From: Hyphomicrobium sp. NDB2Meth4
GTDB lineage: Bacteria; Pseudomonadota; Alphaproteobacteria; Rhizobiales; Hyphomicrobiaceae
Assembly (NCBI RefSeq): GCF_900117445.1
Contig: NZ_FPEJ01000001.1
Coordinates: forward strand, 1-64,000
DNA length: 64,000 bases
Direction of reading: 5' to 3'
The stretch's first letter is position 1; each line of letters starts with the position of its first letter. Of the stretch, positions 1 to 64,000 are shown piece after piece. A program made the position numbers and the translations under genes. The notes under the pieces are model-generated. The model was not told the origin of the DNA, ran no database searches, and saw only the letters and a program-made list of their open reading frames with translations.

Positions 1-402
1 GTGACACGTCCAATCCGACATAGCAGGTCATCGAGCAGCCTCCGATGTGCGAAGAGCCGAGCAATAGCGCTCTGACCGCGGCACTATGGAGGATCATGCT
101 CCGCCGCGATTACCCGATGTCCACACATGGGACACTGCGGTTGTCGTGATGCCGAGATATCGGACTTCGGGTCACTGGCCACGGGGTTTTGTGACGGACA
201 CTTATAAGAGTCCGCTCTTCCCTACGAAGCCGCCCAAAGCGCGCCGCGCCTTGAGGTTAAATATTGGGCTCGCTACGGATCAGCAGAAGCAAGCCGCACA
301 TCTGCGGTGGCTTCGGTGAAAAAACGCTACCCGAAAGTCCGCAACCTGCCTCAGGATCGCTATTCCAAATCCCGTGAGCGGGTGTACCCGGCGGAGGCTG
401 GC
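1..402. other. No recognisable gene at the left edge
   Basis: I see no convincing coding region, RNA gene or repeat here. A 77-codon open frame at 86-319 has no recognisable motif or good ribosome binding site and runs into the start region of the next gene. The stretch probably holds the leader of the membrane protein that follows. Confidence 0.4.
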
Positions 403-1014
403 ATGCGATATGTCGAAGCGTTCTTTCAGCCTTGGGCGTTCGGTCTCAATGGCTTGGAAGTCATACTCTTCTCGAGCGCGCTCTCTGAAGTGATCATGAT
501 CGTCTGGTTCGGCCGCCGGCTCCTGGCTCTTCGCGCGCTTCCCGTCCCAACACGACCAGAACAAATCCGTGGACCCGGCACGATCATACCGATGTGGTTC
601 GGCGTGATGTTCGTCGTCTTCGCGACGCTCTCCTACCTTCTCTGGCTTCCGGTCAAAATCTCCTTCATCGTTATCGTCGCCCTCATTCTACCTTCGGCCA
701 TAGTCGTCGCCTTACTCATCACATCATCTCTGCTCCTCTACTCGGTCGAACTCAATGCGCGCTTCGGCAAGGTGTGGGTTAAAGCCCTCGACTTCCCGTA
801 CCTACTCTTCGGCGCGGTCGGTCTACTGCGGATAATCGATACTTCCCCGGTCGTCGCCGCGCGCCACACATCGCTCGACACAATCGCCATTACAAGCGTT
901 TCGCTCGCGCTGGCGATACGCCTCGCAAAATCCATTCTTGAGGTGTTCTTTGACAAATGGATCGGGTCAACCACGCCCGGGTCGCAAGTGAGGTCACGTG
1001 CATTACCGAAATAG
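403..1014 (+). CDS. Hypothetical multi-pass membrane protein
   Basis: I do not recognise the family. The 203-residue product is strongly hydrophobic, with about four to five membrane segments: one near residues 8-33, two back to back in the middle (roughly 65-115) and one or two near the C-terminus. Only short basic loops and a basic tail (RSRALPK) lie outside the membrane. I chose ATG at 403 because a GGAGG lies five bases upstream (393-397). A GTG at 307 in the same frame would add 32 basic residues. No catalytic motif is visible. It precedes a sensor kinase gene in the same direction by about 240 bases, but nothing ties the two functionally. Confidence 0.5.
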   Translation: MRYVEAFFQPWAFGLNGLEVILFSSALSEVIMIVWFGRRLLALRALPVPTRPEQIRGPGTIIPMWFGVMFVVFATLSYLLWLPVKISFIVIVALILPSAIVVALLITSSLLLYSVELNARFGKVWVKALDFPYLLFGAVGLLRIIDTSPVVAARHTSLDTIAITSVSLALAIRLAKSILEVFFDKWIGSTTPGSQVRSRALPK

Positions 1015-1257
1015 TGCACATCTGCCGCGCCGCGAATCAGATGCGGCCTCAACGCCAAGCCAACGTTCAAATCCGCGGAGTCGACCGAAATGCCAAAACG
1101 GCGCTTTGCCGAGTTTGCGGACGTGCAGCCGGATATCGGCAGTTGCTTCATTGGTCAAAGTCCTTTTTCCGCTTAACCTCGCCGAGCGGACGCACGCACG
1201 TCGGGCGACAAGCGAGAGCGGGCGTGCATCCACGACACGTACCATCGGTATCGATTT

Positions 1258-3033
1258 ATGCTGCATGCTACTCGACAGACGCCCCGAGACTCGCCGCTAC
1301 CCAGTCTCGAGGACGAGGTGGCCGCCGAGCAAGTCGCGACCCTGTTTAGCCACGTTGCCTTCGGCGTGCTTGCGGCGACGGCCGGCGCGGCCATCCTCGG
1401 TGGAACGCTCTGGTGGCTCGGACTGACGCAGTTCAGAACCGGAATGTTCTGGACTGGCTATATCGCCTTGTGCGCCCTCGCTCACATACTCCTGCAGCGA
1501 TCCTATTCCCGCGCCAGGCCGGCCACATCAGATTGGCAAGCCTGGGGAATGGGGTTCACGGCAATCGCCCTCGCCGAAGGGCTGGGCTGGGGCTGGGCAC
1601 CGCTGTACCTCGTGAGCGGCGGCTTCGAGGTTCGCCTGCTTGCGATGATGGTTGTATTCGGTGTTGCGGCCGGTGCCATCCCCGCGTTCAGCGCTTACCT
1701 GCCCGCCTTCTTCGCAATCTTTCTTCCAGCCACCTTGCCTTACGCCTTGGTCAGTCTCGGTGCGACCGACCCGTTGGCCCAAGCAAGCTCGTTGTTGATG
1801 CTGGTATTCATTGTTGCCTTGGCCATTCTCAGTGTCGGCACCAATCGGACCCTCAAAGACAATGTGCGGCTGCGCATCGCCACCCAGCGGATGGCCGAGG
1901 AGTTGAGGCGACAGAAAGAGATCGTGGAGCAGGCGAGCTTAGCTAAGTCCACGTTCCTCGCCGCCGCGAGCCATGACCTGCGCCAGCCCATTCACGCTCT
2001 GGGCTTATTCGTGGGTGCTTTGCGCGCGGTAGAAATCCCCCAGCCGGGGCGAAGGCTCATCGAGCAAATTGAAGCTTCCCTCATCGCAATGGACGGGCTC
2101 TTCTCGGCGCTGCTCGACATCTCTCGACTGGATGCCGGTGTCGTCGAAGTCCAAAAACGCCCATTCGAGATCGCACCGTTTCTCGCGCGCATATGCCGTG
2201 ATGCGAGGCTAGACGCCGAGGCGAAAGGTCTAACGGTAACCTGCGTGCATTCCGGCCGGCTCGTCGACACCGATCCTGTGCTGCTTGAGCGGATCGTGCG
2301 TAATCTGGTGTCGAATGCTGTCCGCTATACCGATCGCGGCCGCGTCCTGATCGGTTGTCGCATACGTCACCGACAACTATCCATCGAGGTTTGCGACACC
2401 GGTCGTGGAATAGCAGAACGCGACAGGGAGAAGATTTTCCAGGAGTATTTTCAAGTCGGTAATCCGGAACGAGACCGGACCAAAGGTCTTGGGTTGGGGT
2501 TGGCGATCGTGCGCAGGCTTGCCACCTTGCTCGATTGTCCGTTGAGCTTGCGATCCGTACCCGGAAAAGGGTCGTGTTTCTCTATCAGCGTTCCGCTGGC
2601 CGCACCGGACGCTCTCGCGACGAGCGACCAATACGAGATGGGGCCGCTGGCGACCGGCCTCGTTCTCGTCGTGGACGATGAAATCGCGATCCGCCAAGCC
2701 ATGGCCAGCCTTCTAGGTGGCTGGGGTCATCAGGTCGTCGCTGCCAGCTCAGGCGACGAAGCCATCCGCCATATGGCGAACTGCCCGAAGAAGCCGGACC
2801 TGATCATCAGCGACCTTCGACTGCGAGATCAAGAGACTGGGATCGAGGTGATCGAGCGAATGCGAGCGGAGTACAACGATACGATCCCTGCCATGCTGAT
2901 CACCGGTGACACGTCGGCCGCCAGAATTTCCGATGCTCAAAAAAGCGGGCTGCTCGTCCTGCACAAGCCGGTCCCCAATGGAAAACTGCGTGCCGCCATT
3001 GCAAACCTGATGCACAAGGCGGGCTCGGCCTAG
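1258..3033 (+). CDS. Hybrid sensor histidine kinase with C-terminal receiver domain
   Basis: Membrane-bound hybrid two-component kinase of 591 residues. The N-terminal ~200 residues form about six hydrophobic segments with no obvious periplasmic sensor domain. A short coiled-coil linker leads to the HisKA domain with the H-box SHDLRQPIHALG (phosphoacceptor His239). The ATPase domain follows with N-box NLVSNAVRYT, G1 DTGRGI and G2 GLGLGLAIV. The last ~120 residues are a receiver domain with VVDDE, phosphoacceptor Asp519 (IISDLRL) and the conserved Lys in LHKPV. The HDLRQPxHALGLF form is typical of alphaproteobacterial kinases paired with NarL/FixJ regulators. Its 3' end faces the response-regulator gene 8 bases away, so the two are convergent and probably one signalling pair. 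The signal is unknown. Confidence 0.9.
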   Translation: MLHATRQTPRDSPLPSLEDEVAAEQVATLFSHVAFGVLAATAGAAILGGTLWWLGLTQFRTGMFWTGYIALCALAHILLQRSYSRARPATSDWQAWGMGFTAIALAEGLGWGWAPLYLVSGGFEVRLLAMMVVFGVAAGAIPAFSAYLPAFFAIFLPATLPYALVSLGATDPLAQASSLLMLVFIVALAILSVGTNRTLKDNVRLRIATQRMAEELRRQKEIVEQASLAKSTFLAAASHDLRQPIHALGLFVGALRAVEIPQPGRRLIEQIEASLIAMDGLFSALLDISRLDAGVVEVQKRPFEIAPFLARICRDARLDAEAKGLTVTCVHSGRLVDTDPVLLERIVRNLVSNAVRYTDRGRVLIGCRIRHRQLSIEVCDTGRGIAERDREKIFQEYFQVGNPERDRTKGLGLGLAIVRRLATLLDCPLSLRSVPGKGSCFSISVPLAAPDALATSDQYEMGPLATGLVLVVDDEIAIRQAMASLLGGWGHQVVAASSGDEAIRHMANCPKKPDLIISDLRLRDQETGIEVIERMRAEYNDTIPAMLITGDTSAARISDAQKSGLLVLHKPVPNGKLRAAIANLMHKAGSA

Positions 3034-3040
3034 GCGAGGA

Positions 3041-3676
3041 TCAGATCAAACCCGACTCCCGTCCGACGGCGGCGGCTTGCGTCCGGTTGACGACATTCAA
3101 GGCTTTGAAGATTGCAGTGATGTGCGCCTTTACTGTCTTCTCGGACAGATTGAGCTCGTGAGCGATGATCTTGTTTGGCTGCCCTTCGCTGAGGCGCCGC
3201 AAAACCTCGATCTGGCGAGGCGTCAAGTTTGAACCGCCATCCTGGCCGCGGCTCGGCGTCGAGCCGGCCCGGGCTCCCATTTCACTGAGGACCAGCGGCG
3301 GCACGTAGATCTCGCCCTGGAGAACCAGTTTGATGGCTGAGATGAGGGTGTGCTGGCTCGCCGATTTCGGCACATAGCCGAGCGCACCTTGCGCCAGCGC
3401 GTTTCGGGCATCCCGCGGCTCTTCCGACGATGACAAGACGATCACCGGAAGATCAGGGCGGCTGCGGCCGAACTCCGGCAGTGCGGACAAGCCGTTCATG
3501 CCGGGCATGACAAGATCGAGAATGACGACATCAAGGTCCTGCTGCTCTTCGACCAGCCGGAGTGCCGCCTGGGCATCACCCGCTTCAAGGACGACCGCGT
3601 CAGGCCCAAGCTGTCGCAAAAGGGCAACGAGCCCTTCTCGCAAAACAGGATGATCGTCCACGACCAACAGCTTCAT
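3041..3676 (-). CDS. NarL/FixJ-family response regulator
   Basis: DNA-binding response regulator, 211 residues. The receiver domain has the acidic pair VVDDHP, phosphoacceptor Asp54 in VILDLVMPGMNG, and Lys in VPKSAS. The C-terminal LuxR-type HTH has the signature LTPRQIEVL and NKIIAHELNLSEKTVKAH. I start at the ATG at 3676 (MKLLVVDD); a longer frame to 3712 adds 12 residues unlike the family. It is convergent with the hybrid kinase and divergent from the small-membrane-protein/AAA+ operon beginning at 3926. The shared 250-base intergenic region makes control of that operon by this regulator plausible, but no binding site is proven. Confidence 0.9.
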   Translation of the reverse strand: MKLLVVDDHPVLREGLVALLRQLGPDAVVLEAGDAQAALRLVEEQQDLDVVILDLVMPGMNGLSALPEFGRSRPDLPVIVLSSSEEPRDARNALAQGALGYVPKSASQHTLISAIKLVLQGEIYVPPLVLSEMGARAGSTPSRGQDGGSNLTPRQIEVLRRLSEGQPNKIIAHELNLSEKTVKAHITAIFKALNVVNRTQAAAVGRESGLI

Positions 3677-3925
3677 GCGCCGACTATGGTTTGCGTCATG
3701 CCCGCGTGACAAGAGGAGAGAGGTCTCAATTTCCCGATTGCGGTCTTAGGACCGTATCGAGACGTGCGTTCAATTTACGATGTACATCTGGGCGTGCATT
3801 TTGCCTGGCGGCAGGCCGAGAATGGGATCTAACTTGGAAGACGTCGGACATTTCATTTTCGTCCGCCGAATTGGTGTTTCCCGCTGAGCCGCCGAGCTAA
3901 CGAGTCTTTTTTAGGCATCGCAGCC

Positions 3926-4525
3926 ATGCACGCACAAAGGCCTGAACACCCTGAAGCTCATGGTTCAGCCGGCACCGGCCCCAATCGGCCAATGCAGCAA
4001 GGTGCCGGCAATCGCGGCGCAAGCGCCCAGCCCGCATTCGATCTTCGCGTCGTACTGTTCGCCGGGGTCGGCCTTCTCGCGGCCGCGCTGTTGAGCGTCG
4101 GCTATTTCGATGATGACCGGTCGCCGAAACGTCCCGGCGAACAAAACTCTCTGATGACCACCGTCGCCGCCGCTGAAGCCGAGCAAGCCATTGCGCGCCT
4201 GCTCCTGAGCGAAGCGCAGAAGGAGCAAGTGCGCGAGGATGTCTCGCGCGGACGGCTGCGGCTCGCATGGATCAAGGTCTCCGATAACCTCACCGAGGAC
4301 GGCGACTGGATACGCCTTGAAGCAGCGGGATTTCGCCAGGACATCCGTTTGCTGCACCAGCCCTACCAGATCGCCGTCCCATACCTGCCGGGCAGCACGG
4401 CAACCGTAACCGGCCTGGTCGATGGCATCGATGGCGACATCACCGTGTCCGTCTCGACTGGCGGCGGGCTCATTTCGCTCAAGCCGCTCAAACAGGGAGA
4501 AACGCTCCAGATTCCGACGCCTTAG
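3926..4525 (+). CDS. Hypothetical single-pass membrane protein, first gene of AAA+/Sel1/NADAR operon
   Basis: I do not recognise the family. The 199-residue product has a Gly/Pro/Gln-rich cytoplasmic N-terminus (about 1-38), one membrane helix (roughly 39-60, VVLFAGVGLLAAALLSVGYF) and an external C-terminal domain. That domain holds a short helical stretch (AAEAEQAIARLLLSEAQ) and a beta-rich region, with alternating Val/Thr/Gly strands near the end. There are no cysteines. The start ATG has only a weak Shine-Dalgarno. It lies 132 bases upstream of the first AAA+ ATPase on the same strand, so it may be part of the same transcript, perhaps as a membrane adaptor; that is inference. Confidence 0.6.
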   Translation: MHAQRPEHPEAHGSAGTGPNRPMQQGAGNRGASAQPAFDLRVVLFAGVGLLAAALLSVGYFDDDRSPKRPGEQNSLMTTVAAAEAEQAIARLLLSEAQKEQVREDVSRGRLRLAWIKVSDNLTEDGDWIRLEAAGFRQDIRLLHQPYQIAVPYLPGSTATVTGLVDGIDGDITVSVSTGGGLISLKPLKQGETLQIPTP

Positions 4526-4657
4526 ATCGAGGCAACCTCTCGCACATTCACTATCGCGCATGGGCACGGGCAACGTCGCTTTACGGGATTTCTCTCAGGT
4601 GGCAGACTTTCTTTATACATATGGCTTGGGCAATCTCGCGCACCGAGGACTTTTGAC

Positions 4658-5854
4658 ATGACGGGGATGGCGTGGGCCGGTCGGCTCGGCATCATCATTG
4701 CCATCATTGTCATCGAGCGGGCCTCGCCGGCTCTCGCCTGGTTTCTGGTCATTCTCGCCGGTGTGGGCGCCATCTGCTTCGTGCCCTATCAGGGCCGCCT
4801 CTTCCCCGAACCTATCCTGCGCGCCATCGACAGCGCTGTTGGCAAGCACGGTCGCGCCAGCGAGCCCAAGGCACCGACCGTCATCGACGAGACAGAACTC
4901 GCCAGCTATCTGAAATCACGTGTCATTGGCCAGAACGACGTCGTGTCGGCCATCTCCCGCCGATTGCGCCAGCGGCTGGCAGCGCGCAGACCAGGAAAGC
5001 CTATCGCGGTGTTCGGATTTGCCGGGCCCCCCGGAGTGGGCAAGACTTATCTTGCGCAGGTCCTTGCGAAAAAACTCTACGGGAACGACGCGCACCTACA
5101 CGTCTTCGAGATGGCGAAGTTTCGCGAAGGCTACTCTGCCAACAGCCTGTTCGGCGTGCCCGCCGGGCTGCAGGGCTCCGGAGAGCCGGGACTCCTCTCG
5201 CGCGCTCTGCGCGACACCCCCAACGCGATCATCCTGTTGGACGAGTTCGAGAAAGCCAGCCGCGACATTCACATGCAGTTCCTGTCGGCCTGGAATGACG
5301 GCTTCGTCACGGATCTGGGCACCGCCACCAAGTATTCGACCACGGAAGCGATCTTCATTCTCACCACCAATGCCGGGTCGCGCCGTATCGCCGAGCTAAC
5401 GCGCGATCCCACGATCGCGCAAGACGAGGTCAACGACCTCGTTAAGGCGGCGCTCGTCGATGCCGATTTCGCGCCGGAGGTGTTGTCTCGAATAGATGTC
5501 GTCTTTGCATTCCGCGCCATCGAGGGACTGGATATCGCGCGCGTCGTCGCGCTGGAGATCGAACGCAAGGCAGCCGAATACCAGCTGCAGATCGCACCGG
5601 GCGGAATCGAACCATCCATATTGCTCGACGCAATGAGCACCTTCACCGAAACCAAGCCGAAGGGCGGCGTGCGCGATATCGCGCGGCAGATCGAAGACAA
5701 GATCGCCGACGGCTTGATCGAAGCGAGAGCGGATGGAGCCACCTTCATCCGCCTGCAAGCATCGGGAAAGCGCGTGCGCGTCATACCGGTATCGGAGCAG
5801 GACGCGATGTCTGCCGCTGCGGCCGCGCCCGTCAGCTCAGAGGCAATCGCATAG
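4658..5854 (+). CDS. Membrane-anchored Clp-like AAA+ ATPase (paralogue 1)
   Basis: AAA+ ATPase of the Clp/HslU-like class (AAA_2 fold) with a single ring domain, 398 residues. Two hydrophobic helices at about 8-20 and 27-43 should anchor it in the inner membrane. The ATPase core resembles the second domain of ClpA/ClpB: a GQNDVV box near 91, Walker A GPPGVGKT at 123-130, Walker B IILLDEFEKA with Asp195-Glu196, sensor-1 LTTNAGS and an arginine-finger region PEVLSRIDVVFAF. No ClpP-binding loop or substrate-binding N-domain is apparent. It is closely paralogous to the next gene, 16 bases downstream, and probably arose by duplication. The two may form a mixed ring that unfolds or remodels a partner, but the substrate is unknown. 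Confidence 0.85.
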   Translation: MTGMAWAGRLGIIIAIIVIERASPALAWFLVILAGVGAICFVPYQGRLFPEPILRAIDSAVGKHGRASEPKAPTVIDETELASYLKSRVIGQNDVVSAISRRLRQRLAARRPGKPIAVFGFAGPPGVGKTYLAQVLAKKLYGNDAHLHVFEMAKFREGYSANSLFGVPAGLQGSGEPGLLSRALRDTPNAIILLDEFEKASRDIHMQFLSAWNDGFVTDLGTATKYSTTEAIFILTTNAGSRRIAELTRDPTIAQDEVNDLVKAALVDADFAPEVLSRIDVVFAFRAIEGLDIARVVALEIERKAAEYQLQIAPGGIEPSILLDAMSTFTETKPKGGVRDIARQIEDKIADGLIEARADGATFIRLQASGKRVRVIPVSEQDAMSAAAAAPVSSEAIA

Positions 5855-5870
5855 GAGCGAGGGAAGCCCC

Positions 5871-6959
5871 ATGGCACGAGATGGCAAGCAGAGCGGTTCC
5901 CTGAGCCAGGACCCCCTCGATCGTCTGTCGAACTTCAACGTGCTCTCCGACAAATGGGAAGCCAAGAGCCGCGAACTCGCCGTCATCGATCCGGTAGAGC
6001 TGGCGAGCTATTTGAAGTCGAGGGTCATCGGGCAGAATATGGTCGTTGATTCCGTCGTTGCGCGTCTGCATCGGCGCATGGCGGCCAAGCGGCCGAACAA
6101 GCCAATCGCCGTGTTCTGCTTCGCCGGGGCACCCGGTGTCGGCAAGACCTACCTCGCCCAGATCCTGGCCGAGAAAATCTACGGCAGCCCAAAGAACCTC
6201 CACTACATCGACATGACCAAGTTCGGCAGCGAGGCGACCTCCTGGACGCTCTTCGGCTCCGCCAGCGGCCACGTCGGCTCCAACAAGCCCGGCCTGCTCC
6301 CTCGCTACCTGCGCGACGTGCCGAACTCCGTCGTACTTCTGGACGAGATCGAGAAGGCACACCGCAGCATTCTCACGCAGTTTCTCTCGGCCTGGAATGA
6401 CGGTTTCATCACCGAGATGAGCGACGGCTCGAAGCATTCCACCGCCGAGGCCATCTTCATCATGACTACGAACGCCGGGCGTGCCCGCATTAACGAGTAC
6501 ACGCGCGATCCGAAAATCACCCAGGAGGAACTCAACAAGCTGGCCAGAGGCGCTTTGGAGGACGCCCAATTCGCGCCCGAGGTGCTCTCGCGCGTGGACG
6601 ACGTCTTCGCCTTCCGCGAGCTTGCCGGGCTCGATATCGCCCGCGTCGTCGCCCTCGAAATCGAGAAGACCGCTAAATCCTACGGCCTTGAAATCGCCGG
6701 CCAGGGCATCGACCCGGAAATCCTGATGACCGCCATCGACGAGTTCACCGAGAACAAGCCGAGCGGCGGCGTGCGCGAGATCGCTCGCCATATCGAAGAC
6801 AAGATCGCGGACGGGCTTATCGATGCGCGCGCAAACGGCGCCATGAGCGTGATGTTCGAAGCGGACGGGCCGGACGTTCGCGTGATCCCCATCGATGCGC
6901 CTGCGACCGGCTCAGACACCGCCAACGCAACCGGCTTGGCGAGCGAGCAGAGCGAATAG
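5871..6959 (+). CDS. Clp-like AAA+ ATPase (paralogue 2, soluble)
   Basis: Second single-domain Clp-like AAA+ ATPase, 362 residues, sharing most of its core with the preceding gene (both contain LASYLKSRVIGQN). It has no membrane helices; residues 1-40 are polar. Motifs: Walker A GAPGVGKT at 86-93, Walker B VVLLDEIEKAH, sensor-1 MTTNAG, arginine-finger region PEVLSRVDDVFAF. I start at the ATG at 5871 because it follows a purine-rich Shine-Dalgarno (ggagcgaggg) just after the upstream stop. An in-frame opening from 5733 only reads through the 3' end of the previous gene. It sits between paralogue 1 and the Sel1/TPR gene with 12-16 base spacings, which points to co-translation. Function in the operon is unknown. 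Confidence 0.85.
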   Translation: MARDGKQSGSLSQDPLDRLSNFNVLSDKWEAKSRELAVIDPVELASYLKSRVIGQNMVVDSVVARLHRRMAAKRPNKPIAVFCFAGAPGVGKTYLAQILAEKIYGSPKNLHYIDMTKFGSEATSWTLFGSASGHVGSNKPGLLPRYLRDVPNSVVLLDEIEKAHRSILTQFLSAWNDGFITEMSDGSKHSTAEAIFIMTTNAGRARINEYTRDPKITQEELNKLARGALEDAQFAPEVLSRVDDVFAFRELAGLDIARVVALEIEKTAKSYGLEIAGQGIDPEILMTAIDEFTENKPSGGVREIARHIEDKIADGLIDARANGAMSVMFEADGPDVRVIPIDAPATGSDTANATGLASEQSE

Positions 6960-6971
6960 CGGAGATCGGTG

Positions 6972-9053
6972 ATGAGCGCGCCCACCAAAGGCATGCTGTC
7001 GAAACAGGCGGCCCGCAAGTCCTTGATCGGCACCCTGATCGATCTCTATAAGGGCGACCTGGCGTTTCGCGGCATGACGGACTTCGCCGTCATCGGCTTC
7101 GTCACCATGATGTTCCTGCATCCACCCGCAGCCATCCAATTGCCAACCTGGGATATCTGGCGCCCGGCCCCTACGCCCACTCCGGGACCGACCCCGACGC
7201 CCTTACCACCCGCTGCCGCGGCCGTCCCTATCCAGTTTCCACCCAACATCAAGAATGCACGCTTCTCCGATCCCTTCATCTTCGACATCGACAAATCCGT
7301 ATTTCAAAGCTCGAGTTCCGACGACCAGAAGCGCCTCGCCGAAGCATGGGTGGCAATCGCGCTCGACCAAAGTGACAAAGCTCTCGCCGCTCTGAAGGGC
7401 GCAAGCGACGCCGATCCCAACGTCGCCTTGCTGCGCGGTGCCGCCGAGGCGGGCCGCCGTACTCAAGCAGGCTACAAGGCGGCGCAAACATATTGGCGGC
7501 AGGCGGTCAATGGCGGCAGCGTGCAAGCAAAGGCGCTACTTGGCCAGCTTATCGGCACCGGCCTGACGGGAGCGGCCAGCAATCCCACTGAGGCGGCTCA
7601 ACTCATTGACGCTGGTGTCGATCTTGGTGACCGGCAAGCAATGCGCATTGCCGGCATCGGCTATCTGAGCGGTGAGCTCGGCAAGCTCGACCCAACTCGT
7701 GCAGCTGATCTTCTGAAGCGCAGCGCCGACGCCGGCGATCCGATGGCGATGGCGCTATACGCGCGGATGCTATCGGACGACCTTGGCGTTGCGAAAGCTG
7801 ATCGCGATCTCGCCGCCGCCTACCTCGAGAAGGCGGCGAACGCCGGCCTTACCATGGCGCAGTTCACCCTCGGCCAATGGATCTTCGATCAATTCAGCAA
7901 GGGAGTGCGAGCGGACCCCAAGGAGGGAATCGCGTGGATGGAGCGCGCTTATGAGAAAGGACGCTCTCTCACCGGACTGACAGGCCTAGCGGCATTCTTG
8001 GATGGCACGCCGGGTGCCTGGAGCAACAAGAAGCTTGCGGCAGACTACGTTCGTCGCTGCTCGGCTCTCCCCTACTGTCAGGTCTACGTCGGCTATGAAT
8101 GGAAGGAAGGAAATTTCGGCAAGGTCGACCTCCTCGCCGCGCGCGCGCATACCGCTGTCAGCACCAGGTTCAACCCCAACGGTATCGCCCAGCTCAACGA
8201 GATCGATGCGAAACTGAGCCCTGCGCAGCGGGCCGAGGCTGCGACGCTCGAACAAAAGCTGCTCGAAGGCATGAGCCCGGAGCCGCCCGAGCTGCACATC
8301 CAGTTCGCCGAGCTCCCGCCCATCCCGCGGCTCGAGGCAATCTGGCCGTCCATCCCCCCGATCGCCGGCGTTTCATCCAGCACTCCGCAGCCCGATAAGT
8401 CCGCCGTCGGCCCCTCTGATCTCCAGAGCCTCTTCGACCAAGGTGAGGCTGCCTTCTACAAAGGCGATTACAGGGCCGCGATAGCGGCGATGGACAAGTA
8501 TATCGACGCCGCCCAATCCGCCGACGATAAGTCGAAGGCCATCGGTTATTACGCGCGCGCACGCTCAAGCTTACAGCTTGCTATTGCAGAGGGAGACACG
8601 TGCAAGGCGATGCTGCCGCCGCCGCCATCATGCTCGTCGGCTACGAAGTTCGAGCCGGCCGCAAGGGACCTCGATAAGTCGTTGACGCTCGATCCGAACC
8701 AAGCCGAGGCAAATTTCCTTTTCGGGCTCATCGCAGACAAAACGGGCGATCAGCGCAAAGCCATCGACTACTACACCTATGCGCTGCGCGCGAACCGCGA
8801 CTATGGCGCGGCTTACAACAACCGCGGTGTCCTTTATGCGAATCTCGGCCAGAACGACCTAGCGATGGCGGACTACAACGAGGCGATCCGCTCCGACCCG
8901 CAAAATGCCTGGGCGTGGGCCAACCGCGGCGTTCTTTTCACCTACTATCGCAACAAGAAGCAGGCGATCTCCGATCTGCGCCATGCCCTGGAAATCGCCC
9001 CGGACCTCGCGTATGCGCGGGACAATCTGCGCAAGCTGGGTGTTCGCCGCTGA
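6972..9053 (+). CDS. Membrane-anchored Sel1/TPR repeat protein
   Basis: Repeat-scaffold protein of 693 residues. The N-terminal ~40 residues are basic and cytoplasmic, followed by one membrane segment (FAVIGFVTMMFLHPPAAI) and a Pro/Thr-rich linker (PTPTPGPTPTPLPP), which puts the bulk outside the membrane. Residues ~140-400 hold Sel1-like repeats (for example GDPMAMALYARML and AGLTMAQFTLGQW). A linker follows, then TPR repeats at about 490-690 (NQAEANFLFGLIADKTGD, YNEAIRSDPQNAWAWANRG). Such repeats bind proteins, so it is probably the assembly platform of the operon. I start at ATG 6972, five bases after GGAGATC; a GTG lies directly upstream at 6969. The stop lies 58 bases before the next start. 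Confidence 0.8.
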   Translation: MSAPTKGMLSKQAARKSLIGTLIDLYKGDLAFRGMTDFAVIGFVTMMFLHPPAAIQLPTWDIWRPAPTPTPGPTPTPLPPAAAAVPIQFPPNIKNARFSDPFIFDIDKSVFQSSSSDDQKRLAEAWVAIALDQSDKALAALKGASDADPNVALLRGAAEAGRRTQAGYKAAQTYWRQAVNGGSVQAKALLGQLIGTGLTGAASNPTEAAQLIDAGVDLGDRQAMRIAGIGYLSGELGKLDPTRAADLLKRSADAGDPMAMALYARMLSDDLGVAKADRDLAAAYLEKAANAGLTMAQFTLGQWIFDQFSKGVRADPKEGIAWMERAYEKGRSLTGLTGLAAFLDGTPGAWSNKKLAADYVRRCSALPYCQVYVGYEWKEGNFGKVDLLAARAHTAVSTRFNPNGIAQLNEIDAKLSPAQRAEAATLEQKLLEGMSPEPPELHIQFAELPPIPRLEAIWPSIPPIAGVSSSTPQPDKSAVGPSDLQSLFDQGEAAFYKGDYRAAIAAMDKYIDAAQSADDKSKAIGYYARARSSLQLAIAEGDTCKAMLPPPPSCSSATKFEPAARDLDKSLTLDPNQAEANFLFGLIADKTGDQRKAIDYYTYALRANRDYGAAYNNRGVLYANLGQNDLAMADYNEAIRSDPQNAWAWANRGVLFTYYRNKKQAISDLRHALEIAPDLAYARDNLRKLGVRR

Positions 9054-9111
9054 TGCACGCAGCATGCGCCACCGAGCTGTCGCTCAGAGAAATATTCAAG
9101 AGGTTTGCGTT

Positions 9112-9660
9112 GTGTGGTTTCGTAATCTGACAATCGCCGCCTTCCTTCTGATCGGTGCACATCAAGCAGCGGCGCAGGAAGATTATCCGGCAGACGGCAA
9201 GATCGGCGTCAAGTACGGCCCCTGGGAGATAAGACCCGAGCACGGCGGCAGCGTCGCGCGCAACATCATCGATGCCGACAACTGGCGGTATTACGCGTTC
9301 TGGGTCGAGCCGCTGATCGTCGAGGTCATGACCCAAGGCGGCCATATGGTCGGCGGAACGCTCACCGTCGAGGGCGGAGTGACGAGCAAGTTCATCTGTT
9401 ACGCCGGCGGCGACCGTTGCACGGCGGATCGAACGAAGGTGAATACAGGCCTGCGCACAGGCCGGTACGCCGTTCTGGAGCTCGATCTCACCGAAGGCAG
9501 GAAGGCCGGGCCCTTCAACATTCCACTCGAGGGTCTGTCCGCGTTTCTCTTCATGGGCGGCAACCAGGGCGATAACAGTCCGGCCCCGCCGAAGCCACCA
9601 CCGCCCAAGTGGGAGAACATGAACCCTGAGCCCGAGGTCAACCCGCAGCCGAGACGGTAG
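9112..9660 (+). CDS. Hypothetical secreted protein
   Basis: Unrecognised 182-residue protein with a clear signal peptide: WFRNLTIAAFLLIGAHQAAAQ, with cleavage likely after AAA-Q near residue 21. The mature part is probably beta-rich, with two cysteines (FICYAGGDRC) that could form a disulphide, and ends in a Pro-rich tail (PAPPKPPPPKW) that may cross the cell wall or bind a partner. I start at GTG 9112 because AAGAGG lies eight bases upstream and this places the signal peptide at the N-terminus. The same frame open from 8905 is only overlap with the Sel1/TPR gene. It lies between that gene and the NADAR gene on the same strand, so it is likely a periplasmic member of the same system. Confidence 0.65.
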   Translation: MWFRNLTIAAFLLIGAHQAAAQEDYPADGKIGVKYGPWEIRPEHGGSVARNIIDADNWRYYAFWVEPLIVEVMTQGGHMVGGTLTVEGGVTSKFICYAGGDRCTADRTKVNTGLRTGRYAVLELDLTEGRKAGPFNIPLEGLSAFLFMGGNQGDNSPAPPKPPPPKWENMNPEPEVNPQPRR

Positions 9661-9682
9661 CGCTAAGCGACGGGAATAGAGC

Positions 9683-10207
9683 ATGGTCACCGACGGAGCG
9701 GAAATCATTGTCCCGCCGGACAACCGCATACTCTACTTCGGGCGCGACCGCGATCACTTCGCTTTTCTCTCGCATTTCCATCCAAGTCCGATCGTCATCG
9801 ATGGCGAGGACTGGCCGACGGTGGAGCACTACTACCAAGCGCAGAAATCGGCCGACCCTGCATACAAAGCGGCAATTCGCGCCGCTATTAAACCCGGCAT
9901 GGCGAAGCGCCTTGCAGCACCGCCATCTGCGCCGCGCCGCATCTCGCAGCAGTCGTGGTTTCGCAAGCACGGCAAGGAACCGCGCCCCGACTGGCACGAT
10001 GTGAAGCTCGCCATTATGCGCCGCACCGATCACGCCAAGTTCTCTCAGAACCCCGAACTGGCTGCACGCCTTCTCGCCACCGGCGATGCCGAGTTGGTGG
10101 AGGATTCGCCCGGCGAGCCATTCTGGGGCACCGGCCCGGACGGCGCCGGTCTCAACTGGGCGGGCCGAATCTTGATGGAGGTGCGCAGCCGGCTGCGCAG
10201 TTCCTAG
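9683..10207 (+). CDS. NADAR-family protein (N-glycosidase / ADP-ribose processing fold)
   Basis: NADAR (YbiA/RibX-like) domain protein, 174 residues, essentially one domain. Diagnostic matches to the family are FAFLSHFHPSPIVIDG, the core WPTVEHYYQAQK around residues 38-49, FRKHGKEPRPDW, KFSQNPELAARLLATG and the C-terminal WGTGPDGAGLNWAGRILMEVR (quoted here only in part for length). Known members are N-glycosidases acting on riboflavin-pathway intermediates or enzymes that remove ADP-ribose from nucleic acid; some act as antitoxins to DarT-type ADP-ribosyltransferases. No such toxin is visible nearby. It starts 22 bases after the secreted-protein gene and closes the operon. Because NADAR genes are often linked to phage conflict, this gene gives the strongest functional hint for the cluster. 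Confidence 0.85.
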   Translation: MVTDGAEIIVPPDNRILYFGRDRDHFAFLSHFHPSPIVIDGEDWPTVEHYYQAQKSADPAYKAAIRAAIKPGMAKRLAAPPSAPRRISQQSWFRKHGKEPRPDWHDVKLAIMRRTDHAKFSQNPELAARLLATGDAELVEDSPGEPFWGTGPDGAGLNWAGRILMEVRSRLRSS

Positions 10208-10484
10208 CAACGCGCGTGACCGCAGGCGCTTGCAGCGCTTAGTGTAGTCAGCCGGTTCACCTCCAAGAGCGGACCTGGTCAGCGATCGTCCAGGGGGGCG
10301 CCGACTAGTTCTGGCTGATGACAGCTTCTGGGACGAACCTGTCGTCCTCAGCTCACACGAGCGGTAAACGGTAACCCTCTCTTGAGGCCCGTCAGGGACT
10401 ACAGGCGCGCCTCCTATCCGAACCAATCGCAGCTGCGGACGGTTGTCCTTGGCAGCCAATACCGACGATACGCAGGAGAATCCA

Positions 10485-10832
10485 ATGAGAGTTCGCAAGT
10501 TCGCAAAAGCCGATGCTTCGTTCCAACGCTCACCGGGACAAGATGGCGACGTCTTCGCCGCTAACATGGTCGATCAGCGACACGGAGCGCCTATCACCAT
10601 CGGTTTCGGACGGTATGGGCCAAACCAAGTTCTCGATGAGGTGCTTGCTGTCGATGATGTTATGGTGATCCTCGAAGGGCGGCTTTCGGTTTCGACAGAT
10701 TCTGCGGAGATGACCGCTGAGCCTGGTGAAATCGTCTACATGCCCAAGGGTCAGAAGGTTAGCATCCGCTCTCACGAACAAGGTGCCGTCACTGCATACG
10801 TGACGTATCCACACTGGGAGGAGGCTCTCTGA
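10485..10832 (+). CDS. Small cupin-domain protein (EutQ-like)
   Basis: Single-domain cupin of 115 residues. The beta-barrel pattern is visible in EVLAVDDVMVILEGRLSVS and EMTAEPGEIVYMPKGQKVSI, which match cupin motifs 1 and 2. The usual metal-binding His residues are not all present, because the first motif has VLAVDDV rather than HxHxxxE. It could be a sugar- or metabolite-binding or isomerase cupin similar to the EutQ C-terminal domain. The start at 10485 follows an AGGAGA at 10473-10478. It is separated from the NADAR gene by about 277 bases in which I see nothing, and is likely an independent transcription unit. Confidence 0.7.
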   Translation: MRVRKFAKADASFQRSPGQDGDVFAANMVDQRHGAPITIGFGRYGPNQVLDEVLAVDDVMVILEGRLSVSTDSAEMTAEPGEIVYMPKGQKVSIRSHEQGAVTAYVTYPHWEEAL

Positions 10833-11040
10833 CGACATCTGCGACTTCGAAAAGCGGACTTTGTTACGACAGGCACGCACGGGCGGCGAGTTCCACGGTC
10901 GTTACCGTCGTTGTTGGGACAAAGCGCTTGTCCGTTCGGGGCTGCGCTGGCAACCCTACTATAGCCGACCCAGCGATCGGCTCCCGCAGCCCACCCGAGC
11001 ACCGCTTGGCATCAAGAGGCCTCACACCCAGAACACGTGT

Positions 11041-11307
11041 TCAGTGGGACTGTACGGCCGTCTTGGCCGCGCCGTTGACCTCGTGGTCAAACGCGAAGGC
11101 TTTGGAGTCCGGCTCGGCAACTGCGATGGCATTCGCCAGCTCAGAAGGCAATTCTTCGGTGCGGTAGACCCAGCGCTCACAGCGATGGTTCTCCGACAAG
11201 ATTAGCGAGCGCCGGTCCTCCTTGGTGGCGCTGAGCGCTTTGGTCAATGTTCGACCGACCAAAGCTCCAAATTGCCTGATGGCATTTGCCGTCGATGCGC
11301 GCGGCAT
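11041..11307 (-). CDS. Small hypothetical protein downstream of resolvase
   Basis: Unrecognised 88-residue protein, mixed charged, with no membrane segment or signal. It begins 13 bases after the stop of the upstream resolvase gene and has a strong AGGAGG Shine-Dalgarno about seven bases before its ATG, so it is probably translated as the second gene of that operon. A helical stretch rich in Leu/Thr/Lys (RTLTKALSATKEDRR) precedes an acidic C-terminal half. It might be a resolvase accessory or cargo protein; nothing in the sequence decides this. Confidence 0.5.
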   Translation of the reverse strand: MPRASTANAIRQFGALVGRTLTKALSATKEDRRSLILSENHRCERWVYRTEELPSELANAIAVAEPDSKAFAFDHEVNGAAKTAVQSH

Positions 11308-11320
11308 ATCTTGGCTCCTC

Positions 11321-11881
11321 CTAGCGAACGCCTGCCTTCAGCGCTCGCGCCAACGTCGGCCGTGAGATTCTCAGTTGACGCGCGACCGCAGCTACAGTCG
11401 TGCAACCATCATCTAGAGCGGCGAGAGCGGCCTGAACTTCCTTCGTTCCCAATAGTTTTGGCCGACCGAGCCGTTTACCACGCTTGCGCGCGGCGGCAAT
11501 TCCGGCACGCGTTCGCTCGCTGATAAGAGCACGTTCGAATTCAGCCAGCGCGCCCATGACGTGAAACAGCAATCGACCGCTTGGCGTAGCGGTATCAATT
11601 GCCTCACAAAGCGACACGAAACCAACGCCTCTTTCCCGAAGCACATTGATGAGATCGATCAGGTGAGAGAGGCTCCTGCCGAGCCTGTCGAGGCGCCAAG
11701 CCACAACCATATCGCCAGGTCGAGCTGTTGTAAGCAGCATGTCGAGTGCGGGACGGCTCGTCCGCGCGCCTGAAACACCCTCATCGCGGAAGATCTGCTC
11801 GCATCCGGCAGCCACAAGCGCATCGACTTGCAGCGCGAGGCTTTGGTCATCGGTTGAAACGCGCGCATAGCCGATTTTCAT
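11321..11881 (-). CDS. Serine recombinase (resolvase/invertase family)
   Basis: Small serine recombinase of 186 residues. The catalytic domain begins at residue 1 with MKIGYARVSTDDQSL, where the Ser of the RVST motif is the nucleophile. It continues with VVAWRLDRLGRS (RLxRSxxD motif) and FHVMGALAEFERALISERT (the E helix). The C-terminus carries a HTH (CTTVAAVARQLRISRPTLAR). I start at ATG 11881; the open frame up to 11938 adds 19 residues unlike the family. Length matches Tn3/Hin-type resolvases. It heads a two-gene leftward unit. With no transposase beside it, it is probably a remnant of an older mobile element. Confidence 0.9.
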   Translation of the reverse strand: MKIGYARVSTDDQSLALQVDALVAAGCEQIFRDEGVSGARTSRPALDMLLTTARPGDMVVAWRLDRLGRSLSHLIDLINVLRERGVGFVSLCEAIDTATPSGRLLFHVMGALAEFERALISERTRAGIAAARKRGKRLGRPKLLGTKEVQAALAALDDGCTTVAAVARQLRISRPTLARALKAGVR

Positions 11882-12064
11882 AGACACACGAAGAGCGATG
11901 CCTCCGGGGAGGCAAGAGGGGTCTCGTCGCCCCGCCATAAGTTGGGTCGTCCACAGGTTATCAAAATCGGACCTTTCTGATCGCTGGCCGGGAGCTGTTC
12001 ACAAGCTCGCTCAACCCGCGCCAGGAGCGTAATCCGCCAGACGAACACCCGGCAAATGTTTCTC

Positions 12065-12088
12065 GCTCAAAATGCTCCCCTTTTGAGC
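12065..12088. promoter_or_regulatory. Inverted repeat upstream of AlpA-like HTH gene
   Basis: Perfect 8-base inverted repeat GCTCAAAA (12065-12072) and TTTTGAGC (12081-12088), separated by eight bases, ending 19 bases before the ATG of the small HTH protein. The position between promoter and start suits an operator bound by that protein or another element regulator. It has no T-tract and so is not a terminator. Confidence 0.45.
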
Positions 12089-12107
12089 ATCTGTGGAGAG
12101 CTAGATC

Positions 12108-12326
12108 ATGCTGCGGAACTATCTTCGATCTGCCGAGGCGGCTGAGTACATGCGTCTGAGCCGTCGCACGCTGGAAGACATGCGGTATTCAGGCAGCGGA
12201 CCGAAATATTACAAGATGGGGCCCCACCCCAGATCCCACGTACTCTATACGAAAGAGGATATCGACGCCTGGCTTGACGAGCGGCACGTCGGATCATCCG
12301 CAGAGTTCGGTGCGAGGTCACGATGA
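12108..12326 (+). CDS. AlpA/excisionase-like HTH protein
   Basis: Small HTH_17-type (MerR-like winged helix) DNA-binding protein, 72 residues. The pattern YLRSAEAAEYMRLSRRTLEDMRYSG followed by PKYYKMG and VLYTKEDIDAWLDE is typical of AlpA, phage excisionase and plasmid regulators. The Shine-Dalgarno is GGAGAG a few bases upstream. It lies about 150 bases from the first tRNA fragment, the usual place for a recombination-directionality factor beside an att site. No integrase of the same element remains next to it, so it may be a leftover of an earlier insertion or serve the island to the right. Confidence 0.75.
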   Translation: MLRNYLRSAEAAEYMRLSRRTLEDMRYSGSGPKYYKMGPHPRSHVLYTKEDIDAWLDERHVGSSAEFGARSR

Positions 12327-12475
12327 GCAGTCACCCTTATCAGTGCAGGCAAAAACCTCGCTCAGGTTACGGGTGACTACGGAGCGGTACTGTCGCTCAC
12401 GGGATCTTTGGTTTGCTCTATGGCGCAAGCAATTGTAGCTTTGCATTGAGGTAGGAAGTCGGGATGCGATTGAGT

Positions 12476-12523
12476 TCCCCCGACAGGATTTGAACCTGTG
12501 ACCCCCAGATTAGGAATCTGGTG
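12476..12523 (-). pseudogene. 3' half of a tRNA-Arg(CCT), truncated
   Basis: Read on the minus strand, it has an anticodon arm CCAGA-TTCCTAA-TCTGG (anticodon CCT), a variable region GGGTC and a complete T-arm CAGG-TTCAAAT-CCTG. The D-arm and 5' acceptor strand are absent: homology stops just before the anticodon stem, and the 3' end lacks an encoded CCA. It is therefore a fragment left by integration, not a working tRNA. Confidence 0.6.
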
Positions 12524-12603
12524 ATCGAATTTGTGAAACGTTACGGACGGCGACGTTGGTTTACGGCTCGCTTCGGTATTTCTTAGCCGAGCGGCGAGTC
12601 TTT

Positions 12604-12656
12604 TTCGAACCCGTAACCCTCAGATTCGTAGTCTGGTGCACGCTCCGCTAGCGTGC
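12604..12656 (-). pseudogene. Degenerate tRNA-Arg-like fragment
   Basis: On the minus strand this resembles the neighbouring tRNA fragment: 26 of 32 bases match between 12607-12638 and 12492-12523. The anticodon loop reads CTACGAA (ACG), but the stem has a mismatch, and the T-arm runs into unrelated sequence after GGTTCGA. A perfect 7-base inverted repeat GCACGCT/AGCGTGC (12638-12656) replaces the D-arm. It is probably a second truncated att remnant. Confidence 0.45.
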
Positions 12657-13125
12657 TTACGGATGATCACGTTCGCGTACTGGTCGCCACTGTAATTCGA
12701 CAGTTCTGCAGCCGTTCGAGGAGATTCTGTCCCGAACACGGGGACGTCCGATCCACAATCCGACGGTCGCACTACTGAGGAGCGCAGGGCAGGTTACGTT
12801 GGGTTACGGCGCCCACTGTGGCTACCCTGTCTGAATTGCACTCTAGATCTCCAGTCCCCCAGAGAGGGGAACTCCCAGTCACGGGCTTACGGCGTGATAC
12901 GGCGCACCACGGACTGATACGGCATTTCCGACCCCGCGCCTGCGCACGCACGTGCTTGGAGCGACGATCGAGTCAGGGGCCCTTTCAGCGATTCCCTCCG
13001 TTATGATATCAATGCTCGCGCGGACATAACTCTCGACCCAACTTCTGACCCAACCTCGCGATATTCCTAGCAGCCAGAGCGTCTGATTTTGCCTTGGAAA
13101 TCAAACATTTGCGCACGGCGCTGGC

Positions 13126-13154
13126 GGAGGGTTCGAGTCCTCTTCTGGGCACCA
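13126..13154 (+). pseudogene. tRNA 3' end (T-arm, acceptor strand and CCA) at island border
   Basis: The sequence has the T-loop TTCGAGT in a G-rich/C-rich context, then TCTGGGC, discriminator A and CCA, as in the 3' end of a tRNA. Upstream I cannot fold a normal anticodon or D-arm; only a partial acceptor match (CCAGA near 13075) is seen. The body may be degraded or replaced by earlier insertions. The T-loop part is present only here and not at the right border, so this is the tRNA-proximal side of the island. Confidence 0.5.
13136..13154 (+). repeat. Left attachment repeat (attL) of the island
   Basis: A 19-base direct repeat whose other copy is at 31662-31680; both end in TCTGGGCACCA. The bases on either side differ between the copies, which defines the repeat. 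It coincides with a tRNA 3' end, the usual target of tyrosine integrases, and lies 86 bases before the integrase start codon. Confidence 0.85.
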
Positions 13155-13240
13155 GGACTTTTCTAAGTCCTTGAGGCGTCGTAAGCATCGAGCATCATTG
13201 AGAAATCGGACACCCGACTGCCACACAGGGGTGCCCCACA

Positions 13241-14920
13241 ATGGTGCTTTTTATGACCCGCCCAACGAAACGTTCCGGCTCATCCAACCAACAGTTCCGA
13301 AAGCGTGTACCTGCCGACGTTCAGCACGTCGCCCGCGGCGAGACCATCGTATTCTCGCTACCGAAAGCGCTGACCGGAGATGAGTGCATCGAGGTGACTG
13401 CACAGATCGGGACGCACGTGGAGTTTTCCCTGCGCACGTCAGACCCGGCTCTGGTGAAGCTTCGCCTCAGCAAGGCGTCGGAACACTTCGAGCGCACCAT
13501 GGCTGCCTACCGCGAAGGCCCGCAGCGGCTAACTCACAAAGAGTGTGTAACAATCGCGGGCATCCTCTATCGCGACTTGGCTCAGAACTTCGAGGACAAT
13601 CCTGGCGAGGCAGAAATCTGGCAGCTTGTTCGCAACGCGAATGACCGCGCCGCCTCCTCACCGGAGCGAATGGAGCATTGGTTTGGCCCCAGCGCAGATG
13701 AGCTTCTTTCCAAATTGGGCATCAAGACGGATCGTGAGAGCCGCAAGGCCCTGCTGCGGGAAGTCGCCAACGCATTCAACGACGCCGCTGCGAAGCTCAA
13801 ACGGAACGCAGAAGGCGACTTTCGCCCCGACCCTGTAGCCGAGCGCTTCCCGAAGTGGGAAGCCGCTAACAGCGGGGTGCCGAAAGCTAACGGCTCAGGG
13901 GGCGCCCTGACGCCCACCGAGCTTTTCGAACTCTGGCAGCGGCATCCCGACCAGAAAACGGTCACGCCAAGCACATTGGCGTCTTACTCGGCTGTCTTCG
14001 AAAATCTCAAAGCCTTCCTTGTGAAGCGCTACGGAGCGGAGCCAACCGCGCCCAGCCTCACCCGCGACGACTTTCGCGCATTCATCGACATGCGCTCCGA
14101 AAAGGACGCGGTTTCAGCTAACACGATCAACCGCGGAGACCTCGCGGCGATTAACGCAGTGTTCAACTGGGCAGTCGAACAAGACAAGCTGACAACCAAT
14201 CCAGCCGACGGCGTCAAGCGCAAGGTTCGAAAAGGCGCCGAAGGGGAAAACAAAAAGCGCAAGACGATCAACGAAGCTGAGGCGCGGGCGATCCTTAGAC
14301 ACGCCTTGAACTACCCAGCAAGGGCAAGCCGGCGAGAAGACCCAAAGCTAGTTGCGGCCAAGCGTTGGGTTCCCTGGCTGATGGCTTACACTGGGACCCG
14401 AGTAGGTGAAGTCGCCCAGCTGAGAAAGTCCGACGTGGCGCCGTTTGATGGACACCCAGCCATCGCCATCACGGTGGAGGCAGGAACCGTCAAGACCAAG
14501 AGCACGTGGCATATCCCACTGCATCCTCACTTGATCGAGCAAGGCTTCCTTGATTTCGTAGCCAAAGCGGAGGACGGACACATGTTCCTCACCCCGCGCC
14601 CCGACCTCTACCGCCCCGACGCGAAAGCCAGCCGGACGAACGACCCTCGCGGCATCCTGGGTCCTTTGCAGAGCGTGAAGAACAAGCTTGCCGAATTTGT
14701 CAGAGAGGTCATGCCAAACACAGGCAACGGCCCATCACCCAATCACGGCTGGCGTCATCGCTTTAAAGCAGTCGCTCGCCAGTACGGCATCGACCTGGAG
14801 GTGCGCAACGCCTTTGCCGATCATGCCTCAGTTAGCGTCGCTGGCGAGTACGGCAAGGACGAACTCTACGCGGCAATGGTCGCCGCCCTGAGCAAAATCC
14901 CCCGATATGACGTAAAGTGA
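13241..14920 (+). CDS. Tyrosine recombinase (island integrase)
   Basis: Site-specific tyrosine integrase, 559 residues, which would excise and insert the island at the tRNA end 86 bases upstream. An N-terminal ~230-residue region with an arm-type/DUF6538-like start precedes a core-binding SAM-like domain (about 225-340) and the catalytic domain. Catalytic residues: Arg387 in TGTRVGEVAQL, His502 and Arg505 in NHGWRHRFK, and the likely nucleophile Tyr537 in VAGEYGKDELY. A Lys in the beta-hairpin is likely within VKTKSTWH. I start at ATG 13241; a second ATG four codons later is also possible. It appears intact. Confidence 0.92.
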   Translation: MVLFMTRPTKRSGSSNQQFRKRVPADVQHVARGETIVFSLPKALTGDECIEVTAQIGTHVEFSLRTSDPALVKLRLSKASEHFERTMAAYREGPQRLTHKECVTIAGILYRDLAQNFEDNPGEAEIWQLVRNANDRAASSPERMEHWFGPSADELLSKLGIKTDRESRKALLREVANAFNDAAAKLKRNAEGDFRPDPVAERFPKWEAANSGVPKANGSGGALTPTELFELWQRHPDQKTVTPSTLASYSAVFENLKAFLVKRYGAEPTAPSLTRDDFRAFIDMRSEKDAVSANTINRGDLAAINAVFNWAVEQDKLTTNPADGVKRKVRKGAEGENKKRKTINEAEARAILRHALNYPARASRREDPKLVAAKRWVPWLMAYTGTRVGEVAQLRKSDVAPFDGHPAIAITVEAGTVKTKSTWHIPLHPHLIEQGFLDFVAKAEDGHMFLTPRPDLYRPDAKASRTNDPRGILGPLQSVKNKLAEFVREVMPNTGNGPSPNHGWRHRFKAVARQYGIDLEVRNAFADHASVSVAGEYGKDELYAAMVAALSKIPRYDVK

Positions 14921-14948
14921 AAGGGTGGGCAGCCGGGAGGGGGGATAC

Positions 14949-15815
14949 ATGCCTGATCCAGACGATTGGGATGGCTCGATCGATGGAGACCAGCTCTATC
15001 AACAACGCGCTCGGAAGGCCTTGCCTCTCCTGGTGAGACAGGCTGAGGCAGCCCAGACCATAACTTACAGCGATCTTGCTGATGAACTGGCTATGCCGAA
15101 CCCGCGCAACCTTGACTACCCTCTTGGTGCCATCGGCAAGAGGCTGCTGAGCCTAGGAGCGGAGTGGGGCGAAGCCATACCGCCTATCCAATGTGTCGTC
15201 ATCAACAAGGCTGACGGGTTTCCAGGCAAAGGGATTGGGTGGTTCATCAATGAGGAGAATTTCAAAGCGCTCTCCCGTGCTCGCAAGCGTGAAGTGATCC
15301 ACGCAAAGCTACAGGATATCTTTGCCTACCCACGATGGCGTGAGGTTCTGGAGGCCCTCCACCTTCCTTACGTGCCGCAGAATTATACGGAGGCAAACAG
15401 GCGGGCAGCAGCTCTTGGCGGCGGTGGCGAGAGCGATGATCACAAAGTCCTCAAGACTTACGTGGCCAGCACACCTGCCCTACTCGACTTGCCTCTGGGG
15501 ACACCGATCGGCGAGCAAGAGTATCCCTTGCCTTCCGGCGACTCGCTCGACGTTTCCTTCCGGCACCGGAACGAATGGGTCGCGGCCGAGGTCAAGTCGG
15601 CCCGCTCATCTGACGACGACATCATGCGCGGCATTTACCAATGCGTCAAATATCTCGCGGTGATGCGGGCGGTACAAATCACGGAGTCGAAGGAGCGCTC
15701 TGCGCGTGTAGTCCTAGTGCTAGAAGGACCACTTCCGAAATCGCTTGCGGCGCTCAAGAACCAGCTTGGAGTCGAGGTGAAGGACCGGGTCCAGGTGCCC
15801 CCTCGTTCAACCTAG
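14949..15815 (+). CDS. Putative PD-(D/E)XK nuclease-like protein linked to type I R-M
   Basis: Protein of 288 residues without a family name that I can assign. The N-terminal ~110 residues look like a small winged or alkyltransferase-like helical region ([25 protein letters not shown]). The C-terminal third has a restriction-endonuclease signature: [20 protein letters not shown], giving the D...ExK catalytic pattern of PD-(D/E)XK enzymes. I start at ATG 14949 because a G-rich Shine-Dalgarno (GGGAGGGGG) lies just before it. It lies between the integrase and hsdM on the same strand, so it probably works with, or beside, the restriction system. The function is inferred from the motif only. Confidence 0.65.
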
Positions 15816-15894
15816 CGCCCCTCTTCAGGGTCGCCAGCACCATAACACCCCGCTAGATTTGATTCGTGCAGGATCATCGGTCGGGGGCCTAGGC

Positions 15895-17730
15895 GTGAAC
15901 CATCAGAGCTTGTCTTCCTTCATCTGGTCGGTCGCTGACCTGCTGCGGGGGGATTACAAACAATCGGACTACGGCAAGGTTATCCTGCCGTTCACCGTGC
16001 TGCGGCGCCTGGATTGCGTGCTGGAAGGGACCAAGAAAGCTGTGCTCACGGAGCACACGGCTAGGTCGAAGGCAGGCGTCAACCCCGAGCCGTTCCTGCT
16101 CAGGAAGTCAGGGCAGTCGTTCTACAACACCTCACCAATGGACCTGCGCAAGCTCCTGGGCGACCCTGACCGCATCCGCGACAACCTCACGGCCTATGTC
16201 GAGGCATTCTCGCCATCGGTGCGGGACATCTTCGAGCGGTTCGCCTTCCACACCCAGGTGGAGAAGCTGGCGAAGGCCGAGCTGCTCTATCTGGTGGCCG
16301 AGAAGTTCGCCAACATCGACCTGCACCCCGACAAGGTCAGCAACGCCCAGATGGGGCTCGTGTTCGAGGAGCTGATCCGCCGCTTCGCGGAGCTGTCGAA
16401 CGAGACGGCCGGAGAGCACTTCACGCCGCGGGAGGTGATCCGGCTGATGGTCAATCTGCTGTTCGTGGAGGACGACGCGGCGCTGACCAAGTCCAGTGTG
16501 GTGCGCACCATCTACGATCCCACGGCAGGGACGGGCGGCATGTTGTCGGTGGCCGGGGAGTATTTGAGTGAGCTGAACCCCAAGGCCCGGCTCACCATGT
16601 TCGGCCAGGAGCTGAACGATGAGTCCTATGCCATCTGCAAGGCTGACATGCTCATCAAGGGCCAGGACGTGGCCAACATCGTCGCCGGCAACACACTGTC
16701 CGACGATGGCCACCCAGCGCAGAAGTTCGACTACATGCTCTCCAACCCGCCATTCGGTGTGGAGTGGAAGAAGGTGGAGAAGGAGGTTCGCCGCGAGCAC
16801 GAGGTGGAAGGATTCAACGGCCGCTTTGGGCCAGGCCTCCCCCGCGTCTCGGATGGGTCGCTGCTGTTCCTCATGCACCTACTGTCTAAGATGCGCCGCG
16901 CCAAAGACGGTGGCAGCCGCTTCGGCATCGTGCTCAACGGTTCGCCGCTGTTCACGGGTGGGGCGGGAAGCGGGGAGAGCGAAATCAGACGCTACGTCCT
17001 GGAGAACGACCTATTAGAGGCCATCGTCGCACTCCCTACGGACATGTTCTACAACACCGGCATCGCCACCTATGTATGGATCGTCTCCAACCTCAAGCCA
17101 GAACCCCGAAAGGGTAAGGTGCAGCTCATCGACGCCAGCGCCTTCTGGCAGAAGATGCGCAAGGGCCTTGGCTCCAAACGCAAGGAGATGGGCGAGGAGC
17201 ACATCGCAACCGTGACGCGGCTGTTCGGCGCCTGCGTGGAGGCGCAGCTTGCCGCTGTGCTCAATGCGGAAGGCAAGGAACTATCCCGCGAGGTTGTCAC
17301 CGCTGGCGAGAGGAAACCCAAAGCCCCGAAGGGCGGGCAAATCAAGCTGACGCCGATCTCTCGCATCTTTCGCAACGAGGACTTCGGCTATCGAACTATC
17401 ACCGTCGAGCTCCCCCTGCGCGACGAGGACGGCAACGTGGTGCTGATCGAGAGGGGCAAACAGAAAGGCAAGCCACAACCTGACACCTCGCTGCGCGACA
17501 CTGAGAACGTGCCACTCGACGAGGACGTGGTGGCTTACTTCAAACGCGAGGTGTTGCCCCATGCGCCCGATGCCTGGATCGATGAGGAAAAGACCAAGGT
17601 AGGCTACGAGATTCCGTTCAACCGCCACTTCTACGTCTTCGAACCTCCACGCTCGCTCACCGAGATCGACGCCGACCTCAAGCAGGTGACAGCGCGCATC
17701 CTGCAGATGATCGAGGGGCTAACGGCGTGA
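15895..17730 (+). CDS. hsdM: Type I restriction-modification methyltransferase subunit
   Basis: HsdM, the adenine-N6 methyltransferase subunit of a type I complex, 611 residues. The N-terminal helical domain ([16 protein letters not shown]...) is the family's characteristic opening. The SAM motif I is [10 protein letters not shown] and the catalytic motif IV is NPPFGVEW, both in the middle third. The C-terminal region holds a coiled segment that contacts HsdS. I start at GTG 15895, which matches the usual HsdM N-terminus; a TTG at 15859 would add 12 unlike residues. The stop overlaps the GTG of hsdS (GTGA), so translation is coupled. Intact. Confidence 0.95.
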
Positions 17731-19073
17731 GCTTCCCGAGATATGAGAGGTACAAGGACTCCGGCGTGGAGTGGCTGGGGCAGGTGCCGGCACAATGGCT
17801 GGTCATTCCATTGCGGCAGGTCGTGTCACTGGTTGAGTCCGGCACTAGCGTCAACGCCGTAGATAGGCCCGCGGAGACCGGCGAGTTTGGAGTGCTGAAA
17901 ACAAGTTGCGTCTACCTCGGGGAGTTCGACGCGGCACAAAATAAGGCAGTGCTGCCCGAGGAGCATAATCGCGTCTCGTGTCCTCTCAGGCCGGGCACAT
18001 TGATTGTTAGCCGTATGAACACTCCCGACCTTGTGGGAGCGGCAGGCCTCGTGCGCGATGCGCCGAGGGGGCTATTTCTCCCGGACCGCCTCTGGCAGGT
18101 TCACTTCGCTGACGTGGAGCCCTCGTTCGCGCACTACTGGACGCTCACGCATAGCTACCGTGCACAGGTCCAAATGGCGTGCACTGGTACAAGCTCAAGT
18201 ATGCAGAACTTGTCACAAGACCAGTTTCGCAGCTTCATTTTTCCTCAGCCGCAATTGCGCGAGCAGCTTGCAATCGTCGCCTTCCTCGACCGCGAGACCG
18301 CCAAGATCGACGCGCTGGTGGAGGAGCAGAGGCAGCTGATCGAGCTGCTCAAGGAGAAGCGACAAGCTGTCATCTCCCACGCCGTCACCCGGGGTCTCGA
18401 CCCGACCACGCCGCTGAAAGAATCCGGCGTGGAGTGGTTAGGGCGTGTGCCCGAGCATTGGGAGGTGCGGCGTATCGGGTGCCTTTTCGGCGAGGCCACA
18501 GAAGAGGGCCTTCACGATCTACCGGTGCTGAGCGTCTCGATCCATGATGGCGTGTCCGACAAAGAACTGAGCGATGACGAGGCAGATCGAAAGATCACGA
18601 GGAGCGAAGACCGCACGAAATACAAGCGAGTGCAGCCCAACGACCTTGTCTACAACATGATGCGGGCTTGGCAGGGCGGCTTCGGCACTGTCCAGGTCGA
18701 AGGCATGGTAAGCCCTGCGTACGTCGTAGCGCGGCCCCTATCAGCGATCCACACTCGCTTCGTTGAGCACATGCTACGAACCGCACACGCAGTTGAAGAA
18801 ATACGGCGATACTCCCATGGCGTGACGGATTTCCGCCTCCGTCTTTATTGGGACGAGTTTAAGAATATCAGACTTGCAATCCCGCCTCTACGCGAGCAAC
18901 AGCAGATTCTGGCATTCATTGAGGAGAACGCCGCCGGGACAGCCGAATTAGTGGCGACTGCGGAACATTCTATCGCCCTCCTCCAAGAGCGCCGCACCGC
19001 CCTCATCTCAGCCGCCGTTACCGGCAAGATCGACGTGCGCGGTGCAACTCCCTTAACGGAGGAGGCAGCATGA
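17727..19073 (+). CDS. hsdS: Type I restriction-modification specificity subunit
   Basis: HsdS determines the DNA recognition sequence of the complex. The 448-residue product has two target-recognition domains, each opened by a near-identical phrase: [15 protein letters not shown] near residue 9 and [15 protein letters not shown] near 230. Each is closed by a coiled-coil spacer ([19 protein letters not shown]; then [19 protein letters not shown]). The duplicated layout gives a bipartite recognition site. Its first codon overlaps the hsdM stop and its stop overlaps the next start, so it is within one operon. Recognition specificity cannot be read from the sequence. Confidence 0.93.
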
Positions 19074-19987
19074 ACGCCACCGCGGAAGGTCGCTCGCTCG
19101 AACTCTATTTCATCGAAGGCAAGCCAGATGGGATGTTGACCGCCGAGGTGTTCAACTGGACCGGTCACGTCCTCATGACACCGCGTACCAGAATTGGTCC
19201 AGCGCTATCACGGAAGGAGGCCAGCTTCACTGGCATCTATCTACTGCTTGGCGAGAAGGATGGTCAGCCGTGCGCTTACATCGGTGAAGGCGAGGACATC
19301 TCAGATCGCATCCGAAATCACGATGGTCGAAAGGATTGGTGGACGACCGCTGTCCTCGTGACCTCCATGGCCAACAACTTGAACAAGGCGCATGTGAAAT
19401 ACTTGGAGGCGCGCCTTGTTGAGGAGGCAAAGGCTACTGGCAGAGTGATGCTTGACAACGGCAATACTCCTGTTCGCGCCGGCTTGACGGAGGCAGGCCA
19501 ATCCAACATGGAGGCATTTCTGAACTACCTCTTCATGGTCTTGCCCGCTCTCGGCGTGAATTTGTTCGTCAAGAATACGCGACCGACGTTGGTCACCCTG
19601 GAAAGTGGTTCTGGACCGAGAACCACCACACCGGTGTTCACACTGAGTATCCCTACGCATGGGCTTACGGCGAAGGCCGTGCTCGATGATGGAGACTTTG
19701 TCGTCCTCTCCGGCTCCCTAGCCCGTCGGCAGTGGAGCGGCATGAACACTGAAGACAGTGGCTACGCGCGTCTTCATGAGGAACTAAAGCGTACGGGTGT
19801 GCTCAGAGATGACGGTGACCACTGCATATTCACCCAGAACTATGCCTTCTCCAGCCCGAGTGCAGCCGCTGCGGTTGTCTATGGCAGCTTCATCAGTGGT
19901 CCGGGGACCTGGAAGTTAGAGGACGGGAGAACTTACAAGGAGTGGGAAGCGGCACAGCTGAGTGAGAGCGCGGAGGCTACTGAGTGA
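19070..19987 (+). CDS. GIY-YIG nuclease-family protein within the hsd operon
   Basis: Protein of 305 residues with a GIY-YIG-type nuclease domain at about residues 50-130. The GIY motif is TGIYLLLG, the YIG motif is AYIGEGEDISDRIRNH with the catalytic-type Arg, and an acidic segment (YLEARLVEEA) supplies the Glu. The C-terminal half resembles the DUF4357 domain often found with GIY-YIG in type I loci (VLDDGDFVVLSGS, DGRTYKEWEAA). Start and stop overlap hsdS and hsdR by 4 bases each, so it is translationally coupled. It is not required in classical type I systems and may be an accessory restriction or anti-modification-immunity factor. Confidence 0.85.
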   Translation: MNATAEGRSLELYFIEGKPDGMLTAEVFNWTGHVLMTPRTRIGPALSRKEASFTGIYLLLGEKDGQPCAYIGEGEDISDRIRNHDGRKDWWTTAVLVTSMANNLNKAHVKYLEARLVEEAKATGRVMLDNGNTPVRAGLTEAGQSNMEAFLNYLFMVLPALGVNLFVKNTRPTLVTLESGSGPRTTTPVFTLSIPTHGLTAKAVLDDGDFVVLSGSLARRQWSGMNTEDSGYARLHEELKRTGVLRDDGDHCIFTQNYAFSSPSAAAAVVYGSFISGPGTWKLEDGRTYKEWEAAQLSESAEATE

Positions 19988-22900
19988 GCCTCCACCGTGA
20001 AGTCAGCTTCGAGACGGAAATCTGCACTCACCTCGCCTCCCACAGCTGGCTGTACGTGGAAGGTGATGCGGCCGCCTACGACCGTGCTCGCGCCCTGTTC
20101 CCTTCCGATGTGGTCGCCTGGATTCGGGAGGCACAACCCCGACAGTGGGAAACACTAATCAAGAGCAAAGGCGCTACAGCCGAGAGCGATCTACTCGACC
20201 GCCTACGCAAGCAGCTCGATGACCGAGGTACGATCGATGTGCTGCGGCACGGAATCGAGATGATCGGGGTGCGGGGCTCGATCGCGCTCGCCCAGTTCAA
20301 GCCCGCACTGGCAATGAACCCCGACACGCTCGCCAAGTACGCCGCCAACCGGCTGCGCGTCGTACGCCAGGTGCGCTACTCGCTTGCCAACGAGAACTGC
20401 ATCGACCTCGTAATGTTCCTCAATGGCATCCCCGTCGCCACGGCGGAGCTGAAGACCGACTTCACCCAGAGCGTGGAGGACGCGGTCGATCAGTATCGCT
20501 TCGACCGCCACCCCAAGCCCAAGGGGCAGGCCGCCGAGCCGCTGCTTGGCTTCGCCAGCGGGGCGCTGGTGCACTTCGCCGTCAGCAACAGTGAGGTGCA
20601 CATGGCGACGCGGCTCGACGGGCCGGCCACGCGCTTTCTCCCCTTCAACCGTGGTGACAACGGTGCTAAGGGCAACCCGCCGAACCCCAACGGCCACCGC
20701 ACGGGCTATCTTTGGGAGGAAGTCTGGGAGCGCGACAGCTGGCTGGAGATTCTCGGCCGCTACGTGGTCGCCGAGTGCGACAGCAAGAAGCGCATCGAGC
20801 GCCTGATCTTCCCCCGTTACCACCAGCTCGACACCACCCGAATGCTGGTCGCGGCGGTCAAGGCAGAAGGTCCGGGACGCAAGTATCTGGTTCAGCACTC
20901 GGCTGGCTCCGGCAAGACCAATTCGATCGCCTGGACCGCCCACTTCCTCGCCGACCTGCATGACGACACGAACGAGAAGCTGTTCTCCTCCGTAATCGTT
21001 GTCTCCGACCGCAACGTCATCGACGCTCAGCTCCAGGCCGCCATCTTCGACTTCGAGCGTACGACCGGCGTGGTCGCCGTCATCACCGACGCCGAGAGCA
21101 GCAAGAGCGCGGCGCTCGCGGACGCATTGGCCGCGGGCAAGAAGATCATCGTCTGCACCATCCAGACCTTCCCGTTCGCACTGGAGGCCGTGCGCGAGGC
21201 CGCGACCACCCAGGGCAAGCGGTTCGCCGTCATTGCCGACGAGGCCCATAGCTCCCAGACCGGTCAGGCCGCCGCCAAGCTGAAGCAGGTGCTGACCGCG
21301 GAGGAGGCCAAGGAGCTGGAAGACGGTGGCGAGGTCAGCATGGACGACATGCTGGCCGCCGAGATGACCGCCCGCGCAAGCGACAAGGGCATCACCTACG
21401 TTGCCTTCACGGCCACTCCCAAAGCCAAGACGCTGGAACTGTTCGGCCGCCGCCCCAAGCCCGACGAGCCCGCCAGGGAGCCGGACAACCTCCCGGGGCC
21501 GTTCCACGTCTACTCCATGCGCCAAGCCATCGAAGAGGGCTTCATTCTGGACGTGCTCCGGAATTACACACCCTACAAACTCGCCTTTAAGCTGGCGAAC
21601 GGCGGCAAGGAGATGGACGAGACCGAAGTCGAGCGTGATGCTGCCATGAAGGGCATCGTGCGTTGGGTCCGGCTGCATCCGTACAACATTAGCCAGAAGG
21701 TCGAGATCGTCGTCGAGCACTTCCGTGAGAACGTCGCGCCGCTGCTCGACGGCAAGGCCAAGGCGATGGTCGTGCTGGGAAGCCGTGTCGAAGCCGTGCG
21801 CTGGAAGCTCGCCATCGACAAGTACATCCGCGACAGCGGATACAGGATCGGCAGCCTCGTCGCGTTCTCGGGCGAGGTGCGCGACAGGCAGTCGGGTGAG
21901 GACCCGTTCAGCGAGACCAGCAAGTCACTGAACGCCAACCTGCGCGGCCGCGACATCCGCGAGGCATTCAAGGACGACGAGCACCAAATCCTACTGGTGG
22001 CCAACAAATTCCAGACGGGATTCGACCAGCCGCTATTGTGCGGCATGTATATCGACCGCCGACTAGCGGGCATCCAGGCCGTTCAGACACTGTCGCGGCT
22101 GAACCGGGCACACCCCGGCAAAGACACCACCTACGTACTCGACTTCGTCAACAGCGAGGGAGAGATACTCGACGCCTTCCGCACCTACTACACGACTGCA
22201 GAGCTGTCCTCGGTCACGGACCCCAACCTCGTCTTTGACCTCCGCGCCAAGCTCGATACCGCTGGCTTCTACGATGACTTTGAAGTTGACCGCGTGGTGG
22301 CGGTGGAGCTGAACCCCAAGTCCAAGCAAGGCGACCTACTCGCCGCGCTGGAACCCGTCGTGGACCGCCTGATGCGGCGCTACAGCGCTGCTCAGGAAAG
22401 GCTGCGGGCCACCACTGATACGAAGGACACCGAGGCCGCTCAGAAGGCACAAGACGAACTGAACACCCTCATCCTGTTCAAGGGCGACATGGGCGCGTTC
22501 CTGCGCATGTACTCGTTCCTGTCGCAGATTTTCGACTACGGGAGCACGGCCATCGAGAAGCGGGCGATCTTCTACAGGGCGCTTGTACCTCTGCTTGAGT
22601 TCGGCCGCGAGCGTCAAGAGATCGACCTTTCCAAGGTCGTCCTCACGCACCACAACATCCGCAACCAGGGTTCGCACTCACTGCCACTTGGCGAGGGAGA
22701 CAAGCCCAAGCTCCGGGGCTTCGATGAGGCGGGCTCAGGCTACGTGCATGAAAAGGAGAAGGTCCTCCTCGCGGAGATCATCGCCAAGGTCAATGACCTA
22801 TTCGAGGGCGACCTCACCGATGACGACCGCCTCGTCTACGTCAACAACGTCATCAAAGGGAAGCTTTTGGAGTCCGAAACGCTGGTCGAGCAAGCCGCCA

Positions 22901-23106
22901 ACAACACCAAGGAGCAGTTCGCCAACTCCCCGGACCTGTCAGACGCGCTTCTCCACGCTATCATGGACGCCCTCGCCGCACACACGGCCATGAGCGCCCA
23001 GGCGCTGAACTCCAAACGGGTGCAAGACGGCCTGAAAGACATCCTGCTAGGGCCAGCGCAGCTCTACGAGGCGCTGCGGGAGCGGGCGGAGGCAGATCCG
23101 AGTTAA
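19984..23106 (+). CDS. hsdR: Type I restriction enzyme, ATP-dependent translocase/endonuclease subunit
   Basis: HsdR cuts DNA after ATP-driven translocation. The product is 1040 residues, normal for the family. The N-terminal PD-(D/E)XK endonuclease domain has NCIDLVMFLNGIPVATAELK (about residues 138-157, D...ExK). The SF2 motor has Walker A HSAGSGKTNSIAW (about 307-319), the DEAH box IADEAHSSQTG (near 418), motif III AFTATPKAKTLELFG and motif VI QTLSRLNRAHPGK. The C-terminal helical region contacts HsdM. It begins at GTG 19984, overlapping the stop of the GIY-YIG gene. It is intact, so this restriction system is likely functional. Confidence 0.95.
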   Translation: MSLHREVSFETEICTHLASHSWLYVEGDAAAYDRARALFPSDVVAWIREAQPRQWETLIKSKGATAESDLLDRLRKQLDDRGTIDVLRHGIEMIGVRGSIALAQFKPALAMNPDTLAKYAANRLRVVRQVRYSLANENCIDLVMFLNGIPVATAELKTDFTQSVEDAVDQYRFDRHPKPKGQAAEPLLGFASGALVHFAVSNSEVHMATRLDGPATRFLPFNRGDNGAKGNPPNPNGHRTGYLWEEVWERDSWLEILGRYVVAECDSKKRIERLIFPRYHQLDTTRMLVAAVKAEGPGRKYLVQHSAGSGKTNSIAWTAHFLADLHDDTNEKLFSSVIVVSDRNVIDAQLQAAIFDFERTTGVVAVITDAESSKSAALADALAAGKKIIVCTIQTFPFALEAVREAATTQGKRFAVIADEAHSSQTGQAAAKLKQVLTAEEAKELEDGGEVSMDDMLAAEMTARASDKGITYVAFTATPKAKTLELFGRRPKPDEPAREPDNLPGPFHVYSMRQAIEEGFILDVLRNYTPYKLAFKLANGGKEMDETEVERDAAMKGIVRWVRLHPYNISQKVEIVVEHFRENVAPLLDGKAKAMVVLGSRVEAVRWKLAIDKYIRDSGYRIGSLVAFSGEVRDRQSGEDPFSETSKSLNANLRGRDIREAFKDDEHQILLVANKFQTGFDQPLLCGMYIDRRLAGIQAVQTLSRLNRAHPGKDTTYVLDFVNSEGEILDAFRTYYTTAELSSVTDPNLVFDLRAKLDTAGFYDDFEVDRVVAVELNPKSKQGDLLAALEPVVDRLMRRYSAAQERLRATTDTKDTEAAQKAQDELNTLILFKGDMGAFLRMYSFLSQIFDYGSTAIEKRAIFYRALVPLLEFGRERQEIDLSKVVLTHHNIRNQGSHSLPLGEGDKPKLRGFDEAGSGYVHEKEKVLLAEIIAKVNDLFEGDLTDDDRLVYVNNVIKGKLLESETLVEQAANNTKEQFANSPDLSDALLHAIMDALAAHTAMSAQALNSKRVQDGLKDILLGPAQLYEALRERAEADPS

Positions 23107-23239
23107 CAGGTAACCCGGATGTTTTGATGCAAACGCCCAATGTGGCGTCTGAATATTCGTAAATTGCACTATCCCCCCTCTGGGGGTGCCGATCACGGGA
23201 GCCTAAGAAGCTTTTCGAGCTGGTTCTCCCACAGGAGCC

Positions 23240-23264
23240 ATGCTCACTGCATCGATGTGAGCAT
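23240..23264. terminator. Hairpin between convergent hsdR and leftward operon
   Basis: Perfect 8-base stem ATGCTCAC (23240-23247) and GTGAGCAT (23257-23264) with a nine-base loop, in the 248-base convergent gap. There is no following T-run on either strand, so this is only a possible bidirectional transcription barrier. A second C-rich/G-rich hairpin (CCCCC..GGGGG, near 23174-23187) lies closer to hsdR. Confidence 0.3.
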
Positions 23265-23354
23265 CCTGACGCGTCAGCCGCGGTCTAGATCGATCCATGT
23301 CTGCTACTGATGCCATTCCACTGAGCAGCGAGCATAACTGCGGCGAGGCACGAC

Positions 23355-24635
23355 TTAGCGCCTTTCTCGCTTTCGTAACTCCGCGAGAGCGGCCATTGCC
23401 TGTTTCAAACTGTCCGCGGCGGCATCTAAAGCATCTTTTCTCGGGTCCACGCGCTTGCTTGAGCGCTTAGATGGAATCTCGGTTGCCGCCTTTAAGATAG
23501 CGAGATTCACCCCGGGGGCGACCTCTACGATGGATCGTGTGGTGGAACCGGGAAGATCGGCCCGGCTCCTATTGACGTAGGTGCGCAACTCATCGACCGA
23601 GACATCGCACTGGGGGCGGCTGAAAATATCCACGTTCTCTTCCGTCCGCCCAAGAATGCGCCATCCCAGACCGTCCTCTGTTCCGAACAGCTCCGGGGGC
23701 GCGGTGTCCTTCTGAGCAGCGCCAAGCCATACGGACGCTTCGGGTAACCGATTTAAAAATGGCTCTATCAGTCGCCTTTGCGCGAAGTAGCCGTGTACGG
23801 CTCGACGTACCACGATAGCGGCGGCTTGTGCCTGAACCGGAGGAGGAACGCCCGAAGCCAAAATCGACGCGAGGACCCTATCAGCGACCCGGACCCGCTC
23901 TTCAGCAGGCAGCGTGTCGATTTTGGCAAACTCCGGTTGCCCTTCACTCGCCAGCAACGTCTCAATTGGTGGAGCAGCGGGGGACTTGTCCCCGGTCAGG
24001 AAAGACAGTTGCGAGCTTCCCTTCGGCGAGCGCCAGAGCGCGGAACCCACAATTTCTCTGCAAACCGCAATCACACTATCGTCGATCCGCGGCGACTGTG
24101 CCGAGCCAACGACCGACCTGGCGAAGTGCCATCGACTAATGGTCTCCTCTACGCCGAAGGGAACGAGCCCGAGACACGCTCGGGCGATCGCATACGCGAG
24201 CGTACTCGTTGCTCCAGCTAAGGTGGGACGGGACGCGCGTATTGAAGGCTGCAGTCGCGCGAAGAGTTCGCCGAAAATGACGCCGACGAACTGTGTGGCA
24301 AGTTGCGAACGGCTGGGTTGTTCAACCGTGGGAGCTAAACTGGCAGCAAGCGCATCCGTAGAAAGCAATCGCATTATGCTACTTAGCGGGCCGAGGCCGC
24401 TAAGATAGGCCCCAGCCCAAGCACAGGCATCCGAAAGGTCATCCGGCCGTCCCGATAGAAGAACCGGCAACTGACCGGACTGCTTCCTCCACACCGCTAC
24501 CAATTCACCAGAACGCTGAGGTGCAGTGCGCGTGGCTAGTTCTTCTTCCGACAGCGGGGTGCGCTTTACGGACCCTTGAAGGGCTTCTCCAAGCTCCTCG
24601 CGTCTCAGACGAGCAATCTCAAAGCTACTCGCCAT
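23355..24635 (-). CDS. Unknown protein, third gene of kinase/helicase operon
   Basis: Unrecognised 426-residue protein, probably cytosolic and mostly helical, rich in Ala/Leu/Arg. I see no Walker, protease or nuclease motif. The first ~50 residues are charged (RLRREELGEALQGSVKRTPL), and the C-terminal ~60 residues form a Lys/Arg/Asp/Ala-rich helix likely to be a coiled coil (DALDAAADSLKQAMAALAELRK). Its start overlaps the stop of the helicase gene by 11 bases, so it is co-translated. Coupling to a kinase and a helicase in an island next to a restriction system suggests a defence effector or regulator, but this is inferred from position only. Confidence 0.6.
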   Translation of the reverse strand: MASSFEIARLRREELGEALQGSVKRTPLSEEELATRTAPQRSGELVAVWRKQSGQLPVLLSGRPDDLSDACAWAGAYLSGLGPLSSIMRLLSTDALAASLAPTVEQPSRSQLATQFVGVIFGELFARLQPSIRASRPTLAGATSTLAYAIARACLGLVPFGVEETISRWHFARSVVGSAQSPRIDDSVIAVCREIVGSALWRSPKGSSQLSFLTGDKSPAAPPIETLLASEGQPEFAKIDTLPAEERVRVADRVLASILASGVPPPVQAQAAAIVVRRAVHGYFAQRRLIEPFLNRLPEASVWLGAAQKDTAPPELFGTEDGLGWRILGRTEENVDIFSRPQCDVSVDELRTYVNRSRADLPGSTTRSIVEVAPGVNLAILKAATEIPSKRSSKRVDPRKDALDAAADSLKQAMAALAELRKRERR

Positions 24636-25797
24636 CGCTAAACACGTCCTTCCAACTGTGCCGATGCCCCGATGCTGTTCGATTAGGATCTACGGCCTTG
24701 TCAAACCACCCCGGCAGTGGACCATCGTGGTACACCGTGAGCGAAGTTTTGGCTCTGGTCACAGCCGTGAACGCTACTCGCTTCTGTTCGGCACGAGCCT
24801 TCTTAACAGTTTCCGCCGCCGCGAAGTGAACCGCGCGAAATTCCAGTCCCTTCGCAGCGTGAACGCTAGAGACGAAGATGGGCCGCGTCGGGTCAATATG
24901 AATGAAACCGTCCTCCGAGCCCTGCGCGGCAAGTAATTCTCCGTATCCCGCCTGAGACAAGGCTGAAGCAATGTACTCGACGTCTGCCCGATAGGGGGCA
25001 AAGACGCCGATAAGCTCATCGGGAAAAGCTCGCAACTGCACCTTCACACGCTCGATGATCAGTGCCGTTTGCTCGTCCAAATTTGCTTGGACAATGCGTA
25101 TCTCTTCCTGTGGCCCGTCCAGAGGATAGCGGCAGCCCGGGGTGATCCTGACATACTTGTGTTGGGTGGCGAAGGTGTCACCAATCCGGTCAGCAAGCTC
25201 GCAGATGCCGAGAGCATTTCGATAGTGGAATCTAAGGTCCAGCTCCTCGTCTACCAGCTTGGCGAGCCCGCTGCCGTCGGCATCGTCTTGCTTATAGATC
25301 CTTTGGCGAGCGTCGGCTGCGAGAAAAATGTCCGACGAGAGCTTCCTAAGCGCACGAAGCTCCTCCAGTCTGTAGTCCTGCGCCTCATCAATGAGCAGCG
25401 CATCAAACATCGGCTCGTCCCGATCCTCTACGAGGGACGTCAGGATCGCGATTGATTGCTCCCGCGCCTCATCGAACGACGTAACTTTCTCGAAGGGGTA
25501 ACCGGCCTCTTGTGCAAGCTGACGCACTAGCTGCACGTAGGTGTAGACGTTGTCTGGGGGGAACTTATACTTCGCAGCTCCCGCCTTGAGAAACTCGGCC
25601 AGAGTCCTGTTGAAGACAACCACAATCAGGTTCTTATGAGACATCGCAAGATACGAGGCTCTCATAAGCAGAAGGTTCGTCTTCCCTGAACCCGGCGGCC
25701 CGCGGACCAGAAAGCTTCCGTCGGGCGGGAGTTCCATCACCGCCTTTTGGTCATCATCCAGCTCTGACTCGCTACACCACCAAGTTTGATCGGGCAC
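24625..25797 (-). CDS. Compact UvrD/Rep-like superfamily 1 helicase
   Basis: SF1 helicase-like ATPase of 390 residues. Motif I is GPPGSGKT at 33-40, motif II LLIDEAQD (DEAQD at 137-141), then LAADARQRI (motif III-like), RFHYRNALGICELAD (motif IV-like), VSSVHAAKGLEFRAVHF (motif V) and AFTAVTRAKTSLTVYH (motif VI). The set is complete. The protein is much shorter than UvrD (about 700 residues), so the 1B/2B insertions are minimal; it resembles the stripped-down helicases of phage-defence operons. It starts 12 bases after the kinase stop and overlaps the next gene. It likely acts on DNA or RNA in the same system. Confidence 0.88.
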   Translation of the reverse strand: MPDQTWWCSESELDDDQKAVMELPPDGSFLVRGPPGSGKTNLLLMRASYLAMSHKNLIVVVFNRTLAEFLKAGAAKYKFPPDNVYTYVQLVRQLAQEAGYPFEKVTSFDEAREQSIAILTSLVEDRDEPMFDALLIDEAQDYRLEELRALRKLSSDIFLAADARQRIYKQDDADGSGLAKLVDEELDLRFHYRNALGICELADRIGDTFATQHKYVRITPGCRYPLDGPQEEIRIVQANLDEQTALIIERVKVQLRAFPDELIGVFAPYRADVEYIASALSQAGYGELLAAQGSEDGFIHIDPTRPIFVSSVHAAKGLEFRAVHFAAAETVKKARAEQKRVAFTAVTRAKTSLTVYHDGPLPGWFDKAVDPNRTASGHRHSWKDVFSDGE

Positions 25798-25809
25798 GGC
25801 AACGCCTCG

Positions 25810-27222
25810 TCATGACGTACGTAGTTGTGAACCCTCATCGCCGGGAGGCTCAGACATCGCGGCGTCGATAGTCAGATAAATCGCGTCGAGAAGTGTCGTT
25901 TCGACGGGCTCCTCGAGAGACTGCATGCTCCCCAGAACCTCGAACGTTCCATTGAAAGATTTTGGATCAGGCTTTCCCCAGGCAGCTGCCCAAGACAAAA
26001 TTATCAAACCCCCGTCGCGCAATTCTGCACGAATCAATACGCGCACCGCGCCTAAAAGCTGATGCCGCGGCGACGGATGCAAATCAGCAACTACACACGC
26101 TGTTGCCGAACCAATGACGCGATAATCTAATTCGATGTTCGGAAGATCGCCAGCCGCAAGCTGCACCTTGCGCAACTGTCCGCGCAGAGAACTTCCGACA
26201 GCAGTCGGCGAGATCGCCTTTGCAGATTGATCGCCCGCTGGGGGAGGTGGTGATGACGTGGCTTCCCAAACGGCTCGAACCCTTGTGCGAGCTTCTTCGA
26301 CACCTGCAAGCCGCGGTAGATCAAAGCTATCCCAGCTGACAAGCTCGAGTCTCAGGCGAGGATCCTTCTGAAGGCAAGCTCGCGCGAGCTTTATGAGCCA
26401 TAGGGGAACGTCGTCGGCTTCGACCACTGGGACCTCCGATTTTACGGCGTCGTAAATCGCAGCCTGAGGTCCCTTGATGTGGGAAAACATGCCTTTGCGC
26501 ATGATCATGTCATGCAACACTGCGCCCAGCTGGTAGAAGGTGATTGCTCGCCATCCCTCTGGCGTGTCGTCTTCTTGGCGCCAGACAAACTCTGGCGGAC
26601 TGTATCGGACTGTCCCGATAAACTGCCCCCCGGTTCCAGCCGACGGTGTTCCTGGGCTGGTCGGGCGCATGATGCCCATATCCAGCAACACTATCCGATC
26701 ATCCGCCGCGGTGATTTTAATGTTTTCGGACTTGATATCCCGGTGGACAATGTCCTTTGCCTCCAAATATCGGGCCGCACCAGCGAGCTGTGAGATTAAG
26801 GAGGGTATTGCCGCCCGAGGGATTGCGCTGAGCGCATCCCCCAAGTCGGGCAGTTCGAGCTTTTCCATCGCAATAAAGAGATAGCCAGTCGTCGGGCAGC
26901 GGCCCCCATCGTAGATGCGCACAATGTTCGGATGCGTTCGGCCGATCAAAGTCACCTCACGCGAAATACGTTCCTCTTGCTCATCCGCGCCAAACCGCTC
27001 TTCCAGAGCCGGATCAATAATCTTCAGAGCAGCGTCGAGACCACCTTTTGATGCGGAAAACACGACTGCGGAGCCGCCGCTGTTGAGAAGCTCGCCGATA
27101 GTCCAGCCCCCCACCATCTGGCCGCGCAGTGTTCGCGCTAGCCTCTTCGCCTCGGCCTTGTTCAACTTTCCCTCACGCCGCGTGGTTGCAGAAATGTCGT
27201 CGCGCAATCTTAGGAGATTCAC
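25810..27222 (-). CDS. Serine/threonine protein kinase, first gene of putative defence operon
   Basis: Hanks-type kinase of 470 residues. The Gly-rich loop NSGGSAVVF is at 47-55; the ATP-anchoring Lys is Lys67 with a likely partner Glu89. The catalytic loop is VHRDIKSENIKI (His160-Arg161-Asp162, Lys164, Asn167). The metal-binding motif is DMG at Asp181 instead of the usual DFG. PPEF marks the end of the activation segment. The ~170 residues after the kinase domain have no recognised motif, and no membrane segment or PASTA repeats exist, so it is cytosolic. It is the upstream gene of the leftward unit. Likely roles are sensing infection and phosphorylating the partner proteins or host targets; this is inference. 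Confidence 0.88.
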   Translation of the reverse strand: MNLLRLRDDISATTRREGKLNKAEAKRLARTLRGQMVGGWTIGELLNSGGSAVVFSASKGGLDAALKIIDPALEERFGADEQEERISREVTLIGRTHPNIVRIYDGGRCPTTGYLFIAMEKLELPDLGDALSAIPRAAIPSLISQLAGAARYLEAKDIVHRDIKSENIKITAADDRIVLLDMGIMRPTSPGTPSAGTGGQFIGTVRYSPPEFVWRQEDDTPEGWRAITFYQLGAVLHDMIMRKGMFSHIKGPQAAIYDAVKSEVPVVEADDVPLWLIKLARACLQKDPRLRLELVSWDSFDLPRLAGVEEARTRVRAVWEATSSPPPPAGDQSAKAISPTAVGSSLRGQLRKVQLAAGDLPNIELDYRVIGSATACVVADLHPSPRHQLLGAVRVLIRAELRDGGLIILSWAAAWGKPDPKSFNGTFEVLGSMQSLEEPVETTLLDAIYLTIDAAMSEPPGDEGSQLRTS

Positions 27223-27355
27223 CGCGCAGCGCAGCCGGAAGTTTAGGCGCGATTGTCAAAACTCCCCATCGAACCCAATCAGCAGGTGCAACGCCCCCGC
27301 CGAGGTATGCGTCGCTTGGGTATACCCCGCCGAGACAGTGCGGTGAGACACCAAG

Positions 27356-27427
27356 ACTGTCTTATTTGGGTTAACTTGTGGACAAATGAGACAGTATCGA
27401 TTATGGTCTAGACCCAAACGAGACAAT
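27356..27427. promoter_or_regulatory. res-like cluster of resolvase binding motifs
   Basis: Three related ~15-base motifs lie just upstream of the resolvase gene: ACTGTCTTATTTGGGT at 27356-27371 on the plus strand, and minus-strand copies at 27382-27395 (read as ACAAATGAGACAGT) and 27413-27427 (CCCAAACGAGACAAT). The shared core is TGTCT-N2-TTTGGG. Two more GAGACA words occur at 27332 and 27345. Repeated dyad half-sites just before a serine resolvase gene suit a res site or autoregulatory operator. Confidence 0.5.
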
Positions 27428-27443
27428 TTGAGGGGATAGACCG

Positions 27444-27998
27444 ATGGCGATCTACGGCTATGCGAGAGTAAGCACGACCGACCAGGACCTGGACACCCAG
27501 GTCGAAAAGCTGGCCGGGGCAGGTTGCAGCATCGTCCGCGAGGAGAAGACGAGCGGCACCACCCGCGAGGGAAGGGCCGAGCTTGAGACCCTGCTCCAGT
27601 TTCTCCGGTCCGGCGATGTATTGATGGTCACCAAGGTGGACCGGCTGGCCCGCTCGGTGGGCGACCTGCAGGAAATCGTCAAGTCAATCAAGGCGAAGGG
27701 CGCGGCGCTGAGAGCGACTGACCAGCCAATCGACACGAGCACCGCAGCGGGCAAGTGCTTCCTGGACATGCTCGGCGTCTTCGCCGAGTTCGAGACCAAC
27801 CTACGCCGGGAGCGGCAGATGGAAGGGATAGCCAAGGCCAAGGCCAGGGGCGTCTACGAGGGCCGCAAGCCCTCCATTGATGCGGATGAGGTGCGGCGAC
27901 TGGCGGGCGAGGGCTTGGGAGCGACAGATATCGCTCGGCGGCTCGGCATTGGGCGAGCATCCGTCTACCGGCTGCTCCATGACATAAAAAGTGTGTGA
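27444..27998 (+). CDS. Serine recombinase (resolvase)
   Basis: Small serine recombinase, 184 residues. The N-terminal catalytic domain has the nucleophilic Ser in YARVSTTDQDLDTQV, with VTKVDRLARSVGDL (active-site Arg residues) and LDMLGVFAEFETNLRRER (E helix). The C-terminal HTH is LGATDIARRLGIGRASVYRLL. Length is typical. A Shine-Dalgarno AGGGGAT precedes ATG 27444. It differs clearly from the resolvase at 11321 and sits inside the island. Upstream repeats form a probable res/operator region shared with the divergent kinase promoter. It may resolve cointegrates or dimers of a replicating form of the element. Confidence 0.92.
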   Translation: MAIYGYARVSTTDQDLDTQVEKLAGAGCSIVREEKTSGTTREGRAELETLLQFLRSGDVLMVTKVDRLARSVGDLQEIVKSIKAKGAALRATDQPIDTSTAAGKCFLDMLGVFAEFETNLRRERQMEGIAKAKARGVYEGRKPSIDADEVRRLAGEGLGATDIARRLGIGRASVYRLLHDIKSV

Positions 27999-28009
27999 TA
28001 CACACACTT
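27989..28009. repeat. Perfect inverted repeat at resolvase 3' end
   Basis: A 9-base perfect stem AAGTGTGTG (27989-27997) and CACACACTT (28001-28009) separated by ATA. It overlaps the resolvase stop and the -35 box of the next promoter. It could be a short terminator-like hairpin or an operator; there is an A-tract before it and no T-run after it. Confidence 0.45.
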
Positions 28010-28036
28010 GACGTGTCTTCCATGCGCACCTATCTA
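28008..28036 (+). promoter_or_regulatory. Sigma-70-type promoter of XRE gene
   Basis: TTGACG at 28008-28013 and TATCTA at 28031-28036 with a 17-base spacer, a good match to a housekeeping promoter. It lies about 32 bases before the XRE start codon, and its -10 box lies inside the dyad that follows, which suggests repression. Confidence 0.55.
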
Positions 28037-28067
28037 GCGTGTATAGAAACACGTAAAATAGGTGCAC
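28024..28067. promoter_or_regulatory. Nested dyad operator in XRE leader
   Basis: Outer arms GCGCACCTAT (28024-28033) and ATAGGTGCAC (28058-28067) match at nine of ten positions as an inverted repeat; inner arms CGTGT (28038-28042) and ACACG (28049-28053) are perfect. The dyad covers the -10 box and ends at the base before the ATG. Related TAGGTGC words recur at 31130-31300, so it may be the binding site of the XRE regulator itself. Confidence 0.5.
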
Positions 28068-28922
28068 ATGAACAAGCTAAAGGACCTCCGGACCCAGTTG
28101 CGTCTCACCCAGAAGCAGGTTGCGGAGCAGCTCAATACGACCCAGCAGACCATCCAGCGATGGGAGAGCGGCCACACAGAGATCCCCGCTGGCCACCTCA
28201 AGGACCTCGCGGTCCTCTTTGGGTGCAGCATCGACGAACTCCTAGGGGTGGAGGCCGAGAAACGGCGTGGAGACGGCTTCGCCCGTGCCCGACCCGAAAT
28301 GCCTTGGGGGGCCTTCGCAGTCAGCTTTCCTTTCGGCACCCGCGAATATCCAATCGATGTCGAAGTGTTCGATAGGCTGTTCAACAGGCTCCACCCCGGC
28401 AACAGCCTGGACCGGCCAAACAGATGGATACAGTTCAGTGCCCTCGATAACCGCCTTGTGTTCCTCAACCCGTCTTTCATTAACAGCGCGGTCCTCGTGA
28501 CAGACGATGAGGACTCGATGCCGTTTTTTGCATCGCCGGAGGCGTACAAGGCCCTGAGCAGCCATCAGCCTGGCGATGTCGGTCCCCTCCTCCGTGAGGA
28601 ATACCAGATGATCCTCAGGCGGCACGAGCTGTTCGACAAGAAGGGCAAACCCGACCTCCTCGCGGCCAGTGCCAAGTTCAACAGTCTTGAGGTCGTCTTT
28701 GGCGACGGGCGAGTGTCTCCTCACTACCTTTCTGAGGACGTGACGACGAACATCACCATTATGGAAGATGGCCTCGAAGCGTTTGAGGAGAACGGCTTCA
28801 TGATGGTCTGCGCTGATGCAGGGCACTACGAGATCGTCAACCTCAGCAAGGTTGCCGCGATAGAGGTGCCGGTCGAAGCCTACCTTGGGCACTTGGCCGA
28901 CGATGCAGCCGCCGACGACTGA
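28068..28922 (+). CDS. XRE-family transcriptional regulator with C-terminal ligand-like domain
   Basis: Regulator of 284 residues. The Cro/CI-type HTH occupies about residues 1-62 (LRTQLRLTQKQVAEQLNTTQQTIQRWESG, shown here in part; then LKDLAVLFGCSIDELLG). The remaining ~220 residues are acidic and of unknown fold, probably sensory or dimerising. The start is ATG 28068 just after the dyad; a GTG at 28062 is the only close alternative. It is followed at 57 bases by the zinc-finger-like gene in the same direction. Autoregulation through the dyad is likely. No LexA/CI-type cleavage Ser-Lys pair can be confidently assigned. Confidence 0.85.
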   Translation: MNKLKDLRTQLRLTQKQVAEQLNTTQQTIQRWESGHTEIPAGHLKDLAVLFGCSIDELLGVEAEKRRGDGFARARPEMPWGAFAVSFPFGTREYPIDVEVFDRLFNRLHPGNSLDRPNRWIQFSALDNRLVFLNPSFINSAVLVTDDEDSMPFFASPEAYKALSSHQPGDVGPLLREEYQMILRRHELFDKKGKPDLLAASAKFNSLEVVFGDGRVSPHYLSEDVTTNITIMEDGLEAFEENGFMMVCADAGHYEIVNLSKVAAIEVPVEAYLGHLADDAAADD

Positions 28923-28979
28923 GCTGCGCTTCTTTCCGTCCCTGCCTTTCCCCCTACGGCTGCAATTTTTTGAGGTTCA

Positions 28980-29648
28980 ATGAACCGGACTTGCCAAGTC
29001 TCCGGCTGCAGCGCCCCTGCGGCCTCCGGCTTCTCTCCCTACTGCTCGGCACACCGCGCCAACTTCCGCCGCCACGGCGAAGCCGACCAGAAGGCCGTTA
29101 CTAAGACGCACGTGAAACCCTACCTGGCGCTCGTCAAGGCGCGGATCGCCAAGAACCCGCACAGCCCCGCGTGGACAACCCTGGAGGCACGTTGGCGGGC
29201 CTTGGTGGACCACGCCGAGCACATCATCGCTGAATACGAACGCGGGCGCCCCGGATCGCGCACCGAAAGGCTCGCTGCCCAGGAGATCATCAAGCTAGGC
29301 AGGAGCGTGGAGGCCCGCGCTGTCGTCGAAATGACGATGGCGATGGTGGTGCTGCGCGAACTGCATCCACATTGCTTCCGCTCCGACCGTGCCTTTTGGG
29401 TCCAGCTTGGACGCCGCGTTCGAGGTCTCACAGACCTCAACTACGGGGAGCGATATGTCCACGCGACCGGAAAGGTGAGGCGCTGCTATCGGGAGCTGTC
29501 CCCTCGGGCCGGGATCGTGTTCGGACGCTGGTTGGCCGAGACGCTTGGGGTAGGCGGTATGCACCTAGCTCGTCTGGAACAAGCCGATCACGAAAAGCAG
29601 CTCGCAGAACGCCGCGATCTTCACGACGCACTATCGAAGCTCTCCTAA
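28980..29648 (+). CDS. Hypothetical protein with N-terminal zinc-finger-like motif
   Basis: Unrecognised 222-residue protein. Residues 1-33 form a putative zinc-binding unit: CQVSGC followed by YCSAHRANFRRHG (C-x4-C and C-x2-H), a pattern common in small phage and plasmid proteins. The rest is basic and helical, with about 15% Arg/Lys, and may bind nucleic acid. It lies nine bases upstream of the polymerase-like gene on the same strand, so the two are probably translated together and act together. No catalytic motif seen. Confidence 0.65.
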   Translation: MNRTCQVSGCSAPAASGFSPYCSAHRANFRRHGEADQKAVTKTHVKPYLALVKARIAKNPHSPAWTTLEARWRALVDHAEHIIAEYERGRPGSRTERLAAQEIIKLGRSVEARAVVEMTMAMVVLRELHPHCFRSDRAFWVQLGRRVRGLTDLNYGERYVHATGKVRRCYRELSPRAGIVFGRWLAETLGVGGMHLARLEQADHEKQLAERRDLHDALSKLS

Positions 29649-29657
29649 GGGATACGA

Positions 29658-31046
29658 ATGAGCATCGTTGATACTGTTTCCACCATCAGCATCACAGACA
29701 CTCCCCGTCGGCGGAAGAAGCAAGAGCCCCAGCGCTACCAATGGTTCGATCAGTGGCTGATTGCAAAGTCTGGACCACTGAAGAAGTTGGTCGATGCCAC
29801 GGTCAACTTCGTCGATCACCATGAGCGCCACACAGGCGCACGTAAGCGAGCAAGGCGGCCGCAAGACCACCAGCACCACGTGCAACGCATCGAGGCCATC
29901 GTCTGCAATCTTGCCCACGCCGTCTTGCTGCCCCCTCCTGAGGGGCGCATCGCGGTTCCCTTGGGACACGGAGGCAAGGGGCGTTCCCGGTACGACAGTC
30001 CCGCCGTGGGCAAGCTCTTGTCCCCGACGCTCTCGCTGCTATGGGACCTGGACTTCCTCGATGTACGGCGCCCCAGCGTCGTGCGCGGGGAGGTCTCGTC
30101 GATTGGAGTGTCCGACTGGTTTGCCGGAAAGGTGCTGGAGGCCGGGGTCAGCCTCGCTGACTTCGACCGGCGAGAGGATGAGGAGGTCATCATCCTCAGC
30201 CGCCACGCTCGTGGCTCGAACCGCACCGCCTATCGGGATCCGATTGACTATGCCGACACTCCAGAGACCCGGAAATATCGTGATGACTTGAGGAGGCTCA
30301 ACGCTTTCTTGAAGACCGCGCAAATCGAATTTCTGGATGACGGCCTGGAACCGCGTATCGACTCCTTTGACCGGACGATGCGACGGCGCTTCACGATCTT
30401 CTCCAATCAGAAAGAACGCTTCGACCAGGTCGGGAGACTGTTCGGCGGCTTCTGGCAGAACATGAAGTCTGAGAGGAGGCGGCACATCAGGATTGGTGGC
30501 GAGCCCACCGCCATCCTGGACTACAGCTCGATGTTCACTCGTCTTGCCTACGCCGAGCTAGGGGTGCCCGCTCCTGCTGGCGACCTCTATGCCATTCCCG
30601 GCTTCGAGAACTACCGGAGCGGGGTCAAGCTCGCGATGAACTGCTTTCTCTTCGATGGAGGCCCGCGAAGGAAGTGGCCAAGCGAGTTGGGCATTGGCGT
30701 TGGGAACGATCTAGACGCCGAGACGGACGGCGACTGCGAGGCGGCCAGATACGAAGCCCGACTGCCGCCGGAAGTTACCGTGGCATTGGCCAAGGAGGCG
30801 ATACTTGGTGTCCACCCGATGCTGGAAAAGGCGTGGGATCGCCGCCTCGGCTACCGGCTGATGTTCAGGGAGAGCGAGATCATGATGAGCGTCCTGACAG
30901 AGCTGGCGGCTCAGAACGTCCCTGCACTTTGTCTTCACGACGGCCTGATCGTGCCGGTCTCTGCCTGCGAGCTTGCTATCCACGTCATGGCGACATGCGC
31001 CCATGAGCTGACCGGTGCTGAGTTCCCCGTGGCCGACAAGACGTAG
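29658..31046 (+). CDS. Uncharacterised protein with polymerase-A-like palm motifs
   Basis: Protein of 462 residues usually left hypothetical. The N-terminal ~230 residues are basic and unknown. The C-terminal half shows the three motifs of family A DNA polymerases and T7-like RNA polymerases in order and at fitting distances. Motif A is AILDYSSMFTRLAYAELG with Asp288; motif B (O-helix-like) is YRSGVKLAMNCFLFDGG with Arg320 and Lys324 (R-x3-K); motif C is LCLHDGLIVP with His427-Asp428. Spacings of 32 and about 104 residues resemble Pol I. No thumb or exonuclease motif is evident. It could replicate or repair the element or make primers; activity is untested. The start follows a GGGAT-type ribosome site. 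Confidence 0.6.
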   Translation: MSIVDTVSTISITDTPRRRKKQEPQRYQWFDQWLIAKSGPLKKLVDATVNFVDHHERHTGARKRARRPQDHQHHVQRIEAIVCNLAHAVLLPPPEGRIAVPLGHGGKGRSRYDSPAVGKLLSPTLSLLWDLDFLDVRRPSVVRGEVSSIGVSDWFAGKVLEAGVSLADFDRREDEEVIILSRHARGSNRTAYRDPIDYADTPETRKYRDDLRRLNAFLKTAQIEFLDDGLEPRIDSFDRTMRRRFTIFSNQKERFDQVGRLFGGFWQNMKSERRRHIRIGGEPTAILDYSSMFTRLAYAELGVPAPAGDLYAIPGFENYRSGVKLAMNCFLFDGGPRRKWPSELGIGVGNDLDAETDGDCEAARYEARLPPEVTVALAKEAILGVHPMLEKAWDRRLGYRLMFRESEIMMSVLTELAAQNVPALCLHDGLIVPVSACELAIHVMATCAHELTGAEFPVADKT

Positions 31047-31661
31047 TCCCTCCTCACCAAGGTAGACTATCGAGACGCCTTAAGCCCACCTGAGGAGCCG
31101 CCTACGATACCTATAGGAGGGCTCCTCAGGCACCTTTAGGTGCAGCCTAGCTAGTGAAGTCTCTTTAGAGGGAGTCGTCGTCGGGAGAGCACCTAACTTG
31201 GCTCTAGCAGTAAACGTACCTCCACCCTTTCCCTCCACTAACAGGACCGGTAAGCACAGCGCTTACTACCCCTCCCTATCGGTCCCGTATTGAGGTGCAC
31301 GGCGTTGGGTCGTGCTGATCGGGGCGCTCGGTTCGCTGATCGGCAACCTCGTCCACGGGGGTCCCAACTGAGTCAGCCCGTCGCACCCGACCTCAAGCCG
31401 CCAAATTGAGTCATACAGGGCCACCTCACCCAAGCGGGGGGAGTAAGGACTCGCCGCCTTAAGCCACCGTGCATTACCCCCTACGAGGCCCACGGCGGCC
31501 CATCGAAGCTCACCTCCCGCCATTGGTATCGAGCGCCACGCGACGGCATTGATTCTCAGCTTCGCGCTGTCCTTGAAACTGCCCCACAGGACTGCTACAC
31601 AACCCGCCGCTACTGTCCGATTTTGTCATTGTGTTTCAATGCCATAGAGGACCGTCCTGGT
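31047..31661. other. Structured non-coding right end of the island
   Basis: About 615 bases without a supported gene. It holds several strong inverted repeats: CCTGAGGAGC/GCTCCTCAGG (31089-31130), GCACCTTTAGGTGC (31130-31143) and nested arms around 31231-31287 (GGACCG...CGGTCC enclosing GTAAGC...GCTTAC). TAGGTGC-type words occur at 31130, 31138, 31189 and 31293. None is followed by a T-run. The region could carry an origin, regulator sites or transcript ends. Confidence 0.5.
31089..31143. terminator. Tandem hairpins after polymerase-like gene
   Basis: A 10-base perfect stem CCTGAGGAGC (31089-31098) and GCTCCTCAGG (31121-31130) with a 22-base loop is followed at once by GCACCT-TT-AGGTGC. They start 43 bases after the stop codon. 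Placement suits transcription termination, but lack of a U-tract leaves other roles open, including an origin or RNA element. Confidence 0.35.
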
Positions 31662-31680
31662 AGTCCTCTTCTGGGCACCA
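31662..31680 (+). repeat. Right attachment repeat (attR) of the island
   Basis: Exact 19-base copy of 13136-13154, ending TCTGGGCACCA. Unlike the left copy, it is not preceded by a T-loop, as expected for the displaced att half. Chromosomal genes resume within 100 bases. Confidence 0.85.
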
Positions 31681-31769
31681 TCCAAACTGACCGCAAACCT
31701 GCGCATTTCCCGGCCGGGTAACCCCGGGCAGCGGTCCGCCTCGATATGGCGGTACTTTCATCTGACGAT

Positions 31770-32708
31770 CTACTGTTCCCGACGCGCTGGCGCTCCCAGC
31801 GGCTGCACCGCCGTGCGCGCCACTTCGAGAAAGCGCTCGAGCACGGGCGTCGCATCCTTGCGCCGCCAGACCATCACCGTATCGAGCTGCGGCGCATCCC
31901 CTTCGAGGTCGACGTAGCGAACGCCCGTCCGTGCCAGATTGCGCAACGACGCCGGCACCAGGGCGATGCCCATGCCCGCTGACACCAGGCTGATGATCGT
32001 CTGCATCTGAATGGCTTCTTGCGCGATGCGGCCGCTTCCACCGCGCGAGATGCAATAGTCCACGACGAGATCGTGGAAAGCAGGCGCGACGCGTCGCGGA
32101 AACAGAATGAGCGGCCCATCAATCACCGCCGCGGGCGCCAGCGTCCCCTTTCGAAGTGCGATGCGGCCTTCATCGAGCCAGACCTCCGGCACCGCCGCGA
32201 CCAGTGGCTCGGTGACGAGCTTGCTGTGTGCGAGCGATTCGGGCAGTGCCGCGCCGGGCGGCTGAATGATGATGCCGACATGGCCGTTCCCATCGAGCAG
32301 CGAGGCGATTTGAATGTCACTGGTCGCTTCCGTCAGAGCAATTTCCACCTCCGGATAGAGCGACGCGTAGCGGCGCACCAGCACCGGCAAGATGCTGTAG
32401 TCGGCCGTGCTGACGAACGAGACCTCCAGCCGCCCCACTTCTCCCGCGCCGAGCCGGCGCGCAATTTCCGGCAGCGCGTCAATACCGCCCAGCGCCTTCT
32501 GCACGTAGCCGAGCCACAACGCGCCGAACGGCGTCAGCGTGACACTCCGCTTCGTGCGTGCGAAGAGAGGCTTACCCAGCTCGCGCTCCAGCGCGATGAT
32601 CGACTGGCTGAGCGGAGGCTGCGTCATATGCAGGCGTTCCGCCGCCCTGCCGAAATGCAGGGTTTCGGCCACCGCCACGAAGTGTCTGAGCTGCCGGACG
32701 TCCAACAC
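31770..32708 (-). CDS. LysR-family transcriptional regulator
   Basis: LTTR of 312 residues, standard for the family. The winged HTH is at 1-60 (MLDVRQLRHFVAVAETLHFGRAAERL, in part, then MTQPPLSQSIIALERELG). The periplasmic-binding-protein-like effector domain follows (from about residue 90; VSAGMGIALVPASLRNL near 240). It is divergent from ilvD with a 97-base gap holding a T-N11-A palindrome, so it probably controls ilvD and itself in response to a branched-chain amino-acid intermediate. The effector is not known. It ends less than 100 bases from the island's right repeat. Confidence 0.93.
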   Translation of the reverse strand: MLDVRQLRHFVAVAETLHFGRAAERLHMTQPPLSQSIIALERELGKPLFARTKRSVTLTPFGALWLGYVQKALGGIDALPEIARRLGAGEVGRLEVSFVSTADYSILPVLVRRYASLYPEVEIALTEATSDIQIASLLDGNGHVGIIIQPPGAALPESLAHSKLVTEPLVAAVPEVWLDEGRIALRKGTLAPAAVIDGPLILFPRRVAPAFHDLVVDYCISRGGSGRIAQEAIQMQTIISLVSAGMGIALVPASLRNLARTGVRYVDLEGDAPQLDTVMVWRRKDATPVLERFLEVARTAVQPLGAPARREQ

Positions 32709-32725
32709 TCATATCCTCTGCGACC

Positions 32726-32742
32726 TTATCAGCGCTGAATAA
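32726..32742. promoter_or_regulatory. Candidate LysR operator between regulator and ilvD
   Basis: Near-perfect palindrome TTATCAGCGCTGAATAA containing the T-N11-A pattern preferred by LysR regulators, 18 bases from the regulator start and 64 bases from the ilvD start. A single extra A breaks exact symmetry. Confidence 0.5.
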
Positions 32743-32805
32743 TATATTTCTCAATAGCTGTAGAGGGCGCTAACGTGGCTTGCCAAAAGCCGTCGGGAGC
32801 CTGAA

Positions 32806-34656
<1,851 letters not shown>

Positions 34657-34666
34657 ATGCAAATGC

Positions 34667-34692
34667 TCCGGTCCATCGCGAGGTGGACCGGA
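34667..34692. terminator. Strong hairpin after ilvD
   Basis: Perfect 9-base stem TCCGGTCCA (34667-34675) and TGGACCGGA (34684-34692) with an eight-base loop, starting 11 bases after the ilvD stop and lying between convergent genes. There is no T-run, but position and symmetry suit a bidirectional terminator. Confidence 0.45.
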
Positions 34693-34730
34693 CTGCTCAC
34701 GCGCTTACCGGAGAGAGAGGGAAGGGATCG

Positions 34731-35543
34731 TCAGCCAGCCAGGCTGGTCGGTTGCGTGACGCCGTATTCCCTTACGAGACCGCCCAGCCAACTGTCATGT
34801 GGTGGGGTGTCCATTCCGACAACGCGTTTGTAGAGGCTGTGCCAGAGGTGCACGGCACGCGTTTGCGGCGTGAAGTACTGCGTAACCGCCTGACCATCGT
34901 GAAAGATGCGAATGTCGTCACGCCGCACAGGCGCGAACGGAAAGAACACATCTTTCGACTGCACATCGCCAACATGGCCGTTCGCACGCACGAAATGCGT
35001 CAGCGCCGCAGGGCCGTATAGTAGCCGCGGCGGCGGCTTGCCCTGCACCCACTTCTCGAAGCGCTTCCAGTGCATGCCAAGCCGCGTCGGCAGGGGATAC
35101 CAAGGCGGAGCGTACGTTACGGGTCGCTTGCGGCAGAATGCCAAATAATCGGTCAGTACCGGACACCCGGGCTGCAATCCCAGAACAGCGCCGCAAATGC
35201 TCTCTCCTGAAACCTCCCAGGACATGAGGTATCGCTCAGACCCCAGCGGCTTAAGCACGATCATGTCGAGGTCGAACCACGTACCGCGACCCTGCGCCAA
35301 ACCCTCGACCCGAAACCAGTCCGAGAAGTGATCGGGCACGCGCTGGTTGATGCAGCTGAGTTCCGGTGCATCGAGCACCTCTCGCGCGTCCTCTACGCGG
35401 ACACCCAGCCCAGCCGCACGCAGCTCGTTTGGACTATAGGAAAAAACCGTGACGTCATGGCCAGCGGCAACCGCAGATGCGCAGCTTAGCCGCTCCATCC
35501 ACGTCACCGGTCCCGACCAGTAAGAGAAAATCCGACCAGCCAC
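34731..35543 (-). CDS. Putative glycosyltransferase (DXD-containing)
   Basis: Protein of about 270 residues that resembles small glycosyltransferases with a DXD sugar-binding motif (TWFDLDMIVLKPL; the DLD at about residue 88). It also has TVFSYSPNEL near the N-terminus and VHLWHSLYKR near the C-terminus, as in capsule or alpha-1,4-glycosyltransferase-like proteins. I start at GTG 35543 because a GGGGGAC lies just upstream and it gives AGRIFSYWSG at the N-terminus; an ATG-initiated frame from 35576 is longer and lacks a Shine-Dalgarno. It stands alone, convergent with ilvD. Sugar and acceptor are unknown. Confidence 0.65.
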   Translation of the reverse strand: MAGRIFSYWSGPVTWMERLSCASAVAAGHDVTVFSYSPNELRAAGLGVRVEDAREVLDAPELSCINQRVPDHFSDWFRVEGLAQGRGTWFDLDMIVLKPLGSERYLMSWEVSGESICGAVLGLQPGCPVLTDYLAFCRKRPVTYAPPWYPLPTRLGMHWKRFEKWVQGKPPPRLLYGPAALTHFVRANGHVGDVQSKDVFFPFAPVRRDDIRIFHDGQAVTQYFTPQTRAVHLWHSLYKRVVGMDTPPHDSWLGGLVREYGVTQPTSLAG

Positions 35544-35677
35544 GAGAGTCCCCCGACTGCCCGAAGTGTCGCGCACGCTTATGCGCAGATTGCCTTATAG
35601 ACTCGAAACGACGCTATCTCGTCAAGAGACTGATTTTCAATCGTGTCTGCAAGGTCGAGGAGAGCGAACCACCGTCA

Positions 35678-36112
35678 TTATTTCTCGCACCGATGCAGAT
35701 ACTCGCGCGGGGAGTTCGATTTGAACACCGCCGTGTTGGAATTCCAGTCGCCGATTTCGAGCAGATCTCGGTTCACCACCCGCTCGGCGATTGTGCAGTT
35801 CGACTTGCACTCTGTGCCGTCGGAGTTTTTCAGCTTCTGCGCCAGAATGATCCGCTGCCCGCGCACGTCGCCGGTGATGTCGATCAGGCGCTCGGTAAAT
35901 GCCGCCTCGGAAGTGCTTCCCTCCTCGACCTTTCGGCTGAGCAGGAAGCTGCGGTTGCGCGGAATGTTCTCGGTCTTGACGTCAGTGCGCGTGTTGCACC
36001 AATAGCCGCCAAGGAACAAGGCATCGAAGTCCTGCGACTGCGCCACGGCCGGCTGACCCAAACACGCCAGGGAGGCGACGGCGGCGATGCTGATGCTTCT
36101 AAAGCTGACCAC
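35678..36112 (-). CDS. Hypothetical secreted protein
   Basis: Unrecognised 144-residue exported protein. Signal peptide MVSFRSISIAAVASLACLGQ with cleavage probably after AVA-Q near residue 24. The mature part has four cysteines (WCNTR, ECKSNC and a final HRCEK), likely forming two disulphides in the periplasm. It is monocistronic. No family or function can be assigned. Confidence 0.6.
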   Translation of the reverse strand: MVSFRSISIAAVASLACLGQPAVAQSQDFDALFLGGYWCNTRTDVKTENIPRNRSFLLSRKVEEGSTSEAAFTERLIDITGDVRGQRIILAQKLKNSDGTECKSNCTIAERVVNRDLLEIGDWNSNTAVFKSNSPREYLHRCEK

Positions 36113-36374
36113 GTCTGGAGGCTCCTTGTTTGCTCGCCCCAGTGTCGCAGTGCGGCCCCCAGAAGTCCCCGGAATCCTGACCAGTAGGTATTGGCGCGCT
36201 TAAGGAGCAGAGCAAACTTGCTGATAGGTGCCTGGCTGACGCAAAGATGCATCTGCCACCCGCAGCACTTGCCTTCGGGCGAGAAATCGATAGGTCAACC
36301 GGACCGAAAGCTTTTACGCAGAAATTGGACGGCTGCCCCTTGGCAGCCACCACTCCGCCCAGGGCAGACATTCG

Positions 36375-36995
36375 ATGACTAAGACCGCGATCACCCTTCA
36401 CAAGAACGACCTGCCAGCCGGGCTGTCGTTCGGCCCCAGCGTCGCCGTCGACACCGAAACCCTTGGCCTCAATCCCAATCGTGACCGCCTGTGCGTCGTT
36501 CAGCTGTCCGCGGGCGACGGCACCGCCCACCTCGTCCAGCTCGACGGCAAAGACTATTCCGCCCCAAATCTCAAAGCGCTGCTCACCGACCCGGCCGTCC
36601 TGAAGATCTTCCACTACGCCCGCTTCGATATTGCCGTCCTCGAAAAGTACCTCGGCATCGTCACCGCGCCGATCTACTGCACCAAGATCGCCTCCAAGCT
36701 CGTGCGCACCTATACTGACCGCCACGGGCTCAAGGACCTCGTCTCCGAGCTGGCCGGCGTCGAGTTGTCGAAGCAGCAGCAAAGCTCCGACTGGGCCGCG
36801 AGCGAACTCTCCCAGCAGCAGCTGGCCTATGCAGCGTCAGACGTGCTCCACCTCCACACGGTGAAAGCAAAACTCGACGCCATGTTGGAGCGCGACGGCC
36901 GCACCCAGTTCGCCCAGGCCGCTTTCGGCTTCCTCAGCACACGTGCCAAGCTGGATCTGGCCGGATTCGGCGAGATCGATATATTCGCCCACTGA
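36375..36995 (+). CDS. Ribonuclease D-like 3'-5' exonuclease
   Basis: DEDDy exonuclease of 206 residues containing only the catalytic domain, shorter than E. coli RNase D because the HRDC domains are missing. Exo I is VAVDTETLGLN (Asp and Glu at about 25-27); Exo II is HYARFDIAVL; Exo III is YAASDVLHLH. Alphaproteobacteria commonly encode such short RNase D-like proteins. Likely role: 3' maturation or turnover of small structured RNA. It precedes the LPS-transport block in the same direction. Confidence 0.9.
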   Translation: MTKTAITLHKNDLPAGLSFGPSVAVDTETLGLNPNRDRLCVVQLSAGDGTAHLVQLDGKDYSAPNLKALLTDPAVLKIFHYARFDIAVLEKYLGIVTAPIYCTKIASKLVRTYTDRHGLKDLVSELAGVELSKQQQSSDWAASELSQQQLAYAASDVLHLHTVKAKLDAMLERDGRTQFAQAAFGFLSTRAKLDLAGFGEIDIFAH

Positions 36996-37110
36996 GCTCT
37001 CCCAGCGGGCGCCCGCGCCACGGGCTAGGCCATTGGCGCTAGTCCCAATATAACCCCAATTCACGGACATTTACCGGCAGCGGCTGAAGCCGCCAGCTTT
37101 GAACGGGCGC

Positions 37111-39054
37111 ATGGCAACGACGACCAACCTCGCCCCCGGCCAGCCATGGACGGTGGGATCCTCAGCGGCCGACCGTGCACGCAATTTCGTGCGCGCGCGA
37201 CGGCACACGCGCTTCGTCCGTGCACTGCGTTTCCTGCTGCCGAGCGGCGCTTGCGCCGTGCTCGCCCTCTATCTCGTCATGGTGCTCGAAACTGCTGGCT
37301 TGGTCGACGGCATCCCCCACGTCGAGCTGCCGCGTATCATCCCCGACAACCTGACGATGGATAACCCGCGCTACGAAGGGTTCAACAAGGACGGCGGCAA
37401 GTATGTCGTGGTTGCCGACACGGCCATCCAGGATCTCGTCAATACCGAGCACGTCCGCCTCAACGGCATCAACGGCGACCTAACCGACGCCAAAAAATCG
37501 AAGACCAATCTCAAGGCCGTGCAAGGTGACTTCAACACCAAGACCAACGAGCTATTGCTGTCCGGCGGCATCGACATCGTCGCCGAGAGTGGCCTCAAAG
37601 CGAAGCTGTCGAGCGCGACCATCCTTACCAAGGACAACGTCATCTTCTCCAAGGAGCCGGTGCTTGTCGAAATGCCATCCGGCACCATCCGCTCCAACGA
37701 GATGCGCCTGCTCAACAAGACCCGCGAGATCGCCTTTGTCGGCAACGTCGACGCCCATCTGACACCGAAGACTGACCCGGCGGCAGCCGACAAGCAGGCT
37801 GAGAAAACCGCAGCCGCACCGCTCATTGGCGGCGGCACGGGACCGATCGACGTCACGGCCAACCGCCTCGACATCGACGACACGGGCAAGACCGCAACCT
37901 TCACTGGCAACGTACGCGCCGTGCAGGGAGAAGCCGCCATCGAAACCGCGGCACTGCAGGTCTTCTACGAAGGCGGAAATGCGGACGATGCCGCTCTGCC
38001 CGGCGCTGGCAGCAAGATCAAGCGCATCGTCTCGACCGACCCCGTCGTCATGACGCGCGCCCCGCAAGATCGCGTCACCGGCGACAGCCTCGACTACGAC
38101 GCCGCCAAACAAATCGCCGTCGTCGCCGGCGATGTGCACATGGCATCTGGCACTGACCGCAGCGCGACCGCAGCCAAAGCCGTCGTCGATCAGACGGCAG
38201 ACACCATCCTCCTCACAGGCAACGTCGTCGTTAAGCAGGGCCGCAACAAGCTCGAGGGCGAGCGTCTCTTTGTAGAGCGCGCAACGGGCCGTACGCAGCT
38301 GACCTCGCCCGGTGGACCCCCGGCTCAGCCGGGACGCATTTCCTCGCGCTTCTTCCGCACCGATCAGAGCACAGATCAGATCAAAAGCGCCGCCACGCAG
38401 GCGGTCAAGCAGGCGGCTAGCGGACTGTTGGGGCAAGCACCCGTCTTCAAGACCGACCCGACCGCGCCGATCGACATCGACGCCGTACGCCTCGACGTTG
38501 ACGACCGGGCAAAGCAAGCCGTCTTCAAGGGCGACGTCCGCGTGGTCCAGGGAGACTTTGTCGTACGCACATCCGAGCTGCGCACGTTCTACGCTGGCTC
38601 CGCAGGTTTAGCCGAAGAGCAGGCATCGCCCGCACAGAAGCAGGCCGCGCAGATCAACCGCATCGAAGCACGCGGCAAGGTCATCGTCACCTCCAAGAAC
38701 GGCCAGAACGCTACTGGCGACTGGGCCGACTACGATGTAAAAAAGAACCTGGTCGTACTCGGCGGCGATGTCATCCTCACCCAGGGCAAGAACGTCGTGC
38801 GTGGCACCAAGCTCACTATCGACATGGTTAGCGGCGAGAGCATCATCGACAGCGCCAACAATGGCCCCTGGTCGGCCACGGCGACCCAAAATGGTCAGTC
38901 GCCTCAGGGATCTAAAGGACGCCAGACCACGCCTTCGCGCCCCAGCGCAATATTTTACCCTCGCGAGCGAAAGCCTGCCGAAAAGAAGCCCTCGGCCGGT
39001 GCTACCGGAACCGAAGTCCCCGGCAGGGGCTGGTCGACCGATTCCTCCAACTGA
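37111..39054 (+). CDS. LPS export protein, LptC-LptA fusion
   Basis: Periplasmic bridge component of lipopolysaccharide transport, 647 residues. An N-terminal basic segment and one membrane helix (FLLPSGACAVLALYLVMVL, about 30-55) begin an LptC-like domain to about residue 225. Two OstA/LptA-like beta-jellyroll domains follow: PIDVTANRLDIDDTGKTATF (near 245) and the repeat APIDIDAVRLDVDDRAKQ (near 452). LptC (about 190 residues) and LptA (about 185) are normally separate proteins, so this is a fusion with a duplicated LptA part. I start at ATG 37111; a TTG at 37099 is also in frame. The lptB gene lies 95 bases downstream. Confidence 0.75.
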   Translation: MATTTNLAPGQPWTVGSSAADRARNFVRARRHTRFVRALRFLLPSGACAVLALYLVMVLETAGLVDGIPHVELPRIIPDNLTMDNPRYEGFNKDGGKYVVVADTAIQDLVNTEHVRLNGINGDLTDAKKSKTNLKAVQGDFNTKTNELLLSGGIDIVAESGLKAKLSSATILTKDNVIFSKEPVLVEMPSGTIRSNEMRLLNKTREIAFVGNVDAHLTPKTDPAAADKQAEKTAAAPLIGGGTGPIDVTANRLDIDDTGKTATFTGNVRAVQGEAAIETAALQVFYEGGNADDAALPGAGSKIKRIVSTDPVVMTRAPQDRVTGDSLDYDAAKQIAVVAGDVHMASGTDRSATAAKAVVDQTADTILLTGNVVVKQGRNKLEGERLFVERATGRTQLTSPGGPPAQPGRISSRFFRTDQSTDQIKSAATQAVKQAASGLLGQAPVFKTDPTAPIDIDAVRLDVDDRAKQAVFKGDVRVVQGDFVVRTSELRTFYAGSAGLAEEQASPAQKQAAQINRIEARGKVIVTSKNGQNATGDWADYDVKKNLVVLGGDVILTQGKNVVRGTKLTIDMVSGESIIDSANNGPWSATATQNGQSPQGSKGRQTTPSRPSAIFYPRERKPAEKKPSAGATGTEVPGRGWSTDSSN

Positions 39055-39149
39055 CACCCAGATCGCGGCCAATACGCCCGATTGACAGGGGCGGTGATCG
39101 GCGCACCATGGACAGGCGGCCCTAGAGGGCCACGTGAGGTTCTCCGGAC

Positions 39150-40004
39150 GTGCTTAAAATCCTTTCCTTCGGCTCCAAACCATCCCCTGCCGACGCCTAC
39201 GGCGAGTGGGGAGAGGATGGGTACGGGCAGGCCGGCCAGGCAGCGTTGGGGGGCAGCGCCGAGCAGCTCGGCGCCGAGGGCTGGCTGACGGCCGATCACA
39301 TCCAAAAGAGCTATAAGAAGCGCAAGGTCGTCCGCGGAGTCAGCCTCGCCGTGCGGCGTGGAGAATCCGTCGGATTGCTGGGTCCCAACGGCGCAGGCAA
39401 GACCACCGTATTCTACATGATCACCGGCCTAGTGCCCGCCGACGCCGGCAACATCACCATCGATGGCATGGACGTCACCCGTCTGCCGATGTATCGGCGC
39501 GCCCGCCTTGGCATCGGCTACCTTCCCCAGGAGGCATCGATCTTCCGCGGCCTCACCGTCGAGCAGAACATCATGGCCGTGCTCGAGATCGTCGAGCCAT
39601 CAAAGAAGAAGCGCAAAGAAAAACTCGACAGCCTTCTCGAAGAATTCCGCATCACACGACTGCGCAAGTCTCCCTCGATCGCCCTTTCGGGTGGCGAACG
39701 GCGCCGCTGCGAAATCGCCCGCGCACTGGCATCCGGTCCATCCTTCATGCTGCTGGACGAGCCGTTCGCCGGCATCGACCCGATTGCCGTCGGGGACATC
39801 CAGGAACTCGTCCGCCACTTGACCGAGCGTGGGATCGGCGTTCTCATCACCGACCATAACGTGCGTGAAACGCTCGGTATGATAGACCGCGCGTACATCA
39901 TCTATGACGGACAGGTCCTAACCCAAGGTAAGCCTGAGGAAATCATAGCGAACGACGACGTGCGCCGTGTGTACCTGGGAGACATGTTTGTTAACGAGCG
40001 CTGA
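39150..40004 (+). CDS. lptB: LPS export ABC transporter ATP-binding protein
   Basis: ATPase of the LptBFG complex that drives LPS extraction from the inner membrane; 284 residues. Walker A is LLGPNGAGKTTV (about 77-88), Q-loop GYLPQEASIF, signature LSGGERRR, Walker B FMLLDEPFAGID and a switch His in ITDHNVRET. It carries about 40 extra N-terminal residues compared with E. coli LptB, as in many alphaproteobacteria. The start is GTG 39150. Adjacent to the fused lptC-lptA and to rpoN, the conserved order in this group. Confidence 0.95.
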   Translation: MLKILSFGSKPSPADAYGEWGEDGYGQAGQAALGGSAEQLGAEGWLTADHIQKSYKKRKVVRGVSLAVRRGESVGLLGPNGAGKTTVFYMITGLVPADAGNITIDGMDVTRLPMYRRARLGIGYLPQEASIFRGLTVEQNIMAVLEIVEPSKKKRKEKLDSLLEEFRITRLRKSPSIALSGGERRRCEIARALASGPSFMLLDEPFAGIDPIAVGDIQELVRHLTERGIGVLITDHNVRETLGMIDRAYIIYDGQVLTQGKPEEIIANDDVRRVYLGDMFVNER

Positions 40005-40043
40005 GTAGACGGAACTCCGCGCAAGAGGAAACCGGGCGGGCGC

Positions 40044-41582
40044 ATGGCGCTTTCGACGAAGCTAGAGCTGAGACAAGGCCAGCAGTTGGTGATGACACCC
40101 CAACTGCAGCAGGCCATCCGTCTGCTTCAGCTGTCGAACATCGAACTCACCCAGTACGTCGAATCCGAGCTGGAGCGGAATCCGCTGCTCGAGCCCGACG
40201 ACGGCGCCAGCGAAGTTCCGGTGCGCACTGAAACTGACGCGCCAGAATTCAGCAAGAACGACGAGCCGGCAGCCAATGGCGAAAGCGATTGGGTCGACCT
40301 CGAAAAGCCGGTGGCCGACCCTGAGGCAACGTTCGATACCGAATACGAGAACGTATATCCCGACGGCAGCGCCGCCGACGCCGCCGGAGGCGCTGACGCT
40401 TCTGGCTGGGCCTCGCTGCGCCAGCGCGGAGCTGTCAGCGGCGATGACGTCAATATCGAGGCCTACCTCACCAACGACGTCTCACTGCGCGAGCACCTGA
40501 GCGAGCAGGTTCCGCTCGTCCTCAGCGAGCCCGCCGAACGCCTGATCGGCCAGTATCTCGTCGATATGGTCGACGAAGCGGGCTACCTGCCTGGCGCCGA
40601 CCTTGCCTCCATCGCCGAGAAGCTCGGTGCTCCGCTCGAACTCGTCGAAAAAGTCCTCGCCTCCCTGCAGACACTCGATCCGCCCGGCGTTTGCGCGCGC
40701 TCGCTAGCTGAATGCCTCGCGTTGCAGCTCAAAGAGCAGAACCGATTCGACCCGATCGTCGCAAAGCTGCTCGATAACCTGCACATACTTGCCAGCCACA
40801 ACTTAGCGGCACTGCGCAAGGCTGTCGGCGTCGAAATGGACGAGCTTCTCGAGATGATCGCCGAGATCAAGAAGCTCAATCCCAAGCCCGGCCTCAAGTT
40901 CGGCTCGGTTCAGCTTCAGCCCATCGTGCCCGACGTCCTCGTACGCGCCTCTCCTAATGGCTCGTGGATCATCGAGTTGAACACCGAGACGCTCCCGCGC
41001 GTGCTCGTCAACCGCACGTACCTCACCACCGTTTCGCAAGCGGCCGGCTCGGCGTCAGATCGCAACTATCTCCTCGAATGCCTGCAGACCGCCAACTGGC
41101 TGGTGAAGAGTCTCGATCAGCGCGCTCGCACCATCCTTCGCGTCTCCGAAGAGATCGTGCGCCAGCAGGATGCGTTCTTCACGCACGGCGTGCAGTATCT
41201 GCGACCGCTGAACCTGCGCACCGTCGCCGATGCCATCTCGATGCACGAATCCACCGTCTCGCGCGTCACCTCCAACAAGTACATGGCAACGCCGCGCGGC
41301 ATCTTCGAGCTGAAGTACTTCTTCACCTCGGCCATCGCTTCCGCCGACGACGGCGAGTCGCATTCCTCCGAAGCCGTCCGCCATCGCATCAAGCAGATGA
41401 TCGACGGCGAAACACCCGCAACCGTGCTCTCCGATGACAAGATCGTCGAGAAGCTCAAGAGCGACGGCATCGACATCGCGCGCCGCACCGTCGCCAAGTA
41501 CCGCGAAGCGATGCGCATTCCCTCATCCGTGCAGCGTCGCCGCGACAAGCGCCTGACCGAGCGCGTCGGGCCCGCCACCTGA
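40044..41582 (+). CDS. rpoN: RNA polymerase sigma-54 factor
   Basis: Alternative sigma factor that needs enhancer-binding activators and serves nitrogen and other regulons. 512 residues. Region I is LELRQGQQLVMTPQLQQAIR (residues 7-26) and the acidic region II follows (about 60-130). The core-binding domain is next (SIAEKLGAPLELVEKVL), then the HTH (TVADAISMHESTVSRVTSNK) and the C-terminal RpoN box ARRTVAKYREAM (near 485). It starts 39 bases after lptB and is probably co-transcribed with it. Intact. Confidence 0.97.
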   Translation: MALSTKLELRQGQQLVMTPQLQQAIRLLQLSNIELTQYVESELERNPLLEPDDGASEVPVRTETDAPEFSKNDEPAANGESDWVDLEKPVADPEATFDTEYENVYPDGSAADAAGGADASGWASLRQRGAVSGDDVNIEAYLTNDVSLREHLSEQVPLVLSEPAERLIGQYLVDMVDEAGYLPGADLASIAEKLGAPLELVEKVLASLQTLDPPGVCARSLAECLALQLKEQNRFDPIVAKLLDNLHILASHNLAALRKAVGVEMDELLEMIAEIKKLNPKPGLKFGSVQLQPIVPDVLVRASPNGSWIIELNTETLPRVLVNRTYLTTVSQAAGSASDRNYLLECLQTANWLVKSLDQRARTILRVSEEIVRQQDAFFTHGVQYLRPLNLRTVADAISMHESTVSRVTSNKYMATPRGIFELKYFFTSAIASADDGESHSSEAVRHRIKQMIDGETPATVLSDDKIVEKLKSDGIDIARRTVAKYREAMRIPSSVQRRRDKRLTERVGPAT

Positions 41583-42070
41583 CCACGCCTTCCGGAGGGC
41601 TTGTGTGCACCTCCCGACTGCTCTATAGGCAGCCGCGCATGGCGAGGTGAGCCGATGCATAACCGACCCCCGCTATAACTCGCATGCATAACCGGGCATG
41701 GCCTCGTTCTTGCAGCTTCATGCGACGAGGATATCCCCCGAACGGACACAAGCTGGAGGACATTTTCCCGGAACAGCGCGCGGCAGCGGCATTACAAGAG
41801 GCTAAGCCCCTGTGAACCAAAGCCGAATTCAGCGCGTTGCTAGACTGAGCTGCCGGTTTCCTGTGCAGTCGACCTTGGCAGTGCCATCTTTTTGGTTTCT
41901 CAGCACACCAAGGCACTTACCCAGGGGATAGCGCGGCTGCGCCGGCAGAGGGTACGTGCGGGGGCACGATCGTATAGGTAGAATTGCGAGACTGGCGGGT
42001 CGTCGCTGCGCAGGTACTTCGGGCCTCGCTGACGACCATCACTCGCATCAGGTTGGAACAGGATTTTAAG
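41583..42070. other. 488-base gap where hpf is usually found
   Basis: No credible gene. It contains an 11-base direct repeat ATGCATAACCG (41655-41665 and 41684-41694) and a small palindrome TGGCAGTGCCA (41876-41886) followed by a T-rich run. In many proteobacteria a ribosome hibernation factor gene lies between rpoN and ptsN; here none is visible. Confidence 0.6.
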
Positions 42071-42535
42071 ATGGATCTCTGCGACCTGCTGGCTTCCGAC
42101 GGCATCATCCCGTCGCTTAAGGCAACGAGCAAGAAACACGCGCTTCAGGAGCTGGCGACCATCGCCGCTGAGCGAACCGGTCTCGACCAGCACGAGATCT
42201 TCAACACGCTGCTGCAGCGCGAGCGCCTCGGCTCCACCGGGCTCGGCCGCGGCGTCGCCGTTCCGCATGTCAAACTGCACGGCCTGCGCAACATCTTTTG
42301 TCTGTTCGCGCGCCTCGAAGAGCCGATCGACTATGAATCGCACGACAACGAACCGGTCGATCTTCTGTTCTTGCTGCTGGCCCCGGACCACGCCGGCGGC
42401 GATCATCTGAAAGCGCTAGCCAGCATTTCGCGCGTCGTGCGCGAGCCTTCGGTGCTCGATGCGCTGCGCACCGCCCAGGACACAGCGGCACTGCGCTCTG
42501 CACTGACGCACCCGCTGCCCTCGCACGCAGCTTAG
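42071..42535 (+). CDS. ptsN: Nitrogen-regulatory PTS enzyme IIA
   Basis: EIIA-Ntr, phosphoacceptor of the nitrogen PTS that tunes potassium uptake, sigma-54-linked genes and stringent response in alphaproteobacteria. 154 residues. The phosphorylated His is His66 in GVAVPHVKL; FLLLAPDHAGGDHLKALA is characteristic of the fold. I start at ATG 42071; the frame continues upstream to 41984 without family similarity. It is separated from rpoN by a gap lacking hpf, so it may use its own promoter. Confidence 0.95.
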   Translation: MDLCDLLASDGIIPSLKATSKKHALQELATIAAERTGLDQHEIFNTLLQRERLGSTGLGRGVAVPHVKLHGLRNIFCLFARLEEPIDYESHDNEPVDLLFLLLAPDHAGGDHLKALASISRVVREPSVLDALRTAQDTAALRSALTHPLPSHAA

Positions 42536-42563
42536 CACCGAGACCAGAACGTATCGGTGCGCC

Positions 42564-43388
42564 TTAAGGAAGTGCCGGGCAACCGTTGGATTGCCCGAGC
42601 ACCAGCATCGCTCCCAGCGCCACGCCGCCAACGATGATGCGCCACCATCCGAACAGCGCAAAGCCGTGGCGGTTCACGTAATTGAGCAGGTGCCGCACAA
42701 CGAACACGGCTGCAATGAACGCGGTGATGAATCCGAGAACGATATTGAACACATCGCCCGGCTGCAGCACCGACCAGTTCTTGTAGAGATCGTAGCTGAA
42801 CGCACCGACCATCGTCGGCATGGCAAGGAAGAACGAGAACTCCGCCGCCGAGCGTTTGTCAGTTCCCAAGAGCATCGCGCCGACAATCGTCGATCCCGAC
42901 CGCGACACACCGGGGATCATCGCGAAGCACTGAATGACGCCGATCTTGAAGGCCAGCGACAGCGGAAAATCCATCGCGTTGTTGTACCGAACCGGTAGAT
43001 GCATCCGATCGACGGCCAGCAGGACAATCCCGCCCACGATCAGCATCACGGCGATCAGCATCGGCGTCTCGAACAGCACGCTCTTGATGAAGCCATGCGC
43101 CAGAACGCCAATCACCGCCGCCGGCAGAAACGCCAGGAACACGCCGAATACGAACCGCCGCGCCGAAGGATCGTAGGGAATGGCCATCGCCACCCGCGTC
43201 AGCTTCACCGAATAGACGCTGAGAATGGCGAGGATGGCGCCGAGCTGAATGAGAACTTCGAACGTCTTTCCTGGATTGCACACGCCCAGGAAGTGTTCAG
43301 TCAGCAAGAGATGCCCGGTCGATGAGACGGGCAAAAACTCGGTCAAGCCCTCGATGAGGCCAAGCAGAATCACTTCCCAGATCGGCAT
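42564..43388 (-). CDS. uppP: Undecaprenyl-diphosphatase
   Basis: UppP/BacA recycles undecaprenyl pyrophosphate to the monophosphate carrier for peptidoglycan and LPS synthesis; integral inner-membrane enzyme, 274 residues with about eight helices. Signature motifs: [17 protein letters not shown] near residue 14 and [17 protein letters not shown] near 160. Convergent with ptsN, and its last codons form a GGGCAA/TTGCCC hairpin (about 42581-42600) that may aid termination. Confidence 0.96.
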
Positions 43389-43550
43389 TTAGGCCTCGTG
43401 ATTTATCTGAGGGGCTGTGCGGAGCGCACGATTAGCAGGATTTAGCCGAGCCCGGTGCCACTCCCGCGCCACATGCGACGATTGTCATATTCGCTGTCAC
43501 CCCGTACGACCCGTTTGCGCCCATGCAATGATGATAGGCAACGCTGAGCA

Positions 43551-44246
43551 ATGCCAACACTGACCCACTTTCGGCTCTGCCCCTATTCGCGCACCGCGCG
43601 CTTGGCCCTGGCGGAGCTCGGCGTCGAGGTTGATCTGGCGGAAGAGCGCCCCTGGGAGTGGCGCCCCGAATTTCTGGCACTCAATCCCGCGGGCGAGTTG
43701 CCTGTCCTGCAGTTGGACGGCACGCCCCCCTTATGCGGCATCTACGCCATCTCCGAATATCTCGCCGAAACACCTGCCGCCGAAAGCGAGGACGAGCCGG
43801 CAATCCAGCTCCTACCCGGTGACCGCGTCCAGAAGGCCGAAATCCGCCGTCTGGCCGACTGGTTCAACGGCAAATTTAACCGCGAGGTCGTACACGAACT
43901 TTTGCAGCAAAGGGTTTACACACGCTTGCAGCCAGACGCCGCCAGTGCCCCGGACGTCGACTTCCTGCGCGCTGTACGCGCCAACCTGCGCTACCATATG
44001 AGCTATATCAGCTATCTGGCCGACAACCGGCGATGGCTCGCCGGCGAGGAACTTTCGATCGCCGATCTCGCCGCCGCCGCGCATGTCTCCGTCGCCGACT
44101 ACCTGGGTGAAGTGCCATGGGAGGAGCATCCCGTCGCCAAGACGTGGTACGCACGCCTCAAGTCGCGGCGCTCGTTCCGCTCGCTGCTGGCCGATCGCGT
44201 TCCCGGCGCTCTCCCGACGGCGCACTATGCCGATCTCGATTTCTGA
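43551..44246 (+). CDS. fzlA: FzlA-like glutathione S-transferase family protein
   Basis: Cytosolic GST-fold protein, 231 residues, with thioredoxin-like N-terminal domain (FRLCPYSRTARLALAELG) and helical C-terminal domain. The conserved tail RVPGALPTAHYADLDF matches FzlA, a GST homologue that binds FtsZ and promotes constriction in Caulobacter and other alphaproteobacteria and has no demonstrated need for GST activity. Placement directly upstream of queG is typical. The symbol rests on tail similarity and gene order. The stop lies about 20 bases before the queG start. Confidence 0.75.
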   Translation: MPTLTHFRLCPYSRTARLALAELGVEVDLAEERPWEWRPEFLALNPAGELPVLQLDGTPPLCGIYAISEYLAETPAAESEDEPAIQLLPGDRVQKAEIRRLADWFNGKFNREVVHELLQQRVYTRLQPDAASAPDVDFLRAVRANLRYHMSYISYLADNRRWLAGEELSIADLAAAAHVSVADYLGEVPWEEHPVAKTWYARLKSRRSFRSLLADRVPGALPTAHYADLDF

Positions 44247-44265
44247 TGGACTTGATGGACGACGC

Positions 44266-45390
44266 GTGAGTGTGGAGCTCAAACAGCTGATCAATCGGCG
44301 AGCCGGCGAGCTCGGCTTCGATGCCGTGCGCGTCACGACGCCCGATGCGGTCGCTGCCGCCGGCACCCGGCTCGCCGAGTTCCTCGCCGAAGGCCGTCAC
44401 GGCGACATGGGCTGGATGGAAGCGCACGCCGAACGCCGTCAGAGCCCGGCGCGCCTGTGGCCCGATGTGCGCTCGATCATCATGCTCGGCATGAGCTACG
44501 CGCCCGAGGAAAACCCGCTTGCCGCACTCGATCGTCCGGAGCGTGGCGTGATTTCCGTTTACGCGCGCGGCAAGGACTATCACGACATCCTCAAGGGCAA
44601 GCTGAAGCAGCTCGCGGCATTCCTCGCCCAGCAAGGTGGCGTTGAGGCAAAAGTCTTCGTCGATACGGCCCCGGTGATGGAAAAGCCGCTCGCCGCCGCC
44701 GCTGGACTGGGCTGGCAGGGCAAGAGCACCATGCTCATCTCGCGCGAGCACGGCACTTGGCTTTTTCTCGGCGCCATCTTCACCACGGCTGAACTGCCGC
44801 CCGACGCAAGCGAGCCCGATCACTGCGGCAGTTGCACCCGCTGCCTCGACGTCTGCCCCACGTCGGCATTCCCCGCGCCCTACCAGCTCGATGCCCGCCG
44901 CTGCCTCGCCTACCTGTCGATCGAGCACAAAGGGCACATCCCCGCTGAGTTTCGCCGCGCCATGGGCAACCGCGTGTTCGGCTGCGACGATTGCCTCGCC
45001 GTGTGCCCATGGAACAAGTTCGCAGAGCGCGCGCGCGAAGCGCGCTTTGCCGCCCGCGCCGAAACCGACAATCCCCCGCTCGCCGAACTCCTCACGCTCG
45101 ACGACGCAGCCTTTCGTGTGCGCTTCGCCGGCACCCCCATTAAGCGCACCGGCCGCGACCGCTTCCTGCGCAACGTGCTGATCGCCGCGGGCAACGCGGG
45201 CGATCAGGGCCTCCTGCCCCGCATCGAGCCGTTGCTCACCGACGCTTCCCCGCTGGTGCGCGCGATGGCCGTGTGGGCCATACGCCAGATCACCGCCGAC
45301 GACATCGGCGACACACTCCGGCATAGGCACCTCGCGCGCGAAGGCGACAGCGACGTGCGCGCCGAATGGCAGACAACGGCACCGCTATGA
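44266..45390 (+). CDS. queG: tRNA epoxyqueuosine reductase
   Basis: Iron-sulphur and cobalamin enzyme catalysing the last step of queuosine synthesis in tRNA anticodons, 374 residues. Ferredoxin-like clusters are CGSCTRCLDVCPTSAF (about 187-202) and GCDDCLAVCPWNKF (near 245). A C-terminal HEAT-like repeat region (APLVRAMAVWAIRQI-type helices) follows. I start at GTG 44266, after a GATGGA motif; alternative starts are GTG 44272 and ATG 44227, the latter overlapping the upstream gene. The stop overlaps the next ATG (ATGA). Confidence 0.93.
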   Translation: MSVELKQLINRRAGELGFDAVRVTTPDAVAAAGTRLAEFLAEGRHGDMGWMEAHAERRQSPARLWPDVRSIIMLGMSYAPEENPLAALDRPERGVISVYARGKDYHDILKGKLKQLAAFLAQQGGVEAKVFVDTAPVMEKPLAAAAGLGWQGKSTMLISREHGTWLFLGAIFTTAELPPDASEPDHCGSCTRCLDVCPTSAFPAPYQLDARRCLAYLSIEHKGHIPAEFRRAMGNRVFGCDDCLAVCPWNKFAERAREARFAARAETDNPPLAELLTLDDAAFRVRFAGTPIKRTGRDRFLRNVLIAAGNAGDQGLLPRIEPLLTDASPLVRAMAVWAIRQITADDIGDTLRHRHLAREGDSDVRAEWQTTAPL

Positions 45391-46259
45391 GTAAGCTATT
45401 CTGCTTCGGGCTCGGCTACAGCGCCGCCCGCATCGCCCGCACGCTCGCCTCCGAAGGCTGGCAGATCGCCGGCACCGCGCGCACGCAAAAGGGCGCCGAC
45501 ACGATATCCGCTGCCGGCTATCAGCCCTTCATATTTGACGGCCAGACGCCGAACTCCGCCATTGCCGAAGCATTGGCAGCATCAACCCACGTGCTGATCT
45601 CCGCCCCGCCCGGGGACGACGATCCTGTTCTCCGCCATCACGGCGATGATCTACGCCGCGCCGCATCGCTGAACTGGATCGGCTACCTGTCGACCATCGG
45701 CGTCTATGGCGACCGCAATGGCGGCTGGGTGGATGAGACCTCCGCAACCGACGCGACGTCGGTGCGCGGACGCCAGCGCGTTGCCGCCGAAGCCAGTTGG
45801 CTCGCGCTCGGCCAATCTCTGCATGTCCCGACGCAGATTTTCCGCCTCGCCGGCATCTATGGCGTTGGCCGCAGCGCTATCGACAAGCTGCGTGAAGGCA
45901 CAGCTCATCGCATCATCAAGCCGGACCAGGTATTCAACCGCATCCACGTCGATGACATCGCACGCACGGTGTGCGCGGCCATGGTCGGCCCCACCATGAG
46001 CCAAGTCTACAATGTAACCGACGACGAGCCCGCGCCGCCGCAGGACGTCGTCACCTATGCGGCCGAGCTGTTGGGAGTTGCACCACCCCCCGAAGTCCCC
46101 TACGCCGACGCGCAGCTCTCTCCCATGGCGCGCAGCTTTTACGCCGACAACAAGCGCGCCAGCAATGCACGCCTTCACCAAGAGCTTGGCGTGACACTGA
46201 AATTTCCGACCTACCGCGAAGGCCTGCGCGCCATCCTCGCCGAGTTGTCTGGCGGCTGA
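45387..46259 (+). CDS. SDR/NAD-dependent epimerase-like protein
   Basis: Atypical NAD(P)-dependent epimerase/dehydratase-family protein (YeeZ-like), 290 residues. Rossmann start MSKLFCFGLGYSAARIARTL contains the Gly-x-Gly-x-x-Ala pattern. The family segment LSTIGVYGDRNGGWVDE is present, but the usual YxxxK is not evident (RGRQRVAAE occupies that place), so catalysis is uncertain. The VFNRIHVDDIARTV motif supports the family. It overlaps the queG stop and is probably co-translated. Confidence 0.8.
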   Translation: MSKLFCFGLGYSAARIARTLASEGWQIAGTARTQKGADTISAAGYQPFIFDGQTPNSAIAEALAASTHVLISAPPGDDDPVLRHHGDDLRRAASLNWIGYLSTIGVYGDRNGGWVDETSATDATSVRGRQRVAAEASWLALGQSLHVPTQIFRLAGIYGVGRSAIDKLREGTAHRIIKPDQVFNRIHVDDIARTVCAAMVGPTMSQVYNVTDDEPAPPQDVVTYAAELLGVAPPPEVPYADAQLSPMARSFYADNKRASNARLHQELGVTLKFPTYREGLRAILAELSGG

Positions 46260-46384
46260 TTCTCTATCCACAGTCCGTTCAGCCTCCGTTCAACCGCCGC
46301 CCGCTTTATTGGCGGAATTAGGTCGTGCTCTAGGCACGACTGAGGGGAGCACCGGCTCCATCGGACGATATTGGCGAGGATGCT

Positions 46385-47860
46385 ATGCGGTCGGCAACGA
46401 GTTGCCTCCGTCGCGGGATGTTGTGTGCCGCGACACTGATGAGCTGTGCCCTGAGCACGCAGAATGCTTTGGCTGCTGACGACGCCGCGCACGCACTTGC
46501 ACAGAAATTCTCCCAGGCCGCCGACGACGGCGAACGCGCTGAGGAAGCGCGCCAGACCGAAGCACGCCGCAAGGCGGAAGCCGCCAAGCGCAAGGCAGCC
46601 GCCGAAGCCCAGCGCGCCGCCGACGAGGCAGAGATGCTGCGCCGTGCTCAGGCCGAAGCCGAGCAGCGTCACGCCGCCGACCAGGCACGCCTCAAAGCCG
46701 AGCTCGAAGCCGAGCAGCAGGCTGCCCGCGCTCAGGCCGATCAAATGGCTGCTCAAGCGCGCCAGCAACAGCTGGAACAGGAACGCCGCCAGGAAGAGGC
46801 ACGCCGCGCCGAAGCCGAACGCCTGACGCGCGAAGTGGAGGCAAAGCGTATTGCCGAAGAACGCCAAATCGCTGAGGAGCGCCGCATCGCCGAAGCAAAG
46901 GCCGAAGCTGCGCGCAAGGCAGAAGCCGCCCGTGTCGCCGAGCAGAAGCGCAAGGCCGAGGAGGCCCGCGTCGCTGAAATCCGCCGCGCGGCCGAGCAAG
47001 CCGAAAAGAGGCGCCAGGCCGAAGAAGCACGCGTTGCCGATCTGAGGCGTCAGGCACTTGAAGCCGAAGCGAAGCGCAAGACCGAGGAAGACCGCCTTGC
47101 CGAGCAGCGCCGCATCGCCGAAGCCAAAGAAGCCGAAACCCGCCGCGCCCTCGAAGCGCAGCGCGAAGCCGAGGCCCAGCGCATCGCCGAAAAATTCCGC
47201 ATCGCTCGCGAAGCCCGCGAGCGCAACAAGGCTACGCGCAACAGTCTCGGCGGACCTCTGCCCGAAGCGGCTGCTGCACCATCGCCTTTCATCGAGCAGG
47301 CAGCGCCCGCCCGCACTGCACGCCCTAGTTATCCGCAGCGCGTGACTGTGCTTGTCGTTATGCAGCCGCGCCGCCACGGCTTCGCCGGATCCAAGATGAC
47401 CGCTAACCCCGTCCTCTGCGTCGGCAACGATTGCTACGTCAGCAACGGCGCCGGCAAACCGGCCAGCGCCCTGCGCCGCGCCCAGGCACTCGGGCCCGGC
47501 AACACCATCGGCCGCAACGCAGGTGTCTGCCGCAACCATACCACGTGCGTGTTCCGCGGCGTGATGCTGCCCGCACCGCTATCCGCCATTCAGCCCGTGG
47601 ACATGGGCTTCCTGCGCCATGACCGCCGCGAGATCCGCACCGTGGAACCCGATTATTCGTGTGACGTTGCCGCCGGACAGCTCAGCTGCTCGGGCGCCAT
47701 CGAAACCGAAGGCTATCGCGCCTGGGTCATCCCCGAGCAAGTCGCGGAGAAAGCCGGAAGCCGCCTGATCGAGTACGCGCTCGATCACGGCCTGCCCGTC
47801 TCGCGCTCTGCTGGAATGGGCAGCTGGAATTCGACCGTTCAGGCCTCGCCGGTGAGATAG
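46385..47860 (+). CDS. Secreted protein with long Ala/Glu/Arg-rich coiled coil (TolA-like)
   Basis: Exported protein of 491 residues. Signal peptide at 1-31 (cleavage near NALA-AD). Residues ~35-280 are almost pure Ala/Glu/Arg/Lys heptad sequence (REARERNKAT, EAKRIAEERQIAEERRIAEA) that must form a long coiled coil like the TolA stalk, though this is not TolA by position or C-terminus. The C-terminal ~170 residues form a small domain with paired cysteines (VLCVGNDCYV, GVCRNHTTCVF, YSCDV, LSCSG). A GAGGA precedes the start. The last 22 bases overlap the convergent next gene. Role unknown, probably envelope structure. Confidence 0.7.
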   Translation: MRSATSCLRRGMLCAATLMSCALSTQNALAADDAAHALAQKFSQAADDGERAEEARQTEARRKAEAAKRKAAAEAQRAADEAEMLRRAQAEAEQRHAADQARLKAELEAEQQAARAQADQMAAQARQQQLEQERRQEEARRAEAERLTREVEAKRIAEERQIAEERRIAEAKAEAARKAEAARVAEQKRKAEEARVAEIRRAAEQAEKRRQAEEARVADLRRQALEAEAKRKTEEDRLAEQRRIAEAKEAETRRALEAQREAEAQRIAEKFRIAREARERNKATRNSLGGPLPEAAAAPSPFIEQAAPARTARPSYPQRVTVLVVMQPRRHGFAGSKMTANPVLCVGNDCYVSNGAGKPASALRRAQALGPGNTIGRNAGVCRNHTTCVFRGVMLPAPLSAIQPVDMGFLRHDRREIRTVEPDYSCDVAAGQLSCSGAIETEGYRAWVIPEQVAEKAGSRLIEYALDHGLPVSRSAGMGSWNSTVQASPVR

Positions 47861-49221
47861 CCGATCCGCCCGTGCGAAACCTGACGTTTCGCTTCCAAGA
47901 ACTCGTACACCTCACGCGCATGCAGCGGCCGCCCCGTGCGGTCGATGCTGCGCCGTTCCAACGCCAGTAGCTCGGCTAGTAGCGGCTCCGCCGTCCTGTG
48001 CAGCATGGCCACGGCTTGAATGGTCGCGCGCTGCATGTTCGGCGGCACCTTGGGCACCACATCGGCGATGAGATCCTTCGCCCTGGACGACAGCTGCCCC
48101 GAAAGCTGGCCGAGATAGCCGATCAACTTGATCGGCATGTCTTCGCGGAATCGATATCCGTGCTCGTCCATCCATAGGAACAGCCGGTCCATCAGCAGAT
48201 CCTGCAGCCTCAGGCGCGAGGTCACACGATAGTCCTGCCACTCGGCAACCAGATCGAATGCCGGCTCCAGCTCGATGTCCGCGGGCGCGAATGTCTCGCG
48301 CGCGGTCACACCGATCCGCTCCACGAAATCGCGGTTCTTCATGTCGAAGCGCGTCGTGAACGTCGGCAGCATATACGCCCGGTCGCTGGCGAGTGCGAAG
48401 GCCTTCCGCACCAGCTTGGAGCAGAACAGCTCCTTGTTGCCGGAAAGCTCCATCGTGAAGTCGTACCAGATGTGCCGGCTGTCTTTTTCGTTGGAGTGCC
48501 GCACCAGCTCATGGATCAGCGCCGCCGCCCGCGCCGCAAGTTGCGCGTCGCGGTGCCGGAACAGCACGCACCTTCCGAGGCCATGCTGCAGCGTGTGGCT
48601 GAGCGGATTGATCACCGCACCTGCTTCGATCAGCGCTTCCACCACCCAATGCTTTCCGTTGGCATCGGTGTGAATGATCGCGAGGTGGCTGAACTGGCTG
48701 TCGACGTCTCCGATCCGCGCGATAGCGGCGCTGTTGTGATGCATGCCGCGCATCAGCAGCACATCGCCCGAGCGAAAGTCGATGTCTTGTCCGTTGTCGA
48801 ACGCCGGATTGACCAGGGTATTGATGTTGTGGCCGGTGAAGCCGCGCAGCGTTGCCTCGTCCGGCCCCAGGTGCGCATAGCGAATGTTCAATTCGCCCAG
48901 CATGTCGGTCGCATAGCGCGCGATCCGCAGCGCATTGCGCAACGCCTTCTGCCCCTGCAGCGTCATGAACCCGCGCGCGTGCCAATCGGCGATCTGACCG
49001 CGCAGCTTAAGCCGCAGCGCAAAGATCGATTGCGCGATGTCCGGGGCGAGCCGCGCCAGCGTCTGCACATCGTAGCGATCGAAGCTGACGTTGAACGTCG
49101 CCTCGTAAAGATCGTTGAGATTGGCGGCCAGCTCCTTTGCAGTGGTTGCTGGCCGCTCCGCGATCTCTCCGACGGCTGCGAGGTCCTCCTCGAGCCGGTG
49201 CCGGGGCGCAGTATGCAGCAT
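47839..49221 (-). CDS. YiiX-like permuted NlpC/P60 cysteine hydrolase
   Basis: Protein of 460 residues. An N-terminal helical region (1-145) precedes a permuted papain-like domain related to YiiX/YebB: GDVLLMRG at 152-159, catalytic-type His179 in FSHLAIIHTD, Glu195 in VVEAL and Cys267 in LFCSKLVRKAF. The C-terminal ~170 residues are helical and unknown. The family is proposed to hydrolyse peptide or acyl bonds. No signal peptide is seen, so it may be cytosolic. A strong GGGGAGGA precedes ATG 49221. It is convergent with, and overlaps, the coiled-coil gene. Confidence 0.75.
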   Translation of the reverse strand: MLHTAPRHRLEEDLAAVGEIAERPATTAKELAANLNDLYEATFNVSFDRYDVQTLARLAPDIAQSIFALRLKLRGQIADWHARGFMTLQGQKALRNALRIARYATDMLGELNIRYAHLGPDEATLRGFTGHNINTLVNPAFDNGQDIDFRSGDVLLMRGMHHNSAAIARIGDVDSQFSHLAIIHTDANGKHWVVEALIEAGAVINPLSHTLQHGLGRCVLFRHRDAQLAARAAALIHELVRHSNEKDSRHIWYDFTMELSGNKELFCSKLVRKAFALASDRAYMLPTFTTRFDMKNRDFVERIGVTARETFAPADIELEPAFDLVAEWQDYRVTSRLRLQDLLMDRLFLWMDEHGYRFREDMPIKLIGYLGQLSGQLSSRAKDLIADVVPKVPPNMQRATIQAVAMLHRTAEPLLAELLALERRSIDRTGRPLHAREVYEFLEAKRQVSHGRIGYLTGEA

Positions 49222-49290
49222 CTTGTCCTCCCCTAGTCCCGCTACCTCCTTACCATGCCGGGGAAAGACGACGGATGCATGTTGGCAACA

Positions 49291-49869
49291 TCATGAAGGG
49301 CTGCTGCCACCCAGCAGTTTGACCGAGCTGGCCTGCGGGCCCATCGGCCCCTCCGCCACCGCCCGCGTCACATGCACGAGCGAGCCGATCTTGATGTTCT
49401 CGAACGAACCGTTTCCGCAGACTTCGCGGGAGAAATAGAGATCCGGCGAGTCCTTCACCTCGACAAACCCATAGTTCTGGTCGGGGAAGATGCGCACCAC
49501 CACGCCGGTATCGCCCGCCGTCCCGTGCACTTTCACCTCGCCCTTGCGGATCGCGCTGATCTGCTCGAGCTGGCGCTCAGCGGCCTCGAACACCCGGTTG
49601 ACGATCGGCGAATGGTCACCGTTCACCTGGCGCCGTTCTTCCTCGCCCTTGGCCACAACCGGACCGCGCCCGGGAATGTCGATCTCAACCGCGATAGCGA
49701 GCGGCGGCTTTGCCCCTTCCGGGCTACGGTGTGGAATTTCGACGACGACGCGCGCGCCCGTTATGTTTGGGTAGAAGCGCTGCAGCCGCTTGGCACGTTC
49801 GCGGATCAGCGCTTCCATAGAAGCCGAGCTTTCCACGTTTTTGAATGCGATCTGCAGAGGTCTTTCCAT
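49291..49869 (-). CDS. Ribosome hibernation factor fused to a cold-shock domain
   Basis: Protein of 192 residues. Residues 1-105 are HPF/RaiA-like (PLQIAFKNVESSASMEALIRE, shown in part; VVVEIPHRSPEGAKP; PIVNRVFEAAERQLEQI), the domain that silences ribosomes in stationary phase. Residues ~120-185 are a cold-shock (OB-fold) RNA-binding domain with RNP1-like NYGFVEV and RNP2-like DLYFSRE. The usual long HPF tail is thus replaced by CSD. Start ATG 49869 follows GGAGAG; the longer open frame to 49989 is unlike the family. It may be the only HPF in this region, as none lies beside rpoN. Confidence 0.9.
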   Translation of the reverse strand: MERPLQIAFKNVESSASMEALIRERAKRLQRFYPNITGARVVVEIPHRSPEGAKPPLAIAVEIDIPGRGPVVAKGEEERRQVNGDHSPIVNRVFEAAERQLEQISAIRKGEVKVHGTAGDTGVVVRIFPDQNYGFVEVKDSPDLYFSREVCGNGSFENIKIGSLVHVTRAVAEGPMGPQASSVKLLGGSSPS

Positions 49870-50064
49870 AGTTCTCTCCGTTCTTCGGTCGCAACGTATC
49901 GACGCGCAATCAAAGCGCCCACTCATGGTCGTCCGATGGCGCATCGGTGGTAATTGATGTGGCGCAAGCTGCTGAAAGAGTAGCGGCATTTCTCAAGTGG
50001 CAATTGTCCCGTCGTTTGCATCCCTGGGCCGGGCGCACACTGGCGCCAGACGCCGTGCGCCCGC

Positions 50065-50340
50065 CTACTGCTTCAGATTATTGATGTTGAGTGTGTCGGA
50101 GTTGGAATCAACATCCGCCGGATTGAAAGGCGTCGGATCGTTCTCGATTCCAGGCATCGGTGGCTTGGCGTTTGGATTTGCCCAAGGCGGGCGATAGCCC
50201 GTGTCCGGCTCAGGCTGCGGCACGGCGGCCGGCCTTTCGACCTCGACACTGGTCCCGTCCTCAGCGCTCATTGCAGCGCCGGTCGGAAGCAACACCATCA
50301 ATCCGGTGATGGCGATAACGCGAAAGCCCCAATGTGTCAT
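50065..50340 (-). CDS. Small hypothetical exported protein
   Basis: 91-residue protein with a signal peptide (FRVIAITGLMVLLPTGAAM, cleavage after about 25) and a short Pro/Asn-rich mature region (EPDTGYRPPWANPNAKPPM). No family recognised. Located between the HPF-like and hydrolase genes on the same strand, about 67 bases downstream of the hydrolase stop. Confidence 0.45.
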   Translation of the reverse strand: MTHWGFRVIAITGLMVLLPTGAAMSAEDGTSVEVERPAAVPQPEPDTGYRPPWANPNAKPPMPGIENDPTPFNPADVDSNSDTLNINNLKQ

Positions 50341-50406
50341 GGCGGCGCTCGCCCTTCTGTAACTTCACCGACCAGCTTTCCACGGACTGACGCGTCTGTC
50401 GATGCC

Positions 50407-51225
50407 TCATTCGCTGTGCGGCTTAGCGTCCCGCGCGACCTGCCCGATTTTATTGAAAAGCAGGGCTAAATCCTCCGGCCGCGACAGCCGATGCTCGCCG
50501 TCGGGGATTTCCACCATCTCGGCCCAATTCCCCTGCAGCAGGCTCATCAGAGCGCGCGCGTGGCCGATCGGCACGGCGGCGTCCAGGCGCCCCTGCAGGA
50601 TGACGACCGGGCGTCCGGGATCGAACGGTTCATTTGCCATAAGATGATTGCGCCCCTCCTCGATCAAGGCCCGCGTGATCTCGTAGGGCGCTCCGTATTC
50701 GGAAGGTTGACGGTACACGCCAGTCTCGGCCATCTCCTGCCGCGCCCGCGCATCGAACTGCTTCCACATCAGCTCTTCGGTCATGTCCCAGGCCGGCGCG
50801 ATCAGCACCAGACCGGCGATGCGCTTTGCCTCCTCGGGAGCTGCCCGCATCAGCCGCCGCAGCAGAAGCAGCGCGATGTAGCCGCCCATGCTGGAGCCAA
50901 TGATAATCTGCCGGCCCGAGGTGAGCCGGAACACGGCCTCGGCCTCGTCCAGCCAAGCGCCGATGGTGCCGTCGAGAAAGGCTCCGCCGGAAACGCCATG
51001 CCCCGAATAGTCAAAGCGCGTGCAGCCATAGCCATTGGCCTTGGCAAAGACGGCAAGCTCCGTGGCCTTGGTGCTCGCCATGTCGGACTTGTAGCCCGAT
51101 AGCCAGAACAGCCCCATTTCCCCGTCCGGAGCCGGATCGATGCGATAGGCGATGCGGCGCGGCAGCGCGCCGGCAACCGATTTCATGTCAAGGAATTGCG
51201 GTTCGCTGTCACTCAATCTAAACAA
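50407..51225 (-). CDS. Alpha/beta hydrolase
   Basis: Serine hydrolase of the alpha/beta fold, 272 residues, probably cytosolic (no signal peptide). Nucleophile Ser in GSSMGGYIALLLL (GxSxG, about residue 119), Asp in LQGRLDAAVP and His in IPDGEHRLSRPED complete the triad. FDYSGHGVSGG forms the oxyanion region. Family members act on diverse esters or peptides, so the substrate is unknown. It is divergent from the glycosyltransferase gene with only 26 bases between starts. Confidence 0.85.
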   Translation of the reverse strand: MFRLSDSEPQFLDMKSVAGALPRRIAYRIDPAPDGEMGLFWLSGYKSDMASTKATELAVFAKANGYGCTRFDYSGHGVSGGAFLDGTIGAWLDEAEAVFRLTSGRQIIIGSSMGGYIALLLLRRLMRAAPEEAKRIAGLVLIAPAWDMTEELMWKQFDARARQEMAETGVYRQPSEYGAPYEITRALIEEGRNHLMANEPFDPGRPVVILQGRLDAAVPIGHARALMSLLQGNWAEMVEIPDGEHRLSRPEDLALLFNKIGQVARDAKPHSE

Positions 51226-51251
51226 CCCTTTCGCCGCCGGAGGATTAGCTT

Positions 51252-52442
51252 GTGGCCGAGAAGCGCCCGACCATACTGCAGATCATCCCGGAGCTCGATA
51301 CCGGCGGAGCGGAGCTTTCCACCATCGAGATCGCCGACGCCGTGCATACCGCCGGCGGCCATTGCATCGTCCTGACGGAAGGCGGTCGCCTCGTTCAGCG
51401 TCTGCGCGACACGGGCGCCGAGGTGCACTTCTTCTCGGCCGCCACCAAGAACCCGATCCACATGCTGTGGAACGCGCACCGCATCGCCAACATCGTCCGC
51501 CGCCAGAGCGTCTCGCTGATCCACGCGCGCAGCCGCGCGCCCGCTTGGAGCGCATTGATCGCCGCCCGGCGCACCGGCGTGCCCTTCGTTACGACCTACC
51601 ACGGCGCCTACGCGGAAAAATCCGAGCTCAAGCGCAAGTACAACAGCGTCATGGCACGCGGCGACGTCGTCATCGCCAATTCCAATTACACCGCCGACCT
51701 CGTTCGCATGCGCTACGGAACGCCGCGCTCTAAGCTGCGCGTGATCTATCGCGGCGTCGATGGCCGTCTGTTCGATCCGGTGAATGTCGCCGCGACCCGC
51801 GTCGAGGCCGTCCGCCGCCGCTGGGGCGTCGAAGACAAGCAGCGCGTCGTACTGCATGCTGCTCGCCTGACGCCGTGGAAAGGTCAGCGCTACGTCATCG
51901 AGGCAGCTCAGATCCTCAAGCAGCGCGGCATCGGCGATGAGGTCGTCTTCATCCTTGCGGGCGACGCCCAGCGCCGCGGCGCCTACCAGGCAGCCCTCGT
52001 ACAGCAGATCGAAGCCGCCGGACTCGAGGGCAGTGTGCGCCTCGTCGGCCACGAGGACGACATGGCCGCCGCCTTCCGCGCCGCACACATCGCGGTCGTC
52101 GCCTCGATTGAGCCCGAAGCCTTCGGCCGCGCCGCCACCGAAGCGCAGGTGATGTCGACGCCGGTCATCGCAACGGACATCGGCGCGCCGCCCGAAACCG
52201 TGCTCGGTCGCCCCGGCGTGCCGGCAACGCGCGCCACCGGCTGGCTTGTCCCGCCCGAGGATGCAACTTGCATCGCTGATGCTCTCGCCGAAGCATTTGC
52301 CATGTCCGGAACTGATCTGACCCGCATGGGCGAGCGCGCCCGCGACCACGTGCTGAGGTCATTCTCGCTGCGGCAGATGAAGCAGCAGACGCTCCAGGTC
52401 TATGACGAATTGCTCGGCACTGAGCTCGCGCAAAAGGTCTGA
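51252..52442 (+). CDS. GT4-family glycosyltransferase
   Basis: Two-domain GT-B retaining glycosyltransferase, 396 residues, adding a nucleotide-activated sugar to an envelope glycan. N-terminal IIPELDTGGAELSTIEIADA is the family acceptor-domain opening; C-terminal nucleotide-binding domain has EPEAFGRAATEAQVM (E-x7-E, near 290). The start is GTG 51252 shortly after GGAGG. In a region with galE, galU and kdsD, it may serve LPS or exopolysaccharide. Sugar specificity is not determinable. Confidence 0.9.
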   Translation: MAEKRPTILQIIPELDTGGAELSTIEIADAVHTAGGHCIVLTEGGRLVQRLRDTGAEVHFFSAATKNPIHMLWNAHRIANIVRRQSVSLIHARSRAPAWSALIAARRTGVPFVTTYHGAYAEKSELKRKYNSVMARGDVVIANSNYTADLVRMRYGTPRSKLRVIYRGVDGRLFDPVNVAATRVEAVRRRWGVEDKQRVVLHAARLTPWKGQRYVIEAAQILKQRGIGDEVVFILAGDAQRRGAYQAALVQQIEAAGLEGSVRLVGHEDDMAAAFRAAHIAVVASIEPEAFGRAATEAQVMSTPVIATDIGAPPETVLGRPGVPATRATGWLVPPEDATCIADALAEAFAMSGTDLTRMGERARDHVLRSFSLRQMKQQTLQVYDELLGTELAQKV

Positions 52443-52645
52443 GCCGCCATTTTCGCTGAGCGCCACACTGTGCGCAAAACGTCAGCAGAAGCCCCCGGCA
52501 AGATTGCACAATCACCGTCTCGCTGACATTGCGCGGCCGAACTGCGACCATCGGGTAATTTTCTATACGAATAGAGTAAGGTATTTTCAGACCCCGCCCG
52601 GAAGACGGATTTTTTCCCCTTCCCAATGCGGAAAGAGACCAGACC

Positions 52646-53128
52646 ATGAGCGTCACTATTATTTTCGGATCGGACGGCGGTGCAACGCGCGGCGTAGCTT
52701 CGAGGATCTCTAAAAAATGCCAAGGGCGGTCCGTCGACATCAAAGACGCGACGACCTCGGATTTCGAGAACTGCACTCTTCTGATCCTCGGATCGCCGAC
52801 ATACGGCGACGGCACTTTGCAGTCTGACTGGGAAGAACACATCGAAAAGCTGCGAACCGCCGACATCAAGGGCAAACGCGTCGCCATCTTCGGCACCGGC
52901 GACCAGCAGACCTATCCGCTCTCCTTCGTCGATGCGATCGGCATCCTCTATGAAGAGGTATCCGCACTCGGCGCAGAAGTTGTCGGTTTCACCGAAACGG
53001 CCGGCTACGACTATTCCGGTTCCGCCGCTGAGCGCGACGGCAAATTCGTCGGCCTTGCCCTCGATCTCGATACCCAATCAAGCATGACAGAAAAGAGGGT
53101 AACTGCATGGTTGAGCCAATTGCTCTGA
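52646..53128 (+). CDS. Flavodoxin
   Basis: FMN-binding electron carrier, 160 residues, long-chain type. Phosphate loop is FGSDGGATRGVASRI (T replaced pattern near 9-15); PTYGDGTLQSDW near 48-60 and GTGDQQTYPLSFVDA near 85 are FMN-contact loops. Flavodoxins substitute for ferredoxin under iron limitation or feed reductases. The upstream 200-base region is AT-rich relative to surroundings (near 52555-52590) but I cannot assign a Fur or Irr box. Its stop lies inside the next gene (22-base overlap). Confidence 0.95.
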   Translation: MSVTIIFGSDGGATRGVASRISKKCQGRSVDIKDATTSDFENCTLLILGSPTYGDGTLQSDWEEHIEKLRTADIKGKRVAIFGTGDQQTYPLSFVDAIGILYEEVSALGAEVVGFTETAGYDYSGSAAERDGKFVGLALDLDTQSSMTEKRVTAWLSQLL

Positions 53129-53535
53129 TCGGCACCCGCGACCCGGCCCTCTCGCCCCAGCCCACCAGTGCGGAAAACGGCATTCCCGTGCTGCGCCTGT
53201 TCCATCACAGCCTCTACGAGCTGAAGCGTGGCGTCCGCGCCCTGTTCCTCATGACCGTCAGCCGCCCCGAGCTTGAATTGGTTCACCCCAAGCTGGTGAC
53301 CCAGGATATTTCCTATTTCGTCCAGGAGCTGAACCCGGCAAAGGTCAATCTGTTCTTCGGATCGGCCCCACACGTCGCCGTAGCGCAGCTCCTGGTGACG
53401 CGCCCGCTCTACGCGCTCACCGCCGAGGAAGACTTCATGCTCGGCACATTGCTCGGATACGATTGCGAGCAGCAGTGCCGCCGCTTCCTCACCCGTTCAG
53501 TGCACAGCACCGAGGCCGCATTGGCCGCGGAATAG
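53107..53535 (+). CDS. Hypothetical protein coupled to flavodoxin
   Basis: 142-residue soluble protein overlapping the flavodoxin gene by 22 bases, so translation is coupled. It resembles the small flavodoxin-linked DUF2023-type proteins: VLRLFHHSLYELKRGVRALFL and VNLFFGSAPHVAVAQLL are its most distinctive segments; the C-terminus has CEQQC. That family assignment is from memory and uncertain. It may help flavodoxin loading, regulation or partner binding. Confidence 0.65.
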   Translation: MVEPIALIGTRDPALSPQPTSAENGIPVLRLFHHSLYELKRGVRALFLMTVSRPELELVHPKLVTQDISYFVQELNPAKVNLFFGSAPHVAVAQLLVTRPLYALTAEEDFMLGTLLGYDCEQQCRRFLTRSVHSTEAALAAE

Positions 53536-53565
53536 CGAAGCTCGGGCAGCCTCCGCCGCCCACGA

Positions 53566-54495
53566 TTAAGGCCCGCGCATTTCCTTCCGCGTGCTCTCCT
53601 TGGGCTTCGCGACCACCGCGCGACGCAGCCGCCCATCCGTAACCGCGCCGTGCACCACTGTTTCAATGTACCGCGGCAGCGCGAATGAAGCATTGTGCAC
53701 CGCCGGCGTCCAATACCTTGTCGCGATCCCGCGCTTGGCTTGGCGCTTCGCCAGCTTCTTCACCGTGATGTCGAGGTGATCGTCTTCATCCGACGCCCAG
53801 TTAAGCGCGAACGGGCCACCGAAATAGCACGGCTGCGTGCACAGGTACGGCGCCACATGATTGAACAGGGTCGCGAACGAACGCGTCGTGTCGCGCAAAT
53901 GATCGGGAAACAGGAAAGGCAAACCGTTCTGCGTAACCAAGATGCCGTCTTCCTTCAGCGCATGCTTGCACGCGGCAAAGAACTCGGGCGTATGCAGCAC
54001 CGCCGAAGGTCCAATCGGCTCCGATGAATCTACGATGATGGCGTCGAAGCGCTCTTCCGTTTCAGCAACGAACTTCCTTCCATCGGCAATCACCACCACG
54101 GTGCGTTCATCATCGAATGTATTGCCCGGGATCTCCGGGTAGTACTTCAGCGCCGTGTCGATCACCTCTCGGTCGATTTCGCACAACAACGCCCGTTCGA
54201 CCGACGGATGCTTCAGCACTTCGCGCAGCACGCCACCATCGCCGCCGCCGACCACCAGCACCTGCCGGGGCTTATCGAGGGCCATCAGCGGAACATGCGC
54301 CATCATCTCGTGATAGATGAACTCGTCCGACGTCGTCAGCTGACACACGCCATCGAGCATCAGCACCGTGCCCCAAGTGCGATTCTTGAAAATAACGAGA
54401 TGCTGGTGCTCGGTCTTCACCTCATGCAGCACCTCGTCCGCCGCAAGGCGCACGCGCCAATGGGGATGAAACGTCTCCTCGATCCAGCGATCCAT
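53566..54495 (-). CDS. speE: Spermidine synthase (polyamine aminopropyltransferase)
   Basis: Transfers aminopropyl from decarboxylated SAM to putrescine. 309 residues. The N-terminal beta-strand domain opens with WIEETFHPHWRVRLAADE; the SAM site is VLVVGGGDGGVLREVLKH (near 80), and the catalytic and substrate region is ADGRKFVAETEERFDAIIVDSSEP (here broken up). The C-terminal tail of ~20 basic residues is a little longer than usual. It is convergent with the flavodoxin pair. Confidence 0.95.
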   Translation of the reverse strand: MDRWIEETFHPHWRVRLAADEVLHEVKTEHQHLVIFKNRTWGTVLMLDGVCQLTTSDEFIYHEMMAHVPLMALDKPRQVLVVGGGDGGVLREVLKHPSVERALLCEIDREVIDTALKYYPEIPGNTFDDERTVVVIADGRKFVAETEERFDAIIVDSSEPIGPSAVLHTPEFFAACKHALKEDGILVTQNGLPFLFPDHLRDTTRSFATLFNHVAPYLCTQPCYFGGPFALNWASDEDDHLDITVKKLAKRQAKRGIATRYWTPAVHNASFALPRYIETVVHGAVTDGRLRRAVVAKPKESTRKEMRGP

Positions 54496-54581
54496 TTAGC
54501 CTCCTCAGCAGCAGCACACGCCGATGCCGCCGACCCAGAGGGAATACCACGCCGGGCAGACTTTTCTACACGTGCCGCGCG

Positions 54582-55889
54582 CTATTTGCCTGCTTGCGCC
54601 GTGTTGGTGCGCAGATGCTTGAGCACCGCTTCCGTTGGCCAGCAGTCGATCTTCAATCCGTTCTTCTTCTGGTAGATACCGACCTGCCGACGCGTATTTG
54701 AACCGATCTTGCCGTCGATCTTGTCCATCGGGTAGCCGTTCTTCTCCAGGAGGGCCTGAATCTCCCGCACCTGTGCCGTGCGCGGTTGCGCCACCTTCGC
54801 CGCCGGCACGTGGAATCCGCCCGCCCCGGCGATGCGGTCGGCTAGGTCGCCGACGAACAGCGCATAAAGGTCTGACGTGTTGTAGAGCCGAATGACCTTG
54901 AAATTCTCCGTCACCAGAAACGCCGGCCCGTAAGCACCCGACGGCATCATCAGATAGGCGCGAATATCGTTGTCCGCCGCGGTGAATGGTTTGTTCCCCG
55001 TGCGCGTGAAGCCAAGCTTGCGCCATTCGCCGATCGTGCGCTCTCCCGGCGGGCCCTCGAGCGAGCAATCACCGCCGTCCGGCAGGTGCGCCTCATAGCC
55101 CCACTTCAAGCCGCGCACCCAGCCCTTGTTGGCGAGCTGGCGCGCCGCCGAAGCGAGCGCATCCGGCACGCTGGTGAAGATGTCGACCTTGCCGTCTCCG
55201 TCACCGTCTTCCAGATGCTGGAAGTATTCCGTAGGCATGAACTGCGTGAGGCCCACCGCGCCGGCCCACGAAGCGCGCATCTTCGAGCGCGGCACGCCCG
55301 ACTGCAGCATCTTCAGCGCCGCCAGCAATTCCAGCTTGAACTCGTCCTTACGCCGTCCTGTGAAGGCCTGCGTCGCCAGCACGCGAATGGCGTCGTGCGG
55401 CAGCTTATGCGTGCCATACGCCGTCTCGCGGCCCCAGATCGCCACCATGATGTAGCGGTCGACGCCGGTCTTCTTCTCGATGTTGACGATGTCCTTCTCA
55501 TGCTCCTTGAGGAACTTGCGTCCCTGCACCGCGAGCGTCGAAAGATATTTCGGATTGAGATATTCGAACGCCGACTTCGTGAACTCGGCCTGTCCTGCAC
55601 TGTCGTCGCGCTTGCGCCCATCGATGACGAGGTCCGGCAGCGAGTAGTCCGGCTTCAGTCCCTTGAAGGCCGCATCGAACGTTGCACGCGAAACGCCCTG
55701 CGCTTCCGCTTCCGGCCATAGGCTCTGCAGGAAATCCTGGAACGCATCGGCGGCAGACGCGGGAGCGCTCACCGAGATCGCGGCAGCCATCGCCATTGCG
55801 ATGGCGGCCAGAGCCCCGAGCGCCCGTGCGCTGAGACCAGCGCGCAAACCCGATCCGCGCTTATCCGATGTAACGCTGCCAAGCTTCAC
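54582..55889 (-). CDS. MltB-type lytic murein transglycosylase
   Basis: Cleaves peptidoglycan between MurNAc and GlcNAc, in the periplasm. 435 residues. A signal-like hydrophobic N-terminus (about 18-45, ending ASA-AD) precedes an SLT_2 domain: YIMVAIWGRETAYGT with the catalytic Glu (near 135) and AVGLTQFMPTEYFQH. The C-terminal ~60 residues are a PG_binding_1 domain (VREIQALLEKNGYPMDKIDG). I start at GTG 55889 because a GAGGAGGT lies just before it; the frame extends further upstream to 55928. No lipobox Cys, so it is soluble or signal-anchored. Confidence 0.92.
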   Translation of the reverse strand: MKLGSVTSDKRGSGLRAGLSARALGALAAIAMAMAAAISVSAPASAADAFQDFLQSLWPEAEAQGVSRATFDAAFKGLKPDYSLPDLVIDGRKRDDSAGQAEFTKSAFEYLNPKYLSTLAVQGRKFLKEHEKDIVNIEKKTGVDRYIMVAIWGRETAYGTHKLPHDAIRVLATQAFTGRRKDEFKLELLAALKMLQSGVPRSKMRASWAGAVGLTQFMPTEYFQHLEDGDGDGKVDIFTSVPDALASAARQLANKGWVRGLKWGYEAHLPDGGDCSLEGPPGERTIGEWRKLGFTRTGNKPFTAADNDIRAYLMMPSGAYGPAFLVTENFKVIRLYNTSDLYALFVGDLADRIAGAGGFHVPAAKVAQPRTAQVREIQALLEKNGYPMDKIDGKIGSNTRRQVGIYQKKNGLKIDCWPTEAVLKHLRTNTAQAGK

Positions 55890-55994
55890 TTGGACCTCCT
55901 CAATGCTGATCGAGCGCGCGTCTCGCACGCTCGTCCACCCTGATTTCCGGGCGAATTTGCGGCCCCATGTCGCTAATCGGAGCCGCCGGAAGCG

Positions 55995-56987
55995 CTAGCT
56001 AGCGTTCTTGAACTGCTGCAGATGCGTTTCCCAGGCGAGAGCCTGCACGGTGATGGTTTCCAAATTATCGAACTCAGGGCGCCAACCAAGACGCATCCTG
56101 ATTTTATCGGATGCCGCAACGATCGCCGCCGGATCACCCGGACGCCGCTGCGACATCCGCACCTCGAAATCCGCGCCCGAGGTGCGCTTCACCGCATCGA
56201 TTACCTGCAGAACCGAGAAGCCGCGCGAATACCCGCAATTGAACACATCCGACTCTCCGCCCGCCCGCAGATGGCGTAACGCCGCCATGTGTGCCCGGAC
56301 GAGATCCGTGACGTGAATATAATCGCGGATGCAGGTTCCGTCCGGCGTCTCATAGTCGGTGCCGAACACCTCCATGTAAGGCCGTTTGCCCAGAGCCGCC
56401 TCGCTCGCCACTTTGATCAAATGCGTTGCCTGCGGCGTCGACTGCCCCGCGCGTCCCTTGGGATCAGCACCGGCAACGTTGAAATAGCGCAGCGCGACGT
56501 ACCGGAACTTATGCGCCCGCGCGGTATCGGCCAGCATGATTTCCGTCATCAGCTTAGATGAGCCGTACGGCGACATCGGTGCCAGCGCGGCATCCTCGCG
56601 CACCGGGATTTCCTTGGGCATGCCATAAACGGCTGCTGTGGATGAGAAGATGAAATTCTCGATTCCCATCTCGACGGCGACCTCCATGAGGGCGCGCGAC
56701 TTCACGGTGTTGTTGTGATAGTAGCCCAGCGGATCGACGACCGATTCCGGCACCACGATCGAGCCGGCAAAATGTATGATCGACTTGATGCCATGCTTCC
56801 GCACGATGCTCCGGACGAGTTCCTGATCGCCCACATCCCCCACGACCAGTGTCGCGTTTTCTGGGACCGCCCATCGGAAGCCCGTCGACAGGTTGTCGAG
56901 AACGACGACATTCTCCCCATTGTCGAGAAGTTCGAGAACCATATGGCTGCCAATGTACCCGGCACCGCCGGTAACGAGGATGGTCAT
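55995..56987 (-). CDS. galE: UDP-glucose 4-epimerase
   Basis: Interconverts UDP-glucose and UDP-galactose for surface polysaccharides. 330 residues, SDR extended fold. NAD site GGAGYIGSHMV at 7-17; the catalytic Ser-Thr/Tyr-Lys set includes FSSTAAVYG and YGSSKLMTE (near 145-153). C-terminal substrate region VSQRRPGDPAAIVAA-type sequence is present. Divergent from galU with a 191-base gap, an arrangement that allows joint control of UDP-sugar supply. Confidence 0.95.
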   Translation of the reverse strand: MTILVTGGAGYIGSHMVLELLDNGENVVVLDNLSTGFRWAVPENATLVVGDVGDQELVRSIVRKHGIKSIIHFAGSIVVPESVVDPLGYYHNNTVKSRALMEVAVEMGIENFIFSSTAAVYGMPKEIPVREDAALAPMSPYGSSKLMTEIMLADTARAHKFRYVALRYFNVAGADPKGRAGQSTPQATHLIKVASEAALGKRPYMEVFGTDYETPDGTCIRDYIHVTDLVRAHMAALRHLRAGGESDVFNCGYSRGFSVLQVIDAVKRTSGADFEVRMSQRRPGDPAAIVAASDKIRMRLGWRPEFDNLETITVQALAWETHLQQFKNAS

Positions 56988-57178
56988 CGGTCTTCTTGGC
57001 CCTCTGAATCCTGGATCGATTTGGAACTGATCTTACCACTGCGAGACTTTAACCACGCACTGATTTAACGATACGGCCTGATCCCGGCATCTGTTCACAT
57101 TCGAGCGCTACTTATTCAAGTTCCGCACCAAACCCACCTCGCCCCCCACGTTAACATCCTAAAGACCCGGAGTTCCCC

Positions 57179-58057
57179 ATGCCCGCCACCAAAACGCGCA
57201 TCCGCAAAGCCGTATTCCCCGTGGCAGGCCTCGGAACCCGCTTCCTGCCCGCCACCAAGGCAATCCCCAAGGAGATGCTGACCGTCGTCGATCGCCCGGT
57301 GATCCAGCACGTCGTCGATGAGGCTCGCGCCGCCGGCATCGAGCATTTCGTCTTCGTGACAGGCCGCAACAAGCCTTCGATCGAGGAGCACTTCGATCAC
57401 GCCCCCGAGCTCGAGACGACACTCACGGAGCGCGGCAAGACCAAGGAACTCGATGAGCTTCTGAAGGATCTGCCCGAAGCTGGACGCACCAGCTTCACGC
57501 GCCAGCAAGCCCCGCTCGGCCTCGGCCACGCCGTATGGTGCGCGCGCGATATCGTCGGCGATGAGCCCTTCGCGTTGTTGCTGCCCGACATGCTCCACCA
57601 CGGCAAATCATGCCTCGCAGAGATGATCGCCGCTTATGAAGAGCACGGCGGCAACCACATAGCCGTATCGCCCGTTCCCGAAAGCGAAACGCATCAATAC
57701 GGCATCGTCGGCGTCGAGGATCGCGACGCCAAGGTCTCACGCATCACGCAGATGGTCGAGAAACCCAAGCAGGGCACTGCGCCCTCGAATCTCCACATCA
57801 CCGGCCGCTACATTCTCCAGCCTGAGATTTTCGACATACTCGCAACCCAGGAGCGCGGCGCCGGCGGCGAGATTCAGCTGACCGATGCCATGCTCGCCAT
57901 GCAGAAGGCCGGCAAGCCCTACCACGCCGTACGCTTCGACGGCACCATCTACGACACCGGCACCAAGATCGGATTCCTGCTCGCCAACATCGCCTACGGC
58001 TTGGAGCGGCCCGATCTCGCCACTGCCCTCAAGGCCGGCATCTCCAAACTGACCTAG
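57179..58057 (+). CDS. galU: UTP-glucose-1-phosphate uridylyltransferase
   Basis: Makes UDP-glucose. 292 residues, standard. The nucleotide-binding opening RKAVFPVAGLGTRFLPATK (residues 9-27) includes the GxGxR signature and Lys; also EMLTVVDRPVIQHVV, FVTGRNKPSIEEHFD and VEKPKQGTAPSNLHITGRY (around 190-209). An uncertain weak Shine-Dalgarno precedes ATG 57179. Faces away from galE; probably linked in function. Confidence 0.97.
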   Translation: MPATKTRIRKAVFPVAGLGTRFLPATKAIPKEMLTVVDRPVIQHVVDEARAAGIEHFVFVTGRNKPSIEEHFDHAPELETTLTERGKTKELDELLKDLPEAGRTSFTRQQAPLGLGHAVWCARDIVGDEPFALLLPDMLHHGKSCLAEMIAAYEEHGGNHIAVSPVPESETHQYGIVGVEDRDAKVSRITQMVEKPKQGTAPSNLHITGRYILQPEIFDILATQERGAGGEIQLTDAMLAMQKAGKPYHAVRFDGTIYDTGTKIGFLLANIAYGLERPDLATALKAGISKLT

Positions 58058-58231
58058 CTACGACTGCTGGGCCGCGCAGCGGCAAGGGCGCAAGGCGCCC
58101 CGCGCCTGCGCTCCGATCACCCGAGCGCCTATCAGCGAGGGCGTGAATCGGCAGCGCAAAAGGAGGCGCGGCCATCAGCTTGGAAGCCACGGCCGCAAAC
58201 CAGCTTCCCTAAGCTTGTGTCACCCAACAAA

Positions 58232-60010
58232 CTAGTGCCTCAGCCGCACGCCGGCTTGCACGATCTCGGCGGTATAGCTGCTCTCGGGCTGCGAGCTTTG
58301 GAAGTCGATGTGCTGATAGCGCGCAAACAGCACCGACCAGGAGTTCGCATAGTACTCGGTGCCCACCGCCGCGGTGAACTGCTCTTCGTTGTAGTCGGTA
58401 TTGATGAAGTTGCGCGTCATGTACCCGGCGCCCGCAGTGCCGATGAGATAGCGCGTGAAGCTATGCCGCGCTTCGAGCCCGTAATTGCGTTCCATGACGC
58501 CCGGCGAATACGCCGTCGTCGTCTCAGCAACATCACTTGTCGCTGTGAACGAAAGCACCGTCAGCGGCGTCACCGCCCAGGCGAGATCGGCATCGATCAG
58601 CAATCCATCCACCGCCGGCAGCAAATGATTGTCGATCTCTTGATGCGCGTATCCGAGACTGATCGTGCCGCGCAGCACGTGGCTCACATCGCCGAACGAC
58701 ACACCGAAGCGGTAGCGCTCACCCGTCGAGCTGCGCAGGATTCCGTCCGAGAAAGTCGGAATCTTGTAATCGCGCTGGTTGAATGAAATATCCGCGAACG
58801 CGAAGAGATACGGCGAGAACTCCCACATCGGCCGCACGGCCTGCTCATACAGCGTATAATCGCGATCCGAATTGCTCTGCGTCTGATCGTCGAACACGTT
58901 CGTACTGTACGACGTGTCGACGATGTTGCCGCGCAACTGCATGGTCAGCCGGTTGAACCGCTGGTTATAGGCCGCACGAGCGCGATCGACGGTGATGTTC
59001 GGTCGCGTGCCCGCCGATTCCGCGTTGATCGCCGAGCGGCTTTCCTGCGCGTATTCGCGCGCCAGAAAGCCCTGCAAGTTACTGCGGCTGTTAATATCGA
59101 GGCGCCCCAATCCCTCGACGACGTACGCGCGATCGTCTTCAGAGGGATACCTGTCATGGAAGCTGAGATCGCCGCTCGCGCGCAGTTCCACCGCATGCCG
59201 GCTCCAGTTGGACGCAAGACGCGCCGCTGGCCGCACCTCTAGAGAGCTGTCGCCCAGCGCATTGGGCGAGGCGAACAGGTTGCTGTTGTAGTCATAGTTG
59301 GCCTCCAGCGTCGTGAAGAGCAGGAAGCTGCCGATCTTGGTGCCGATCGGCGGATAGGGATCGAGCAGGAACCCCTGGAAGTTGCTCGGGCTGAAAACCG
59401 GGTTCTGCTCGTTGGCTTGTAGCAGCAATGGATCGAACCCCGCCGGCTCGCCCGCAAATGCCCGGATATCCTCTGGCGAGCGCAGATCGAACTCGGTGAT
59501 TTCACCCGCCATCTCGGAGACTTCGCTCGGACCATTGAGGTCGATGATGCCGTCCTGGACCGCCGCCTCCTCGATCACCGAGACAGGATCCCCATCCTGC
59601 GGAATCCTGACGCGGCGGGGCTGACCTTCCTCACCTTCGCCATCCGCCGCTTCGTCGTCAGCCAGCGTGGGCCTGAGGCCGCCAGCGTCTTCGACGACGC
59701 CATCCACACCGACCGGCTGCGGAGCCCGCGCCGTCTCGTTCGGCCCGAACGCCCCCGAATCAAACGCGCGCGCGTCCTCCTCGGAGACGGAACCGTCATC
59801 GGGCAGGCTGGGACGCAGACGAGGCGCGGGAGGACGGCTGGTGACGGTCGTCCGCCACCCCGGAGGATCGAGGATCTGTGCTGCGGCGGGCGAGGCAAAA
59901 AGGCACGCAAACGCCGCCCCTGCGCCGGCCGTTGCGGCGAGGACGTGCATCAACCCGACGATCTTGCGGCCGTCAGCCAAAAGCGCTCCATGCGAAATAT
60001 CACTCGGCAC
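58232..60010 (-). CDS. Outer-membrane beta-barrel protein (BBP2-type)
   Basis: Large outer-membrane protein, 592 residues. Signal peptide region KIVGLMHVLAATAGAGAAFA ends near ASPAAAQ (about residue 45). An acidic, Pro/Glu/Asp-rich domain (to ~175) precedes the barrel of alternating aromatic strands (DYTLYEQAVRPMWEFSPYLFAF, shown in part) and a terminal strand ending VRLRH, similar to the BBP2 family found in Hyphomicrobiales. Start uncertain: GTG 60010 versus ATG 59950. No substrate can be assigned; may be a porin-like or exopolysaccharide-linked barrel. Divergent from kdsD. Confidence 0.75.
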   Translation of the reverse strand: MPSDISHGALLADGRKIVGLMHVLAATAGAGAAFACLFASPAAAQILDPPGWRTTVTSRPPAPRLRPSLPDDGSVSEEDARAFDSGAFGPNETARAPQPVGVDGVVEDAGGLRPTLADDEAADGEGEEGQPRRVRIPQDGDPVSVIEEAAVQDGIIDLNGPSEVSEMAGEITEFDLRSPEDIRAFAGEPAGFDPLLLQANEQNPVFSPSNFQGFLLDPYPPIGTKIGSFLLFTTLEANYDYNSNLFASPNALGDSSLEVRPAARLASNWSRHAVELRASGDLSFHDRYPSEDDRAYVVEGLGRLDINSRSNLQGFLAREYAQESRSAINAESAGTRPNITVDRARAAYNQRFNRLTMQLRGNIVDTSYSTNVFDDQTQSNSDRDYTLYEQAVRPMWEFSPYLFAFADISFNQRDYKIPTFSDGILRSSTGERYRFGVSFGDVSHVLRGTISLGYAHQEIDNHLLPAVDGLLIDADLAWAVTPLTVLSFTATSDVAETTTAYSPGVMERNYGLEARHSFTRYLIGTAGAGYMTRNFINTDYNEEQFTAAVGTEYYANSWSVLFARYQHIDFQSSQPESSYTAEIVQAGVRLRH

Positions 60011-60030
60011 GCGAACGCTGTACGAAATGG

Positions 60031-60046
60031 AACGCTAGAGAGCGTT
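60031..60046. promoter_or_regulatory. Inverted repeat in divergent intergenic region
   Basis: AACGCT (60031-60036) and AGCGTT (60041-60046) separated by AGAG, within the 164 bases between the divergent barrel gene and kdsD. Position suits a shared operator; no protein is known to bind. Confidence 0.3.
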
Positions 60047-60174
60047 GGTTAATGCCCTGTTTAGGAAGCTGACGGGATCGGTGAACATCGGTTCAGTGCC
60101 GCTGGACAGGTCGCCGGAATTGTAAGAAGCTGTTAACACTTAGGCGTCGCTGAAGGCATCGGGGGTAAGAAGCC

Positions 60175-61200
60175 ATGACGGCGGCCGAAGGGCCTTTGCG
60201 CAAATTTCGCTCTGTCGACGGCGGCAAAAAGCTGAGCCGTCTTCCCGTGGCCTCTGCCCTGCGGACACTCGACCTCGAGTGCGAGGGGCTGAGCAGGCTG
60301 CGCGAATCCCTGACCGGACCGATGAGCCGGCCGTTCGCCGACGCCCTGCGCATCCTGCGCTCCGCTCGCGGCCGGGTAGTCGTCACCGGCATCGGCAAGA
60401 GTGGGCACGTCGGTCAGAAGATCGCCGCCACCTTTGCCTCCACCGGACGCCCGGCCTTCTTCGTCCACCCGACCGAAGCCTCCCACGGCGACCTCGGCAT
60501 GATCACCGCCGATGACGTCCTGCTCGCGCTCTCGTGGTCCGGCGAGACGGTCGAACTGAAACCGCTCATCACCTATTCCCGGCGCTACAGCGTGCCGCTG
60601 ATCGCCATCACGTCGCGCTCCGAGTCCGCGCTCGGCCAGCACTCGGACGTTGTGCTCGAGCTTCCGCGCTCGAAGGAGGCATGCCCACACGGCCTGGCCC
60701 CAACCACGTCCACCACGATGCAGCTCGCCCTGGGCGACTGCCTCGCTATGGCACTGCTCGAAGCCAAGGGCTTCACGCCCGAGGAATTCAAAGCCTTCCA
60801 CCCAGGCGGCTCTCTTGGCGCTAGCCTCAAGTACGTATCCGACGTGATGCACTCGGGCGATCGCATGCCGCTGGCACGCGACACCGACGAAATGAGCGCC
60901 GCGCTCGTCACCATGACGCAGAAAAGCCTCGGCTGCCTCGGCATCATCAATTCCAAAGGCAAGCTTATCGGCATCGTTACCGACGGCGACTTGCGCCGTC
61001 ATATGGGTCAGGAACTCGTCACCCGCCGTACCGTCGATATCATGACGCGCGCGCCCAAGACGGTGAAACCGGGCATGCTGGCCTCTGCTGCTCTGGAATT
61101 GATCAACGCATCGCGCATCACCGCGCTGTTCGTGGTCGATCGCGGCAAGCCCGTCGGCATCGTGCACGTGCACGACCTCCTCCGCGCTGGCATCGCCTGA
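60175..61200 (+). CDS. kdsD: Arabinose-5-phosphate isomerase
   Basis: KpsF/GutQ-type isomerase converting ribulose-5-P to arabinose-5-P, first step to the LPS sugar Kdo. 341 residues. SIS domain at ~35-200 has the signature VVTGIGKSGHVGQKIAATFAS, in part, and LSWSGETVELKPLI; two CBS domains follow (DVMHSGDRMPLARD near 222; DIMTRAPKTVKPGM near 290). Full length. Fits the LPS theme with lptCAB nearby. Confidence 0.95.
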   Translation: MTAAEGPLRKFRSVDGGKKLSRLPVASALRTLDLECEGLSRLRESLTGPMSRPFADALRILRSARGRVVVTGIGKSGHVGQKIAATFASTGRPAFFVHPTEASHGDLGMITADDVLLALSWSGETVELKPLITYSRRYSVPLIAITSRSESALGQHSDVVLELPRSKEACPHGLAPTTSTTMQLALGDCLAMALLEAKGFTPEEFKAFHPGGSLGASLKYVSDVMHSGDRMPLARDTDEMSAALVTMTQKSLGCLGIINSKGKLIGIVTDGDLRRHMGQELVTRRTVDIMTRAPKTVKPGMLASAALELINASRITALFVVDRGKPVGIVHVHDLLRAGIA

Positions 61201-61299
61201 AGCCGACCACGGCGAACGTCATGGCGCAAGGCGGCCATCGACGTCCAGCTTCAATTTCTGATGGGGCAACTCCGCAAGAGCGCTTCGCCGCCAGTGTCG

Positions 61300-61725
61300 C
61301 TAGACAGTCTCGACGGTCAGCACCGTGCCTTTGCAACCGGTGATGCGCACCTTGGCTCCGACCGCCGCTTCGGCGCCCTCTGCCACCCAGATCGTATCGC
61401 TCACACTTACGCTGCCGCGACCGCCCGTTGGAATGGCCGCCGTCACAGCGGCGACTTGCCCAACGAGTTGCATCCCGCGGCGATTGAGGTCGGATTCGCC
61501 GGGGTGCATCCAATAAGACCAGCGCTCGTCGATGAAGAGGTCGGCAATTAGGATGGCGATGCCCGCCACCAGCCAGACCCAGCCCAACGTCGAGCCGGAA
61601 AAGCCCTTGAACGCGCCGTAGAGCGCCAGCACCACACCCACGATGGGCATCAGCAGGCTGAGCAGCGCCATGCCCCACACGAGCATGCTGGGCCCGCGAT
61701 CGGGCTCGCGATCAGTTGACGGCAT
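61300..61725 (-). CDS. NfeD-like protein (second copy)
   Basis: Membrane protein of 141 residues with two or three N-terminal helices (WGMALLSLLMPIVGVVLALYG; VWLVAGIAILIADLF) and a C-terminal OB-fold (DLNRRGMQLVGQVAAVTAAI; VGAKVRITGCKGTVLTVE), typical of the short NfeD class. I start at ATG 61725, which overlaps the upstream NfeD stop by 14 bases; the long open frame above it belongs to that gene. Partners with SPFH protein in membrane microdomains. Confidence 0.75.
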   Translation of the reverse strand: MPSTDREPDRGPSMLVWGMALLSLLMPIVGVVLALYGAFKGFSGSTLGWVWLVAGIAILIADLFIDERWSYWMHPGESDLNRRGMQLVGQVAAVTAAIPTGGRGSVSVSDTIWVAEGAEAAVGAKVRITGCKGTVLTVETV

Positions 61726-62167
61726 GTTCGACCACGAGACAGTTGCCGTTGGTGCCGGTGACCCGCACCCGCGCGCCCTGCGGCGCATCCGCCCCTTGAG
61801 CGTTCCACACGGTGTCGCCGACGCGGACCTTGCCGCGTCCATCAGCGATAGCCTGCTCGACCAGCACCACGCGGCCCACATACTGCAGAGCACGCGCATT
61901 GAGATCGGGCTCGTCGCTCAGCGCCACGTCTGGCGAAGCGTAGCGGCGTGCAAAGAACACGGTGATGCAGGAAATGATGGCGAAGGCGATCAGCTGCCAC
62001 TCCCATGCGATATCAACGCTGATGCCGACGATCCCCACGATCACCGCAGCAGCACCGAACCAGACGAAGTGCACTCCCGGAACCATCGCTTCGAGGGCAA
62101 ACAGCGCCACCGCAACGACGAACCAGTTCCACGCGCCGAGGTTCCAGAAGAATTCGGACAGCCCCAT
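61712..62167 (-). CDS. NfeD family protein
   Basis: Short NfeD membrane protein, 151 residues. Three hydrophobic helices in the first ~75 residues (NWFVVAVALFALEAMVPG; WFGAAAVIVGIVGISV; LIAFAIISCITVFF), then an OB-fold ending VTGTNGNCLVVEHAVN. Such genes lie beside SPFH/stomatin genes and form membrane scaffolds (YbbK/QmcA pair). It lies 66 bases downstream of the SPFH gene and overlaps a second NfeD-like gene. Confidence 0.88.
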   Translation of the reverse strand: MGLSEFFWNLGAWNWFVVAVALFALEAMVPGVHFVWFGAAAVIVGIVGISVDIAWEWQLIAFAIISCITVFFARRYASPDVALSDEPDLNARALQYVGRVVLVEQAIADGRGKVRVGDTVWNAQGADAPQGARVRVTGTNGNCLVVEHAVN

Positions 62168-62233
62168 GCCTCACATCTCCAACGCAACCGGCGCACAATA
62201 GCAGAATTCGCGCCGGTTGCCCCAGTTGCGATC

Positions 62234-63229
62234 CTACGTACGCGGGACGCTGCCGCGCGTGGGCGCGGGCGGCGCGGACGTCTTGTCGCCGAAGGCCTCG
62301 CCAGTGATCTGCGCCAGACCGGCCAGCGAACCGATCACCGACGACGCCTCCAGCGGCATCAGGATGACCTTCTGGTTCGGCGCTTTCGCAAGCGCCTCCA
62401 ATGCTTTCACGTAGTTGTTGGCGACGAAGTAGTTGATCGCCTGCACATTGCCCTTGGCGATGGCATCAGAAACCATCTGCGTTGCTTTGGCTTCCGCTTC
62501 CGCTGCGCGCTCGCGCGCCTCGGCGTCGCGGAAAGCAGATTCACGCCGGCCCTCGGCTTCGAGCACGACTGCCTGCTTCTCACCCTCGGCGCGTAGGATA
62601 GCGGCCTGCCGCAAGCCTTCCGATTCGAGGATCTGGGCGCGCTTCTCGCGTTCGGCCTTCATCTGCCGCGCCATGCTGTCGACGAGATCGCGCGGCGGAT
62701 CGATGTCCTTGATCTCGATGCGCGTTACCTTGATGCCCCAAGCTTCCGTCGCCTGATCGACGACTTGTAGCAGCCGCGAATTGATCTGATCGCGATTGGA
62801 CAGCAACTCGTCGAGGTCCATCGACCCCATCACTGTGCGGATGTTGGTGAGCGTCAGATTGATGATCGATGGCTCGAGCGCGTCCACCTCGTATGCCGCG
62901 CGTGCGCCATTGAGGATCTGGAAGAACGTCACGCCGTTGACCCGCACCATGGCGTTGTCGCGCGTAATCACGTCCTGGCTCGGAATATCGAGCACTTGCT
63001 CCTTCATGTTCATGCGACGCCCGACCCGCTCCATCACTGGAATGAGGATGTGCAGGCCCGGCTGCAGCGTGCGCGTATAGCGGCCGAAGTTCTCGACCGT
63101 GTAGCTATAGCCCTGTGGGACGATCTTGACCGTCGACCAGAGGATGACGATCGCAAGAATGACAAGCAGCACGCCAAAAACTTCAAAGCCGCCCGAGAAC
63201 GAGCTCACAATGTCGGGTTCCATGATCAA
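62234..63229 (-). CDS. SPFH/stomatin-like protein (QmcA type)
   Basis: Band-7 membrane scaffold, 331 residues. N-terminal helix (FEVFGVLLVILAIVILWS), SPFH domain (IVPQGYSYTVENFGRYTRTL; SQDVITRDNAMVRVNGV), then an Ala/Glu/Arg coiled coil (EAEGRRESAFRDAEARERA) and a C-terminal tail with a Pro-rich end. Oligomerises at the inner membrane and regulates proteases or quality control in the family. Co-oriented with NfeD genes downstream. Confidence 0.93.
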   Translation of the reverse strand: MIMEPDIVSSFSGGFEVFGVLLVILAIVILWSTVKIVPQGYSYTVENFGRYTRTLQPGLHILIPVMERVGRRMNMKEQVLDIPSQDVITRDNAMVRVNGVTFFQILNGARAAYEVDALEPSIINLTLTNIRTVMGSMDLDELLSNRDQINSRLLQVVDQATEAWGIKVTRIEIKDIDPPRDLVDSMARQMKAEREKRAQILESEGLRQAAILRAEGEKQAVVLEAEGRRESAFRDAEARERAAEAEAKATQMVSDAIAKGNVQAINYFVANNYVKALEALAKAPNQKVILMPLEASSVIGSLAGLAQITGEAFGDKTSAPPAPTRGSVPRT

Positions 63230-63395
63230 CCTGATTGATTGGCAACAAGAATTCTCTGCGCAACGCTAGCGCGGCGAGGAAAACATAGAGTTAAAATGTG
63301 GTTTTCGTGCAGTTACTTATGGAACAGCCTAAAGGCGCCGATTCAGCTTCGAGCCGCCTGCTCAAAGGCAGGCGGTCGCGAACGGAATGGCCGGC

Positions 63396-64000
63396 CTACA
63401 GCCACCCCTGCAACTCGCGCCGCACCACTGCCTCGATGGCGCGGATGCCCTCCGGCCTGTCGTTGAGCGCCGGCAGGTAAGCGAACTTCTCTCCGCCGCC
63501 GCCCTCGAAGTAGTGCCGGTTCTCGCCGTTCAACTCTTCGAGTGTTTCGAGACAGTCCGCCGAAAAGCCCGGCGCCACGAGCGCGAGCCGCTTCACACCC
63601 TCGGCCGCCAGCCGCTTCACCGTCTCGTCCGTATAGGGCTGCAGCCACGGATCGTTGCCAAAGCGCGACTGGAACGTCGTCAGCCACTTCTCTTTGGGCC
63701 ATCCCAGTTCGGCCCGCAGCAGTCGCGAGGTCTTCTGGCACTGACAATAGTAAGGGTCGCCAGCTTCGAGGTAGGCTTGAGGCATGCCATGGAACGTCGC
63801 GATGATGATCTCGGGCTCGAAATCGAGCTTGGCCAAATCCGCGCGCATCGCATCCGCCAAGGCGCGGATATAGACCGGGTCGTCGTGATAGCTCGGCGCC
63901 ACGCGCACCGCGGGCTGCCAGCGCATCTTCATCAGCGCCCTGAAAGCTTGGTCCGCCGCCGTCGCCGTCGTCGCCGCCGCGTACTGCGGATAGAGCGGCA
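63396..64000 (-). CDS. hemH: Ferrochelatase, partial (cut by window edge)
   Basis: C-terminal ~200 residues of ferrochelatase, which inserts Fe2+ into protoporphyrin IX. The frame runs to the window edge, reading LYPQYAAATTATATAADQAF before the first in-window ATG, as in the family's PLYPQYS segment. Catalytic His is in TFHGMPQAYLEAGDPYYCQC and the acidic pair in APGFSADCLETLEELN. The N-terminal half and start lie beyond 64000. No disruption seen. Confidence 0.95.
   Translation of the reverse strand, partial: PLYPQYAAATTATAADQAFRALMKMRWQPAVRVAPSYHDDPVYIRALADAMRADLAKLDFEPEIIIATFHGMPQAYLEAGDPYYCQCQKTSRLLRAELGWPKEKWLTTFQSRFGNDPWLQPYTDETVKRLAAEGVKRLALVAPGFSADCLETLEELNGENRHYFEGGGGEKFAYLPALNDRPEGIRAIEAVVRRELQGWL

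Follow-up and report, generated by a model that had tools for sequence, protein, structure and literature searches.

What does an operon encode that joins two paralogous ATPases, a repeat protein, two small proteins and a NADAR protein? The question was raised by a first-pass annotation of a 64,000-nucleotide stretch of Hyphomicrobium sp. NDB2Meth4 DNA (the window), which knew of no described system with this composition. The profile libraries and the literature that were searched did not contain a named system of this composition either. It is proposed here, with about even chances judged from sequence, that these genes specify a rare and horizontally mobile AAA+ remodelling or extraction machine, which would be anchored in the inner membrane and have periplasmic arms and exchangeable cargo. 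The region contains the following features:

1103 to 10335, no strand assigned: shared block of 9.2 kb, common to the window and another species of the genus, G004
1258 to 3033, plus strand: hybrid histidine kinase with HisKA, HATPase_c and receiver domains, accessory to the transferred block
3041 to 3712, minus strand: response regulator of the NarL type, transcribed away from the operon; its start codon is uncertain
3926 to 4525, plus strand: S1, 199 aa, predicted single-TM protein without a family
4658 to 5854, plus strand: AAA1, N-terminal TM hairpin and one Clp-D2-type AAA+ domain
5871 to 6959, plus strand: AAA2, soluble paralogue of AAA1, pore loop GHVG
6972 to 9053, plus strand: Sel1/TPR protein, predicted to be TM-anchored, GTG start at 6969 also possible
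9112 to 9660, plus strand: S2, 182 aa and without a family, with a proline-rich tail and what looks by eye like an N-terminal signal
9683 to 10207, plus strand: NADAR protein, YbiA branch

All six open reading frames of the operon (S1, AAA1, AAA2, TM-Sel1/TPR, S2 and NADAR; window 3926-10207) were found on the plus strand. The spacing of 9-60 bases that had been given for most genes held for the later gaps (about 16, 9-12, 58 and 22 nt, from coordinates and start codons), but not for the first gap between S1 and AAA1, which is 132 nt. The two small proteins had been described as membrane or secreted proteins, and indeed S1 is a predicted single-TM protein and S2 is predicted to be secreted, both without a Pfam family. 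The divergent NarL-type regulator was verified: it is a response regulator and has a GerE/LuxR domain. It lies beside the hybrid histidine kinase, which the first-pass annotation does not name. Promoter- and terminator-like sites between 3600 and 10500 were not in excess of shuffled sequence. The arrangement is beyond chance, because the order S1-AAA-Sel1 recurs at other loci and the pairwise distances of the proteins co-vary (see below).

The description of the ATPases as paralogous, single-ring and Clp-like was borne out. Both contain Pfam AAA_2 (E 4.7e-29 and 6.6e-29; 102 and 101.5 bits) and one AAA domain each in 398 and 362 aa, and they share 56-61% identity, according to which stretch is aligned. 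A start of the AAA2 reading frame at 5733 is possible too, but 5871 is more probable in view of relatives and spacing. Over about 275 residues the two proteins are homologous to the second AAA domain (D2) of the HSP100 proteins ClpB, ClpC, ClpE and ClpV, with alike Walker A, Walker B, arginine finger and sensor 2 motifs, all of which are intact in AAA1 and AAA2. The closest solved structures for AAA2 were ClpE (E 2.5e-38) and ClpC (E 1.8e-37). In contrast to HSP100 proteins, the operon ATPases have a single AAA domain and lack the N-domain, the M-domain and D1, AAA1 has an additional TM hairpin, and both are encoded together with S1 and the Sel1/TPR protein. An assignment to the double-ring unfoldases ClpB, ClpA, ClpV, ClpK or ClpG was rejected (89-152 bits versus cut-offs of 885-1900), as were ClpV/TssH of type VI secretion (TIGR03345; 151.8 and 146.9 bits versus 884.95) and the ClpK/ClpG island (114-134 bits versus 1900-bit model cut-offs).

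The Pfam Torsin model also scored above its gathering cut-off of 27 in both ATPases (28.3 and 40.1 bits), with AAA_2 far higher. Torsins are single-ring Clp relatives that have membrane cofactors and carry an altered, non-canonical Walker A. The likeness lies in the single ring and the predicted membrane partners, whereas the operon ATPases have a canonical Walker A (GPPGVGKT/GAPGVGKT), are bacterial and cytosolic, and have other partners.

A TM hairpin was found in the first ATPase copy and in none of the later copies of the window, G006 and G846, and by alignment also in G028. According to the tree, the split into AAA1 and AAA2 predates the divergence of the window, G004, G006 and G028, and the three ATPase copies of G846 arose separately from it. 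The pore loop of AAA1 (GLQG) lacks an aromatic residue, and the AAA1 copies at two-ATPase loci lack the pore-loop tyrosine. In addition, the Walker B motif of the second G846 copy reads LLDD in place of LLDE; the motifs for ATP are otherwise intact. The altered Walker B and the missing tyrosine fit specialised subunits. The Methylorubrum ATPase is very divergent, with an end branch of 3.97 and a sensor 2 motif that is not recognisable.

The third large protein of the operon contains Sel1 (E 1e-09) and TPR (E 2.5e-15) domains, in line with its earlier description. Its membrane anchor is a hydropathy prediction, which passed the threshold in the homologues of G006, C10 and G280 and stayed below it in the window copy. 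For S1, residues from about 76 to 199 are predicted to form a C-terminal helical hairpin and a beta sandwich, and the AlphaFold2 model had pLDDT block means of 80-97 over residues 81-199. A comparison with the PDB did not reveal a clear relative (best Foldseek E 0.084), the best VIA structural match had a Z of 5.6 and an rmsd of 3.5 with 82 aligned, and S1 was unmatched in the PADLOC library.

The first-pass annotation had suggested a search for conserved neighbourhoods, and it was found that the ATPase and Sel1 genes do adjoin in relatives. S1 is located directly upstream of the ATPase at 11 of 14 loci, and the order S1-AAA(1-3)-Sel1/TPR, with the Sel1 protein downstream, is present at 8 of the 14, so that the conserved core is S1, AAA and Sel1/TPR. 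At five of the six single-ATPase loci with S1 the two reading frames overlap by 1-4 nt; at the sixth, G751, a start at -4 is also possible. The pairwise distances were correlated for S1 and AAA (11 loci; r=0.69, reached by 0/5000 shuffles; without G004 0.57 and 6/5000), for Sel1 and AAA (8 loci; r=0.83, 0/5000; without G004 0.67 and 44/5000) and for Sel1 and S1 (8 loci; r=0.97, 0/5000; without G004 0.97 and 2/5000). S1 would be an unnamed family that marks the system. It is not obligatory, because the ATPase also occurs without it in G064 and G170, where an unrelated TM protein is present, and on a Microvirga plasmid.

The counts are lower bounds, because scoring in the ATPase-profile searches of order and class was limited to the best four candidates of each genome. 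The phylum sample gave the window's own genome only (1/160). A scan of genome contigs was swamped by ordinary Clp proteins; six of 80 loci were examined (L042, L055, L079, L103, L106 and L111), and only L055 turned out to be a family member. Scans of viral contigs with two ATPases yielded no family member. When plasmids were searched with the C10 ATPase, only Microvirga exceeded 40% identity among the 12 of 1512 records listed, and the Sel1/TPR protein yielded general TPR matches only among the 8 of 17 records listed.

The block that the window shares with G004 is 97.8% identical over 9,234 columns, while one pair of core regions compared between the same two species was 70-85% identical. Beyond either block end nothing was common in the stretches compared, the left flank of the window being 1.1 kb to the contig end. 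The high identity of the block relative to core DNA and the unrelated flanks argue for horizontal transfer as one unit. Inverted or direct repeats of more than 9 bases, as ends of a mobile element, were not found at 1103 and 10335. The hybrid histidine kinase was detected at E<=1e-80 in two of eight genus genomes, G000 and G004. A comparison of the own contig C13 (355-368 kb) with the same G004 stretch gave 73-74% identical pieces, which were read as paralogous Clp genes and not used.

The NADAR protein was clearly recognised (Pfam E 2.1e-31), belongs to the YbiA branch (TIGR02464, 103.6 bits versus a cut-off of 73.7) and has YbiA (2b3w, E 2.9e-27) as its nearest solved structure. It had been regarded as a defining part of the system, and this view had to be given up: NADAR was seen at two of the 14 ATPase loci within the flanks fetched, and both are copies of the single transferred 9.2-kb block. 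NADAR as a core component was rejected, and by its distribution NADAR is cargo and not part of the core. It is of the same family as stand-alone NADAR/YbiA enzymes, but lies at the end of an operon and without a recognised ART toxin beside it. An ART domain was not found by Pfam among the operon proteins, although S1 and S2, which have no family, could hide an unrecognised one. The NADAR-family anti-phage model NF053876 scored 57.1 bits, below its cut-off of 240. S2 recurred only in G004 among the loci examined and was in no plasmid record searched. Its structure model was useless (mean pLDDT 36.5), and a relationship to the third gene of the Methylorubrum and G374 clusters was rejected (hhalign probability 0.1). 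An assignment to IalB (PF06776) found no support, as S2 was not among the five own-genome matches at E<=10 (seven first-look candidates scored).

In the proposed machine the TM hairpin of AAA1 would tether a single-ring Clp/HSP100-D2-type ATPase to the inner membrane, probably in a mixed ring with the soluble AAA2. S1 and the Sel1/TPR protein are each predicted by hydropathy to cross the membrane once. The S1 beta sandwich and the Sel1/TPR solenoid would be placed in the periplasm, where an envelope protein or an exported one might be recognised or held as the client. The ATP-driven ring might then pull, unfold or disassemble this client, either in the membrane or on its cytosolic side. A protease domain was looked for in the operon and not found, so release would be a likelier outcome than degradation. 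NADAR, the predicted secreted S2 and the kinase/regulator pair would represent exchangeable cargo and control of one transferred block. The earlier proposal of a membrane-associated machine for stress or defence is supported by the architecture as far as the machine is concerned, while defence is only suggested by genes near the window copy and in G374.

An anti-phage or conflict system, in which the machine in the membrane would detect infection at the envelope and then trigger or supply an effector (in the window NADAR, in G846 a caspase-like protein), is possible but doubtful. The cassette is mobile and rare, and about 5.5-17 kb downstream of the window copy, behind an integrase, are a type I RM system, PDC-S14, a UvrD/GajB-like gene and a PD-T4-6-like kinase. 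At the divergent S1 locus of G374 a type IIG RM enzyme and SduA follow the S1 gene cluster on the same strand, but the ATPases there differ from those of the operon. In G846 a caspase-Sel1-thioredoxin gene, which matches the caspase model of PADLOC (E 4.3e-9), precedes S1 at a distance of 33 nt. Among the PADLOC models both ATPases matched best to PDC-M37B, a candidate defence family (E 2e-22 and 2.2e-20); the match is partial, covers the ATPase core (136-299 of 390) and comes from a library without cut-off. The DolB model also matched the core partially (E 1e-21 and 5.5e-19); Dodola (DolA-DolB) was rejected, as DolA was not matched at E<=0.1 among the seven proteins scanned. PMC7159879 describes MoxR-vWA-iSTAND ternary conflict systems, in which, as at the loci studied here, TM and Sel1-repeat or caspase-like proteins accompany an AAA+ ATPase, some of them near the membrane. 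This assignment was rejected, since no vWA, MoxR or iSTAND component was recognised (bpMoxR 14.5 bits versus a cut-off of 27). NADAR has been linked to toxin-antitoxin pairs (PMC11125620), but no toxin partner was recognised in the operon by Pfam, and NADAR was unseen at 12 of 14 loci. Among 68 mechanically chosen ORFs at nine other loci, mad3, mad8 and two pVip models were matched by one each (E<=1e-10), the pVip match probably being a pqqE-like gene of G006, and a complete defence system was absent. The matches near G064 (PDC-S04, E 2.2e-6) and Methylorubrum (capP, E 3.8e-8) were weak single genes, and the G004 copy of the block lies beside RND efflux-like genes and groESL, as judged by eye.

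Other neighbours would fit a helper in the export or assembly of large surface proteins, one that would ready giant exported clients at the inner membrane or release them there; this reading is quite improbable. In G280 the genes after Sel1 on the same strand encode an HlyC-like acyltransferase, an RTX-repeat protein of very large size and an ABC/HlyD pair for type I secretion; on contig C10 of G000 an autotransporter is divergent from S1 (ten autotransporter matches in the genome); and in G006 a 1,838-aa DUF11/peptidoglycan-binding protein is divergent from S1. These three exported proteins are, however, from different families, no such gene was present in the fetched flanks of G375, which belongs to the genus of G280, and the window and G004 copies lack an adjacent exported-protein gene. 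At the loci screened besides the window, G374 and these three, neither defence genes nor genes for exported proteins were clearly evident. A mobile protein-quality-control locus, with a role comparable to that of the ClpK/ClpG heat-resistance islands, is very improbable. It would agree with a mobile Clp-type ATPase and with the groESL genes about 4 kb from the G004 block (by eye; its GroEL matches annotated groL genes). It is opposed by the single AAA domain and the 114-134 bits versus 1900, by a lack of sHSP, HtpX, FtsH or DnaJ partners in the operon (Pfam) and by the different appearance of plasmid loci annotated with such genes.

Extending the remodelling machine, the loci might represent a new class of envelope conflict machine, although this is unlikely: a membrane-anchored mixed Clp-type ring with swappable periplasmic sensing arms and effectors or cargo (NADAR, a caspase-like protease, exported giants), spread as a cassette between what are probably alphaproteobacteria. 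If the proposal of a membrane-anchored remodelling machine is right, bacteria would own a torsin-like arrangement, in which the inner membrane holds a single Clp ring that is linked to domains in the periplasm. Duplication, on at least two occasions, would have turned it into probable mixed rings, and it would have passed from one species to another. Such a machine would offer a small model of how force acts across the inner membrane, and perhaps a pathway for defence or surface proteins that is new.

In plasmid searches, S1 was found in Methylorubrum and, as a domain of another protein, in Rhodovulum. G316 contains a weak S1-like ORF and no ATPase of the operon's family in the stretch fetched, and the class search gave a weak S1 match in G649 (L041, E 7.9e-5, one stop).

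The region under study was taken from bases 1-64000 of contig 13 (C13) of a genome of 4.08 Mb in 17 contigs. It was verified that it harbors a same-strand gene group with a divergent NarL-type regulator, as described in the first-pass annotation. The operon encodes a predicted single-TM protein without family (S1), two paralogous Clp-D2-type ATPases (AAA1 and AAA2), a Sel1/TPR protein, a predicted secreted protein without family (S2) and a NADAR protein. The features are:

1258-3033, hybrid histidine kinase, 5' of the operon
3041-3712, NarL-type response regulator, divergent, 5' of the operon
3926-10207, plus strand, operon of six genes in the order S1, AAA1, AAA2, Sel1/TPR, S2, NADAR
10443-10832, EutQ-like cupin, downstream of the block described below
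11321-11938, serine resolvase, downstream of the block
13241-14920, integrase-like gene, downstream of the block

To characterize the operon, 14 loci of the ATPase family were compared, i.e., the window and contig C10 of the same genome, loci of the genomes G004 (a second species of the genus), G006, G028, G846, G280, G375, G751, G064 and G170, and the named carriers, which are Methylorubrum and Microvirga (Alphaproteobacteria; both plasmids) and one Acetobacteraceae MAG (L055). Together with the GroEL matches of G004 given below, these carriers make an alphaproteobacterial source of the window likely. S1 was encoded immediately upstream of the ATPase at 11 of the 14 loci, the exceptions being Microvirga as well as G064 and G170, where a short unrelated TM protein precedes the ATPase. 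A homologous TM-Sel1 protein followed downstream at eight loci (C13, C10, G004, G006, G028, G846, G280, G375), and was replaced by a different TM protein in L055 and G751. Across loci, S1, the ATPase and the Sel1 protein co-varied in their pairwise distances. At single-ATPase loci the S1 and ATPase genes overlap by 4 nt (C10, G280, G375, L055) or 1 nt (Methylorubrum), and at loci with a duplicated ATPase they are separated by 119-185 nt. The proposed conserved neighborhood of AAA+, Sel1 and NADAR genes held for Sel1, but not for NADAR, which was seen at 2 of the 14 loci. Of 102 genomes of the family, 13 carry NADAR-family genes (9 of them above the cut-off), and inside the genus these occurred only in the window genome and in G004. 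G374, in which S1 stands alongside different ATPases, was left out of the count.

Several further arrangements were observed. The second copy of the system in the window genome, on the 17-kb contig C10 (L025), has a single ATPase. L143 (G064) and L144 (G170) are near-identical two-gene units of an unrelated 161-aa TM protein and the ATPase, surrounded by integrase- and ParA-like genes as judged by eye. The S1 clusters of G374 (L038) and the Methylorubrum plasmid (L027) have a further gene in common, encoding a secreted-looking coiled-coil protein (24% identical).

The ATPase profile (E<=1e-60) matched at least 5 of 103 genomes of the family, 5 of 397 of the order, 2 of 385 of the class and 1 of 160 of the phylum, the own genome included, and the S1 profile (E<=0.001, weak matches included) at least 5 of 397 in the order and 3 of 385 in the class; these are lower bounds because few candidates were scored per genome, and the samples overlap.

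AAA1 and AAA2 each contain one AAA_2 domain, AAA2 could be aligned with the second ring of ClpE, ClpC and ClpB, and both have intact Walker A, Walker B, arginine finger and sensor 2 motifs, which bears out their earlier description as paralogous single-ring Clp-like ATPases. In a tree of 20 ATPases the AAA1 copies of the window, G004, G006 and G028 formed one clade (support 100/99), their AAA2 copies another (97/95), and the three ATPases of the G846 operon version clustered together (100/100); the duplications therefore have two separate histories. Each time, the first copy carries a TM hairpin that the later copies lack (window, G006 and G846 by hydropathy, G028 by alignment); in AAA1 of the window this hydrophobic hairpin is N-terminal. 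The pore loop is GYVG at seven of nine single-ATPase loci (Microvirga GYSG, Methylorubrum DHQG) and GLQG, GFAG or GLTG in AAA1 at two-ATPase loci, and Walker B of G846 copy 2 reads LLDD in place of LLDE. The absence of the hairpin in later copies and the motif differences fit mixed rings with specialized subunits, without being proof of them.

For S1, AlphaFold2 (11-row alignment) confidently modeled a helical hairpin and a beta sandwich after the single TM segment. Searches of Pfam, NCBIfam, PADLOC and PHROGs assigned it to no family at the thresholds applied, and the PDB yielded no clear structural relative. An S1-like C-terminal domain was also seen on the Rhodovulum plasmid pRGUI01 (L163:8137-9330), fused to a different, apparently secreted protein and with no annotated ATPase adjoining. 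The Sel1/TPR protein carries Sel1 repeats and TPRs in addition to one weak hydrophobic segment, and its N-terminus is basic as judged by eye; S2, also by eye, resembles a secreted protein and matched no family; the NADAR protein belongs to the YbiA branch. Beyond hydropathy itself, we infer the topology of these proteins. The working model, to which we give an even chance, is an inner-membrane AAA+ remodeling machine with periplasmic arms. No described system with this gene composition was found in titles and abstract openings of the top-ranked literature matches, from a collection whose coverage excludes most subscription journals and bioRxiv.

The rivals of this remodeling machine are a function in defence, help with export, and general protein quality control. 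For defence, window 13241-27222 is a defence island: besides the integrase-like gene it holds a UvrD/GajB-like gene, a PD-T4-6-like kinase and a type I RM system (HsdM, HsdS, HsdR) whose HsdS and HsdR genes are separated by a PDC-S14/DUF4357 gene. In G374 the next genes on the same strand encode a type IIG RM enzyme and SduA, and in G846 a caspase (C14)-Sel1-thioredoxin gene (L139:12607-15510, minus strand) lies 33 nt upstream of S1. A PADLOC screen of 68 ORFs around nine other loci yielded four model matches without any complete defence system; weak matches were seen for a few individual genes near the Methylorubrum and G064 loci. For export, S1-AAA-Sel1 in G280 (L036, L141) is followed on the same strand by genes for an HlyC-like protein, two small family-less proteins, a very large RTX-repeat protein and the ABC/HlyD pair of a type I secretion system; on C10 an autotransporter gene is divergent from the system, and G006 has a 1,838-aa DUF11/peptidoglycan-binding protein as neighbor. 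Across the loci, therefore, neither defence nor export is a general rule. An RTX-like 382-aa protein without Pfam match was also noticed by eye nearby on C10.

The 9.2-kb block 1103-10335 was 97.8% identical to G004 over 9,234 columns, and no similarity was found past either end in the stretches compared, with only 1.1 kb to the contig end on the left. By comparison, a single pair of core regions of the two genomes aligned in three pieces, with identities of 85.4%, 82.1% and 70.2%. Judged from these values, histidine kinase, response regulator and all six operon genes appear to have been transferred as one unit. The kinase is present in two of eight genus genomes. No terminal repeats were found at the block ends. 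A 40-base stretch near the block end (10256-10295) is 87.5% identical, in inverted orientation, to L025:11754-11793, past the autotransporter gene on C10. In G004, whose neighboring genes were assessed by eye alone, groES-groEL (L157:4366-6431; GroEL confirmed) lies about 4 kb from the block copy, and the nearest plasmid copies of this GroEL are from Microvirga (82.0%) and Bradyrhizobium (81.1%).
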